Source of the DNA: Monodelphis domestica
Lineage: Eukaryota > Chordata > Mammalia > Didelphimorphia > Didelphidae
NCBI RefSeq assembly: GCF_027887165.1
Contig: NC_077227.1
Coordinates: forward strand, 77,210,488-77,274,487
Direction: 5' to 3'
Length of the DNA: 64,000 bases
This document shows, piece after piece, positions 1 through 64,000 of this stretch. The translations under genes were made by a program, and so were the position numbers. Every line of letters begins with the position of its first letter. Position 1 is the stretch's first letter. The notes below the pieces were generated by a model, which saw nothing but the letters and a program-made list of their open reading frames with translations, made no database searches and was not told where the DNA came from.

Positions 1-77
1 AGTCTGAGACTAGATTTGAACCCAGGACCTCCCATCACCAGGACTGACTCTCTACACTGAGCCACCTAGCTGTCCTC
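1..77 (-). repeat. WSINE1/MAR-like tRNA-derived SINE, 5' part
   Basis: Read on the - strand this gives the start of the marsupial tRNA-derived SINE: 'gctaggtggctcagt' (A-box-like) and 'gggttcaaatct' (B-box-like). It runs off the window edge and the 3' part is not seen. Confidence 0.8.
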
Positions 78-278
78 ATCTCTCCTATTTTTAACACCTA
101 ATAGTCTTCCTTCTAATGGTTCTGTAGGGCCAAAGTCATGGAGCATTGGGAATACCAAAGAATCAGTGTTGTGGATGGCTCCAAGAAGTTTGGGTAGACT
201 TATGGTGATATAAGGAGATTGAAGTTATCTATAACCATGAATGACAAACTCAAGAAGTCACAGAAAAAGTGCCCAGAA

Positions 279-416
279 AATCTGACCTCAGACTCTTCCT
301 AGCTGTATGTCCTAGAGTGAGTCCCTTAACCCCCATTGCCTAGCCCTTACTGCTCTTTTGCCTTGGAACCAGTACACAGTATTGATTCTACGATGGAAGG
401 TAAGGGTTTAAAAAAT
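279..416 (+). repeat. WSINE1/MAR-like SINE, 5'-truncated
   Basis: Contains the 'tctgacctcagac', 'attgcctagccctta' and 'aagggtttaaaaaa' blocks of the same SINE. The tRNA-like head is missing. Confidence 0.8.
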
Positions 417-522
417 GCCCAAGAACAGTATGATTGGAAAAAAGATATAGTGAAGGTGCAGGATAATGATAGACAGCTTAACGGCTGCCTAGGTACCTTT
501 TGAAATCCAGAAAAATCTTGAC

Positions 523-746
523 CAAGGGTTCTTCACCTTTCATGTGTTCTAAAATCCTTTGTCAGTCTTATTAAGGCCAAGATTCTTTTCTCAGAATGCT
601 ATTTTAAATCTGAAAAGCAAAATATATCATGTTATAAAGAAAATCAATTATATTGAAATAAAAACAAAATTTTTCTCCTGTCCAAGTTCATAGACTTCCT
701 GAAATCTAGCCATTGACCCACGTTTAAGGACCTCTGATCCAGAGGA
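523..746. mobile_element. hAT-like nonautonomous DNA transposon (MER5/Charlie type)
   Basis: The left end reads 'caagggttcttcacc' and the right end, reverse-complemented, reads 'cagaggtccttaaac'. These resemble the inverted 'CAGRGGTTCTTAAMC' ends of MER5-type elements. The AT-rich interior also fits. Family assignment is from memory of the consensus. No exact 8-bp target duplication was found. Confidence 0.5.
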
Positions 747-1627
747 ACTCCTCTAACCCAAAGATGATCCATCCAGGATTATCTATGGATCATCTCTGGA
801 TAACTTGTGGAAGGGAGTAGAAATTAATTGCACAGGATTAGAAAGTGTAGATGGATCCTGGTCTACACCTGTAGAAGTAGTAACCCCAACAGATAAGATC
901 AAAGCTATTTCCAAATAGTATTCCATTTGGATTAAGTATCCAAAATTGATCTCTGCTGTCAACAATCCAAGCTAAGGGCAAGTGGGAGACTCAAATCTGA
1001 CCCTCTGAGTCCCAAACCCTCATTCCCTCAGAGGGCACCATTCATGGTGGGGTCAAAGATCCAAGCACTGCCCACACTGGTTACATTAATCTTAGCAGGC
1101 TCCAGAACTTCCTGTCCTGGAGTAAAGGAGAAATCTCCCAATGAGCTCAGATTTCTCCAGTGGGGAGTTTGCACAGAAGGTTTTGCTTGGGGATTTGCAT
1201 AAAGCCAGGTCTATCTTTGGAACCTGGCTGGGGCCCAAGGGTCCAGGCTTGGGGAGGAGGGTCAGTATTCTTTCCATAGCCATGACCGACATTCCCTGGA
1301 GTTTGTTTTCATTGTGAATCTTTCACAGGAATTCCTACATATAACACCAGAGCCTTTGAGGCTTGAACATATTTTTCAAAGGGAAAAAACTGGGTCAGGC
1401 AATGACCATGAAACCAAGGTTTAAAAGGGCTTTCCATCACCGAGCCTTCCTCCCACTCCTTTTTCTTTTTCTTTTTTTTTTAGTTCCTTTAGAACTTGTC
1501 CAAAATTTTCCTTCTGGGTTGATATTTCTCCTTCTGAACTGTAGCCCAAAGGTGAAGAATGTTGGGCAAGTTTCATTGTAGATGGGTGGAGTTGTTTTTG
1601 AGTGTGATGAGTAAGGGGGAAAAGTAC
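747..1627. other. no recognised feature
   Basis: Unique-looking intergenic sequence. Short frames exist on both strands but have no protein similarity I recognise and no splice context. Confidence 0.5.
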
Positions 1628-1925
1628 TGGCAGCCCCATGGTTCAGTGGAGTTGAATGAAAGTCAGATTAGAAATAAGGAGACCTGGGTTCTAGTTCTGG
1701 CTCCCCCATTCATTTTGGGTGTGATCTTGGGTAAGTCCTTCCCTTTTCTGGACCTCACTAGCTGTGTGACCCTGGGCAAGTCTCTTCACCCTGTTTGCCT
1801 CAATTTCCTCACCTATAAAATGAGCTGGAGAAAGAAAAGGCAAACCACTCTATTATTTCTGCCAAGAAACCCCCAAATGGAGTCATGAAGAGACAAGCTT
1901 GAATGAAAAGCAACTGAACAACAAG
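1628..1925 (+). repeat. MIR fragment followed by MAR1-like SINE
   Basis: About 1628-1755 resembles a MIR ('gacctgggttctagttctggctc'-type core). From about 1756 the sequence matches a 5'-truncated MAR1-like SINE: 'gtgaccctgggcaagtc', 'aaaatgagctggagaa', 'ggcaaaccactct', then a 'caactgaacaacaa' end. Confidence 0.65.
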
Positions 1926-2074
1926 AAAACATCACACTTTTTTTAGCAATTTGAGATGTATCTAGGACTTTTCTAACACAAATCTGTGAGACAGGCATTT
2001 GTAAAATGAAATTTGGGACTGGATGATTTCCCAGGTTCCTGACAACACTGAGCTTACAGTCAATCAAATGATCC

Positions 2075-2215
2075 TCAAAAACTTGGAGCTGGAAACAACT
2101 TAGAGATCCCATAGTGCAACCAAGCCATTTTACAGATGAGGAAACAGATGGGATTTGAACCCAGGTTCTCTGACTACCAATCCAGTGTTCTTTCTATAGC
2201 ATAACTGGTTCTGAA
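2075..2215 (-). repeat. MIR/L3-type old interspersed repeat
   Basis: Contains the antisense pattern 'cttggagctggaaacaactt', then 'ttttacagatgaggaaac', then 'ggatttgaacccagg', which recurs several times in this window. Confidence 0.55.
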
Positions 2216-2227
2216 CTCTTTCTGCTT

Positions 2228-2463
2228 AGAAAAACTGAATTGGTAGGGGGCATCTAGGTAGCTTGGTAGATTGAGAGCCAGGCCTAGAGATGGGAGGTCC
2301 TGGATTCAAATCTGACCTCAGACACTTCCCAGCTGTGTGACCCTGGGCAAGTCACTTGACCCCCATTGCCTAGCCCTTACCGCTCTTCTGCCTTGGAGCC
2401 AATACACAGTATTGATTCTAAGACAGAAGGTAAGGGTTTAAAAAAAAAGAAAAACTGAATTGG
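2228..2463 (+). repeat. Full-length WSINE1/MAR-like SINE with 16-bp target duplication
   Basis: The body (about 2244-2447) has the complete SINE from 'ggggcatctaggtagct' through 'ggattcaaatctgacc' to 'aagggttt' and an A tail. It is flanked by a perfect 16-bp direct repeat 'agaaaaactgaattgg' at 2228-2243 and 2448-2463. The perfect duplication marks L1-type insertion and a fairly recent copy. Confidence 0.92.
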
Positions 2464-2769
2464 CTTAGAGGACAGTGACTAATCAGGCTTTCCTATCTTT
2501 GGCCCAGGTCTTCCCCTCTTTTCTCATTAATTGCTTGTAAATTAATTCTTTAGCCCTTGAAGTCTTTAATTCTTATAACCTTTAATAGTTAAAGTCAGAA
2601 TCCACTGGGCTTTCCTCTTGATATGTGCCTATAACTTCTCACAGTGGGATTAGAATGAACATTTATTAGGTTTCTATAGTGAATTGCAAACAGAATATAG
2701 AACCATCCTTCCATCAGTGCATTCTGCAACCTTCCAGAGCAGAGGACACAGCAAAGAGGCACTGAAGAG
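2464..2769. other. no recognised feature
   Basis: AT-rich intergenic DNA without a repeat family or coding signal I can name. Confidence 0.5.
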
Positions 2770-3010
2770 ACTTCTTAACTTGTTGTCAGGAAGATCTGAG
2801 TTCAAATCCTACCTTGGACTGTTACTGGCTGGGTAACCCTTACGGGGCAAGTCTCCAAACCTCTCTCACCTTTGACTCCTTATCTATAAAATGGGGATGA
2901 TAATAGTACCCAGTCCACAGGGCTGGTGAGAAGTGCAAGTGAGATAATCTATGGGAAATCCTTTGCAAACCTTTAAGTGACATCTACGCTTTTGTAATTG
3001 TTATTAATTT
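2770..3010 (+). repeat. MIR-type SINE
   Basis: Shows the MIR order: 'gttcaaatcct' box, CORE-like 'gactccttatctataaaatggggatgataatagtaccc', and a 3' part near 'gtgagataatctatggg'. Confidence 0.75.
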
Positions 3011-3094
3011 CAGAGACGAGTGAGTGGCATTTGATTAAGGCTTGTGCTTTAACCATCATGGGACTTGAAGATTTTTTCAGACTCTTTTCCCCCT

Positions 3095-3290
3095 AGGAGT
3101 GAAGGATCAGAGATTTAGAGCTGGAAAAGCCTTAAAGGATCGTCTTGGTCAGTCCCTGCATTTTACAGATGGCAAAACTGAGACTGAAAAGAGGACTTTG
3201 CCCAAGTGGGGCCCCTGGGATTTGAACCCAGTTCAGCATTCTTTCCATTGTACCATACTCCCTTTCTGCCTTTTGTTCATTTAGGACATG
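3095..3290 (-). repeat. MIR/L3-type old repeat
   Basis: Same antisense pattern as at 2075-2215: 'gatttagagctggaaaag', 'cattttacagatgg', 'gggatttgaacccag'. Confidence 0.55.
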
Positions 3291-4019
3291 AGACCCTCAT
3301 TAGGTTTGCCAGACTCGGGACATTTCAGTTCTAGATTTTCCCAACAGCGGTAGGGCAGCTGCCAACCTTCCTCCTTTTCTGGTGAGGGGCAGGTGATTGT
3401 GCTTTCTCCTGCAGTGATGGGAACTACAGCGGGCATGTCAGGAAAAAGGTGCTACTCCTTTGTTCCTCTGACCATCTGCCCTTCCCTTCTGTCCCAGGGC
3501 CATCCATAGGGTTCTCTGAGATCTCAAGAAAACAATTACTTTGGAGTTTTCTTCAGGAGAAGCACCAGGCATCCTGATGGAAAGCATAAGAGTTGGCAAG
3601 ACTACTCTTTGTCCTTCCAGCATGGGAAGTTTCCATGGGAAACCTGAAGGAGAGGTGGTCAAATTGACCACCTTTTTCCCCCAAGTCAAGATGGCAGAGT
3701 CATGTGGCGACCTGGGGGTCACTTGGGGACGTGCTGGAGCCAGCTCTAACCAGCCTGGGAGACCCCATTGCCAAATTTCAATGTGGATCTTAATGCTTTA
3801 GAAATCATCAGAACCTGATTTATTGTGTTGTTGCTTGTCTACGCTTAAGAAAGCAATCATGCAAATTAAACTTCATTTCCTGCCCACCCCAGTCCCATTA
3901 ATAAACCTGTACCAGCACACACCCCCCTTTTTTTTCTACAAACTTGAACTCAGCAGGGGCACAGTAGGAGGCTCAGGGAATGAAGTCATCCTGGGACTGG
4001 AGGCCTGATGACTGAAGGC
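3291..4019. other. no recognised feature
   Basis: Mostly unique-looking sequence. Open frames of 94 and 86 codons on opposite strands overlap each other and have no recognisable domains. Confidence 0.45.
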
Positions 4020-4145
4020 TAAGAATAATCATAATAACTGGCATTTATGGAGCACTTGAAGGTCTGCAGCGTCCTTTGCAATCATGAGCTCATTGGAACC
4101 TTACAACACCCCTGAAACGAGATAGCCAAGCATAATGGCAGCCAC
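4020..4145 (-). repeat. MIR fragment
   Basis: The 'gcatttatggagcacttgaaggt' to 'ttacaacacccctga' stretch is the 3' half of a MIR read in reverse. Confidence 0.55.
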
Positions 4146-4659
4146 GTGGGAAGGGGCTTATTTGGCCTGAAAATTCAAGTATATCATTAATGGCCCAAGT
4201 GAAGGTATCCTAAGATAACCTTCCTGTGTTCTCTGGCTCAGTAGTTTTGAGCTATTTTGTTTTTATTTTACATTATAATTTGTTTTTAAGTCCTAGTGAA
4301 ATCCTTTTCTATGAAAAAAAAAAGCCTAATTCTGGGGTGAAGAGTGGGGCTAGTGTGAAGGGGAAATAAAAGCTTCTAAGCTTGGCTCATTGGAGTCCAT
4401 GGACTTATTTTTTTTCAAGATTTCAATCATTCTTTTAATATAATTGTCCTTTTATTTTTTAAATTAATTTTATGCATTTCCAAACATTATTTTGGCAATC
4501 ACTGGACTACTAAAGGGATCCAGGACCCAAAGAAAGTTATGATCCCCCTGATCCAAGGGCTTTGGTGTATCCCAGAGCCCTAGGCATGGGCTGGTGGCAG
4601 AGAGATTGTCCCAGGGACCCTGGGTGACCAGCATGTATCTAGTGACCAAGTGAGGCATC
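4146..4659. other. AT-rich, no clear feature
   Basis: Contains poly(A)- and poly(T)-rich stretches and a possible old DNA-transposon scrap near 4490-4560. No gene signal. Confidence 0.4.
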
Positions 4660-4980
4660 AAACCTTTATTTACCCCTTACTATGACTAAGCCCCATTCAA
4701 GGTATTGGGGAAAGCGAAGAAAAAGAAAGGCAAAAACTCTTTCCCTGGCTGCAAGGAGCTTACATTCTAATGGGGAGACAACCTGTAAATAACTAGGTAC
4801 CTGCAAGATGTGTCTGGAAAGGATGGATGGCAGTCTGAGAGGGAAGTGGCTTAGCAGCTGGGGAGTCTGGGAAAGGTCTCCGGCAGAGGCTGAGATTTGG
4901 GCTAAACCCTGAAGGAAGCCAAGGCAGATGGGAGTGAAGAAGGAGGGGATATGCAGGGCAGAAGTCTGAGTGGAAAAAGG
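4660..4980 (+). repeat. Old marsupial interspersed repeat ('caaggagcttacattctaatgg' family)
   Basis: Same family as 6515, 21715 and 31285: a decayed 'gccaggcactgt' head, then 'ctgcaaggagcttacattctaatggggagacaac', then a 'ggctaaaccctgaaggaagcc' interior. I recognise the family pattern but cannot name it with certainty. Confidence 0.55.
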
Positions 4981-5423
4981 AAATAGTCCAGAACCCCAAG
5001 TTGGGATGGAGTCTGATGGATAATCTCCTTTCCTTCCTGGGGTCCCATTTCCTCTGCTATGGTTATAGTAGAACTATGAAGGCAAAATCTCCAATATAAG
5101 TTATTCTCCAGCTACTGTGAAGAGCAGGGAAGGGGAGCCCCAGACTCTAACCAAAGCCACCACTTTTGGAACATCCTCTTTCCCATCCTTAGCAATTATC
5201 CTTGGGGTGTGGGGCCAAGATGTATTCCAGCATCTGGCAAAGAAGAGAGAGAGCTCCCTGGACCATTGTTTTCTGCCTGCTCATTCTAACTTGGTTTGCC
5301 CTTTGATTTTCACATCAAACTAGCTCTGAGTTCCCACATGGTGAGAAGGAAACTAAATGGAAAACTTTTTTCTAGTTGGGGGGTGGGGGGAGGGTGGAGA
5401 TGGAAAACTTTTTCTAGATGGAG
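4981..5423. other. no recognised feature
   Basis: Unique-looking DNA with a duplicated 'tggaaaactttttctag' motif and a G-rich spacer at 5356-5410. Confidence 0.4.
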
Positions 5424-5670
5424 GGAGCCTTTAAGATTTGCAAAAGCACTTTACACATATTATCTCATTTGATTCTCATTAACCTGAGACGTAGGTTATT
5501 ATTATCCCCAATTTACAGATGAAGAATCCGAGGCTGGGAGAAGTTAAGTGACTGCCCAGGGTCACACCGCTAGGCTGGTGCTATCATTATCCACATTTTA
5601 CAGATAGGGAAACTGAGGCTGGGAGAGATCAAATGGCTTGCCCAGTGACTCACAGCAAGTTTACACTGGG
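5424..5670 (-). repeat. MIR, antisense, partly doubled
   Basis: Shows 'ccaatttacagatgaagaatccgaggctgg' and then a second 'cattttacagatagggaaactgaggctggg'. Either two MIR pieces or a local duplication. Confidence 0.75.
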
Positions 5671-6379
5671 ATCTAATTGTCACCAAAGCTTCCACTATGT
5701 AAAAGAAAGAGATGTCTCTGAAAGAGGCCAAGTTTAGAAAATCCAGCAGTAGAACCAAGCAGGTATCGATGCACTTTTGGTATAAAGGGCAAGCCGTCAT
5801 CTTTTAGGAGTTCAAGTCTTAGGGCCTCTAATATAATCATGTGAAATCTATTAACCTCTCTGAGACAGAGATGGCCCTGGATTCTCAAAGGCTATCCGAG
5901 TTGCTTTGTTAATGGCTTTATTGCAAGTGGGTCCTGCTGAACCAATAGAAAAGCTTGGAGTGTGGGACTTTTCTAGCCCAGTGAATCTTAGAAAGTATCA
6001 CACCAAATGTTGGCTCGTAAATGATGACCTTTCTTAGCCAGAGCCACCTACTACGATTCCCCTATGTGCAGGACTTGTGAGCTGTTCTGAAGGAGGGAGA
6101 ACACGATTGGCTAGGTCATTTCCCAGTGAGCTGGACTCCTCTAGACCTTTTCATCCTGTCTTAGAACTCATCAGCCTTGGACTTCACAGTTCATCAGTAG
6201 GCTCTGCCCCAGGGGCCCCTCTTTCCTTTTGATTGGAGGATGGAGAGCAGAGAACCCTTTCCACAACCTTCATTTAAGAAAGGTGCTACAACCAGCCATG
6301 TCTTCCTTTCCCAATCAGCTGTTCTCCTCTGGACTTCACCATATCCCCCAGTCCTGTGTTTCAGCTACTTTTTCTGTGA
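5671..6379. other. no recognised feature
   Basis: No named repeat and no coding signal seen; possibly unique intergenic DNA. Confidence 0.4.
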
Positions 6380-6500
6380 TTTTCATTCAAGTGTAAGATC
6401 CTTGAGGGTAGGGACTGTCTTTTGCCTATCTTTGCATCCCCAAGACTTAGCACAGTGCCTGGCACACAGTAGGTGTTAATGAATGTTTACTGACTGCCTA
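6380..6500 (+). repeat. L2 LINE 3' end
   Basis: Classical L2 tail: 'taagatccttgagggtaggga', 'gcacagtgcctggcacacagtaggtgtt', ending in 'gaatgtttactgactg'. Confidence 0.85.
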
Positions 6501-6514
6501 CCCCTTGAAGCATT

Positions 6515-6660
6515 GATAATATCAGCACTAATAATCAATCGATAAGTAGTTATGAAGCACCTACTATACTATGGAAGATATGCTCAACTCTAGGGATTAA
6601 AAGACAAAAGTGAAAAAAGCTCTTGCCCTCAAGGAGCTTATAGTCTATCTATCATGGGAG
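6515..6660 (+). repeat. Old marsupial interspersed repeat ('caaggagctt' family)
   Basis: Contains 'gaagcacctactatactatgg' followed by 'cctcaaggagcttatagtcta', the same family as at 4660. Confidence 0.5.
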
Positions 6661-6839
6661 GTAACAAGTACACATATAGCTATATACATGTACTTGGAAG
6701 TATATACAGAAATTTTGAGTGTTTCCTCCAGAGAGTGAACTAAAAGGTAGAAACACATTTGACATAATTTGTATGTACATGTCTGCGTCCCACATGATGC
6801 CTTCGGAATGCAGGAATTGGGGAAGAGCTGGGACACCTA

Positions 6840-6955
6840 TGGCTAAATTAAATTAATTAAAATTAAATAAAAATATATACAAATTATACATAAAATAGTC
6901 ATAAGGTAATATAACTTTTATATAAAATGGGTATGTTTTATATATAAACAAGGAG
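6840..6955. repeat. AT-rich low-complexity tract
   Basis: A run of taaatt/ataaaa/tatata words with almost no G or C. Confidence 0.8.
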
Positions 6956-7060
6956 GGGCATTAGCAACCAGGAGGGTCAGAATCACAGCTCACAGAATGA
7001 GAGCTTCAGAAGGGATCTTAGAGACCATCCAGTCAACTCTTGCCTGAACAGAATCACACC

Positions 7061-7095
<35 letters not shown>
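7061..7095. repeat. (ACG)n microsatellite, about 11.7 units
   Basis: A pure ACG run of 35 bases, 12 of them in CpG cytosines, inside the old L3/CR1 copy. ACG/CGT is among the rarest trinucleotide microsatellites in mammals because methylated CpG decays. Confidence 0.97.
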
Positions 7096-8028
7096 ATATC
7101 CAACAGGTGGTTAGTCAGCCTCTGCTTGAAATCCTCCAAGGATGGCAAACTCAGTACCTTTGGAAGCAACCCATTCTACTTTGGGACAACCCTAGTTGTT
7201 GGGAAATGTTTTCTGATATTAAGGACAAATTCTGCTGCCTTTAAATCTGCTTTCAGGGGCCAAACAGAGAAAGTCTAATCTGTCTAATCCCTCTTCCATA
7301 TGAGAGCCCTTCAAAAGCTTGAAAACAATTGTATGTCTGCCCAGAATCTTCTTTTCTCCAGGCTAAACAGGCCCAGACCCTTTAAAGGATCCTCAAAGTA
7401 TCAATTCACCATCTTGATCGCCCTCCTCTGCCAACTCTCTAGCTTATTAATATTCTTCCTCCACTGCGTATCTAGTGAAATCTGGTGAGTTCAGAGTACA
7501 GTCGAACTCTCATCCCTCTATTCTTGGGAACGCTGTCCCTTTTAACACAGCAAAAGAGTGCATTTACTTTTTTGGCAGCCACATAACATTTCTGACTCAT
7601 ATGAAATTACAGTCCACTAAAACCCTCAGATCTTTTTCAGAATAATTGCTATCTAATTAAACTCCCCCAGTTCATACTTTGGGCATTGATCTTTTGTACT
7701 GAAGTGTAAGACATCACATTCATTCCTGTTGAATTTTATCTTAGTGGATAAAATCAGAGCCCATTGTTCTAGACTACCTAGACATTTGTATATTCTGACT
7801 GTCAGCCAGCATGTTGGCTATCTTTCCTGGCTTTGTGTCATCTGCAAATTTAATGTTCCTACCATTTATCGATGTTGTCATTGATAAAAATATTAAGCAT
7901 CTCAAGACCTACATTGAAGATGTCTTGTCCCATCAACACTGAATTATTAAGTGCTCTTTGTGTCTGGCCATTCAATTAGTTCTGAGTCTGTCTGAATCCA
8001 TGTCTTCTTCACAAGAATAGTCTGAAGA

Positions 8029-8204
8029 GAGCAGCCAGGTAGCTCAGTGGACCAAAAGCCAGGTCTAGAGATGGGAGGTCCTGAGTTCAAATTTGACCTC
8101 AACTAGCAAATCCCTTAACCCCCAATTGAATTGCCTAGCCCTTAATACTCTTCTGCCTTGGAACCAATACAAAGTATCGATTCTAAGATGGAAGGTTTTT
8201 TTTT
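8029..8204 (+). repeat. WSINE1/MAR-like SINE inserted in L3/CR1
   Basis: Starts 'gcagccaggtagctcagtgg', has 'gagttcaaatttgacc' and 'cttctgccttggaacc', and ends in a T-rich/AATAAA tail. A short internal deletion follows the B-box region. Confidence 0.85.
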
Positions 8205-9460
8205 TAATAAAGAATCGCATGAGATACTTCATTAAGAGCTTTGTAAAAATCTAGGTAGTCTATATGCATACTATTTCTTTCATTGACTAGTTCAGAAACC
8301 CAATCAAAAAAAGGAAATGAGACTAGTTTGGCGTGCTTCATTCTGAATAAAGCTGTGCTGGTTCATTGTAACTATTGCTTCTCTTTCTAGATGTTCACTA
8401 GCCATCTCTTTAAAGATCAGTTTTATAATTTTTCTTGGAGTCAAAGGCCAATTCACTGGTCAGTAGTTTATAATTTGCTTCTCACTTTTGAAAATTAGGA
8501 CCAAATTCATCTTTCCCCAATCTTGTAATGCCTTTCTTATTTTCCATGATCATTAAATATCATTGTAGTGATTACTTTTGACAGTTCCTAAGGATGTAGT
8601 TCATGGGCCAGGTGACTTGAATTCATCAGTGGAAATTCTCTTACTATCTCCTTCCTATGCATGGAAGTCACTCTGTGTGAGTAATGTTTGTTCTGTTATT
8701 TCCTGTTCAAGGGTCCTTCTCCTTGTCAGAGAAAACAGAAAGAAAGCAAGATCTGAGCAGCTCTTCCTTCTCTTTCTGCTGTCATTTGCCACCATCCCCT
8801 CTACCCCAAGCAAAGGTCCTGTCCTGTCTTTGATCCTCCGTTTTCTCCCAATGGAGCGAAATCAAACAAAAAACAACAAAACATCCTTTTATGCTGTCCT
8901 TGGCTTCCCTTACTGATCTCGGCTCATCCTGTTCTTTAATATTCCTGACATTCTTACAATTCTGTGCTACGATATAATATTTATTCGGTTGCCTCATTTT
9001 GTTTTCATCTCTTGTACATTTCTTTTTAAAAATCCAAGTTGGTTGGCGAGGTCTCTGTTTGCCTCCACTAGACTCTCCAGGCAAAATCCCAGTTCTCTCT
9101 CTCAGTGGAGTTTGTGTCTTCAGAATTTCATTCTTGAACATCTCCCCATCCCTCCTTGACTCACTTTCCTGACAGAATGTTAATCCACAACATCATACCT
9201 TTCTTTAGAACCCTTTGAAGTCTGCTTTGCCAAAATCTAGGGTGAATGTCAGGCTATGCCCAGAATGCCTCTCATTTGTTATTGTAAACTTCAGCATGGA
9301 GCGAGTACTCCCTGCTATTCCCAGGTCTCCTATCATTTTCAACCTAGCAACCAATTCCTGTAGCAAAAATCAGATTCAGCATAGAATCTATGATTATTGA
9401 TTCCTCTGCCTTTAGAAGGATGAAATCATCACCAAGGAAAGTCCAGAAGTTATTAGTTGC

Positions 9461-10059
9461 TTTGCTTTGGGAATATAGAAAGCTTCTTTAAATTTCTGTT
9501 TAAGTCAATAAAGGCATCATGTAGAATGTGGGGTTGTAGCTGAGTCTTGAAGGAAACTAGGTACTCTGAGAGGCAAAAATGAAGAAGGAGGGCATCCTAA
9601 GAATGGGGGAAAGCCAGCACAAGAGCACAGAGATGGAAGCTGGAGGGTGCTTTATGTAGTACCATCTTCTGAGCTATCTTCCCAAGTTGGTCCTCATAAA
9701 TTTACAGGTTCAGTACCCAAGGTGGGAAACCACTTCTGGTTTCAAGAATACTCTGTGGATTGTAGTTCATGAGTCCCCACTGGTTATATTTACTTCTAAT
9801 AATCAGCCAATAGACAAAAGAAACTCAAAATTAAAGGCATTTACCAAATTCATTTAATAAGTTCAGAATCTACAAAATTTACCTCCCCATAATGTAATAT
9901 ATTTAGTAACTATGGGAAGAGTGGAAACAAACTCCTTCATTCCTCTCTAGTTTAGCCAAACTGGCCTATATGTAGTTCTTCAAACTTAATATTTCATTTC
10001 TCATCTCTATGTATTTGCACAAGCCAGCTTTCATGCCTACTATATACTCATTCTTCATC
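9461..10059. other. mostly unassigned; scrap of old repeat
   Basis: About 9530-9640 resembles the interior of the 'caaggagctt' repeat family ('cttgaaggaaactaggtactctgagagg'). The rest is unassigned. Confidence 0.4.
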
Positions 10060-10330
10060 TTTGCCTGTCTGAATTCTTATCTTCCTCCAATGCTAATCAC
10101 CTCTTCCATCCAGCCTTCCCAGATTCTACTCCCAATAGTTAATACTCTCTTCCTTTTCCTCAAATCACCTTGTATTCACTTGTCTGTGTACTTGTCTCCT
10201 CAATAAAATAAAAATCTCCTAAAAAACAGGGAGTGTACCCAGCACCTTGAATAGTACCTGGCACAGAGATTGGTTAATCAATCAAGCAATCAATCAGACA
10301 TTTATTAAGTGCTTGTGTTTGACATTATGC
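10060..10330 (+). repeat. L2 LINE 3' region
   Basis: Decayed L2: 'catccagccttcccagattc', 'tcacttgtctgtgtacttgt', 'agtacctggcacagaga', then a 'catttattaagtgctt' end. Confidence 0.6.
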
Positions 10331-11137
10331 ATACAAAGAATAAAACAGGTGTGTATATTTGTGTATATATGTATGTATGTATTGTAAAAATTAAAATTAA
10401 ATTTCAATAATAAAATATTATATTTTAGAATTTTTACAGTATGTATACCTTAAAATGTAAATGATGATACATTGACCCTATGGGAAATAGGGGGTTAGGT
10501 TCCTGCAATCACCAAAAACTATGATTTTTTACTAGAGATTGCTGAAAATACTCTTTTTTGTATTTAATTCTTTTAAACAAAACATTAATTCTGATAATAT
10601 GTACTTTCCCTAACACAGTAATCAGGAAATAATCCATCAAGTGCAATACACAAAATAAAATTGGTAACATGCAAAACAATTTTCTTGCTAGCAATCCCCT
10701 AGAATTCTGTGACATTTTGTGCTAATGTATCAATTCAAATAAACAGACACTGATTTCAGACAATATTCTACTGCTGTAAACCTCTTGACTTCAGATGCCT
10801 TCTGAAAACCAAAGGGGAGGTTGCTTGGATTTTAGCCAGTGCTATCAGAAGATACTGTGACTGGTGAGGTCTTGACAGCACCACCAACACTCCAGATACA
10901 TGGGGAGCTCTTTACAGTGGAAGGGTGAAGAAGACCAGTGAAGCACTTAATAGGATACTAGTCACTTCACACACTTGGTGGAGTCATACCTCTCATGTTC
11001 TCTTCTACTCACATCCACTGATGTGTGTGGTTGCCAATACAAAACTGAGAATGAGGTTATTAATGAAATCACTTGAATGCTTGAAGTTGCAAAAGTTAAG
11101 AGCTCAAATGTTGATTATATGTTTTATAGATGTAACA
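10331..11137. other. AT-rich, no recognised feature
   Basis: Includes simple gtatgtat repeats near 10355-10380. The stretch 10470-10560 may be an old DNA transposon but I could not place it. Confidence 0.4.
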
Positions 11138-11154
11138 TATATGTGAGTACATAG
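11138..11154. repeat. Target-site duplication, left copy
   Basis: 'tatatgtgagtacatag' matches 15167-15185, where the same word carries a 2-base TA insertion. It brackets the RTE-like LINE. Confidence 0.8.
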
Positions 11155-11197
11155 TAGTCTCTCGGTGATCGAGAATGACGATTGTCTTTGTGCAGTT

Positions 11198-13160
11198 TCA
11201 TCTACGGTGTACCCTCATGTGGCTTTGGAGTCCAAAGGCTGAGGCGCACAGTTTGTGGCACATGGGGCATGGGACGCCAGTTGTTACGGGAGGTGCGGTT
11301 GTGGCCTGGTGTCGGCCTTCACGCGCAGCGGCAAGACGTCAATGTCACTCATCATCAAAGGTGATGGCGGCATGGTGAATGTGCGTTCGCCAGCTGCTTC
11401 GGTCAGAGGCAGCGAGTTCTAGTTGCTTTGGTGTAATACCAGCCCACCTCAAGTTGGACTTTAGCTGATCCTTGAATCTTTTCTTTGGTCAGCCTTGTTT
11501 CCTGAGTCCAGCTGACAGTTTACCATAGAATACCTGTCTTGGTATTCGCTGTGGGTCCATGCGGATGACATGTCCAAACCATCGTAGCTGGGTTTTGAGG
11601 ACTTCAATGCTGGTGGAGTTGGCTCTGTCGAGGACTTCCTGGTTGGTGATTAGGTCCTGCCATCGGATCCTCATGATTGACTGGAGGGAGCATTGGTGGA
11701 ATTGCTCCAGCTGTTTCATGTGCTTCCGGTACAGTGTCCATGTTTCACAACTGTACAGGAGCGAGCTGAGGACCACTGCGTCGTACACTTTGAGCTTCGT
11801 CGCAGTGCTTACACCTCTGTGTTGGAGGACTTTGCAGCGCAGCCGCCCAAGTGCCTGGCTGGCCTTTTGGATCCTGGCATTAATCTCATGGTCTAGGGAC
11901 CCGTCATTGGCGATGGTGCTGCCCAGGTACTTGAAAGTGTTGACGTTAGAAAGCTGCTTGCCATCGATTGTAATGCACGGCTGGTTCGTTGGCCTCCCTG
12001 GTGCAGGTTGGAACAGCACCTCTGTTTTGCTGAGGCTGATAGTCAGGCCAAACAGTTTTGTTGCGGTGGAGAACCTGTCCACAATGGTTTGGAGATGATT
12101 TTCTTGGTGGGCCATGAGAGCACAGTCATCTGCGAAGAGAGCTTCCAGGATGAGTCTCTCTGTTGTCTTTGTTTTTGCAGTCAGGCGGCGAAGGTCAAAT
12201 AGTGAGCCATCCAGTCGGTATTTAATGTAGACGCCCAGGTCTAGATCCATCACAGCATGTCGTAATACTTGGGTGAAAAATAGGTTGAATAGTACCGGAG
12301 CAAGGACACAGCCTTGTTTCCCGCCATTGGAGATGTTGAAGCAATCGAAAGTCTCTCCACCAGATAGGACTTCCCCTGTCATGTCGACATGAAAGAGCTG
12401 GATCAGTTTGACAAATTTTGCTGGGCAACCGAGCTTACTGAGGATCACCCACAATGCGTCCCTGTTCACTATGTTGAATGCCTTTGTCAGGTCTATGAAG
12501 ACAATGTAGAGACTCAGGTTCTGCTCAAGGCATTTTTCCTGCATTTGCTTCACCGTAAAGACCATGTTGATGGTGCGGTCGGAAGCCACATTGTGATTCA
12601 GGCAGGTTCTGCTCTGAAACAGATGACAGGAGTCTGTTGAGTATAACACGGACGAGGATCTTTCCGGCAGTGGAGAGTAGTGAGATGCCTCTGTAGTTGT
12701 CACAGGCTGCTCGTGAGCCTTTGTTCTTGTATAGGGCTATGATGGAGGCATCTCTGAGTTCTGGGGGCATGTCTTCCTCTTCCCATATGCTGGTCAGTAC
12801 TATGTGGAATGCCTGGAGTGCCTTTCCTTTAAAGGCCTTGTACACCTCAATTGGGATCCCATCTTTACCGGGTGGCTTGCCTGCACTCATTTGTTTGATG
12901 GCTTTTTGGACTTCCTCTATTGAAGGAGGGACATCAAGTTGTTCAATGGAGGGGTTTTGGTGGATCTGGTCAAGGGTGCTTTGGTCGACTGAAGAGGGTC
13001 GGTTGAGAAGCTGACTGAAGTGTTCTTTCCACCTGTTGCTGATGCCTTTTTTATCTTTTATGAGAGTGTCACCGTCAGAGGATAGCAAGGGAGTGGTGGT
13101 GGGTTTTGATGGCCCATAGACAGTCTTGAGGGCACTGAAAAATTGTTTATAGTTTTTCAT
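11198..13160 (-). pseudogene. LINE reverse transcriptase and C-terminal zinc finger region
   Basis: Encodes the reverse transcriptase of the LINE. Visible motifs: GKPPGKDGIP (near 12880), LTKAFNIVNR (near 12490), GGKQGCVLAPVLFNLFF (near 12310), the catalytic FADD (near 12120), and KYLGS (near 11930). The 404-codon stretch 11489-12703 is open. The upstream part (12525-13160) is open in another frame, so one frameshift lies near 12575. Stops at 11486-11488, 11345-11347 and 11339-11341 are TGA; the first may replace CGA (arginine), and the two after 'FDDE' fit arginine codons. The chain ends with a finger of form C-x2-C-x12-H-x3-H at about 11207-11270 and a stop at 11198-11200. Confidence 0.9.
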
Positions 13161-13202
13161 ATCAGCAAACCACTAGATTTCTTCTGCCTTTTTTTCCCAT
13201 CA

Positions 13203-14414
13203 TCAGTCTTGCATCTTCCTGATCTCACGCTGTGCCGTGGCTTGGAGAGACTTGAATCTGTCCTTTTTAGGAGCAGAGTTTGGGTTATTTTGCCACTCCA
13301 TAAAGGCTTTGTTCTTCTTGCTCAATAGGTCTTCAATAGCAGTGTTGTTCTCATTGAACCAGTCCTGGTGGTTGCGTTGTTTTGGGCCTAGGACTGCCTT
13401 TGACGTTTCCTTCACTGCATCTCTGAACTGGTTCCATTTCTTGGTTGAGCTTCCAGTGAGTGGTCCCTTGGCAGACAGCTTGTTGTCCAGGCAGGACTGG
13501 AATGTTTGCAAATAAGATGGATCTCTAAGATGACTCACGTTGTAAAATGCACGAACTGTCTGGGCGTGTTTTGGATGGCGAGGCACAATGCGCATTTGAA
13601 GAGTCGCTCTAACCAATCGGTGGTCTGTCCAGCATTCAGCTCCTCTCATGGCTCTGGTGATCTTTACATCCTGGATGTCTCGCCGGCGTACAATGATGTA
13701 GTCAATGAGATGCCACTGTTTTGATCTTGGGTGCATCCACGTTGTTTTATATTTGCTGAGTAGCAGTAGGCCATTGTTGTTCATTTTACCCACGCTGTGT
13801 TTGCCAAGCACTCCTTTCCATCTTTCATGGTCCTGGCCAACGCGGACGTTGAAGTCTCCCAGTAGTATCAGCTTGTCATTTGTGGGCACTGAGTGCAGGA
13901 CGGCACTCAGGTCAGAGTAGAACTGCTTGATGGTCTCCTCTGTGCTGGTCAGTGTTGGGGCATATGTGCTGCTGATTGTGGCATACCGGTCTTTGCTGAG
14001 AGGCAAACAGATCTTCATGAGCCTCTCGCTGATGCCCACAGGCAAGTCTGGCAGCTGTTTGAGCAAACTGGCCTTGATGGCCAGGCCAAAACCGTGGACT
14101 CTGTCTTCATTTGAGGCTCTACCTTTCCAGAAGAAGGTGTATCCAGTGGTGGGTTCGCTGAGTGATCCCTCTTCTGGTAAGCGTGTTTCACTTAAGGCTG
14201 CGATGTCGATGTTATATCGCGCCAGTTCTTTACCGATTAGAGCTGTTCTCTCAGGTCTTGGGGTATTCTCTCTATCAAGTAATGTTCTGATGTTCCATGC
14301 TCCTAGTAGGAGTTTCTTTGTATTTTTTCTTTTATTTTGACCACTTAAAGGGGATGACCCGCCAGCCGCGGTGTGCTGACCGGGTGTTTGTAGGGCAGGC
14401 AATGTTTGGGACAC
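13203..14414 (-). pseudogene. LINE APE-type endonuclease
   Basis: An open frame of about 400 codons. Motifs of the apurinic/apyrimidinic-type endonuclease appear in order: WNIRTL (asparagine of the active site), SETRL (glutamate), YAPT, LGDFN (Asp and Asn) and TDHRLV (Asp-His pair). Two stops separate it from the same-frame continuation: TGA at 13203-13205 and TAG near 13174, the latter probably a former CAG. The same frame is also open upstream at 14457-14753 but without recognisable domains, so the true start is unclear; the frame here opens at GTG, not ATG. The domain would nick target DNA at integration. Confidence 0.9.
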
Positions 14415-15166
14415 CTTTTCTAGTTCCCTCTCTTGATTAGGGTGAGCAGTGCTGTCCTAGAGAGGGCTGCTCAGTTGCCCAGGATGCTGCCGAGCATCCA
14501 TGCTGCCCACAGGGCCGAGCGACCACTGGTCCGTGGGCTGCCTACGTGCAGGATTGTGACTACAACTGCCAATGGTCACCTCCACCTGTTGCGTCATCAC
14601 TCCCCCATCGTCGCAGGTCTTGAAGAGGTGGACGGGGTTAGGATAGATGAGTGTACACAAAGATACTTGTGCGTGAAGGAGATTTAAGTGGAAAAGTCGA
14701 TGCACAGAGACAGTCCCACTCTCTTGGCGTTGGAAGCCTGGGTCCAGTGGCACGAAAAATTGTTACACCTGGAGACTTCCTCAGCTGCATTGGATGGCCG
14801 TGTTGTCTTTTGTGCTCCAACACACCCTAAGCACTCCACAGTGCTTCGCTGCATCACCATCTCAGCCGTTGAACCTTCTTATTGGTTTCTTCCATCTGTT
14901 CAGCCAAAGCATTCTTCACATGCTGGGTGAGCAAAGCCCTGGTTCACCAGGGCTCAATGACCCGATGGCTACCCTCACAAGGTTTGGCCGGCCTGTCGAA
15001 GCCATTGCCCGGGGTGTGGCCGCTGCCCCATGCTAGCAGCTACTGGGAGCCACAAGTGAGAACTGGGTGTCAGGTGGGGGTCAGAGGCTGGAGAGCTGCC
15101 CTAGGAGGGCACGACAAGCCCTCCATACCAGAGATACTACTCCTCCCTGAGCACCCCATACACCCC

Positions 15167-15185
15167 TATATGTGAGTATACATAG
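15167..15185. repeat. Target-site duplication, right copy
   Basis: 'tatatgtgagtatacatag' against the left copy 'tatatgtgagtacatag': 12 identical leading bases, then TA extra, then 'catag'. Confidence 0.8.
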
Positions 15186-15619
15186 AATAAATATAAAAAA
15201 AAACAAAATAAATTCAAGACAGTTAGGAAAGCTACTAGCAAGGTTCAGGAAAGTCTTAAATAACCATTTTGAATGAAGTTGACTTTAACTCAGCATAGTA
15301 AATCTTTTAAAAAGTAGGCATTGAGTCACATGTTGCAGAGAGGTCAGGAAGGATGAAAACTGAGAAAAGAACATTCAATTAATCAACGATCCTCTGAAGA
15401 TATTCTCAAGGAGTAACACTACAGAAGGTACAGGCAAGGTTAGATCATTTCTCTCAAAAGACCCTCTAGTAATTTACTGGGCTCATTCTACAACAAAACA
15501 TCATTTATATGAATGGAGTAGAAGATTGTTATTGTGTGGTAAGAAAGGATGAATAAGAAGATTCTGAGAACTATGAGAAGATTCTTAGGAACAGATGCAC
15601 AGCAAATAAAGTACGAATT
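15186..15619. other. AT-rich, no recognised feature
   Basis: Continues the pre-insertion sequence flanking the LINE. Possibly old repeat, not identified. Confidence 0.4.
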
Positions 15620-15800
15620 GGGTGCAGCTAGGTGGCTCAGCAGATTGAGAGCCAGGCTCAGAGATGGGAGGCCCTGGGTTCAAATCTGACCTCAGACACT
15701 GCCTAGTTGTGTGACCTTGGGCAAGTTATCTAACTCCCATTGCCTAGCTTTTCCCACTCTTCTACCTTAGAACGAATACATAGTATTGATTCCTAAATGG
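15620..15800 (+). repeat. WSINE1/MAR-like SINE
   Basis: Nearly complete: 'gcagctaggtggctcagcag', 'gggttcaaatctgacctcag', 'ttgcctagcttttcccactc', ending 'gattcctaaatggaagg', which runs into a purine microsatellite. Confidence 0.9.
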
Positions 15801-15814
15801 AAGGAAAGGAAAGG

Positions 15815-15864
<50 letters not shown>

Positions 15865-15925
15865 GGAAGGAAGGAAGGAAGGAAGGAAGGAAGGAAGGAA
15901 GGAAGGAAAAGAAAGAAAGAAAGAA
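15801..15925. repeat. (GA)n / (GGAA)n microsatellite at SINE tail
   Basis: About 18 GA units followed by about 15 GGAA/GAAA units. It has expanded from the 'ggaagg' end of the SINE. Confidence 0.95.
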
Positions 15926-16240
15926 CTAGGAGAACAATGACTACTAATATAAATGGAAACAACAGGAACAGGATGCTGAGTTCAGATTAAATGCAATGAC
16001 CATTGTGGTCTTGGAGAAGAGGTGATGAGAGACACTTCCCTTCACCCATTTGAGAGTTGGGAGATTGTAAGTATTGAATGCTGTATATAATCTCAGATAC
16101 AGTATCTGAAATAGTTCTTTGGCTTATGGTGACAGAGCAGGTGTTGGGAAGGGAATAATAGAGCAATAAATATCAATGAAATTTTATAAACTATTAAAAT
16201 TAAACATTAATAAATTAATAAAAAATCAAATATCTCTTCA
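15926..16240 (+). repeat. Possible decayed L1 3' end
   Basis: 'ctaggagaacaatgactactaatataaatggaaacaac' and 'ctgagttcagatt...ggtcttggagaagaggtgatga' resemble the L1 3' end also seen at 17840-18300. Weak. Confidence 0.4.
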
Positions 16241-16869
16241 GGCTTCTTGTGTCCTCCATTTATTCAAAGCTAGAAATAGAACTGTACAATACTGTAGCAA
16301 AGCAAAAGGTCCAGGAGACAATAAGCCACTCTGTCTTCCAACTCTGTCATAGCCCGCTCACTAATGTGCTATTCCCAGGCTGGCTGTCCCTTTTAAGAAG
16401 GATTGGGCCAGCTGCCAGGTGTTTTTCAAAGAACACATTCTGTCCTACAACCCCTACCAGAAACCCAAGCCCAGAAACTCTGGCCCCCTGTCCTCCACAT
16501 GCTCTGTGTTATTCACTACAAAATTAACTAAATAGGGCAGGTTTCAATGTGCCAAAATATGATGTAACTATATTTTTAATATAATACTCAAAGATTCATT
16601 CATTCTTCCAATAAGCATTTAATTCGCAGAGTACCACTATCTTCAGGAAACTGTGCTGGGTGCTGAGCTGAAAGAAACAAAGCATTTATAATATTTAATG
16701 CTTTGTTGATGTGTTGTCCAAGGATATCATGCTCATTAGTAAGCCATATAAACAAATACCAAATTATTGGCATGAATTTAAGCTTTAATGTATTTCCCAA
16801 TTCTATTCCCATTGTTACCACCCCAGCTAGAATGCTATCATGAGTAGTTCTTAAATGAATTGCGAATTA
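16241..16869. other. unassigned; small repeat scraps
   Basis: About 16590-16690 carries a decayed 'aagcatttaattcgc...tgctgggtgctgagc' repeat head. No coding signal. Confidence 0.4.
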
Positions 16870-17208
16870 TAAATAACAACAAGAAAAATTGCTTCAAATC
16901 CCTAATAATAAGAGAAATACAAATCAAAACAATCCAGAGATTTCAGCAAACACCCATGGCAACTGGCAAAGATGACAATAGATGAGAACAGTGAAATCGA
17001 TTGTAGAAAACCAGTATACAAATAGACCCTTGGTGAATGGGATTATGCTGAGAATGTGACTATACCAGGCATATTCCCCAAGAAAGTCAAAGATAGAAAA
17101 GAAAGATCTTATATATATTAAAATATTGATAGTAGCACTTTTTATAATAGCAAAGAACTAGAAACAAAATAGATCCTTATGGATTTGGGGTTGGTTAAAC
17201 AAAGAGTT

Positions 17209-17466
17209 TGAGGCAAGTAGGTAGCATAGTATAGAACGCTACTAGCCCTGGATTCAGGAAAACATCTCTTCATCAGTTCAAATCTGGCCTCAGACACTAG
17301 CCACCTGACCCTAGGAAAGTCACTTAACCCTGTTTGCCTCAGTTTCTTCATCTGTAAAATGAGCTGGAGAATGAAATGTTAAACCACTCTAGTATCTCTG
17401 CCAAGAAAACCCCAAATGAGGTCATGAAGAATTGAGAATAACTGAACAATGATTGAACAGCAACAA
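17209..17466 (+). repeat. MAR1-like SINE
   Basis: 'aggcaagtaggtagcatagt', 'gttcaaatctggcctcagac', 'gtttgcctcagtttcttcatctgtaaaatgagctgg', and the end 'aaaccccaaatgaggtcatg'. Complete but diverged. Confidence 0.85.
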
Positions 17467-18087
17467 TAACAGAATGAAATGAGAATGTATCAGACTGGTA
17501 CTACTATTATTATTAGTTATTGTTACTAGACTATTGGAAACATTGAATATGAAGACTAACATGTAAGATTAAAAATAATATCCAATAGCTTCAAGTATTA
17601 TATTTTATAAGATTTATTAATAATCACTCGAAGTAGAAGAAATAAAAAGACAAAAATAAAAGACTGAGTAAAGAAAAAATTTTCCCAGTCACATTCGCTG
17701 TAAAAGAGAGAGAGGGGCAGGTCACACACAAACTTTATCTCCAAAACATAAGGACACACATAAGGTGAGAACGAAAGTGGGATGCTGGGATTTAGAGTCC
17801 TGGGGAGCAGATCTAAATATACACAAGAAGTACTAGAAAATATATAAACTGATGCAAAAGGAAGTAAACAGAACCAAAAAAATTATACATAATGACTGAG
17901 CAATGTGAATAGAAAAAATAATAACAAAAATGAAGCCAAATGCCTAGGAACTGGAATCATTAAGGTTGATCCTGAAGAAGAGGGGAGAGAATAAATGTTC
18001 CTCACTTCTTAGCAGAGGTAGAAGACTATCAAACACTGAGTACATAGTTAGACCTGGTGTTAGACTCTATTAGTTTTGCTGAATACT

Positions 18088-18098
18088 CTCTCTCTGTT

Positions 18099-18136
<38 letters not shown>

Positions 18137-18225
18137 CATTTCTCTCTCTGTATCTCACTTTCTCTGTCTCTATCTGTCTGTCTGTCTCTCCCTCTGCCCA
18201 TCCCTCTCCATTTTTCCTCCTCTCA
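18088..18225. repeat. (TC)n / (TCTG)n microsatellite
   Basis: Includes eight uninterrupted TCTG/CTGT units near 18100-18127 and imperfect TC runs around them. Confidence 0.93.
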
Positions 18226-18469
18226 TTTGTTATAAGGGATGACTCTCTGGGACAGAGAGAGTGGGAGGGATGTACTTGGAAATGAAGATGATGTTAAAAA
18301 CAAATATGGCCATTGGAAGGGTATTTGAGTGTAGGAAGTCACCAAGATAAGGAGTAGAATAATAGAGCAGGCAGTTGACAATCTGTCCCTCTTGCTTAGC
18401 TGTCTGTCCCCCTTGATTTAGCTGTCCCTCATGTCTCGAATCCTGTCTCCCTTCTCATTTATATATCTC

Positions 18470-18745
18470 CTGGCTTCCCTGGTTTCCAAGACTCAATCAA
18501 ATTTTACCTTCTGTAAGAGGCCTTTCCTGGTCCTCCTTTCCTCCCTCCCTCCCTTCCCTCTGAGATTACCTCCCATTTTTACCATAAGTATATAATTGTT
18601 TGCATTTTCTGCCCCATTAAAATATGAGTTCCTTGAAGGCAGGAACCATATTTTCCCCTTTCTGTGTATCCCTAGGGCTTAGCACAGTGCCTGGCCCAGA
18701 GCAGGCGATTCATAAGAGCTTGTCGACTGATTAACTGACTCCCAT
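18470..18745 (+). repeat. L2 LINE 3' end
   Basis: 'gtaagaggcctttcctggtc', 'gttccttgaaggcaggaacc', 'gcttagcacagtgcctggcccagagcagg' and a final 'gactgattaactgac'. Confidence 0.85.
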
Positions 18746-20189
18746 TGTGGAAACTTCTTTCACCACTGCGAACGGTGACAATTCTCTGTGATTTATAGCC
18801 TCAGAGATTCTAAGGGCTGCTAAGAGGTTCAGTGATTTGCCCTAATCACATTTCTAGTATGTGTTCTTTATGACTAAGACTTTTGGAGGACTCTGTAATG
18901 CTAGTCATTGCAAAAAAAAAAAGCACAAGAACAATGAAACTGATTAAAAAATGATTTATTTTGTTATTCCTCGAGGAAACTCAGGTTTATACTGAGGTGA
19001 AGGAGAAGGTAAAGAGCTATGATTGCAAGGATTCTTGAAGCAGTGACTGCCAAGCACTTTCAAGAGCTATAATGGTTGATGGCTCTGCTTCAGCCCAATT
19101 TCAACTTTACTTCTAAACTAAAGACTTTCTAATTCTTGCTTAAGATGTGTCCCTGGCCCTTGTATATAACCAGTGCTTCCTTTTCTTGCTACAGCCACAT
19201 CACTTGCACTCTTCTCGGGCTGATCAGTGAAGACCCGAGTCATTTTTTTATTCACCAATGGAATGAAAAACGATTTTCTCGAGGACATTGAGCGTAAGTT
19301 GGAAGGGTAATTGATGACGATTTATATGTATGAAAAAGAAATTGCCTGAAATAGAAAAATGGGACTGTGAATGATGAAAACTGGAGGGGAACTCATCTGA
19401 GAGCATAATGGGAGAATGATCCCCCAAAGGGGAAAGAAAGGCAATGGTGGGGAAGATGCAGTGAGGCAGCCATTTCCTTGAGCTAGCCTCCAGGTGGCAT
19501 TACAGGTTCAGAAGAATGTCATTGCTCTTTGGGTGAAGGAGGGAAGAGGGCTTGATCTTGAGGTGAGTTAAAGGAAGGCAAGGCAGTGAGCCAATGGCCA
19601 TATGTGTTCATGGTAGGCTTCTAAATCATGAGTTTATAACTCATAGAGTAACTGATTGAAAGTTAATTATTTGTGTAAACATTCAATGAAGAAAAAGACT
19701 TTATTGATGGAAGAGGATGAGGCTGAACCAAGGATCGCTCCATGTTCCCTTGTGGTGTTATATCTCTCTAATTATACGTGATGATCTCTCACAATCAATC
19801 TCCAGGCTGTACTTAATGCATCCCCTGGGATGACATCCTGGGCAGTCAACCCCATCCTTCCCAGCTGGGTACAGCTCTATGCCCCATTAACTATGTAGCT
19901 CCCTTCTTCCTTAGATTCGGGCTACTGAAAGAAGCTTCTATTCTTCTCCATCTTAGAGGCAATTAAAATAAAACATCATTGAGAGCAGTCAGGTGGAAAA
20001 GTCCAATTTAGATATGATGTTAGTATTAGTATAAGGATTACTAAGTCAGTAGGAAACTCATGAGGGGCTGTGAGAGATTTCCAGGACATGAGGCTCAATA
20101 ATCAATATTTGCAGACAACATGAACAATTGAATTTGATTACATTAAATGCTCAGTTAGAAAGATCACAGTCTAATTATTACTCATAGCT
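18746..20189. other. no recognised feature
   Basis: Unique-looking DNA of 1.4 kb. There is no open frame with a domain and no splice-flanked exon that I could see. Old repeats too decayed to recognise are possible. Confidence 0.4.
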
Positions 20190-20400
20190 GACATGAGATA
20201 GAGAAGCAATATGGAGTAGGGGAATGACCACTGGATGTGGGATCAAAGAATTTGAGTTTGAAATTTGGTCCTACTGCTTGCTGTATGACTTTGAGCAAGT
20301 GGCTTGCCCTCTCTGGGCCATAGTTTTCTCATTAATTCAAATTAAGAAGTTGGACCAAATGATCCCTAATATGCCTTCAAATCCTATATCCTAGCACTTT
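20190..20400 (+). repeat. MIR
   Basis: 'gactttgagcaagtggcttgccctctctgggcc' and 'agttttctcatta' mark the MIR core. The 3' part ends at 'aatgatccctaatatgccttc'. Confidence 0.7.
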
Positions 20401-20454
20401 CTAAATTAATTTAAAAATTAACCCATTATTTTGGACTTTTCCCACTAGTAAGTT

Positions 20455-21345
20455 GAACACATGCAAAAGACTAGGGCTTAAAATCAAAACAACTCTGAGG
20501 TACCACCTCACACCAAGCAGATTGGCCAATATGAAAGCAAAGAAAAGTAATAAATTTTGGAGGGGATGGGGCAAAATTGGGACATTAATGCATTGCTGGT
20601 AGAGTTGTGGATTGATCCAACCATTATGGAAGGCAATTTGGAACTATGCCCAAATGGTGCTAAAAGACTGTCTGCCCTTTGATCCAACTATAGCACTGCT
20701 GGGTTTGTACCCCAAAGAGATAATAAGGGAAAAGACTTGTACAAGAATATTCATAGCTGCACTCTTTGTGGTGGCCAAAAATTGGAAAATGAGGGGATGC
20801 CCTTCAATTGGGGAATGGCTGAACAAATGGTGGTATATGTTGGTGATGGAGTACTATTGTGCTCAAAGGAATAATGAACTGGAGGAATTCCATGTGAACT
20901 GGAAGGACCTCCAGGAAGTGATGCAGAGTGAGAGGAGCAGAACCAGGAGAACACTGTACACAGAGACTGATACACTGTGGTACAATCGAATGTAATGGAC
21001 TTCTCTACTAGCAGCAATGCAATGATCCAGGACAATTCTGAGGGACTTAGGAGAAGGCATGCTATCCACATTCAGAGGAAGAACTGTGGGAGCAGAAATA
21101 CTGAAGAAAAACAACTGCTTGATCACAAGGGGAAATAGGGATATGATTGGGGATATAGACCCTAAATGATCACTCTAGTGCAAATATGGAAATAGGTCTT
21201 GATCAAGGACACATGTAAAACCCAGTGGAATTGTGCATCAGCTATGGGAGGAGGATGAGGAGAGGGAAAGAACATGAATCTTGTAACCATGGGAAAATAT
21301 TCTAAATTAAATAATTAAATAAAATTTTCCAAATTAAAAAAAAAG
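20455..21345 (+). mobile_element. L1 LINE 3' end, 5'-truncated
   Basis: Covers the last part of L1 ORF2, the 3' UTR and the A-rich tail ('attaaataaaattttcc', then poly(A) near 21335). 5' truncation is typical of L1 copies. The 3' end recurs at 62755, so both belong to one subfamily or close ones. Confidence 0.93.
20612..20995 (+). pseudogene. L1 ORF2 protein C-terminal segment
   Basis: About 127 open codons that match the L1 ORF2p C-terminus: IQPLWKAIWNY, LPFDPTIALLGLYPKE, CTRIFIAALFVVAKNWK, WWYMLVMEYYCAQRNNE. The equivalent human segments (QPLWKTVWRF, FIAALFTIAKTWK, MEYYSAIKK) are well known. The stop after YNRM is probably near the native end. Endonuclease and reverse-transcriptase domains are absent. 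Confidence 0.92.
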
Positions 21346-21714
21346 TTATCTGGAAAAACCTAGAGTTTTCGAAGACTGATCTTGACCTGAGAAGTGATGC
21401 TCCAGAGATGCTTCTTCCCCATGGACTTGTTCCTCTCCTCAGAATTTTTCTTTGCTTGAAACTCATCCTCCATGCAACTCCCATGTTCATTGGTTTCCTG
21501 CCCCAGTCTGTGACGTCAGAGGTGGAAAACCAATCTGAAGCACCTGAGCGAGTCCTCACCTCTCCTGGTTAAATACTCAGCTCTCTTCAGCATTGCACAA
21601 GGAGCTAATTCTGTCCCAAAGAACTAGAGGAGTGACGTAGAATTTATTATAACTGGTCTGGAGGGTTCCTCTCACCTGGATCAATTATCCCTTCTATTAC
21701 TCCTTACTTAATCA
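21346..21714. other. unassigned; holds a perfect CRE octamer
   Basis: Unique-looking sequence with TGACGTCA at 21511-21518. No transcript evidence is visible. Confidence 0.4.
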
Positions 21715-21860
21715 GATGGTTAATAAACATTTATTAAGCATTTATTATATGCCAGGCACTGTATGCACTGAGCACTAGGAATACAAAGAGAGACAAAAGA
21801 TAGTTTCTGCCTCCAAGGAGTTTACAGTCTAATGGAAAGAAGATTCACAAAATCAAGCTG
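21715..21860 (+). repeat. Old interspersed repeat ('gccaggcactgt' family)
   Basis: 'taagcatttattatatgccaggcactgta', 'ctccaaggagtttacagtctaatgg'. Same family as 4660 and 31285. Confidence 0.65.
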
Positions 21861-22009
21861 AAAAGAAGAGGTTGTTGGGGAGGGGGAAGAATACTGGCAG
21901 TGAAGACATGGATTGCCCTCCTTAAATGGGAGCCTGAAGATCACTTTCAGTGGCAAGCTGGGACCCTCGATACCTTCCCCCTTCCTAGTTTAAAAATAAT
22001 AAAAATAAA

Positions 22010-22240
22010 AATAATGGCACCTACTACATGCCAAGTACTTTATAATTTTTATCTCATTTTATCCTTAGGACAACCCTAAGGAGGTAGGTGCTAATATTAA
22101 ACCCATTTTACATATGAGGAAACTAAGGTTAAGTGATTTGCCCAGGGTCACACAGCTAGTGTCTAAGTGGGAATTTGAACTCAGGGTTTCCTCACTCCAG
22201 ATTGCTCTATCTAATATACCCAGTGCTCTGTACTATACGA
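22010..22240 (-). repeat. MIR
   Basis: Antisense MIR: 'cctactacatgccaagtactt', 'cattttacatatgaggaaact', 'agtgatttgcccagggtcacacagctag', 'aatttgaactcagg'. Confidence 0.88.
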
Positions 22241-22369
22241 CCTTGATGGCTGTACCATGGATGCTCCTATCAATCCAGGCTTTGCCTTCTTCCTTTTAAT
22301 ATCCTCTCCCACACTTCAAGTACTTAAAATGAAGGACTTTCTCTTAGTTGAGGGAATATGAATAAGCCA

Positions 22370-22610
22370 CAGCAGCTAGGTGGGTAGCCTTGGATGAGTG
22401 CTGGGCCTTGAGTCAGGGAGATCTGAGTTTAAATTTGACCTCAGGCACTTACTAGCTGTGTAACTCTGGGCAAGTCGCTTAGCCCTCTTTGCCTTGTTTT
22501 CCTCCTCAGTAAAATGAGCCGGAGAAGGGCATGGCAAACCACTCCTGTATCTTCGCCACGAAAATTCCAGATGGGTCATGAAGAGTTAGACACAACTGAA
22601 ACAGCTGAAT
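22370..22610 (+). repeat. MAR1-like SINE
   Basis: From 'cagctaggtgggtagccttgg' through 'gagtttaaatttgacctcagg' and 'aaaatgagccggagaagggcatggcaaaccactcc' to 'atgggtcatgaagagttagac'. Complete. Confidence 0.88.
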
Positions 22611-23141
22611 ACCAATGACTACAGAGCTTTTGCTTTTATCACTATTGGCTGGTTTGCTTCTTCCACGGAAATCTCCAAGCCCCAGAAGAGTCACAAAGTC
22701 AGAAAGAAGGAAAAGAAGGAGAGAGGAACTTGTCCTTTCTCCAGAAATATCCAGCTCATTCCAAGCAAGTTGGACCTGAAGAACAACAACCTTCAGAGAC
22801 AGCTAGGACCAATGAGGGCTATTGGGGGCTCCCTGGGGAAGGCACTGTATTTCTTTCTCCCTCTCTCTACTTGCCAGACTCATAGACGAATAGCCCCCCT
22901 CAGCCCAGTCTCTGCCCTCTCTACTTCTCCTCCTAGTTAACATTCAAAGGCATGGCTCTAACCATGTCATTTCACTCCCATGTTTAACAGGGGAGCTTTG
23001 ATGCCACCATGTTGCCTCTAGGATGAAAGTCAAGTTCCTCAGCCTGGCTTTCATGCTCTCCCAACCAACCTCCAGGTTTATCTTGCATTATTTCCCTCTA
23101 TATTACAGCCAAACTGCACTATAAACTGTTCTATTAACAGT

Positions 23142-23322
23142 TCAGGGGATTGAGAGCCAGACCTAGAGATGATACCTGGGTTCCAATCTGACCTCAGACA
23201 CTTCTTAGCTGTGTGACCCTGGGCAAGTCACTTAACCTCCATTGCCTAACCCTTACCACTATTCTACCTTGGAACCAATACACAATATTGATTCTAAGAC
23301 AGAAGATAAAGGTTTTTAAAAA
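23142..23322 (+). repeat. WSINE1/MAR-like SINE
   Basis: 'ggggattgagagccagac', 'gggttccaatctgacctcag', 'attgcctaacccttacc', 'taaaggtttttaaaa'. Head slightly shortened. Confidence 0.88.
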
Positions 23323-23544
23323 CAAAGACAAAAAAACTATAATTCAGACTGCTTCTTTTTGAATATCTCCCACATACTTAGCACAGTTCCAGATGTATAG
23401 TAGGCTTAATAAATATTTATTGACTGATTGACTATTGGCTGATGATTTCTTGTACACAACATTCCTTCTCCTACTTTGGTGCCTTCATTGAAGTTGTCAC
23501 ATATCTGGAATGTCCATCCTTCTCTTCACTAGCTCTCCTCAAGA

Positions 23545-23735
23545 AAAAGGCAACATTGCTAAATGGAAAGAACATGTGAATGAGAATGCCAAGACCTTGA
23601 GTTCAAATCCTGCCTCTGTCACTCCTTGCATAAACTTGGACGAGTCACTTGACCTTTCTGGGCCTCTGTTTCCTCAACTGTAAAATCAGGAGATGAGATG
23701 AGATCTCTAAAGTCCCTTCCATCATCCTTTGCTCC
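23545..23735 (+). repeat. MIR
   Basis: 'gagttcaaatcctgcctctgtcact', 'gagtcacttgacctttctgggcctctgtttcctcaactgtaaaat'. Confidence 0.8.
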
Positions 23736-23955
23736 TTATTTTCCCTTGAGGCTCAGTGGACATGCCACTTGCTTCATGAAGCCTTCCTTGATCCTCAGGA
23801 TTCTTGGTGTTCTTTCTCCCTTCAAAGTATTTGGTATTTATTTACACTATTCATGTTATATCTGTGACCCTCATTAGACTAAAAACTCCCTGAACACAAG
23901 GCCTGTTTTCTTTTTGACTTTGTATTCCTGAAACCTAACACAATAGCAAGCACAT

Positions 23956-24199
23956 TTTGTTGTTGTGCGATTGTTTTCAGTCATATCACACTCTGTGACC
24001 CCATTTGGAAGTGCCTTGGCAAAGATACTGGAGTGGTTTGCCATTTCCTTCTCCAGCTCCATTTTACAGATGAGGAAACCAAGGCTAGTGGGATTAAGTG
24101 ACTTGCTCAGGACTGCACAGGAATCTGAGGCCAGATTTGAACTCAGGAAGAGGAATTTTATTGACTCCAGGTCTAACACTCTATCCGTTGAACCACCTA
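23956..24199 (-). repeat. MAR1-like SINE
   Basis: Antisense: 'gtgaccccatttggaag', 'ggagtggtttgccatttccttctccagctccattttacag', 'agatttgaactcagg', ending at the A-box side 'tgaaccacctaag'. Confidence 0.88.
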
Positions 24200-24595
24200 A
24201 GAACATAGTAGGTACTTAACTTTTTTTGTTTAATTTAATTTATTGGAATGATCATTTCCAATCTCTCCTCAAAAAGTAGGTCTTGGGTTTTCAGAATTTA
24301 CCACAATTTGATTAGGGAGGGGCCGTGGCTTATAAAGAATCTGACTATCCAAGGTCTGTTGGAAGCAGTTTCCAAAATTCCCAATAAAGTCCCAAGAATC
24401 TGGTTTTTGGTGTTTTACTGCTCTTTATAATCATGGTCAATAAATTTTAACATATGGGTACATACTTGTTTGATTTAAGAAAACAACCCTGACCATTTGG
24501 GGGAGCCAAAAGCTGAGCTAAAGATAAGGCAGCAAGGGTACACACACAAGTAGAATATTTTGAGAAGAAATAATAATGCATTCCCTGCCCCTGGA
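24200..24595. other. no recognised feature
   Basis: A 60-codon frame at 24248-24430 has no recognisable similarity. Otherwise unassigned. Confidence 0.4.
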
Positions 24596-24690
24596 GCCCA
24601 TGTCCTGTCCCCCCATTTAGACTGTAAGCTCCTTGGAGGCAGGGAATTGTTGAATTCCCTTCATGGAGCTTAGCCCAGTGCCTTAAGCAT
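24596..24690 (+). repeat. L2 LINE 3' end
   Basis: 'tagactgtaagctccttggaggcaggga' and 'gagcttagcccagtgcc'. Confidence 0.75.
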
Positions 24691-25084
24691 CATCATCTTC
24701 TTTATTATCATCTTGATTTTCCAGCCAATGAAGATTTGGCAAGTGTATGTGTGGGTAAGGGGTCCCTTAATCAAATTAACTTCCCAAACCATTTAGTAGA
24801 ATTACAGGGATCTCAAAACAAAGTGGTCCTGAGGGAAAGATGTAACTTAGTTAGGGTACATCACTTTCAGACTTTGTGTGCTTCATTTACATAAAAAATC
24901 AGGAGCTATGGTTAAGGATGGGCAGAGACAATGGACTTGTCCCTTGGTAGAAATAGCTTTGGTGAGAATTTTTAAAACTGGGGACCTGCTCTGATAAAGA
25001 AAGTATGGTCAGTATGCTTTGAGGAACTAATTCACTCTTCATCTTTACTCTTGAACCTCTTGGAGAGGGCAATAGAGGTGGGAA

Positions 25085-25085
<1 letters not shown>
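24691..25085. other. no recognised feature
   Basis: No repeat family or exon seen. Confidence 0.4.
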
Positions 25086-25153
<68 letters not shown>

Positions 25154-25173
25154 GCTCTAGCTCTAGCTCTCCT
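25086..25173. repeat. (TC)n then (AGCTCT)n microsatellite
   Basis: About 32 uninterrupted TC units (25089-25153) followed by three AGCTCT hexamers. Confidence 0.96.
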
Positions 25174-26149
25174 CAACAATGTGCAGCAGAAACATATTAC
25201 AATGTCCCACAGAAGTCAAGACCCATGGAGTCAAGTTAAAAGAAGTTGAGGGAAGAAAGGAAAAAAATGCTGACCATTACAGTTGGAATCCAACTCAAAA
25301 GATAGCAGGTTCCATAGCTGAAACACTTGAAGGCTCCAGAGTATGGGTTTCTGGGGACAGCAGTAACTTAAGCCAAGATTTTGCTTGAACCCAAATATGA
25401 AAATGGTGGAATCATAATGAATGGAACAGTTGCTACACCAGATCTCCAAGATCAGAATTAATTTAAAAAGGAAGAAAATGAGAAAAATATAATGTCATAT
25501 AAAACTATTTAACCCTGAACTATTTAAAGACATCAATGGAATCGTGGGAGCAATACACTTTACCCAGGAGCAAGACCAAGGTCCAGCACAGAGAGGAGAA
25601 CGGGGAGGGATCTAGCAGACTAAAGGTATAAATTGCCTTGGTCATGTGTATTCCTTACAAATGTGTCCTTATACTTATGAGCTTTATGGGTAAACACTCT
25701 TCCTAATGACTCTGTGTGTATTTATGGGAGAGTGTACTCCAGGGTTTTGAAGGAAAGTTTTGTTGTTGCTTTTCTTACTTGTTATAGCAAATGACAACTT
25801 TGAGCTAATTGTGGCCTTTGGATTATCATTAATAGGTGAACACCAATGGGGGCTTTTGAGCGTTTGCTTTTGAAGTGCAGTTCCATAGAGTAGGCTGAAC
25901 CTGAGTTCATACTCCCCAAAGTACCCAACCTTTAAATGAGAGTTGAGGGAAAGCTCATGCGGTCACTGCACAAGACAATGATAGAAACTGCAGTGTACTG
26001 TTGCAAGTTGCAAGAAATTCCTATACCTAACTTAATACCTAGAAAGGTACAATCAGTTGACCCACATTATACAGCAGAAGCTTTTTTATCTTTCACTAAC
26101 TAAAATTCTCAAATGGATCTGTGATCGACAGTTTGGGAAGTCCAGCCAA
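25174..26149. other. unassigned, with a copied 'caccagatctccaag' block
   Basis: 25437-25490 closely matches 26852-26910 ('caccagatctccaaga', then 'cagaattaatt' and 'gaagaaaatga'), so part of this stretch may belong to the RTE remnant that follows. No coding signal. Confidence 0.4.
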
Positions 26150-28080
26150 TGAACAATGCAACTCCTGTCCACATTTTCTGAAAGTTCACTAGAGAGGGTC
26201 TACATAATGTGCTGGAGGCATCTCTTCTCCTCCTTCTTGATTTCCCTTCTTGTGAGGGTATCAGTGGAGGAGTTTCACTGTCTACCTATCATCCTTCTCT
26301 CTTCTCTTTCAGTAGTACCACTTATCAATGATGTCCTTTACTCCTTTTCGTCATAGTTCCTCTTGGTCATCTCTTGGCTTAAGCCTGCCACATGTCTTTC
26401 CATTGCCCTCTTTGTGATACTTTTTTAGTTCTTTGGAAGCAGTGGTGTTCCATGTCTCACTGCCATGCAGTAATAATACTGGTTAAATGCTAGTTTTGAA
26501 AAGATAAGCCTTTGCTTTCATGAGAAGTTTGGAGTTGCTATTTCCCCAAATAATCTAATCCACTCCCCTCTTCCTGTTTGATTCTAGGCTTAACTCCTTT
26601 TGGATAGCCCAGATATACATAGAATTGCACAAGCTTCATAGTGTCCACTGAAATTTGTCTCTAGGTCAGGGCAAGAGACATTCTTCATTCATTTGGTCTT
26701 TCCTGCGTGGGTGGACAGGACAAATTCCTTTGAGAGATCACAGATCTCTTCCAAGAGATTTTGCTGAAATCAAAACAAGGCCATCTGCAAACTAGAGTAT
26801 CTGAGGGACCTTACCATCCAAAGGGAATCATTTTTTTGCTCTGGATTCTGCACCAGATCTCCAAGAGCAGAATTAATTCAAAACAGAAGAAAATGAGGAA
26901 AAAAAAGATATGGCATACACTTGAAGAAGTCATTGAAATTAAAAAATGGGAAATGGACAAGATAAATGGCATTGACAACAACTATAATAATTTCATAAAG
27001 AAGTTTTTTAAATGTTAATTGCTCAACAAGAAGGACAAAATTGGCCAGAAAGTGCCCTGATCAGCAAATATCTGACTTTCTTGCCAAATGGAAAAACCAG
27101 CACTGGGTCAGAATATAAAATCTTTTGTAAAAATTTTACAAAAATGATGGATAGTTCTGAGTAATATTGTCTCATAATTCAGGGAGAAACAGAGAGTAAA
27201 ACTAGTTTTAAAAAAACAACAACCCCAGATATACAACTAAGCAATGTCAACTGAAGGGTATCCAAGAAACAAAATAGGAGAACTACAAACAGAAAAAATG
27301 GAAAATATCTGCAAAAACCATTTTAACAAACTGTTTTCCCTATAAAGGATGGTGAAAAACATTATATTTGGACCCAATATCGCAGTCCCAGATATGTTTA
27401 TAGAGGAGGTTAAAGTGGCTATACAGCCAACAAAGGTGGGAAAAGATTGGGCCAAGTATATTAGAAGAGAATCTGGGCTGGGGACGATGCAATTGTGAAG
27501 ACCTGGTGGGATTGATTTATAAGATATCTGAAGAAGAAGAGCCTTGAAATTCCAGATGACCAAGAGAATGTCAATAACTACTGACCAATAAGCCTACTCT
27601 CCCATCTATACAAAATCTTTATGAGGGCCATCTATATGCACAATTAAGACATTAAGCAACAATCAACAATGGACTCCTCTTTCCCATTTCCTAATTAATT
27701 GAAAGACAGAGATCAGAAGATGCCTATTCTTGTTTGTTAACTATGAAAAAAGTATTGGATTTGATAGAACAAAACACTCTCTTAGAGGCGCTTTTTATAT
27801 TTTATATTTTATGTATTGTTTCAATTAACAAGCATTTATTTTCTCTCCAAAATTCCTCCATTATAGGTTCTTTTACAGGTGGGTGTCTTCCATTCTCATA
27901 TCTAGATCATTCATGATTCCCTGGAAGATGAAACAACAGAAAGAACTCGGTTCAATGACCCACTGATAATAAACATCAAGCTTGGCATAAAACAAGGAGA
28001 TGTGCCCCTGCCAAAGGTGTTTGCCGCTATGATGGAGAAGGTCCAGGATGGAGTACATAAACTAACAGATTGACAAGTCT
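26150..28080. mobile_element. Rearranged, heavily decayed RTE/BovB-type LINE
   Basis: The left part (26150-26810) is antisense and translates in pieces to RTE-like C-terminal reverse-transcriptase words (ETWNTTASKELKKYHK, GVKDIIDK). The right part (about 26850-28080) is sense, with VKVAIQPTKVGKDWA near 27410 and KQGDVPLPKVFAAMMEKVQ near 27990. The head-to-head order suggests inversion during insertion or later. Many stops and frameshifts are present. Unrelated in age to the fresh element at 11-15 kb. Confidence 0.6.
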
Positions 28081-28669
28081 TAGTACTACAAATCCAAATT
28101 CTAAAAATCAGTAAATAAACTGTGCTGTAATTGGAGCATCATTGCAGACAAAACCATTGCCCAAGCATAACATTGATCCATAAAATTGTAAAAACAATGT
28201 TTTTTTTAAATAGATGGTACCATACCAGACATATGTAACCTCCAAACTACATAGCATAAAAAACTCTCAACAAATAGAGACACACGAGAAGGGATCAAAG
28301 TCACATGGGGAGACAATAAAGTACACATCATCCTGCAGTGAAAATGGAGGTGGGTTCAAAGTGGGTTTTGGTGAACCTACAGAAAATGAGCTTAATAGCC
28401 CAGTAGAGTCATTCAATTATGAAAAGCAAGTGTCTGCCAAACATTAAATGTAAAAGAACAGTAAGAGGGGAGTGATATATGTTGCAGGATGGTTTCAATT
28501 TTAACTCCATCAAATATATGATGATAATGATATTAATAGCTCACATTTATATACATTATCTCAATGCATCCTCACCACAAACCTTTATCGTAGATATGCA
28601 GAAAATATTAGTGAATTGATTAGTGATTAAGATTAAATATTGATAGATTCCCTCCAAATACAACCTTTA
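28081..28669. other. unassigned, with MIR scrap
   Basis: About 28510-28600 looks like a MIR 3' half in reverse ('agctcacatttatatacattatctcaatgcatcctcacc'). The rest is AT-rich and unassigned. Confidence 0.4.
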
Positions 28670-29110
28670 AGTCACAGAACTCTACAGCTAGAACAGATTA
28701 GATAAACAAAAGGATTATAAACAAAAGGATTATTGACATGGCGCAGGTTTAGACCAGGGAGAAGAAGATGGGGGACAGGGGAGCTGGACTTAAGTACTTG
28801 AAGCCCCTCCTCTGGAGGAACTATTATATTTGTTCTGCTTGACCCCAGAGAATAGAACCAGGAGTTATGGTGGAAGGAGCAAGGAAGCCAACTTGACTTA
28901 CTATTAGGAAAACCTTCCCAACAATGAGAGCTGTCCAAAAGTGCAATGGCTTGCTTCCAGAGCTAGTGGATTCTCTTTCCTTGTATGTTTTCAATCAGAG
29001 GCTGGCTGACTACACAGTGGTACATTGTAATGGAGACTCCTTTGGCTATGGATTGGACTAAATGGCTAAAATGAGGTCCCTCCCCTCTCTCAGTTTGAGT
29101 TTCTATGAAG
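28670..29110 (+). mobile_element. L3/CR1-type LINE 3' end, sense
   Basis: Carries 'cagagaatagaaccaggagtt', 'aaccttcccaacaatgagagctgtcc', 'caatggcttgcttccagagc' and 'tttcaatcagaggctggctgac', then the terminal 'ggattggactaaatggc' block typical of CR1/L3 3' ends. Confidence 0.75.
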
Positions 29111-31284
29111 GGCTTGGTTGAAGGTGAACAATAGTTCCTTTTCCCAAATGGTCCTCATTTTACACAAGACCCTCTTTTAACACCTTTTAGCTACTGGACA
29201 TTCTCTTCTGTTTCCCCAGAGATTTCCCAAAGCCTGCTTTTCTCAGGTTACCCAATCCATTCTGTTCCTTCTGTCTGCACTTGACTTCTAGCTAAGGGAA
29301 GTCCTTAAGACTTAGACACTTCGCTAGACTCTTTTGTCTATATGTGTGACCTGTAGTGCCTATGATGCCAATCCTCACCTCTGGATACCTACCAGTGTCC
29401 ATTTCCTGTGTTCCCAGGCTAAAGAGTCATGATGGGGATTTGGGGGTGGGAATCATAGGCCCATACAGACCTGACCCATTACAGATTCCAACTTTCAACA
29501 GGTCATTGATGCTATTGACAATCCTTTTATTCTTCAAGCAGATTCCTCGCAATGACTAGTCTGAATTTTTTTGTCTATCGTTAGGCACTCGGTTGTTTTT
29601 CTCATCCCCCTTATTCTCTATGAATGACTCTCATTTCTTCTTTCACTAAGAAAATCAAGGCCCTCTCCTGGGTAGCCCTTTTTTCCTCTCCTCTCTCTTC
29701 ATCTATCTTTTGGTGCCTCCCCTCCATGATGAGGAGAGAATGAAATCCTCATCCTTTCCAAGGCTAAATTGGATGTGAATTTCCAATCTCTTGGCCCCAT
29801 TATTCCTTTTGGACTTTTCCCCACAAAAACTGACAGCTACACCGTGACTTCCATCACTGCATGAAAACATTGCCTCCAGAAATATGAGCTGGTTTCCCTT
29901 CTTTGAGGACATCTTTTATCTCTTCTTCCCACCAACACCACTTACATTGGCTTTCTGCCTTGCTTTCTCTGATGTCTAGCTTTCTCATAACTTAATGGGA
30001 ATGGTATTTATTAAGGCTTTAGTCTATACAAAGCACTGTGATAAATACTTATAAATAAAAAAGCAAAAATGACATAATAAGGGGAGACAACCAAGGAGGG
30101 TTCACCTGCAAGTCTGATGGAGAGGCCCCAAAGGTTCTTAGGGGGCAGCATTGAGGAAAGAGATTGATGCATCTTATTTTACATGATTTCCACTGAGAAG
30201 CCATATCTACTTCTGATGTTGAGCCATTTAACAAGGTACAAGAGCTTTGGTGGCAAGACTATTTTCTGGGTCTTTATTAGCTGTGACTGCCAACTTCTGC
30301 AAAAGCAGTTGCTAGGTCCCATTCCACAAGGGTTGATTTCCAGAAGGATGGCTTCAGGGAATAGGTGGGAATAGGTGAAGGGGTTGGGGTGGGAGGTGTT
30401 GCTGCTATTTCAAAGGCTCTTGGGCTGTCTCCACAGAAGTCTGAAGGAAGATGGCGGTGATGATGGTGCTTTGACTCACCGGGTAACTGCACCCCTCATC
30501 TCTCCTTCAAGGCTGTTGCTCCTTTGGTCAGTTTGTTCGCTCCCATTCTGTCCAGACTGAAGATCATGGCTGGCCAAGGCTGCTTTCACTAGTGCCTCAG
30601 TCTCTTAACCTTCTGCTGTGCTGTCATTCAAAGCTGACCCACTGCCACCATCTGCTTTCTTGGTTCTTGTGCCAGGCTGAAGAGCACAGAGCCATGCAAA
30701 CTTGAACTTGGCACATTTCAAATTCATGCTGCCTATCTCTAGTTGAGCACTCAAGGCTGCTCAATAATCCTTTTATTTCTCTCAGCTCTCCACAGCTAAC
30801 TTCCCACACTCCCCCAGGGCCTGAGCTTATGCAGTTCCCACCACCTGGAAACCCAACCCCCATTCAAAGCTGAACCATCTTTCAGCCTTTGGCTTCATGC
30901 AAGTCTGGCTCTGTAGGTTGTTCCAGACCACCTTGGGTTCTGTCAGCTCAGAAGGGCCAATGGACTTCGGCCAGCCAGGTCCTATCAGTCCTATTTTGCT
31001 TGGGGTGGCAAGAATGCTGTGGAGGAAAGGGTCTGACTGAGATTTAGAGTGAAAAAGCCCAGCTCTGCCACAATGAGACCCAATAAAGACCTGAGCTAGA
31101 GTTGCAGTGGTGAGGATGGGAAGGAGCCGATGGAGGCAAGCAATATTACTTTATTGACAGGTCTTGGCAATGGGTTAGATGTTGGGGAGGAAGTGGTGGG
31201 AATGACTGAGGGGGAGAACCAGAAATGACTGGTGTTTTAAGTCTGGTGATTTGGGCAATGGCGGTATCATTAACACAAAAAGGA
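29111..31284. other. no recognised feature
   Basis: A 2.2-kb stretch without named repeats. Many short frames occur on both strands, none with a domain. About 29990-30060 may be a scrap of the 'gccaggcactgt' family. Confidence 0.4.
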
Positions 31285-31600
31285 AACATTAAACTAAGGT
31301 TTCATAAGCACTTCCTATGTGCCAGGCACTGTACTGAGAAAGCACTAGAAGTACAAATACTGGACAAGTCCAAAGAAAGACTATTCCTGCCCTCAAGGAG
31401 CTTCCATTCTAATGGGAGGAGACAATGCTGAAGGAAGAGCAGAGAAGCCAAGGTAAGGTGGGATATATAGCCTGGTACACAAGTGCTCTGGAGGGGAGGC
31501 AAGGCAGAAAGGTAAACCAAGGTTAAAGGGGAACATGACTCTTGTGCAACTTCTTGTGACTGAGGGAGGCTCAAAGGAGGGACTCACAGATCTGAGGAAG
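31285..31600 (+). repeat. Old interspersed repeat ('gccaggcactgt' family)
   Basis: 'cataagcacttcctatgtgccaggcactgtac' and 'cctcaaggagcttccattctaatgggaggagac', as at 4660 and 21715. The 3' limit is uncertain. Confidence 0.65.
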
Positions 31601-32829
31601 AAGTTGTAGAGACAGAAACATCTCCAGGTGAGAAGTGTGGTCTGTGAAAGATGAAGAAACTGAGCTTCTGAGCTTCTGAGCCTATCATTTTATTAAGCAA
31701 TTGCATGACAAATCAGAATCAGGCCTCCTCATGTTTGGCAACCCAGATTTCAAATGCAGGGTTAGAAAGTTTAATGCATCAAAAATAAGTAATCAAATAG
31801 ACCAATTACTGCAGGAAAGATTAGGGACTTTCCAAATCGGGATGGGGAGAACAAACAGATACGATTCTCTGAAATCAGAAAAAGAAGTGTCCCACTCCCC
31901 TCACATATCTGCATTTAGTTAAAAGAGCATGTAAATAGTGACTGATGGGGCCATTTTCAGATAAGACACATGGAATGCTTGAGATGTGAGAAATTGTGAG
32001 AAAACTCCTTGCATTTGTCTTCAGATCTAACCAGGTTTCCAGGCAGCATAAAAGGATCTCTAAGCCACAGATAGAGGTGCTCTGGCTTCTCAGACATGCA
32101 GGGCTAGGCTCAAACAATACAATAAAGTTTCCCACAATTGAAGAAAGTTTTCTCCCCAAGACAGACCCATAACTGAAGAGAAAGGGAATTGAGCTAGCTC
32201 CAGATTTGAGACACAACACTCAATTCCTGCTACCACTTGCTGTCCTAATTCCCTCAGAAGGCTGCTGGGATGCTGTGATGGAGGTGGAAAATTGCAGAGA
32301 GAAATTGATTTGGAGATGTAGGGATTAACCAGGTGGTGATGCTTAGAAGACTCTGATGAGCGTCAAATAGAGCACTCTGCAATTTATGTGACCAAAGAGG
32401 CTACGTATTTTGGAAGTCCTGGCATTTGCCATTCAGGAATAATGATAAACCTGAAATAAATGGACTGACATCTGAGAATTAGGGGGTGATTTTGCTGTGT
32501 ATTCTGCCCTGGGGCAGCATTTCAGGGGAGGAACCAACATGAATCCAACCAATACATACATCAAAGATGTCAAAAGTAGACATGGTGCCATTTATAGAGA
32601 GAGCACTCTAGCAGTTGGAGAGAAGGATGTGAGGAATAACAAGAGGTGGTCTTTCAGATTGGAAAAATCCTTTCAGAGGGCATGCATTCTTGGCATGGGA
32701 GACATCTAATGCCAAGGCATGGAGGAGGGAGATACAGGGCTGTGTGTGAGGAGCAGTAGAAGGTCAGAGGTTTGGATTGTAGAGTGGTCTAAAGGCAGTG
32801 ATATAAAAGTGTAAGTCAGCAAGAGGGAA
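31601..32829. other. no recognised feature
   Basis: Unique-looking; short frames only. A tandem 'gagcttct' doublet lies at 31660-31680. Confidence 0.4.
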
Positions 32830-33835
32830 ACGTGGAGATTGAAAGAATCCACAGATCACCTCCTGTACTTAATCCCCAACTGACAACACCCAGGAATGTT
32901 ATAGCCAAATTCAAGAACTATCAGACCAAAGAAAAGATATTACAAGCTGCTAAGAAGAAGTCATTCAGATACCACGGAACCACAGTGAGGATAACACAGG
33001 ATCTGACTGCATCTACACTGAAAGGACAGAAAGGCAAGGGATATGATATTCCAGAAAGCAAGGGAACTAGGTCTACAACCAAGAATCAACTACCCAGCAA
33101 AACTGATTATATTCTTACAGGGGAAAGTATGGTCGTTTAATAAAATAGAAGACCACCAAGCATTCATAAATAAAAGACCAGACCTGAACAGAAAATTTGA
33201 TGTCCAAGCACAGAACTCAAGAGAATCATCAAAAGGTAATTTAAAAAGAGGGAAAAAATAAAAACAAAACAAAACAACAATAAAAAAACAACTTTTTAAA
33301 AAGAGATTCAATAAGTAAAAATTATATGTATCCCTATAAGAAAAGAGGTCATTGGTAACTCTTAAAAACTGTTGTTATCACCTAGGCAGCTAGAAGAATT
33401 ACACTCAGAGGGAACAGTGACAAACTGTATAGGATGAAAGGACAAGACATAAATAGGTATATAGATATATGCATGCATAAATACATGTACATGTGTATGT
33501 ATATATATATATATAATGACTAAAGCTAAAAAAGAAAAGAGGTTATGACTAAAAGAAATGGGAAAGGAAACAAAAGGGGGTAAATTTCTATGTCACAAAG
33601 AAGCTCATGGCAGGAGGGGGGAGAACATCAATACACTGGAAGGGTAAAGAGGTTGGAGATAGGAAATACTCAACTCTTACTTGCTTTGAAATTGACCCAA
33701 AGAGGGAAGAACAACCCAATCCATTGAGGCAGAGAATAGATTCATGCCCTATAGGGGAGTAGAAGGGTAACAAACAGATTGGTGGGGAGGGAAGCAGTAC
33801 AAGGGAAGGAGAGGGTGGGGTATATGTTATATATT
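32830..33835 (+). mobile_element. L1/HAL1-derived fragment with ORF1 C-terminal region
   Basis: The first 200 bases encode an L1 ORF1p-like C-terminal domain: IERIHRSPPVLNP, TPRNVIAKFKNYQTKEKILQ, KKKSFRYHGTTVRITQDLTA. Compare human ORF1p words IERAHR, TPRHIIVKF, KEKILQAAREK, LTADLSAETL. The remainder, up to the 'gggagggaagcagtac' block, looks like the 3' part of the same element. ORF1 is followed by non-ORF2 sequence, which fits a HAL1 (ORF1-only) element, but that is inference. Confidence 0.65.
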
Positions 33836-33975
33836 AAATATAATAACATTAATATAATATAATTATACTTATTTAAAATTATTGATATATTATATATTTA
33901 CATGTAAATGTGAATATATTATTATAAAATATTAATATAATTTAATAATATAAAAATATATTAAATACCTCTAAA
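33836..33975. repeat. AT-rich low-complexity tract
   Basis: About 140 bases of taat/atata words, with a further (TA)n run at 33499-33515. Confidence 0.85.
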
Positions 33976-34202
33976 TGTAGTTAGATCTTTGTGATAAATC
34001 TTAGGGTAGCCACAGAGCTGTCATGCCCCCTGCTATAGTCTCATAAAGGGGTTACAGGTACCCCAAATGTTAGCAAAGGACTTAGGACTAAGGACTTCAG
34101 ATGGAGACTTGTACCAGAGATAATAGACAAGGAGTTCACGCATTCCTGGCATGGGTAAGTGTAGGAGTTTACACCAGCCTTCTATTGCTTATTTATAACC
34201 TG

Positions 34203-34450
34203 GGCTGCTAGGTGGCACGAAGTACCTAGTCTGGAATCAGGAAGATCTGAGTTCAAATTTGGCTTCAAACACTACCTACATGACCCTGGGCAAGTCATTT
34301 AATCCTATTTACCTCAGTTTCCTCATGTCTAAATGAGCTAGAGAAGGAAATGGAAAACCATTCCAGTATTTTTACCAAGAAAATCCCAAACGGGGTGGGG
34401 GGTTGGGGGGGTGGAGTTGTCATGAAGAGTAGGATATGGCTGCCCAACAC
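34203..34450 (+). repeat. MAR1-like SINE
   Basis: 'ggctgctaggtggcacg', 'gagttcaaatttggcttc', 'tgtctaaatgagctagagaaggaaatggaaaaccattcc', end near 'gtcatgaagagtagg'. A G-rich expansion 'ggggtggggggttgggggggtgg' type tract sits near its 3' end. Confidence 0.85.
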
Positions 34451-35300
34451 CACCGATATCCTGGTCAAATCAGCCCATCCCTGTGAGAGGGTTGAGATGC
34501 TATGTAAAGAATTGAAGAGCAGATGAGACTTCAAGAAGCCTGGGGCACCTAGACAAGGAAGGTTTTTGCCTCCTGTCTCCCTTATTATTGTATCTTTTCC
34601 AGAAAAGGCAGCCAAGAGCTTGGGGGGTGGGGGGGTTGTGTTTTCTTGGATATCTTCCATGGTCCAGGATCAGACTTCAGAGATGCTTCAGAGATGAGAC
34701 AGATGAAATGCTCCAAAAAGTGATGAAATATTCTATAGCTTTTGCCCACAAACCATATACCCGACTCCCTATGATGGGTAAAAATTTTCCCAGCAGTGAA
34801 CATCTCGCAGAATCATAGACTTGGAGTGGCAATCTAATCCAATCCTTTTATTTCACAGTTGGTAAAATTGAGGCCTCGGGAAGTTGAGACTTTACATCTG
34901 CCTGATCTCACATGAAAGACTCCACTGGAAATTGGAGAGAGCCTCCTCCTCCTCCTCCAAATTCCTGCTTTTCAAACTGGAGCTTCAAAAAATGATCCTG
35001 AAGGATTTTATCAGTCCGAATCCTCAGGTGGGATGAAGAGCTAGATACACCCTTCCTGACTTTGCTCATCAGTTTGGCAGTAAGAACTAATTTCAGCATG
35101 CAGACATGGTAAATGGAACAATCCTGGGACGCCTATTTGCTTTTACTTTGGCATGACGTCAGTGCCAACACCTTCCAGATCTGTAAATAGTCTTTAATGC
35201 CATTGGTGCTGAACAGGGGTTTTTCTGTTTTATTTAATGAAATCGGCACTTGAGTGTGTACACATAAAGAACTCAATAAAGGTATTTTCTATGTGAAAAG
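34451..35300. other. unassigned; L3/MIR scrap and a CRE octamer
   Basis: 34805-34920 is a MIR/L3-type antisense piece ('tcatagacttggagtggc', 'tttcacagttggtaaaattgaggc'). TGACGTCA sits at 35154-35161 and AATAAA at about 35275, but no exon can be supported. Confidence 0.4.
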
Positions 35301-36302
35301 AAAAAAGAAAAGGTCATACAAGTAGTAAGTGCCAGAGGCAGGATTTGAACAGGAGTCCTCTGAGACTCCCAGAGCCCACATTCTTTCCATCTTATTCTAT
35401 GTATCCACAGATAATAACTATAGTGCAAAATACAAAAAGGCTAAGTGTACCAGAGGAACAAACCAAGTGCTTTTTGGGTCCCATTTCCTCCTAGGACCAT
35501 CAAGGAAGGTTTGAACTGAAGATGTAGCATTTAAGCTGGGTCCTGAAGGACAGGCAGGAATCTCACAGATGGGTGTTATTGTGGAAAAAGGCTCTCCTGA
35601 CACAAGGAATGTCAGAAGTCAAGACTGGGGCTGAATGAATGAATAAAAAGCATTTATTATATAGAAATACAAAAGTAAGAGAAGCTTGCTTTCTGGGAGA
35701 GAAGATACATAAGGGACTACAGATCAGGGAAGGATATTTCTGTTTGGGAAATTACAGCAGTGATACAGGGAGTGATGCCCTAGAGATAAGGACTAGAACT
35801 GGGGTTTCATTGGTATTGGTCAGCATTGGTGAAGATGTGGCACATGTGCAGAGCCGGCACTTGGGGAGCTGCTCTGTTCCCTCTCTTTTCAGTGCCAGAG
35901 GACATTTTTTGCATGCCCCACTCCTCTGTCCAGGCACCCAAAGCAAGTACTTCCTCCCTCAACTCTCTGGTAATATGGGAACTCACAGAGAGTTTGAATT
36001 TACCCTCTGGCCACTCAAACTCAAGGAGGGTATAGGAAGTTCCCAGAAGAAGAAATTCCTTCTACCATGCAGGTGACTATTTCTATTTATAGTTTTAGGG
36101 AATTGTTTAGGGGAGAAGAGTCAAAATGGCCTGAACCCCAACAGTTGCCTAGTATTGTCTAAAGATGTAATTGGGAAATATTTAACAAAATAAGTAACAT
36201 TACAATAGAACCCAGGGAATGTTCAAATACGCATTTCCAAGTCAACATGTAATTTGTCAGGAATCCTGATGAGAGGTTTAATTGTCCCTGTTTCTGGGTT
36301 GT
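35301..36302. other. mostly old repeat scraps
   Basis: 35310-35400 is an antisense MIR-like piece ('gtaagtgccagaggcaggatttgaac'). 35500-35660 resembles the interior and head of the 'caaggagctt' family. A 145-codon frame at 35639-36076 has no recognisable domain and overlaps opposite-strand frames. Confidence 0.45.
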
Positions 36303-36490
36303 TTTTTTAAACCCTTCCCTTTCCTTTTAGAATCAATACTGTGTATTAGTTCTAAGGCAGAAGAACGGTATGGGTTAGACAATGGGGGTTAAGTGACTTG
36401 TCCAGGGTCACACAGCTAGGAAATGTCTGAGGTCATATATGAACCCAGGACCTCCCGACTCTCAATCCACTGATCTACCCAGCAGCTCCC
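36303..36490 (-). repeat. WSINE1/MAR-like SINE
   Basis: Antisense, complete: 'tttttttaaaccctt', 'agtgacttgtccagggtcacacagctagg', 'atatgaacccaggacctcccg', 'gatctacccagcagctccc'. Confidence 0.92.
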
Positions 36491-37729
36491 AGTTCTATTT
36501 GAGTTTTGAGAGGTGAAGGGTCTTGCCCAGGATCCCACAGCCAACTTGGCTCAGAAGTGGCCCAACCCTCAGAGGAGTGCCAATTGGCGAATCCTTTCCA
36601 AACTCTTAGTATTGATCTGGCATCGGTTCCCAGGGTGGAAGCTTTGAGTCCATGGGAGGGAAATCATGTGGGAGAAGTGTGGAGAGGAAGATTTGAACCA
36701 GATCGTGGAAGGCTTTAAAAGCTGGGAGCAGCAGTTTGAAGTCCATTGGCCAGGAAATAGGAAGCCCCGCCACACTCCCTGGCTCCTTAGCCCACGGTAA
36801 TTGCCCACTGAGCCGTATCAAGGGCTCTTTTTGAGTCCCCAGGACGTTGGTTCCTTACCTCTTCTGTTCTTCAGCCTCCACCCCAGTGTTCCCAGAAGAT
36901 CCGGATGACGCCCCTCTCCCCAGCTCAGCTCCACGGCACCCCACCCTCCGGCCCTCTCGGGGGTATTTTTAGGACCTGGCAGCATAGAATGATTGGCAGC
37001 TGGTGGCTTCGGCGTTTCCCAGTTGCCCAGTGTTGTTCCTGGCTCAGCATTAGAGGTGGCTAGGGATGAGGGAAGGCAGGAACAGCATACCTGGCATGCC
37101 GGCCCACAGCTGCCTCAGTGTCCCAGGGAGAGGGCTCCAGGAGCCGCCCCAAACATCAGCCGACCCGGGTTTGGGAGCATTTTTTCCTGTTGATTCATTT
37201 CAGGGACTTGCTAGAGGAATATTTCGCTTACCGCTGGGGTGGAGCAGGGTTACGGATGGGGCACGGGGGCGGGGGGTGGGGGGGAGGAAGGGAGGTGCGA
37301 GGGAGGGGGACAAGATGCTCTCCGGGGCCAAAGCTGGGAACTGGAGAGGACGGGGGACTCACCTAGCTGGAAGGAGTGTCAGCCAGAGTAGAGGAGCTCG
37401 GGAAGGAAGGAGATTGGCCCGGTCACTTTTTCCATTTTATAGATGGTGTCCCCCAGGGTCACATAGGAAAGATAGCACTTTGGGGAGTTTTTGAGGAGAT
37501 AAAAACAAAAGATTCAGGAAGATCTGCATGGAAATTTTTCCACCGAGTCTCCTTGACCTGGGGAGGATTATTTCTCTTTGAGCCTTAGTTTCCCCGTTGG
37601 GTAGGATGAGAAAGAAAAGAGCTGGGGGCGGGGGAGAGGTCTAAATGCAGCGGGGGCTCCACAAATGTTTTCTGTTCACGGTGAGGGAGAAATCTAGGCT
37701 TCCCAACTTTGGGGCAGGAGCAGCTAAAC

Positions 37730-37905
37730 CGTCCCGAACAAATCCTCATGTTTTTAAAGTCCCTTTTAACTTCCAGCAGGATTTTGCAACCTTCCCAAGC
37801 GATCTGTTCCAATATTTGACAAGCTCCCCTGCCAGGAAATGCTTCCCTCTATCTGACCTCGATTCCTCATGCTGCTGTTTCTGCCTGTTTTCTTTCTCTC
37901 CGACC
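37730..37905 (-). repeat. L3/CR1 3' fragment
   Basis: 'gatctgttccaatatttgacaagctcccctgccaggaaatgcttcc' and the following pyrimidine-rich block follow the L3 antisense pattern seen at 7000-7300. Confidence 0.5.
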
Positions 37906-38325
37906 TCAGTGAAAATAGAAATTAGCCAGTCGCCACCCTGGACCTAGCCGGGTGCTGGGCTTCCTGGGACTGTCAAGACCTCAAGGCGTGGGGGCAAGGG
38001 GGAGGGAAAACCCTTCAGGACGAGAAGGATGCCCGCGTGTGGCATCGGGAGAACGGGCAGAGAGAGGCGAAAGGGCGAGCCTATCTAGCCTCTGGGGGAA
38101 GCCGACTGGGACAAGCCCTTTGCTGACCTAAGGAAGCCCTTCCTAGCGGAGGTTTTCCTTTTTCTCCTCTAGCCTCAGGCTCCACAATCAGACTCTCCCT
38201 TTGGAAGCCCCAGAGCTCAGCTCCCTGGGCCCCACCCCACCCGGTGAAGTAGTCCTGGCTGTGGGGTGCAGGTTGTAGAGTTTGGAGCCCGTCCTTGGTT
38301 ATTTCAGGTTTGTGCCCAGGAGGTT

Positions 38326-38377
38326 GGGCTGGGCTGGGCTGGGCCGGGCTGGGCTGGGCTGGGCTGGGCCGGGCTGG
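38326..38377 (+). repeat. (GGGCT/GGGCC)10 pentanucleotide array
   Basis: Ten consecutive GGGCY units lie about 130-180 bases upstream of the LOXL4 TATA-like box. G3 runs spaced by two bases satisfy the common G-quadruplex pattern on the sense strand. Confidence 0.95.
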
Positions 38378-38505
38378 TTCCCTCCTGCTGGGCATTTGGC
38401 CTCTGGAAGCTCCTCCCCAACCCCTCCTCAGGGATTCGTTGGGCTTCTGGAGACTGGACTGGAGGTGGGGGTAGAGGGAGGGGGTTAGGGAAAAGGGAGC
38501 CAGGA

Positions 38506-38512
38506 TATAAGG
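38506..38512 (+). promoter_or_regulatory. LOXL4: TATA-like box of LOXL4
   Basis: TATAAGG lies about 30 bases before the inferred exon 1 start and about 100 bases before a consensus splice donor. Placement is inference from spacing. Confidence 0.6.
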
Positions 38513-38535
38513 GCCCGGTGAGCGCCAAGCCTTAC

Positions 38536-38608
38536 CTGACAGGAAGCACTCCAGGAGGTAGCAGCAGCAGCAGCCCCAGTCTACCCTGACCCATTCTTGC
38601 TCCAAGTG
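38536..38608 (+). other. LOXL4: LOXL4 noncoding exon 1 (inferred)
   Basis: The exon would start about 30 bases after the TATA-like box and end at 'caagtg' before donor GTAAGT (38609). It includes a short AGC repeat. It contains no ATG, which fits a 5' UTR exon spliced to the coding exon at 44373. With it the gene has 15 exons, the number I recall for human LOXL4. The start is approximate. Confidence 0.6.
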
Positions 38609-38659
38609 GTAAGTGTACCCAGGGAGTGCTGAGACAGTATTCTTGATCTCCCTGGATGC

Positions 38660-39060
38660 TCACATCTCTCCTAGTCTCTGTCTCTTTGTCTGCCTCCGTC
38701 TCTTCTCCCCATCTTTTGGTATTTATTTTCTCTTTCTCCTCAGCTCTCTCACTCTCTGTCTGTCTCTGTTCTCCCCATCCTTTGGTAGTCTCTCCCCAGT
38801 TCTCTGCCTCTCTGTCTCTGTCTCTGTGCCTGTCTCTGTCTCTGTCTCTCTGTCTTCCCCATCCTTTGGTAGTTCTCTTTCTTTCTCTCCCCAATTCTTT
38901 TCCTCTGCCTCTGTCTCTGTTCTCCCCATCCTTTGGCATTTCTCTTTCTATCTCTCCCCAGTTCTCTGTCTCTGTCTCTATCTCTGTCTCTGTCTTTGTC
39001 TCTGTCTTTGTCTCTGTCTCTCTCTGTCTCTGTCTCTGTCTCTCTTTGTCTCTGTCTCTG

Positions 39061-39123
<63 letters not shown>

Positions 39124-39400
39124 GTCTCTCTCTCCCCCATCCTTTGGTAGTTCTTTTTCTATCTCTCTCCAATTCTTTGCCTCTCTGTCTCTGTCTCTCC
39201 CCCCCCCCCCATCCTCCTTTCCCATCCTTTGGTAGTTCTTTTTCTGTCTCTCCCTAATTCTCTGCCGTTCTCTGTCTCTGTCCTCACTGTCTTGGTGCCT
39301 ATCTCTATCTCTGTCTCACTCTTCTCCCTCCACCCCCTTTCCCCATCCTCTTTCTATCTCTCCCCTAGCACTCTGGCTTTCTGTCTGCCTCTCTGGCTCT
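38660..39400. repeat. CT-rich minisatellite/microsatellite in LOXL4 intron 1
   Basis: A nearly pure pyrimidine tract with TCTCTG repeats. The core 'ccccatcctttggtagt' recurs in varied form near 38706, 38771, 38853, 38921, 39132 and 39219, so this is an irregular minisatellite with units of about 65-200 bases. Open frames on both strands (Ser-Leu on +, Arg-Asp/Glu on -) are products of the repeat, not genes. Confidence 0.95.
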
Positions 39401-39459
39401 GAATTTTTGAGGGTTTGGATTTGTTTTTTAAAATAACTTTGGGCTTTGTCTAAACAGAA

Positions 39460-39620
39460 CATGTTGCCTTGGACAGAGCAGCTGAGCTAGGAATCTGGAC
39501 ATCTGGGTTCCAGCCTTAGCTCCATCTCTGACTGAGTGACTTTGTTCACCTCTTCCCCATTCAGCCTTCTGAACCTCAGTTTTCTCATCTGCAAAAGGAG
39601 ACTAAGAGCTCCTGCTTTGC
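39460..39620 (+). repeat. MIR
   Basis: 'ctgggttccagccttagctcc', 'ctgaacctcagttttctcatctgcaaaagg'. Confidence 0.75.
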
Positions 39621-39949
39621 CTGTGGCTGCTGGGGGCAGGATGGCTTGAGATGGGCATGCTTTGACAACATCTAGAGCTCAGGATGATTAAAAAAAGCTG
39701 GTCATTATTCAGCAAGTTGGATTTGTGTGACTGCACTGATCTTCAGCTGCTTGCCAATTGCTTATTAGCCTGTTACTGATTGGTTGTTCACTAAACTGGC
39801 CAGTCAGTTCTGGTAAAATGACTGAACTCGTTTGCACGTGGGCATCAACACATTCTTTCTTTACTGGAAACTTTTTTTACTAGTGTTTCTTTGGGGCAAA
39901 GAATGTTGATACCCTTTGGAAGGTGGCAGAAGTGTGCAAAGGTCCATGG
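39621..39949. other. LOXL4 intron 1, unassigned
   Basis: No repeat family or coding signal recognised. Confidence 0.45.
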
Positions 39950-41353
<1,404 letters not shown>

Positions 41354-41541
41354 CTTTTTTTCTTCAAACCTTTACTTTCTGTCTTAGATTCTTAGTATTC
41401 GTTCCAAGGCAAAAGAGAAGGTAAGGGCTAGGGAATTAGGGTTAAGTGACTTGCCCAAGGTCACATAGCAAGGAAGATCTGAAATCACATTTGGACCCAG
41501 GACCTCCTCTCTCTCCATCCATTGAGCTACCTAGCTTCCCC
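41354..41541 (-). repeat. WSINE1/MAR-like SINE
   Basis: Antisense: 'tttactttctgtcttagattcttagtatt', 'gtgacttgcccaaggtcacatagc', 'ggacccaggacctcc', 'gagctacctagcttcccc'. Confidence 0.88.
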
Positions 41542-41689
41542 AAGGTATGTCCTTAATAGAGCAGGTCTGCAGGTGGGCAGTATCACTGCTGACAATATGT
41601 AGAAATTGGAGAGAGCGCCAGAGCCAGAGCCATAGAGAGACAGAATCAGAGAGAGACTGAACAGAGACAGAGACAGTGAGAGAATAGGG

Positions 41690-41845
41690 TCAACCTAAGG
41701 GATCAGAGACAAGGGAAGGAACAACCATGAGCAAGAAGTCTGGAAATCTGCATTCTTGTTCTTACTCAGCTACTTCCTCCTTGTTGGGTAACAACCTTTC
41801 TGAACTTTAATTTCTTCCTCTGAAAATAGGGTTGGACTAGATTGG
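41690..41845 (+). repeat. MIR fragment
   Basis: 'gtctggaaatctgcattcttgttctt' and 'ctgaactttaatttcttcctctgaaaatagggttggac' follow MIR order; diverged. Confidence 0.5.
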
Positions 41846-42000
41846 AGGTGTCAAACTTAGCAAAACTCCTGAGCAATGCTGGAACCAGCTTAAAATGAAA
41901 TTGGAAATTTTTTAGCAAAAGTAAGGAAAAAACAAAACAAAACAATACAACATAGAAAATGTTCATTTGTGGTTTTCTAAGTCCATGAGGATCCATTTCT
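41846..42000. mobile_element. hAT-like DNA transposon fragment
   Basis: 'ggtgtcaaacttagcaaaactcctgagcaatgctgg' through 'catttgtggttttctaagtcca' resembles a known nonautonomous hAT consensus ('tgtcaaac' end, 'ttagaaaaccaca' interior). Family name uncertain. Confidence 0.45.
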
Positions 42001-42261
42001 ATTTGAGTGTAATGCTACTGGAGCAGACAATTGCTGAGGTTCCTTCCAGACCAAAATATGATCTTGGTGCCTAGGACCATGGGGTTTCAGAGTAGATTCC
42101 AGGCTGGTCAGTGGCTGAATGAACTTCTCCAATCCAGTGAAGAAAGGGGGGGGGGGGAAAGAATATGGTTCTGGGGCTGCAATCTTCACTTTCTCTAAGG
42201 AAGGTTCTTCCCTTAGAAAGACCAGTTCTACTCCTTTACAAGGCTAATGGGACTATGGAGG

Positions 42262-42420
42262 TCATGAGTATAGGATCATAGATACAGTGTTAGAAGGAAC
42301 CATAGACGTCATCCAATCCAGACCCATTTTTATCAAGTTTGGTTTTACAGATGGAGAAACTGAGGCTCATCACACAAGTATTAAATGGCAGAATGGGGAC
42401 CACCTGAGTCTGTTGACTTA
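42262..42420 (-). repeat. MIR/L3-type old repeat
   Basis: 'ataggatcatagatacagtgttagaaggaacc', 'ggttttacagatggagaaactgaggctc'. Confidence 0.65.
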
Positions 42421-44078
42421 ACTAGCTCATAGATGTGTCTTCCCTTCTCCCTGGACTCCCAGTTAATGACATTCTACCACATATTGTCTCTCTTTTCAGT
42501 TCCCTCCCATTGGGTGCAAAGGTGCTACTGGCCACAAACCACACCGAAGACCCACCCAACTGAAGACGGGCCTCTCCTTCTGGGCTAGATCCAGACCCAG
42601 TGACTAACTGACCAACGTGTTGTTTCTCTTTGTCCGCTAACCTTTCCAAGCCTCTCTGACCACATAGGGAGAGACTCACATATGCTGATTAATTAATTTA
42701 TTTTTGGCTCATAATTTCTTTGGTGAGAGGACTCGGGAGTAACCCACAGGCAGCACTCTATGCCAGGTATGCCTGAATGACTGAAATGTTGACTTATACA
42801 ACTAAGAATGATAAGTATTTTGGTTTGTTTTATTATAGTCAGTTGAGCAGTTTGGAGAAATCTGAGGCATCAAAAAGTTGAGGCTGCTTATTCCTGACTT
42901 ACCAGGCAATGAGGAGCTATAAGTGATTCCATTTTTTTGCCCTTCAACTTTCTGTCTGAGTAGCAATGTCCTGGTATCATGGAGTCATAGCAGGAAGGAG
43001 CCATCTAGTCCATTTCCTTTCTTGAGGCCTTGATTGGTGAATGACCTGCTTAAGGTCTCTCCCAGGTAATAAGTAGAAGAGCCAGAACTCTAACTCAGGA
43101 CCCTTGCCTCCTACCAAGTTGATGGTGGTATATAGAATGGACAAGAAGTCACATAGCTTCAGGGCCAGGTGTCTAGGAGGACTCTTGATTCTTGGATGAT
43201 TCAGTAGCCCAGCAGCATGTGAAAACCTGAACCAAGATGGCAGCAGGGAAGGTGGAGAGAAAGGGATAGATGGGGGAAATTTCAATGAGTCCATGAGACT
43301 GGGTTACAGACTTCTCTAGAAAGAGAGGATGGGAACAGATGCTTCCCAAGGTCTCTAGTAGCTCTGGCTCTGTCCATGAACTATTGGGTTCCATGACACT
43401 CATGGTAGAATGTTTGCTGAAAGGGAGCTTAGCCTTAATTGGAGTTCTCAGCCTAGGGCAGAGGTCTGGGAGCCAGGAGATGTGGTTTTGTTATTCCTCC
43501 CCCCCCCCAAATAATGTCACCAGCACCCAGCTGACCCCCACCTGGCAGTCGCTCCTACCTGGAGTTCCTGTAACAATGAAATTGCAGGCATGTATCTGGG
43601 GAGCCCTCCACCCCCACCCCCATCTCAGAAGACCCCAGTGTACATGTTCAGGTCTTGTCAAACTCAGAGGAGCACATCCAGCTAGGTGAGGGGAGAGAGA
43701 GTTGAGGGCAGATGATTGTCTGAATTCCTCTCCAATTTATGCCACTCAGAGGGGGTGCCTTCTTCAGCTCCAGGGAGGGAAACCAAACAAAGCCCACAGT
43801 ATATACTGGTCTGGCCTCCTCCTCCTCCTGGCAAGCAGCGGGAGCCTTGGCTGGGCCCGTCACCAGAGGAAAGGCTGGCACTAGTTCCAGGGTCCCTCAG
43901 ACCTAGGGGAGGGAAGCCTTCTTTCTTCTGACTTCCATCAGGGTCACTAATTGGCTGGTTGAGCTATTGATAAGCACCTGTGCAGCCCATGATGACATGA
44001 ATGGACCGTTATGGCATCACTGATAGTGCCAGGCCTCCTGAGGGGCATCTTCCCTCCCCCAACTTTCCTACTGGGACT
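42421..44078. other. LOXL4 intron 1, mostly unassigned
   Basis: 42970-43110 contains another L3/MIR-type piece ('catggagtcatagcaggaaggagccatctagtcc', 'ctctcccaggtaataagtagaag'). The rest is unassigned. Confidence 0.45.
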
Positions 44079-44237
44079 TTTTTAAACCCATCTTGATACC
44101 TGTTCTAAGCCAGAAGAATGGCAAGGGGAGGGCTTAGGGGACTTGCCCATCGTTGCATGGCTAGGAAGGGTCTGAGGTCATATTTGAACCCAGGACTTCC
44201 ATCTCAACTCCTGGCTCTATCCACTGAGTCCCTGCAG
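44079..44237 (-). repeat. WSINE1/MAR-like SINE
   Basis: Antisense: 'ttttttaaacccatc', 'gggacttgcccatcgttgcatggctagg', 'atttgaacccaggacttcc', 'tctatccactgagtccc'. It ends about 135 bases before LOXL4 exon 2. Confidence 0.85.
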
Positions 44238-44372
44238 GTAGTGAGCTCCCTTGTATGCCTGGGGGAGGGCTGGAAATTCCACCTGAGACGTTGGGATCTC
44301 CAAAGGGGGCAAATAAAGCCTCTGATGCCCCATCAGATTTCTGGCCCTTCCCGGTCCTCTTTATTTTCTCAG

Positions 44373-44681
44373 ATTCCTGAGCCTTTGCTGTCCCTGAAGA
44401 TATCCCGATGTGGCCTCCATCCCTGGCTTGCTCTTTGATCCTGCTCTGGCTATGCCAGGCTCCCCTCAGCAGCCAACAGTCTCTGGGATCCCTGAAGCTG
44501 CGGCTGGTGGGCGCGGGGAGCCAGTCCGAGGAGGGACGCCTGGAGGTGCTGCACCAGGGCCAGTGGGGCACGGTGTGCGATGACGACTTCAGCCTCCAGG
44601 AGGCCCATGTGGCCTGCCGCCAGCTTGGGTTTGAGGCGGCTGTGACGTGGGCCCATAGTGCCAAGTATGGGCAAGGGGAGG
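44373..44681 (+). CDS. LOXL4: LOXL4 exon 2 (CDS from 44408)
   Basis: Acceptor AG at 44371-44372 after 'tttattttctc'; 35 bases of 5' UTR, then ATG at 44408. Encodes the signal peptide ([19 protein letters not shown]) and the first half of SRCR1. Ends in phase 1 before donor GTAAGT. Confidence 0.95.
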
Positions 44682-45467
44682 GTAAGTGGCCAAGGTGCCG
44701 GGCAGCAGGCTTCTGGGGCTGCTTCCTCCCGGGCTGAGCTCCTGCTGGAGCACCCTCCCCCCCTCCCCCCCCACACACAGGGTGCCTGGGGGCCAAGCGC
44801 CATGGCTTAGAGAAAGAGCAGCGAGGACCCGCTTCTGTGGGACTGCCCGCAGTCACTGCCTTGAGACTCAGGTTCCTTAGGTGAAAAATGAGGGGGTGAC
44901 ACTGGACGCTCCCTGGGATCCCTTCTCACCTCTCCTCCCTTTTCCCTTCTCTCCTTTAGTCTCCCTAATGGGGGGGTCCTTCCCTTCTGGTGCCAGGGCA
45001 GTCTTTGATAGTTCTCCCAGCCACATCAAGGGATAAAATGTTGGCGTCGGGAAGATTCGAGTTTGAATCCTGCTCCACATTTTTATGAGCGGCGGAATCC
45101 GCGGAGGAGTGTCCCAGCCTCCGCTTCCTTATCTGTGAAGAGAGGCTAATAACAGGGTTATTATGAAGGTTAAACGGGTGCTTAGTAATAAACCTGAAAG
45201 GGCTGGAATTAGCTATTCGGAATGGGAACTCCTTGATGGCAAGCACCAGCCCGGTTTTCCTAAACTGCTTGGCAGAGGGCCAACCGCATAGGCGCTGCTT
45301 AATAAATGCCTGCGGAAGGTGGTTTAATGGCTAGTGCCGGGGCTAGAGACGGGAAGGTTCAAGTCTGGCCTGGGTGTCCCTGGGCAAGTCGCTTCCCCCC
45401 CACTGCTTAGCCCTGACCGCTCTTCTGCCGAAAACCAATAATTAGTCCTAATTCTAAGATGGAATAA

Positions 45468-45500
<33 letters not shown>

Positions 45501-48500
45501 CCAAGCCCTGGTAGATGGATTGGCTCAAAGAAAAGCACCGAGTTCAAGGATTTTCTCAAGGTAAAAATAAAGAGGGGTCCTCCGGCCGCATCGTCCATCC
45601 TTTCTCCCCAACAGGCCACATCTGGATGGATAATGTGCGCTGTGTGGGCACCGAGAGCTCCCTGGCCGGGTGCAGGTTCAATGGCTGGGGCGTCAGCGAC
45701 TGCAGCCACTCGGAGGACGTGGGGGTCGTGTGTAGCCCCCGGCGCTTGCCCGGCCACCACGCAGAGCGGCTGTCCCAGACCTTGGGGCCCCAGGTGAGGA
45801 GCAGGCACAGATGCTGCCCTGGAACAGGAGGACCCCGAAGCTGGCCAGGGGGGACCCCCAGATCTCCCCGCACGCAGAAGCCCCCTGGAGGCCGGGGAAT
45901 GTTTCACTTTCTGAAGATGTCCGATGGATGGTGGGAGCCCAGAAAGTGGAGGATGGGGAGGGAGACCCTTGGGCTGAGGATGAACTCGGGGGTCGCAGGG
46001 ACGGTCCTCCGAGGCAGGCAGACACAGCTTTTCTCTTGAGATGGAGTCCGCTTGGAGAAAAAGGAGGCCGGGCCTGCTGGGAAGGGCAGAAGCCGCTTAC
46101 CCGTCGGGAGGGAACGGAGGGAGGCCAAGCGGGGCTCTTTCACCCACACAGCCAGCCACAATTGCTGCCTCTTCCCATAACAAACATCCCGGGGCTAAAA
46201 ATGGCGCAGGCCAACCAGGCGAGGGCGGCCAGGGCAGGGCTCCGGATGGGGAGAGTCGCCAGCCTGAGGGCGGCCACCCCCAGCCCATGGGGGGGGGGGG
46301 CAGAGCGGGGAATGAAGGGGAAAACGGTCTGGAGTGGCCAGCGGGGACCGCGGGGGAGGCAGACGTCCCCCCAGGGGCTCTCTTTAGGTGGCCTCCGCCC
46401 GCGACGTGACCCCATGTGCCTGCGCAGGGACATCGGCTGGAGGAGGTCCGGATCAAGCCTGTGCTGGCCAGCGCGAAACGGCGAAACCCCACACTGGAGG
46501 GCGCCGTGGAGGTGAGGCTCGACGGCCACTGGCGGCAGGTGTGTGACCAGGGCTGGACCATGAACAACAGCAGAGTGGTGTGCGGGATGCTGGGCTTCCC
46601 CAGCGAAGTGCCCGTCAATACGCACTTCTACAGGTAGGGTCGGCTGCCCAGGAGACCTGCAGGGTTGGGGGTGGGGCGACGGCGGGCGTTTGGGGGCTCA
46701 GGACCCCCCTCCCCCCATCCCCGGCCATCCAGGCTTCCTCCATCCACAGTCGCTGGGACTGTTGAGAAAGCGAGTGAACAAACAGAATTGATGGGGGAAG
46801 AGAAGGAAAAACAATTCCATCTGAAGGACAAACGTATTTATTTAATTGTGAAACCCCTCATGGCGTTGTTTAAAAGAATTGACGAGGCTTTTCGTGTTTA
46901 GATTCCTGAGTAAAAATCTGGACTATGTCAAAGACAGTGCTGTCTAATTCTTGGCTGGATGTCCCCGGCCTCAAAGCTGGCCCAGTCTAATTCCAAATGG
47001 CCTGGGTGGGGGGAGGCTCTTTCCCCACAGAATTGGGGCTTCTCTGCCTCCCCCAGAACCTCCTCCATCCTGGACCTCTCCAGGCAGTTCTGGCCCAAGT
47101 TCTAGCCTCAGGTGCCACAGACCACACAGACCAACGGGACCCAAAGGAAGGGCGGCAAGGGCCCACGTGGTCATTGCAGGATTCTGGCTCTGGCTACCCC
47201 GGCCCGGCCCCCTTCATTGGCCTCCATTCTACTAATTGCACGTCTGGGCCGTTGCTGAGTCAGTCACCAGCCTGGGAGGCCCCAGGAGCTCTGATTATAG
47301 CCCAGGTGGCTGCTCACGGGTCCCAGCACCCTTCACCTTGCTGGGTGATTCCCCTTAATGGGCTCCTTGGTCCAGGGAGGAGAGAGTGCAGGGGAGGGAG
47401 GAAGGGATGGAGTCAGAGTGTGGGGAACCCTCAGAGGGCACCCTGCTCAATCCCCTCATTTTACAGATAAGGAAACTGAGGCTCAGCCCAAAGAGAGGGA
47501 GGAGGAGAGCCAGGATGTGTATTCAGATTGCCTGGCTTTCTCCATTGAACCCCTAAACCCTTGGGGATGGGCTGAGGTCCTTCCCCAAAAAACCCTTGGG
47601 AATGGGAAGCCCCCCCAACTCATTCCAGCCCCTCACTTCGTGTTCTTTGTCTGCAGAAAACTCTGGAATATGAAGATGAAGGACCCCAAATCCAGGTGAA
47701 GAGTGGGGAAGTGGGTAGAAGCATCAGCCTCTTCCCTGTCGCTGCTCCCTCCCGAAGCCCCTCCATCCAGGTGGCCCATGCTCTCCCCCTCCCTTGTTTT
47801 CCAGGCTGAGGAGCCTGACCAAGAAGAACTCTTTCTGGATTCACCGGGTGAGCTGCCTGGGGACGGAGGCTCACCTGGCCCAGTGCCAGCTGCAGGTGTC
47901 CCCTGCCAAGGGCAAGCTGCGGCCGGCCTGCCCCACAGGCATCCATGCTGTGGTCAGCTGCGTGGCTGGACCCCGCTTCCGCCACCCTAAAGGGAAGCCC
48001 CGGCGCAAGGAGGTGAGCAGTCCTGGAAGGGGCCGGCACGGGGGGCTCTTTGGGAGAGGGGCTGCAAAGAGCATTTTCCACATAGCTCACTTTTTGAGTG
48101 CCTTAAAATGTGCCAAATATTCTGCTCACCCCATCCTGAGAGGTCAGCCGTGTAAGTATCCCCACTGTCATAAATACGCCCATTTTACAGATGAGGAAGG
48201 TGAGGCTAGAGGGGCCAAGTGGGAGTCGCACACGGGACTCCTTGCTCTTCTTCTGGGACGAGGTTGTCTCCAAGGAAGCTTTATCATGAAACGGCATGAA
48301 ATGGGATGGAATCAGAGACACATAATATCTGGAAGGGATCTTGCTGTTCCTCTAGGCCAACAGCCTCATATTATAGATGAAAAAAATATTTAATGAGGAG
48401 CAGCTCGGGGGCTCAGTGGATTGAGAGCCAGGCCTGGAGATGGGAGATCCTGGATTCAAATGTGGCCTCAGATGTTTTCTGGGTGTGTGACCCTGGCGTC

Positions 48501-51500
48501 GGCACTGACACAGTCTTGATTCTAAGATAGAAAAGAAGGTTTTTAAAATCTGTTGAACTTTTCACCCACGTGGATTTGTGTCAGAGCCAGGACCAGAGCT
48601 GGGTCTCCTCACTTCCAGGCTCACTCGGGGTCTCTCCCTCTAGGAGCCCCCCGTGCGTCTCCGGGCCGGGGCCCAGGTGGGCGAAGGCCGGGTGGAAGTG
48701 TTGATGCACGGCCAGTGGGGCACCGTCTGTGACCATGGCTGGAACCTGATCTCGGCCAGCGTCCTGTGTCGCCAGCTGGGCTACGGCTCTGCCCGGGAGG
48801 CCCTCTTCGGGGCCCAGCTAGGCCAAGGCGAGTGAGGGGTCCCGGGCTGGGGGCATCCCGAGAGCGGGCGGTGGGCACGAGACGTGGGCTGAGCCACACA
48901 GCGTCTTCTCTCTGGCAGGGCTGGGACTCATTCACCTGAGCCAAGTGCGCTGCAGTGGCTACGAGAGGGCCCTCGGCGACTGCCCCGCTCACGAGGGTGC
49001 TCAGAGTGGCTGTCAGCACAACAACGATGCTGCCGTCAGGTGCCATGTCCCCAACATGGACTTGCAGAAGCAGGTGAGTCCTCCAGGGAGATGGCATTGT
49101 GCACCGCGTCCACACAACATCCTCCCCTCTGAGATGGGCCCCGGGGCTGCATTTCCACTGACCACTGGGCCATTTCATTCTTGGGGCTGCATTCCACTGA
49201 CCACTGAGGCCACTTCATCCTGGGGCTGCATTCCCACTGACCACTGGGACCACTTCATCCTGGGGTTGCATTCCACTGACCACTGAGGCCACTTCATCCT
49301 GGGGTTGCATTCCACTGACCATTGGGGCCACTTCATCCCTCGATTTGCATTCTCACTGATCACTGAGACCACTTCATCCTGGGACTGCATTCCACTGACC
49401 ACAGGGCCACTTCATTCCTGGAGCTCCTCTTTGTCTCCCATGTCATCCCCATCTTCTAGCTAATCTCTAGGGGACAGACCCTGACACCTTCTTTGCGCTA
49501 GTTGGGAAAGGGAGTTGGGTCTTTTCTCCCAGGTACTGGGGGTATTTTTTGTTTTAAACAGAGTTTATGCTCCTGTCCTTTAAGAAATTAGTGGAATGTT
49601 GCCTACTGGTGGGAATTTCTGGCCTTCAGAGGGTGTCTGAAGGCTCTCCTCAGAGAACACTTGGTGGTCTCTTGATGACTCTTCCGCCATATTGGGGATG
49701 GGGATGGCTGCCATTCATGCTGCTTTGGTCACTGCAGATCCGGCTGGCTGGTGGGCGCAGTCCAGAGGAAGGTGTGGTGGAGGTTCTGGTGGAAGTGAAC
49801 GGGGCCCCTCGATGGGGAGCTGTGTGCAGTGACCTCTGGGGACTCAATGAGGCCATGGTGGCCTGTAGGCAGCTCGGGATGGGCTTTGCCAGCCATGCCA
49901 TCCAGGTAGGTTCCAGATGGTCTCCCTGATGATCCTTCAGGCTCCAATGAGTCCGTGGGGGTGTTTCCCATGGGTAAAGTCCTTGGGCTCTTGGAGCCTG
50001 TGCCAGGGCGGCAACATCCCCTGCAGTCTGTTGCTGTTCCAGGGCGGTCTAGACTGACTGCTGTGGCATTGGTTGTTTTCTCAGGACACCTGGTACTGGC
50101 AGGGCACTCCAGGGGCTGGCAAGGTGGTGATGAGTGGGGTGCGCTGCTTGGGCACAGAGCTGGCTCTGCAGCAGTGTCAGCGGCATGGGCCAGTACACTG
50201 TTCTCACGGGGTTGGCCACTTCTCAGCTGGAGTCACCTGCACAGATAGTGAGTAACCACTGGGGTGCAACATTTGGGGTCATCAAGTCTCAGGGGCTCAC
50301 CTTGGCTTTAGGGGTGCTGGGCCCTGATCCCATGACCCTAAAGGACCTGGCAGAGCTGTCTAGATCAGGGATGAACAGACCCACTTCCAAGGTGCCATTG
50401 TGCTGGTCTAATCTTGGGTCCTTCCTCTTCTCCCCATCAGGACCCTCCAAGTCCCCTGGCTTGGAGCTCCTTCAGTTGGTTCAGGAGGTGGAAAGGGAGC
50501 CTCAGGCCTTGGCCAAGTCTAGGGGAGAGGAGGGGATGTTTGTTCACTGATGAAATGGCATAGAGAAAAACAGTGGACTCGGGAAACCTAGGTTTGTCCT
50601 AGCTCTGCTACTTTGCAGCCAAGTGGTCTTGGGGAAGTCATTTTCCATCTCAGAATCTTGGCCTCCTCCTCTGAAAAATGGGCAGAATTATATTTCCTTG
50701 CCTTGGTAGGGTTAGACGAGAGCATTTAGGAAAAGAAAAGCTTACTGACATCGTGTCATTCAGGGGCAAGCCTGTCCTTGCCCCCGATTTGGGAAAGGAG
50801 GAGGGAGAAGGGAATGCCATTGGCCATTGGCCCTCCGTTGACCTTAGGTGCCCCAGACCTGGTGATGAACGCACAGTTGGTACAAGAGACGGCCTACCTG
50901 GAGGACCGTCCGCTGAGCCTGCTGTACTGTGCCCACGAGGAGAGCTGCCTCTCACAGTCGGCTGACCACATGAACTGGCCCTATGGGCACCGCCGTTTGC
51001 TGCGATTCTCTTCCCAAATCCACAATCTTGGCCGGGCAGACTTCCGACCTAAGACGGGGCGCCATAGTTGGACCTGGCACCAATGTCACAGGTGGGCACC
51101 CGCGTTCGCCTTGGCTTTGGCAAGCCTGGATGCCTCTGGTCATCTGGGCAACAGATGCTTCCATCAGCCAGGGGGCTTCTGTACTCTGCCACCCCAAGGC
51201 TTTGGGCAGGTCCATCTGGACCCATCAGAGAGGCTTTCCCTGGGGGTTGGTGGTTAGTTAAAGGTCCCCTGCTCCAAATTAGGAAAGGAGGAATCATGGT
51301 GGGATGGAGAGAGACCATGCGATGCCTTTCCCACGTTGTCAGAACGAAAATGAAGGTCGTGTGAGAAGGGATCTGTCCTGGGACGCTGAAGCATTTTGGG
51401 GAGAGGGCTCCCCCTCCCTGTAGCCCTTTGCTGCGGCACCTCCCCAGCGCTGGCATCCCTTTCCCTGCCTTCTCCTGGGAGTTGAGGGAAGGATTCTTGT

Positions 51501-54172
51501 CAGGTGTGCCCACGAAGGTTTGGGACTCTTCTCCCACTCAGAGTCCCTTCCCAGTCCTCCAGAGTCTGGTATCTTGCCCCTGTCCCAAAACGAATCTGCC
51601 CCCAGTGCCAGGGTCCTTATGGCTCCAAACTCTGCAGCCCTCCTAGGTGCTGTGGCTGCTCTGCACTTGGCACCTTCTTTGAGGGCCCTTTTCACGCCAT
51701 GGTACTCAGAAATGTAGACTGCAGTGGGTTCACCCCAGCCTCCCTGACCTCCGAGCTCTTTCTGCATCTTAACCTCCTCCCCGGGATGGAGATGGGAAAG
51801 GTCGGCCATCAGGGGTGCCCCAGCCATGTGGCAGAACCCCAGCCGGAGGGAGAGATGGCCAACGAGAAGGTTAACAGAAAACACCTTCCCTTGGGGAAAA
51901 GAGCTGCGAGGGGTGCGGTGGGAAGGAGGCATTTCGGGGCTTGGTCCTACCCAGGATAATAAGCACTTTTCCCAAGGCCATCGGGAGAGCTGTCATTACC
52001 ACCCCTTTGGACAGCACACTAGCAATTTGGTCTCAGCCCGACGCGGAAGAAAGCGCTCCCTTAGAGTCTCGGCTCCCAGACGGTCCTGAGGCCTTCGGGT
52101 TCCACGGCTTCCAGCTGCAGACCAGTCCGAAAATCCAGCCCCTCACGCCCTGCCCCGCTGCGCTGCCCTTTCAGGCTTTGTGGCCCGGCGGAGAGCAGGG
52201 CTCGCGCTGTTGGAAAGCGAGCACCGCGCCAGGCACTTAGCTTGCGTCTCGGAGGCAGCTCTGGGCACCGCTTTGCTATTCCACAGCGGAGGCGACCCCC
52301 CAGAAGGGAGCCTGCGCTGATGCCCGGCCCGGGGCTTGTTTCTCTCGCAGACACTACCACAGCATTGAAGTCTTCACCCACTACGACCTTCTTACCGTCA
52401 ACGGCTCCAAGGTGGCTGAAGGGCACAAGGCTAGCTTCTGCCTCGAGGACACAAACTGCCCTGCGGGTATGCGGCACGCCGTGCCTCCCAGCCCCCTACC
52501 CTGTTCTATTTCCGGCTGCGCCAGGCCCCCAGGACCCTTCCGCCGGATGGCGCCGCAAGCTCAGGGGGCGGATATCCTGTAGGGCACCATTTCCCGGGCA
52601 CATTCCCCAGCAGCCAAGGCCGCTGAAGCTGCCTGTGCCTGCCTTTAGGACTACAGCGGCGCTACGCGTGTGCCAACTTTGGCGAGCAGGGCGTGACGGT
52701 GGGCTGCTGGGACACCTATCGCCATGATATCGACTGCCAGTGGGTAGATATTACAGATGTGCCTCCCGGGGACTACATCTTCCAGGTAAGGGAGGTCCAT
52801 GCTAGGGACCAGCTCCCCAGAACCCACCCATCTGCCTTTCCCCTCCCAGGTCTATTCAGGCTACCCCACAGAGGGGCACCGAGGCTGTTGGAGTCCTTTA
52901 AAATGAGCCTAGTCGTACAAGAACGATTCGCCGTCGTTCTTGTATAGGCAAACTAAGGCTTAGATCGGGACTTAATCAAGTTTTCCTGGGTTGCCCTTCG
53001 AGGATCCCTGGGGCGGTCGTCTACCAGCGAGCAGTTTCTGAGACGACCTCAGCCCTCTTTGGGGGTGGCAGTCCCCCCATCTCCCCGGGCCCTCCCTTCT
53101 CTCAAGCACACGCTGCCTGTCCTGCTGTTTTCATTCCTTTCTTTGATCCTACTTCTCCTTCAGGTGGTTGTAAATCCCAAATTTGAGGTGGCCGAGTCAG
53201 ATTTCTCCAATAACATGATGCGGTGCCGATGCAAGTATGACGGGCATCGGGTCTGGCTGCACGGCTGTCACACAGGTAACGGGTTTGATCTTGGGAGGGA
53301 GGTGGTGTCGTTATGTCCCAAGTGATGAGGATTCATCGAGTGTTCTCTAGCCACAGATAATGCCCCTCGCTTCCCAGCAAATATCACCCCCATCCCTACG
53401 AGACCCTTGTGGGCTCCCCTAGACTCAAGTCTCTTAGCTGTCTGCCCCACTCAACCTCCTTCTCCCTTTTCAGTCACTCCCAGCTACAAAGATGAAAACA
53501 AAGATTTTTTTCCCTTTTCCTAGACTTTTTTTCTTGGCATTTTTTCCTACCCACACCCACCCCTTAGCCTCTCCCTGTCCCAGCTGCCACGTGGACAATG
53601 GCGAGGCTTGGCACCAGCGGCAGAAACGGTCCGCTCAGGGTAGAGTTCGTCTGGGGCTGTGGCTGCATAATTTTGAGCAAGAAAATTGAGGAGAGGATTT
53701 AGGGCAAGAGTGAAGGGCTGGAAAGGTAACAAAGACCCTCCAGTGGGGAGCCCTCCACCGATTTCAAGCTGAGTATTTGTGTACTTGTGGAGTGGAAGGC
53801 GATCCGGGGTCTGCTCGGACGCCCCGTGAGGCTGTCCGGGCGCTAGAAGCTGGGGGTCTGGGAGTGTGCCAAGGGCAGGGCGAGAGTCTGGGGCATCATG
53901 CTCAAATACTGGCATGGAAGCGGGAAGCTGTGTCTCTTTCAAAATTGGTTTCCAAGACTTCTGAGGAGGGTAATGGGGACTCCACAAACTCGGGGGTGGT
54001 GGAGGAAAGCAGAGTGCAAGCTCTGAGCAGGGTGGTGGGTCCAGGAGGAAAGAGATGGAGAGACCCCGGCTGAGCCTCCTCCCGACTGTCCCATCCTCTA
54101 GGTGACGCCTACGGAGCCCACACAGAGCTCTCCTGGGAACAGCAGCAGAGGCTCATGAACAACCTCATCTGA
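44408..54172 (+). CDS. LOXL4: Lysyl oxidase-like 4 (LOXL4), spliced, complete
   Basis: A secreted copper- and LTQ-dependent amine oxidase that deaminates peptidyl lysines of collagen and elastin. Fourteen coding exons (listed separately) join in phase to 751 codons, close to the human length of about 756. Residues: signal peptide about 1-24; SRCR1 31-131, SRCR2 158-285, SRCR3 306-405, SRCR4 416-523; catalytic domain from about 527. The copper motif is [11 protein letters not shown] at 600-610. The LTQ lysine (in EGHKASF) is 633 and its tyrosine (in WDTYRHD) is 669, 36 apart as in LOXL2. The C-terminus is NNLI. SRCR order, the signature KYGQGEG, and the RETAYLED-like region ([13 protein letters not shown]) identify LOXL4 over LOXL2/3. 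The ATG at 44408 opens a hydrophobic leader. No broken splice site is seen, but intron 7 starts with GC. LOXL3 or LOXL2 are the only alternatives and fit worse. Confidence 0.97.
44682..45614 (+). repeat. LOXL4 intron 2 repeats: MIR, L2, SINE
   Basis: MIR at 45020-45200 ('gagtttgaatcctgctcc', 'cttccttatctgtgaagagagg'); an L2 end at 45215-45310 ('ggaactccttgatggcaagcacc', 'cttaataaatgcc'); and a diverged WSINE1-like SINE at 45318-45463, which ends in an AAT run. Confidence 0.65.
45464..45500. repeat. (AAT)n microsatellite
   Basis: About 11 AAT units grown from the A-rich tail of the intron 2 SINE. Confidence 0.95.
45615..45793 (+). CDS. LOXL4: LOXL4 exon 3
   Basis: 179 bases; enters in phase 1 and leaves in phase 0 (CAG|GTGAGG). 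Encodes the second half of SRCR1, including [17 protein letters not shown] (residues 92-151). Confidence 0.96.
45794..46427. other. LOXL4: LOXL4 intron 3
   Basis: GC-rich with an 11-base G run near 46290. Long shadow frames run on both strands but no additional exon is needed: exons 3 and 4 join in phase. Confidence 0.8.
46428..46633 (+). CDS. LOXL4: LOXL4 exon 4
   Basis: 206 bases between 'tgcgcag' and GTAGGG. Encodes the start of SRCR2: [19 protein letters not shown] and [10 protein letters not shown]. The NNS is a potential N-glycosylation site. Leaves in phase 2. Confidence 0.96.
46634..47656. other. LOXL4: LOXL4 intron 4
   Basis: 1.0 kb. A MIR-like scrap lies at 47430-47500 ('cattttacagataaggaaactgaggctc'). 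Nothing else recognised. Confidence 0.7.
47657..47695 (+). CDS. LOXL4: LOXL4 exon 5 (39-base microexon)
   Basis: Acceptor 'ctgcag', donor GTGAAG. Encodes [12 protein letters not shown] with split arginine codons at both ends, matching the human KVWDLKMRDPKSR segment. It is an insertion typical of LOXL SRCR2. Confidence 0.95.
47805..48012 (+). CDS. LOXL4: LOXL4 exon 6
   Basis: 208 bases between 'gttttccag' and GTGAGC; intron 5 is only 109 bases. Encodes the rest of SRCR2 ([20 protein letters not shown] ... AVVSC) and a basic linker rich in Arg and Lys ([11 protein letters not shown]). Leaves in phase 0. Confidence 0.96.
48075..48395 (-). repeat. MIR and L3-type pieces in LOXL4 intron 6
   Basis: 48075-48240 is an antisense MIR ('tcataaatacgcccattttacagatgaggaagg'). 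48310-48390 matches the 'cataatatctggaagggatcttg' L3/MIR pattern. Confidence 0.65.
48396..48547 (+). repeat. WSINE1/MAR-like SINE
   Basis: 'gcagctcgggggctcagtggattgagagccagg', 'ggattcaaatgtggcctcag', then an internal deletion removing the 'attgcctagccc' block, and 'cttgattctaagatag' end. Confidence 0.85.
48644..48827 (+). CDS. LOXL4: LOXL4 exon 7 (followed by a GC donor)
   Basis: 184 bases from 'ccctctag'. Encodes the first half of SRCR3 ([36 protein letters not shown]). Only an intron beginning GCGAGT at 48828 joins exon 8 in frame to give [11 protein letters not shown], as in human LOXL4. The nearby GT at 48832 would shift the frame. Confidence 0.93.
48919..49073 (+). CDS. LOXL4: LOXL4 exon 8
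   Basis: 155 bases; acceptor 'ctggcag', donor GTGAGT. Encodes the second half of SRCR3 ([28 protein letters not shown]). Intron 7 before it is only 91 bases. Confidence 0.96.
49143..49419. repeat. 40-bp minisatellite, about 7 units, in LOXL4 intron 8
   Basis: Tandem units of 39-40 bases that begin with a variant of 'ggggctgcattcc', then 'actgaccactg', then 'ccacttcatcc'. The seven units differ at a few positions each. Confidence 0.95.
49420..49737. other. LOXL4: LOXL4 intron 8, rest
   Basis: No repeat recognised after the minisatellite. Confidence 0.6.
49738..49905 (+). CDS. LOXL4: LOXL4 exon 9
   Basis: 168 bases, phase 0 at both ends. Encodes the first half of SRCR4: [20 protein letters not shown], then [20 protein letters not shown]. 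Confidence 0.96.
50085..50247 (+). CDS. LOXL4: LOXL4 exon 10
   Basis: 163 bases; acceptor 'ttttctcag', donor GTGAGT. Encodes the second half of SRCR4 ([38 protein letters not shown]). Leaves in phase 1. Confidence 0.96.
50248..50847. other. LOXL4: LOXL4 intron 10 with MIR
   Basis: 50560-50760 is a sense MIR ('gtggactcgggaaacctagg', 'gtcattttccatctcagaatctt...aaaatgggcag'). The rest is unassigned. Confidence 0.65.
50848..51091 (+). CDS. LOXL4: LOXL4 exon 11
   Basis: 244 bases; acceptor 'accttag', donor GTGGGC. Opens the catalytic domain ([40 protein letters not shown]) and ends inside the copper-binding motif WTWHQCHR. Confidence 0.97.
51092..52350. other. LOXL4: LOXL4 intron 11
   Basis: 1.26 kb, CpG-rich towards its 3' end. 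Several 100- to 200-codon frames cross it on both strands but contain no domain, and exons 11 and 12 join exactly without them. Confidence 0.75.
52351..52466 (+). CDS. LOXL4: LOXL4 exon 12
   Basis: 116 bases; acceptor 'tctcgcag', donor GTATGC. Completes the copper motif (HYHS) and carries the LTQ lysine K633 in [17 protein letters not shown] at 624-626 is a potential N-glycosylation site. Confidence 0.97.
52649..52785 (+). CDS. LOXL4: LOXL4 exon 13
   Basis: 137 bases; acceptor 'cctttag', donor GTAAGG. Carries the LTQ tyrosine Y669 in [20 protein letters not shown]. Confidence 0.97.
52786..53163. other. LOXL4: LOXL4 intron 13
   Basis: No repeat recognised. A short inverted repeat, 'gtacaagaacgattcgccgt' facing 'cgttcttgtat', lies at about 52915-52946. 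Confidence 0.6.
53164..53275 (+). CDS. LOXL4: LOXL4 exon 14
   Basis: 112 bases; acceptor 'ctccttcag', donor GTAACG. Encodes [20 protein letters not shown] and [15 protein letters not shown], the end of the catalytic domain. Confidence 0.97.
53276..54101. other. LOXL4: LOXL4 intron 14
   Basis: No repeat recognised. A 146-codon antisense frame has no domain. Confidence 0.6.
54102..54172 (+). CDS. LOXL4: LOXL4 exon 15, coding part
   Basis: Acceptor 'catcctctag'. Encodes the C-terminal tail ending QQRLMNNLI, with TGA at 54170-54172. The tail is two residues longer than I recall in human between CHTG and the end. Confidence 0.95.
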
Positions 54173-54895
54173 GGTCCCGGCCAGAAGCCTCCACGCTGCC
54201 CAAACACCAGATACCTCAGCTTCTTGGAGCGGCCCTCGTGACGAGGGGACAGCGCCAGAAGCACCAAGAAGATGCTCAGGGAGCCTTGAAAGGGGAGAAC
54301 GCCGAGCCAGGCTGTGCACAGCTCCCTACGGACAGGCCCGGGCTCGGGGCGTGCAGCTGCCGAGCCCCGACTAGCGAGGACTCTTCCAGAGCCGCCTGTC
54401 CCCAGACTCTGTGCCAGCGCCCCCTGGCTCCGTTGGCTTTGACCTCTCGGCACAGCCGGGAGCCCTGACTCGATGGTGCTTTATGTATTTTTGGTGGCTG
54501 GGGATGAAGCCAATAGCAGCTTCGTCAGCCGCTCAAGCCATAGGAGTCAGTGGATGTGGTCCCATGCTTTGTGCCCATCCAGGGCTTTCCAGCCCCGCAC
54601 TTCCCTCCACCACCGCCGGGTCTTCTTTCTGGACCCTCCCCCTCACTCAGCGGGGTTTCTGGGTCCCTGGAAACCTGGGTGTGGGGTCCCCCCTCCCCGT
54701 GTCTGTGAGGACGTATGTGGAGGTCACAGAACAGCGGCCTCCATAAGGGGCCTTTGTCGCACGGCACAGGGTCCGTCACCAATCTGCCTGCCTCAGGGTC
54801 ACGCGGTCTCAGGACTGGCCTCCGCTCCACTTTAATTCCAGTCTGAACAAGGTCTCCAGTGACCTTTACTACGAATAAATACGTTTTGCAGTGTA
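54173..54895 (+). other. LOXL4: LOXL4 3' UTR
   Basis: About 720 bases, GC-rich, from the stop codon to the expected cleavage site 15-25 bases after AATAAA. The end is inferred. Confidence 0.75.
54874..54879 (+). terminator. LOXL4: LOXL4 polyadenylation signal AATAAA
   Basis: Canonical hexamer about 700 bases after the stop, followed by a GT-rich 'gtgtatcgcgtgtgtgc' downstream element at 54891. Confidence 0.88.
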
Positions 54896-54899
54896 TCGC

Positions 54900-57740
54900 G
54901 TGTGTGCTAAGCAAGTCTTGGGGAGAGATGGAAACCTCAGTGGGCCGTGTGGCCGGGATGGGCTCCCTGCTCGGCGGCGCCCCCCTGTCCAGTTCCTCGG
55001 GTAAAACCTCCCACAGAACGTCCTGGGCTCGGGGCCAGGAGCCCTGGGACACACGCAAGAAGACAAATACAACATAAACGAGGGTTTCTTGGGAGCTATT
55101 CTGCTCCCCCCGCGTCGAGGCTGCAGCAGACAGGCCAGGTGGAGAGCCACGGGCCCGTCCCACCCTGCGGCCGTTCTCCCCTCTCAGTCGTGTCTCTTCT
55201 CCGGGAGCCAAAGGGGTCACGGTCTGGGCGCGCGCCGGGAACACCACGTGGTGGGGCTGTGCTGGGCTCCGGGGACGGGACCGCCTCTGCTCGGCTCCCC
55301 CGGGTCTTTTATTAAGCAGAGGGGACATTATATTTTGGAAAGGCAGGTCAGGTAAACAAGGGAAGGACTGATTTCCTGTTGGCTTCGGCAAACAGCTCCC
55401 AAACAGTAACAACATTATACCCACACATGGAGCTAATGGTCTGTGGAAAACGTGCCTCTTGCGGAAGAGGCCCTGGTGACGGATGGCTCTGGCAGGCCAG
55501 ACGGAGGCTGGGAGGTTCCTCGCAGCTCCTCGCAGGGCCCAGTTTCAAAGAGTGCCAGAGAAAGCAGGTCAGGCGGACGGCCGCCGGCCCAGCCCGACCC
55601 TCCTGGCCACATCACACGTTTGAGAGGAGCGGCCGGCCCCAAGCTCGGGAAGAGGCTGCACAAGGGCTGCGCTGTTACAGGACTGAGCTGAAAAGGAAGG
55701 AGGGAGCCGGGGTGGGGTGGGCCTGGGAACAGCAGGGCTCGGGACCCAGCGTGGCCACTAGGTTCCAGACCAACCCCAACGCTGAAGAGGATGGAGCCTC
55801 AGCACATTTCCGTGTCTGTGAAGCTAAGGGGGGCCTTTAGAGGAGTTCTGCAGAGCCTGCGGGGAGGCAAGTCCTGGGATTGGTTATTGTAGCTGTGGGC
55901 ACAGGACTGCAGGACTGACAGAACCATCTGTTTTCTGGTCTTAATTCTAGGCCTTAAGATGAATCACGAGTCATCAATACCTGAATGCGGTTGGAATAAT
56001 GCATGCATGTAAAGAGGACTAGAGTATCTTCTAGACTATCTACTCAGGTCCTAAAAGAAACCACATACCGCTGGGGAAATGGCGCTGGACATCCGGTCAG
56101 ACTGGAGCTGGAATCCCAGCTCTGGACCTCGGGCATATGACCTCCCCTCTCTCAGGGCTGTCATTAGAAGGCAGAGAGCAATTCTACAACATGCCCACCA
56201 AGTGGTCCTCTGGCCTTGGGCTGAAGATCTCGTAGATCTTCGGATCTCTACCCCCTTCTATCTACCTCCGGGGTGGCCCGTTCCATTTTGGGCTAAGTGG
56301 TAGGAAATGGGTTACGGCATAGGGCTACTGTGGCCACCAAGGGGATGCAGGGAGACTCCGCACATCCCATGATTTCTGACGACATCTTTCACCTCAGCCA
56401 GTCTTCTGTCCTTGGCCAAGAAGAATGGAAACAGAGAAGCCCGATTCATGTCCGCTGACTTCTCCAGCTACAGGATCCCATGTTCTACTGGAAGGCCAGC
56501 AGTCCTATTCATATATGAAAGAGGGGAATCCCAGGGCTCTTGAATTCTGCCCAAGAATATCCTTCATACTGTTTAGGTGATGGGGATTTGTAAATGCCTG
56601 GAGGAAAAAATGTCACGAGAGGTAAAGTGGCTTTTTGAGAGGGGATAGTCTATCTCTCAGATAATGAATGGGATCCCCATGAGATTGGATATTTGAACAG
56701 TGAAACTGCCTTCGAAGGCTAAAATACTCTTAGAAAGGCCAAGAGACTTTAATGGGAATAAGAAAACTCCCTCTTTGCGCTAATTGCCCGGGCCCGGCTC
56801 TAAGGAGCCAGCCAAGGAGAGGTTTGCCTCCAAGGTGGAGGCAGCAGAGCTTGGCTGCTGTTCTCTGGCTCTTCCTTTAAAAGACCACCACAGACGACGT
56901 TAATCTCCTGCAGGTCCAACACTAATACTTCCCCGACAGAGGTCTCCTGGCTCAGACATCTGGCTAAAGGCCTTCGGGGAAGCTTGTTCTGGAAGGCAGG
57001 GAGAAGGCCGTGCTGCTCTAGGTCAGAGATGGGCAGTGGGATTAAGTCAGAATTAGGAATATTAGTGAGTGATTCAAAAACTGTAAACAGGGTAGGTAGA
57101 GAGCAAGCTCAAAGGACACCGATGACCCAACAACCTGGACACAGGCTCCCGGGACTCCAAGGAGAGTGGGTTTAGGGTTAAGGATCCCTCCTAGGGAATA
57201 TTCGTGCAACATCTCTCCCCACGATTCCCTACTCTGTCCTGACCCAGGGCAGCGCTCATCATCTATCAATGTCCTCGGCCCTAAACCATAGGGCTCCTGG
57301 CCTCACGGAGGACCCACGGAAAGGCCAGTTGTTGCCATGTCGGCAGCTTACAGCTCACCTACCTGTGGAGGTCAAAGGCACAAAGCCTCTGACATCCTGT
57401 GGCCTGTAGGAAAATCTCCTTGCACTGCCCAGAGGGGTTTACTTGACCCTGGCTGCTCTTAATGGATTGTCTCCAGCTGCTTGCCAAGTGCTGCTGGCAC
57501 AAGCTGAGATGATTACACTAAGAACATGCTGTGTGCCAGATGCTTTCTGTGGGATGACAGATTAGAGGGTGACGGGTGATGAGAAGGAGGGGCTACAAGT
57601 CACAAATGCCAAATGTTAACAATTGGACAATAAGGGAGGACTTTGGGAGACACAAGCCTAGATCATTAGGGTGCAGGAAGAATTAAAAACTCCATTGAAC
57701 TGTTATTACTGATATGAGGTGATGAGAAAACAGAGGAGAG
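54900..57740. other. Intergenic region between convergent genes
   Basis: 54.9-55.75 kb is CpG-rich; an antisense AATAAA lies at 55308-55313. A 299-codon antisense frame (54525-55424, opening at GTG) has no domain. 56150-56300 resembles an L3/CR1 antisense piece ('aagtggtcctctggcc', 'ggtggcccgttccattttggg'). No exon can be supported. Confidence 0.5.
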
Positions 57741-57744
57741 CCGC

Positions 57745-58460
57745 CCATGTCAGGAAATAGATTTTAATGCATCTCTTACACCATGATGTTAGTGCTTTAC
57801 ACAAGCCCTGGTGGACATCTGCCACGGCCACATCCCTCGTTGCCATGTGACAGGAGCAACACTAGGCAGGCTCTCGGCAAAGCTGAAACTCTTGAGGCCA
57901 AACATCCACAAGCTGTGCTGCTGCCAGCCCGCTCTGCAGCTTTGGACCTAGCATTAAAAAAGAGCCAGCACTAAAACAGAGGTTCTGGGTCCCTGAGAAC
58001 ACTTTTCACCTCTGTGCTAACTGTTCACACATCCCTGGTCACAGTTGGAGGAGGTGCTGGAGGGTGTCTTTCAAGGCCGACATCTTCTTTATCAAGGCCT
58101 TGGTAGTCTTCTGGCCTGGGGCCCTGAGGCCTCCTTCCCCTCTTCTGCTCCTAGGCTGGTTACACTCTTCACACTCAAATTGTTCCCACATCTATGACTT
58201 CTCTTACCTACTCAGTGGACTCTTTAAAGAGGCATCAGCTTACAAGTTTCTTCCTAGTTGATGAACATTGCTTCCTCCCATTTTCCACATGAAGTGATTC
58301 CAAACTGCTCCTTCCAGGTCTAGAAGCAGAACAGCCAAGACAGAGAAATTTACTTTCTCTCTGAATCCAGAGTCTCTGCCTTTTTCACACTCAGTCAGAA
58401 TGGGTCCTCTAGTCTGGAGTCTTCAGAATTCATGGAATTATCCTTTTCTTTGGGTGATGT
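57745..58460 (-). other. R3HCC1L: Likely R3HCC1L 3' UTR
   Basis: Sequence from the stop codon to the first plausible poly(A) signal. It has no recognised repeat, which fits a UTR. The 3' limit is uncertain. Confidence 0.5.
57763..57768 (-). terminator. R3HCC1L: Candidate R3HCC1L polyadenylation signal ATTAAA
   Basis: The + strand TTTAAT reads ATTAAA on the - strand, about 690 bases after the R3HCC1L stop. The antisense AATAAA at 55308 is a more distant alternative. Confidence 0.45.
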
Positions 58461-58528
58461 TCAGACGGTAGCCTGGTCTCGGCCTTCCCAGATGTCCTCC
58501 CGTTGCTTGGCCTCCAAACGCTTTTTTT
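58461..58528 (-). CDS. R3HCC1L: R3HCC1L, last coding exon
   Basis: On the - strand an acceptor 'tgcctgtctctacag' (AG at 58529-58530) is followed by a split codon and an in-frame run ending KRLEAKQREDIWEGRDQATV, with TGA at 58461-58463. This charged tail matches my memory of the C-terminus of R3HCC1L (R3H domain and coiled-coil containing 1-like, also GIDRP88), where KRLEAKQREDIWEGRDQ follows a coiled coil. Position and orientation also fit, since R3HCC1L converges on LOXL4 in human. The exon is too short to appear as an ORF. The R3H and RRM-like parts must lie beyond the window. The protein is poorly characterised, possibly RNA-binding. Confidence 0.85.
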
Positions 58529-58530
58529 CT

Positions 58531-59194
58531 GTAGAGACAGGCAATATTTATAATTCGTTCAACACACCACCAATTGATTTGACAGTTTTCAGGGAAATTT
58601 CAACCAAGACAAGTAGGATGACTGGTCTTTTCTGACTTGGGTATCAATAACTAATGCCTCTACAGCACCAATAAGAAAATGTTATATCATAGAGAAACAA
58701 GGGAAAGCATGAAGAGGTAAGAAAAAGGTATATTTCAGAACTAAGAACAAGCAAAGTCCAGATCGCAGTTCTTGCTTGGTTATTCCTGCTTCTCTTCCTC
58801 TACTTCTCATTTGTATTAATGCCTTCTTCAGATCACCAATCATTTGGGAGTTTGAGGGTTAGTTTTATACTCATCTCTCATTTATTCTCAGGAGGAATAA
58901 AGGTCAGAGTGAGGAGTTAAGAATGTATTTAAGCACTCATTATTGAGCCTCCAGTTCTAAACTCTAATAGAAATGGTAAAACTGGCATAAGCTATAGCAT
59001 TTTAGCATTGTTTTACTGAAAAATATCTCGCAATTTCAGGGTTCTTGGATTAATAATGAGGAGGTCTGGGGGTAAGTGAAAGCAAGAATGCATACCAATA
59101 AGTGACAATGGTCAAAAGAACTGATGTTGCTTTCTAAGACCACTGAAAATGCAAATTTGAGGAAAGCAGCTTAATTTTCTTTTTAATTTGACAG
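58531..59194. other. R3HCC1L intron (inferred), unassigned
   Basis: No earlier R3HCC1L exon (coiled-coil or RRM-like region) was found from here to the window end. Confidence 0.5.
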
Positions 59195-59300
59195 TGAAAA
59201 GCAGCATGGCATAGTGACTACATAGCTAGTCTTCAAGGCAAGTAGACCTGGGCTTAAGTCCCACCTTGAACACAAACTAGCTGGGTGACTCACCTTCTTA
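59195..59300 (+). repeat. MIR fragment
   Basis: 'agcagcatggcatagtgac', 'agacctgggcttaagtcccacctt', 'agctgggtgactcacc'. Confidence 0.65.
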
Positions 59301-60227
59301 GTGTTCTAGGCTATTCTCTAAGACTTTAAATGGTCAACTACATGGGTTCAGAGTTTCCTCACCTGGGAATTTCCTACATACATGAAATCCTGGATCCAGT
59401 TTTTTAACATTTTGGTTAAGAAAAGGTCGGGGATGAAGGGGTGGAATGAGGAACAGAATTTACAAAGCTTTGAGACCCAAACACTTGACTGGAAACTACA
59501 ACTCTTGATTTCAATTATCATCTCTATTTCTTAGTTTCTCTGTCTTCAAACTTTATAGAACAAACCTTACTAATTATTTACCATTTGGCTCTATCAAAAA
59601 GATTAAACATATTAATATCTGTAAGGGACTTTGTAGTATGAAGATCAGAAGCTGCATAAATAAAAACTTTCAAAAATTAAATTTATCTTTCTAGCAGAGA
59701 GAAATGAGATATCCTGCAGTTATCTCCTTAGCTCTACTTTGGGGGCAAAACCACTACCAAGTTGCAAACTAGTAGATGGCAATGACAGGGAAAGGAATTC
59801 ACTGCTATTTGGGCTCCATCTTGTGGTTTGTGCTGAACACAGCAGCCAAGATAAGGTGAAGTTAAAAAATGGGAGTGAGCCAATGGGAGGGACCAGGGTG
59901 CTGTGAATGAAGTTTATCAAAGCAAATGTCTGTTCAGTCAGTGTCTTGTCTTCTTCCTGCCAGAAAATGACTACTTGCAGACAACCCTGAGGTTATGATT
60001 TAGCTCTAGGTCAGACTGCGGTATTTGGGCATACAGCATCCAATGGTACTGGCAATAATTGACTTGTTTAGAAAATTGAAGAATTGCCTAGCTCTCCAAT
60101 CAGAGAGGAGTTTATTGAGGTATTAAAGGAAGAATCATGGGAGAAGTGACCAAGAAGAGTAAATGGGAATCCTATAAAATTTTTTAAAAAGTGAATTTTC
60201 ATAAATCAAACTAAGGAAACTACAGGG
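59301..60227. other. no recognised feature
   Basis: AT-rich presumed intron, no named repeat. Confidence 0.45.
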
Positions 60228-60361
60228 TGAGGGATTCTTAATCTGAGGTCCATGGACCACCAAAGGAATGTAGGCCACAAACATTCTGAGATGGGGTCGA
60301 CAGGCTTCAAAAGATTGTTAAATGGGTCCCATCCATGACACAAAATGATTAAGAACCTCTG
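60228..60361. mobile_element. hAT-like MER5-type DNA transposon
   Basis: Both inverted ends are visible: 'agggattcttaatctgaggtccatgg' on the left and 'tgattaagaacctctgctct' on the right. Short internal-deletion form, same family as 523-746. Confidence 0.65.
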
Positions 60362-60589
60362 CTCTAGGGGAAAGTGGAAAATAAAAGGCAAAATCTCCCG
60401 ACAGGAGACCCAATGAACTAATCTTTTAAGAGAATATAAAAAACATGGGAAATGTGAGGGAAAACTAGCTGGTTGTACAAATAATTGAAAAACAAAACAA
60501 AACAAAAAGAAATGCCAAAGAACAAGCCACTCCTTCCCCACCTCCCCAACCCCCAGATTAGTGAGCAGTACAAAGCAACAGTAAATAAA

Positions 60590-61560
60590 TTAAGAAAAGC
60601 TCAAGTAGGTCTAGAATAAGGCACTATTAATAGCTGGAGGAGAAAGATTATTCAACCCAACATTCTCATTTCAGAGACAAAGGAAAGCCCAGAGAGGGGC
60701 TTCCAAAATCCACACTGTGACTGTTCCTTCACTGTCCCTTTAAAGTACAACCTGTAAACACAAACACAGAAATTTGTAAAATAGAAAACTAAAGACAAAC
60801 TCAGTCCTCCTGCTATTCAAATGAACATAACTGAAAACACTAAAAGGTGGGGAGTGGGGGTTGGGGTTGTTAGTTTGCTTGTTTTTGTTGAGCTTCAACT
60901 TGACTGTAAAAAGTAAAATGGAAGTTAAGAGTTGTTAAAGATGGAAAGGAAGAAAGCACAGTAGAATTGGTACTACATTATGAAAGTATCTAGATGAATC
61001 CAAATAAACAGGGCCTGATGATTTATATATTTCCTAGTTTTAAATGAATTGACTGAAGTCACAGAAGGGTCACTAACTATCATTTCTCTGATTTGGGGCA
61101 CTAAAGACTGGAAAAAGGCCAGTGTTTTCATTTTAAAAACAGAAAGGGGATGTGACCTGTGTGATTTACTTCTACACCTGGGAAAAATAATGAGAAAAAT
61201 CATCACAAAATCAATTCACAAACATCTACAGAATAATAATGAGCATAGCTTTCTTAAGAACAAGTTCAACCATACTAATCTAATATCCTTCTGTTACTTT
61301 GAGTGAAAAATGTAGGAGATCAAGAGGAGGTGAAAAATGTGACCTATCTTGATTTTGGTAAGGCTTTAGATTCTTTGTTTAGCAAGCATTTAGATATTTA
61401 TCAATATATTTAGAAAATGTAGTACATATTGCAGAACAGTTATATTGGAGGTGGGGAGATACACTGCCATGAAAGGTCATACTTAGAAGATCTATGGGTT
61501 AGTATTATCAATCTGGAGGACTAAGTGGTATTCAGCAGAGGCCCTGGGCAAGGATTGTTT
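60590..61560 (+). mobile_element. L3/CR1-type LINE, reverse-transcriptase region
   Basis: Sense-strand remnant. Near 61335 it encodes VTYLDFGKALDSLFSKHLD, the reverse-transcriptase A-motif region of L3/CR1. Upstream, 'gactggaaaaaggccagtgttttcattttaaaaac' corresponds to the preceding WKKA.V..LKK segment. Broken by several stops. The 5' limit is approximate. Confidence 0.75.
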
Positions 61561-61589
61561 AGCATTTTTATCACTCTTCTATGGTTCAG

Positions 61590-61795
61590 AGGAAACATGA
61601 GGGAAGCCTGAAGAAACCAGAAGACCTAGATTTATGTACTTGTCTTATCACCAATATACTCTATGATCTTGGGCAAATCACTGCAACTCTTTAGTTCTCG
61701 GTTTCTCTTTTTGTAAAATGGGCACAATACTTCCCTGACCTCTCAGGATTGTGGTGAGGAAAGCCCTATTCAAACTACCAAATGCTTTATGAGCT
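61590..61795 (+). repeat. MIR
   Basis: 'ctatgatcttgggcaaatcactgcaactctttag', 'ttctctttttgtaaaatgggcacaatacttccc', 'ctctcaggattgtggtgagg'. Confidence 0.8.
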
Positions 61796-62134
61796 CCCAC
61801 ACCAGTTGTCATGGAATAAATAAGAGGCTCATTAAAGCTATTAATGCCACTGAAGGGGGTGAACTGCAGAGTGAATGTATTAATGATGGGGTAGATAGAT
61901 GAAAAGGTACTAGAATTTATGTAAACAGTAACTTGAGTTTGAAATACACTCAAGAGAACAAACAAAATTTTCTAAGTGTCACAAACCTGACACTTATCTG
62001 TGTGTGGTTTTATGATTTAAAAACAATCCATCAATGGGATGCATAAGTAGAAATGCTACTGACACTAGAATTAAGCCTTGCTTGAAATGTTCTGTTCAGG
62101 AGTAATTAATTGTTCCTCTGATTTTTAAAGTATT
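61796..62134. other. no recognised feature
   Basis: AT-rich presumed intron. Confidence 0.45.
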
Positions 62135-62600
62135 CTAATATATTTATTCTGTATTAAACTGCGAGTTCCATGGGGGGAGGGCCAATGTCTAATTAATTTT
62201 CTTCTCTCCTACTGCTTAGCATAATACTTTTACATTTGTTTTTTGGGCTATATCTGTTTCATTGTTATAAGTAACTGTGATGAGTAAATTCCTTCTGCCA
62301 ATGAAGATACCGCAACAAGTTTGTAACTTGGGGTCTAAGATGCTTGTCTAAGGCCACAAAGCCAGTATACTGAAGGATGTATATGAAGCTCAGGCTTCTT
62401 GACTCTGAGACTGGCTCTCTAGTCACTGACAGGCTGCCTATGTGTTTTACCTACAGGAAAAACTGAAATGAATGGGTTGTAAGCTTCATTAAGACAGGGG
62501 CCATGACTTAGATTTCTGTATTCCTAACACCAGGAGGGTGGAACCTAGTAGTGACAATGAATATTTGCAGGAATGGAAGATCATAGGGAATTCTTTTAAC
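62135..62600 (+). repeat. L2-like fragments
   Basis: 'aaactgcgagttccatggggggagggcc...tactgcttagca' at 62155-62225, and 'gttgtaagcttcattaagacaggggcc...attcctaacacc' at 62478-62532 follow the L2 3' pattern. Confidence 0.5.
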
Positions 62601-62754
62601 AAGTATTAATTCAAGATCAAAAAACCTAAATTCCTTCAACTACTGGACACATTATTAGCTAGTTAATACACCATTTTTTAGTTTTTGCAAGAATACTAGA
62701 ATATCAATCACGTGGTTTGATGGGGACATAATTGGTATTTTTACTTTAAATTAT

Positions 62755-62925
62755 CATTCTACTGCAAATATCAATAATACAGAAATAGGTTTTGAACAAT
62801 GATACATGTATAATCCAGTGGAATTACTCAGGGAGGGGGAAAGAAGAGGAGAGGGAAAGAACACAAATCATGTAACCATGGAAAAATATTCTAAATAAAT
62901 TAATTAATAAAATAGTAGATCATAA
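62755..62925 (+). mobile_element. L1 LINE 3' UTR end
   Basis: Closely parallels 21176-21330: 'caaat...gaaataggttttgaacaatgatacatgtataatccagtggaatt', 'gtaaccatggaaaaatattctaaat'. A short 5'-truncated L1 copy. Confidence 0.85.
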
Positions 62926-63144
62926 GAATTAAATTTCAGGCTACTTCCAACCAACAAAACCAAATTCCTGGTAAGGTATTTGACATATAAAGATGAAGTT
63001 ATCAGTAAATACTGGGAAGCAATAGGATGCTTTATAAGAATTAAAGGTAGCAAATATGACAGATGTCCCCAGAAAAGCATCAATAAGTTCAGAAGGGAAC
63101 ACAATTGGGGAGATCTTAATATCTTGCTAAATCTAATACATTCT

Positions 63145-63346
63145 TTAAAAAAACAAAAAAACTTACTTTCTGTCTTAGGATTGATACTAAGTAATGGGTC
63201 TAAGGAAGGAGAGTAGTAAGGGTTAGGCAACTATGGTTGACTTGCCTGGGGTCCCATAGCTAGTATGTGTCTGAGTTCAAATTTGAACCCAGGACCCTCC
63301 AGACCCCAGGCCTGGTGTTCTATGCACCAAGCCACCTATCTGCCCC
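63145..63346 (-). repeat. WSINE1/MAR-like SINE
   Basis: Antisense, complete: 'aaaacaaaaaaacttac', 'tgtcttaggattgatactaag', 'ttgcctggggtcccatagctag', 'aatttgaacccagg', 'gccacctatctgcccc'. Confidence 0.9.
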
Positions 63347-63639
63347 AATATGGGTTTTTTTAATGCAAACCCTGTAATAGAATTTCAGTTTCATATACAA
63401 TCCTTCTAAGTGTATATATTTGAACATCTGTATTTGCTGATGTTCAAACTATTAGGTTCATAAAACAAAGAAAAAATGTTTTAAAGTGGCAAGTATCTGT
63501 AACTTCCTAAAATGTGATTTGTCCAAAAATGGAATTGGTTTCCACTGGAGATAGTGGGCATCCTCCCTCACTGGAGAGATGCAAGCTAAGTGTAGATTAT
63601 CATTTGTTCTGCATGTGGCAAAAAACCCACAAAATTAGA
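63347..63639. other. no recognised feature
   Basis: Presumed intron, no named repeat. Confidence 0.45.
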
Positions 63640-63900
63640 GCTCTGGAGCCCATTGGGGCCAAGTGGTTTAATGTCTTCATTTTATAGCTGAGGATGCAGA
63701 GGCTGTGAGAGGTGAGGTGATCTGCCAATGGTCACAGAGGTTGAGGAGACTTAGAAAAAACCTCTGAACCCAGCTCCTTTGACTTTGGGCCTGTATCATT
63801 TCCCCTGCTGTATCCCAAGAGTCTCATGGAGGCAATGGATTAGACTCGATGGCTTCTGGGGTCCCTTCCATCTCAGAGACTCTGTAAGATAATTCTATCA
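63640..63900 (-). repeat. MIR/L3-type old repeat
   Basis: 'aattagagctctggagccca', 'cattttatagctgaggatgcagaggc', then 'ggattagactcgatggcttctggggtcccttccatctcag', the last block being an L3/CR1-type 3' end. Confidence 0.6.
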
Positions 63901-64000
63901 TATCTTGAGTCATCTATGAAAATATCTTGCTTTTAAATTATTAATGAATAATTATATATATATTATATAAATATAAAATAAAACTAAAGAGTTAGGTAGG

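Follow-up and report, generated by a model that had tools for sequence, protein, structure and literature searches.

Elements of the RTE clade are recognised by a small set of traits: a single ORF in which an AP endonuclease is followed by a reverse transcriptase and there is no RNase H, a short 3' UTR that ends in a short simple repeat with no poly(A), and a reverse transcriptase that in trees groups with RTE and not with CR1, L2 or L1. Gentles et al. reportedly described at least four RTE families in the opossum in 2007, together with support for horizontal transfer and SINEs that had been mobilised by RTE.

Within the opossum one described pairing is that of RTE-1_MD with RTESINE1, a short element whose head is an RTE 5' end and whose tail is that of RTE-1_MD (PMC3747384). 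RTESINE1 has been reported as particular to the branch that leads to the opossum (PMC2910653) and is believed to have been mobilised by RTE_Mdo (PMC4476161). An analogous construction is given for MAR4, found in opossum and wallaby, where the head is again an RTE 5' end and the tail is that of RTE-2 (PMC3747384). Further afield BovB and AviRTE share their clade-level plan with the element described here (PMC4844689, PMC6036668).

The element that we have analysed lies in a 64-kb stretch of opossum DNA, hereafter the window, and is very probably a dead, nearly full-length LINE copy of the RTE clade in the gray short-tailed opossum, most likely of the RTE-1_MD family; we infer both the clade name and the family name. 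As RTE-1_MD (RTE_Mdo) is described in PMC3747384, the element resembles it in its endonuclease-reverse transcriptase plan, its short 3' end, its partner made of 5' end plus tail, its youth and its host, and no difference from that description was found, the window copy itself being disabled as set out below.

Structure and coding capacity of the window copy

The core of this RTE-type LINE measures 4,013 nt and lies on the minus strand, with its 5' end at 15166 and its 3' end at 11154, limits which are set where likeness to the other fetched genomic copies ends (Table 1). The original prediction had placed the element at 11138-15185, and whilst a 4.0-kb element with matching flank words is indeed present, that span includes the flanking repeats and the core is the shorter interval 11154-15166. 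The exact 12-nt direct repeat, tatatgtgagta on the plus strand, lengthens to 16-18 nt if one 2-nt indel is allowed. Matching flank words of at least 7 nt were found in nine of the 16 copies with readable ends (the window copy counted), compared with 15.4% for 240 mismatched pairs of flanks, with three of the nine matches being weak, as that of L044 is a TA microsatellite, that of L055 is AT-rich and that of L047 overlaps the tail repeat; such a flank repeat is absent in the other seven copies.

Table 1. Features of the LINE copy and its immediate flanks (positions in the window)
Feature	Positions	Strand	Basis or remark
RTE-type LINE core	11154..15166	-	Similarity limits in fetched copies, 12/20 full length
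Target-site duplication, 5' side	15167..15178	.	12 nt identical to 11138-11149
5' UTR	14457..15166	-	Every frame has stops; the ~580-bp derivative shares the first ~520 nt, about 15166-14644
AP-type endonuclease part of ORF, 417 codons open	13203..14456	-	PF03372 (Exo_endo_phos) 1.3e-09, above curated cut-off
Linker and start of reverse transcriptase	12525..13172	-	RVT_1 8.8e-05, below Pfam cut-off
Reverse transcriptase, open frame coding after frameshift	11489..12736	-	RVT_1 (PF00078) 2.2e-20, above curated cut-off
C-terminal end of ORF, past internal TGA at 11491	11345..11491	-	Terminal TGA at 11347
3' UTR, short, about 190 nt	11154..11344	-	Last ~39-58 nt common to the derivative
Possible small 3' hairpin TCTCGATCACCGAGA just before tail	11160..11174	-	Genome word list and pair counts
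Tail remnant or duplication extension	11150-11153	.	Next to 3'-side duplication
Target-site duplication, 3' side	11138..11149	.	12 nt identical to 15167-15178

The coding region follows the RTE order of one ORF with endonuclease and then reverse transcriptase, though the frame is broken in the window copy; endonuclease and reverse transcriptase motifs in this order had been predicted from the sequence, and are recovered with Pfam as PF03372 followed by PF00078. RNase H is absent from the Pfam families matched at E <= 1 by the frames of the element. The reverse transcriptase finds 8c8j (1.9e-09), human L1 ORF2p (2.6e-09) and R2 (2.9e-05) in the PDB, where the endonuclease has zero matches at E <= 1.

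Between position 14456 and the terminal stop at 11347, a distance of about 1,037 codons, there are four internal stops (13205, 13202, 13175 and 11491), and the frame is shifted once by the loss of 8 nt, placed by calculation at about 12577, beyond which the frame 12525-13172 is no longer coding. Furthermore 54 nt that are present in the majority of copies are missing near 13750, within the endonuclease. The earlier count of about 1,070 codons with five stops and one frameshift therefore came close, the single frameshift being upheld and the internal stops numbering four; the stop at 14459, just upstream, may have been counted as the fifth. Because of the four stops, the 8-nt frameshift and the 54-nt gap the window copy is, as read from its sequence, dead and cannot be active, whilst L039, one of the fetched copies, is free of stops over a run of 911 codons.

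At the 3' end most of 17 copies carry tails of TAC, CACTAC (CAC-TAC) or TAT, with no poly(A) and with hardly any repeat in L050, and this combination of a short 3' UTR and a simple-repeat tail without poly(A) is that of the RTE clade. The possible hairpin that precedes the tail is unsupported by covariation, as among the first 100 entries in a list of 11,565 words (control 1) double changes (CpG) keep Watson-Crick pairs in three cases and break them in six; 89 of these 100 3'-end words belong to CpG or decay classes. An absence of covariation is to be expected if copies decay neutrally once inserted.

Copies of the LINE and of a ~580-bp derivative

Copies were counted with 32-base words, allowing up to 3 mismatches, over the 13 contigs and 3,586,138,614 bases of the assembly, where the window copy sits on C1 (760.8 Mb). 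From 3' to 5' the LINE words gave 7,349 (near the 3' end), 5,257 (reverse transcriptase) and 2,111 (5' body) occurrences with controls of 0, counts that are approximate since mutation tolerance differs from word to word, and the fall towards the 5' end is the 5'-truncation gradient expected from target-primed reverse transcription. Both marks of this process, target-site duplication and 5' truncation, are found here.

Among the best 40 matches scored of 3,259 candidates, 39 others are 96-97% identical at the DNA level over 437 bases, the nearest relatives reaching 97%, and over the last 181 bases the nearest relatives are 98-99% identical (best 40 of 1,249). Twelve of the 20 best copies fetched are full length with nearly identical ends, although as best matches these 20 are biased to likeness. 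Two of them, L040 and L051, start with an inverted 5' part, a pattern called twin priming, and L058 is more complex. In the window itself tblastn found no further copy of the element, its best E values being 0.49 and 0.60, and an Rfam scan of the whole window gave nothing at gathering scores.

A word near the 5' end of the LINE, in its 5' UTR, was counted 11,395 times (control 0), more than five times the 2,111 of the word further in, and this excess is explained by a derivative of ~580 bp which carries the LINE 5' end. It consists of the first 515-526 nt of the LINE and its last 39-58 nt, without the ORF. The structure was present in eight of ten fetched loci of the 5'-UTR word, L077 being a LINE and L074 lacking a tail; the ten came from the first 13 in the list, and since two of the three skipped loci were close to a reverse transcriptase word and were probably LINEs, eight of ten overstates the share of the derivative. 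Subtracting the 5'-body LINE words from 11,395 leaves about 9,000 derivative-type 5' ends.

The two elements typically differ at the first position of the hairpin, which is C in the derivative and T in the LINE, and among the first 100 entries in the list of 11,565 3'-end words T and C each stand first in 49. A set with less bias came from C1, where 3' ends were picked in coordinate order, 12 of them starting with T (T-type) and eight with C (C-type). The 12 T-type ends proved to be seven LINE bodies reaching the fetched edge, three truncated LINEs, one that held the last 35 nt only and one derivative, and all eight C-type ends had the derivative structure, some of them 5'-truncated. The 3'-end matches ranked 2-13 among the best 40 scored were in all 12 cases LINEs and in none the derivative.

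If the element moves as known LINEs do, its endonuclease would nick the target DNA and its reverse transcriptase would then copy the RNA starting at the 3' end of the element (target-primed reverse transcription). Insertions made in this way would have target-site duplications and a short TAC-like tail, and many would be truncated at the 5' end. The likely recognition signal would be the final ~39-58 nt, which LINE and derivative have in common. The derivative, which retains the LINE 5' UTR and 3' end, was most likely moved by this machinery too and would have been mobilised in trans. RTESINE1 is described with the plan seen in the derivative, where ~520 nt of the LINE start are joined to its final ~39-58 nt, and by this plan and its low divergence the derivative is probably the published RTESINE1.

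Divergence, CpG content and age

A majority sequence was built from 18 aligned copies, made up of the window copy and 17 of the 20 fetched, with L052, L053 and L058 excluded for internal gaps. The window copy differs from it at 119 of 4,012 positions (3.0%, or 1.5% outside CpG-prone columns), and the 17 others by 2.5 to 4.2% (1.0 to 2.4% outside CpG). In the less biased set the seven LINE bodies lie 2.9-4.8% from their group majority (1.0-3.7% outside CpG) with the window copy at 3.8% (2.0%), a range from which the five other rows of the T set (0.15 to 0.585) were dropped because the stretches compared were largely non-homologous. Derivative rows are 4.2-6.6% from their own majority in five cases (2.5-5.5% outside CpG), with three 5'-truncated rows at 12.0-26.9%, values that are inflated by flanks. 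The counting of copies, consensus building and measurement of divergence that the original prediction had proposed as a check have thus yielded thousands of copies, and the window copy is typical of those compared and not exceptional in its genome.

With a neutral rate of 2-3 x 10^-9 per site per year a divergence of 2% corresponds to roughly 7-10 million years. As this is far less than the 75-65 Myr given for the split between the orders of opossum and wallaby (PMC3403934), the data support activity of the LINE family well after the marsupial orders had separated. That the family was recently active had also been proposed from the sequence, and copies ~2% from the majority outside CpG are in keeping with this.

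It had further been noted that the CpG content of the element contrasts with its flanks, and this is the case, with an observed/expected ratio of 0.459 in the window copy as against a flank median of 0.111 and maximum of 0.391 (31 bins of 1 kb, positions 1-11000 and 16001-36000); the very low CpG content of the flanks also fits the marsupial host that had been predicted. The majority of the aligned copies has a ratio of 0.624 and 173 CpG, of which 117 are left in the window copy. High CpG in the window copy therefore reflects a family sequence which is rich in CpG and has yet to decay, and it does not speak for a foreign origin. The original prediction had also described an old RTE/BovB copy at 26-28 kb as far more decayed, and the reverse transcriptase-like stretch at 27264-27644 is indeed so, with five stops in 127 residues; it has no Pfam match and finds 28 other matches (150 scored of 460 candidates) at 30-74% identity, the higher ones being short.

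Origin and identity of the family

It is conceivable, though rather unlikely, that the family arrived horizontally in the didelphid lineage and then expanded, which would be compatible with the name RTE-1_MD. Such a claim would not be new, since it was reportedly already put forward for opossum RTE in 2007. Horizontal transfer of LINEs among vertebrates has been called rare with the RTE clade as the exception, in a statement whose references 9-11 include, as number 10, the 2007 opossum study of Gentles et al. (PMC7140322), and a review credits BovB, another RTE, with at least four transfers into mammals, marsupials among them (PMC5857283). The divergence measured here is also far below that expected from an opossum-wallaby split at 75-65 Myr (PMC3403934), but young copies date the activity of the family and not its arrival. 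Moreover the tails of Australian WALLSI SINEs are described as derived from RTE_MD with 70% similarity (PMC3403934), and relatives were therefore probably present in marsupials long before. Outside relatives were confirmed in none of two viral-contig scans and one prokaryote-genome scan (7, 9 and 60 pattern matches), which by design held no animal genomes. More doubtful still would seem the fuller scenario of a horizontal entry into the didelphid lineage once this had separated from the Australian marsupials, followed by a joint spread of the family and its own deletion derivative.

The partner built of an RTE 5' end and an RTE tail was found, a plan which taken alone fits RTE-1_MD and RTE-2/MAR4 alike. 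Several RTE families have been published for the opossum (PMC3747384), and the element could in principle belong to another of these, RTE-2_MD, RTE-3_MD or a BovB-like family, an assignment that we regard as improbable. The case for RTE-2 is that the plan of its partners MAR4/WALLSI3 is the same as here, MAR4 having that of the derivative (PMC3747384), but MAR4/WALLSI3 are listed for both opossum and wallaby and so are by description older than the present family (PMC3747384). MAR1, the partner of RTE-3_MD, is tRNA-headed (PMC3747384), and the activity of Mar1 and WALLSI3 is assigned to both lineages or to the Australidelphia node (PMC2910653). With LINE copies ~2% from their majority outside CpG, and those of the derivative roughly 4-6% from theirs, the family looks too young for these, and it is because this low divergence fits an opossum-only pair that RTE-1_MD is favoured over RTE-2. 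The name RTE-1_MD, which rests on plan and youth as compared with published descriptions, is thus the likely one. An assembly contaminant is ruled out for all practical purposes, because matching copies, whose flanks and duplications differ, are dispersed over C1 to C9.

The RTE-type reading of the original prediction is therefore supported as to an endonuclease-reverse transcriptase LINE of the RTE plan, whilst the copy itself has turned out to be ordinary, this 4-kb stretch being most likely one copy of an already described family, RTE-1_MD, with thousands of copies in the opossum. A single copy matters little, and horizontal transfer, if true, would matter more. Copy counts at fixed stringency are now supplied for both the LINE and its derivative, and the whole assembly shows that in the opossum lineage a non-L1 LINE and its short derivative were active at a time long after the marsupial orders had separated.

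Reverse-transcriptase-like fossil and other repeats

An ancient reverse transcriptase (RT)-like fossil has 28 other weak matches among the 150 scored of 460 candidates in the genome. The two with the best E-values show 38% identity, and a Pfam search of the fossil gave no match. A SINE-like repeat of ~190 bp is also present, its six copies within the 64-kb window having a pairwise likeness of 74-88%.

Features of the window
Feature	Position	Strand	Basis or detail
Ancient RT-like fossil	27264-27644	+	5 stops in 127 residues
SINE-like repeat	2246-2435, 15620-15809, 23148-23333, 36302-36456, 41347-41514, 63162-63346
TC-rich tandem array	38830-39198		period 70 bp
AG dinucleotide array	40093-40267
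Lysyl-oxidase-like gene exons	44381-53325	+	SRCR and Lysyl_oxidase parts in ORFs
Minisatellite	49143-49425		units ~39 bp, 7.2 copies
tRNA-Pro (cgg), single call	55706-55782	+	ARAGORN

tRNA call and lysyl-oxidase-like gene

The tRNA-Pro call is probably false, as it has no Rfam match at the gathering score. Seven ORFs were scanned across the lysyl-oxidase-like exons, four with SRCR parts and three with Lysyl_oxidase parts, and the minisatellite adjoins an ORF with an SRCR part. GC and CpG are higher in this exon-bearing stretch.
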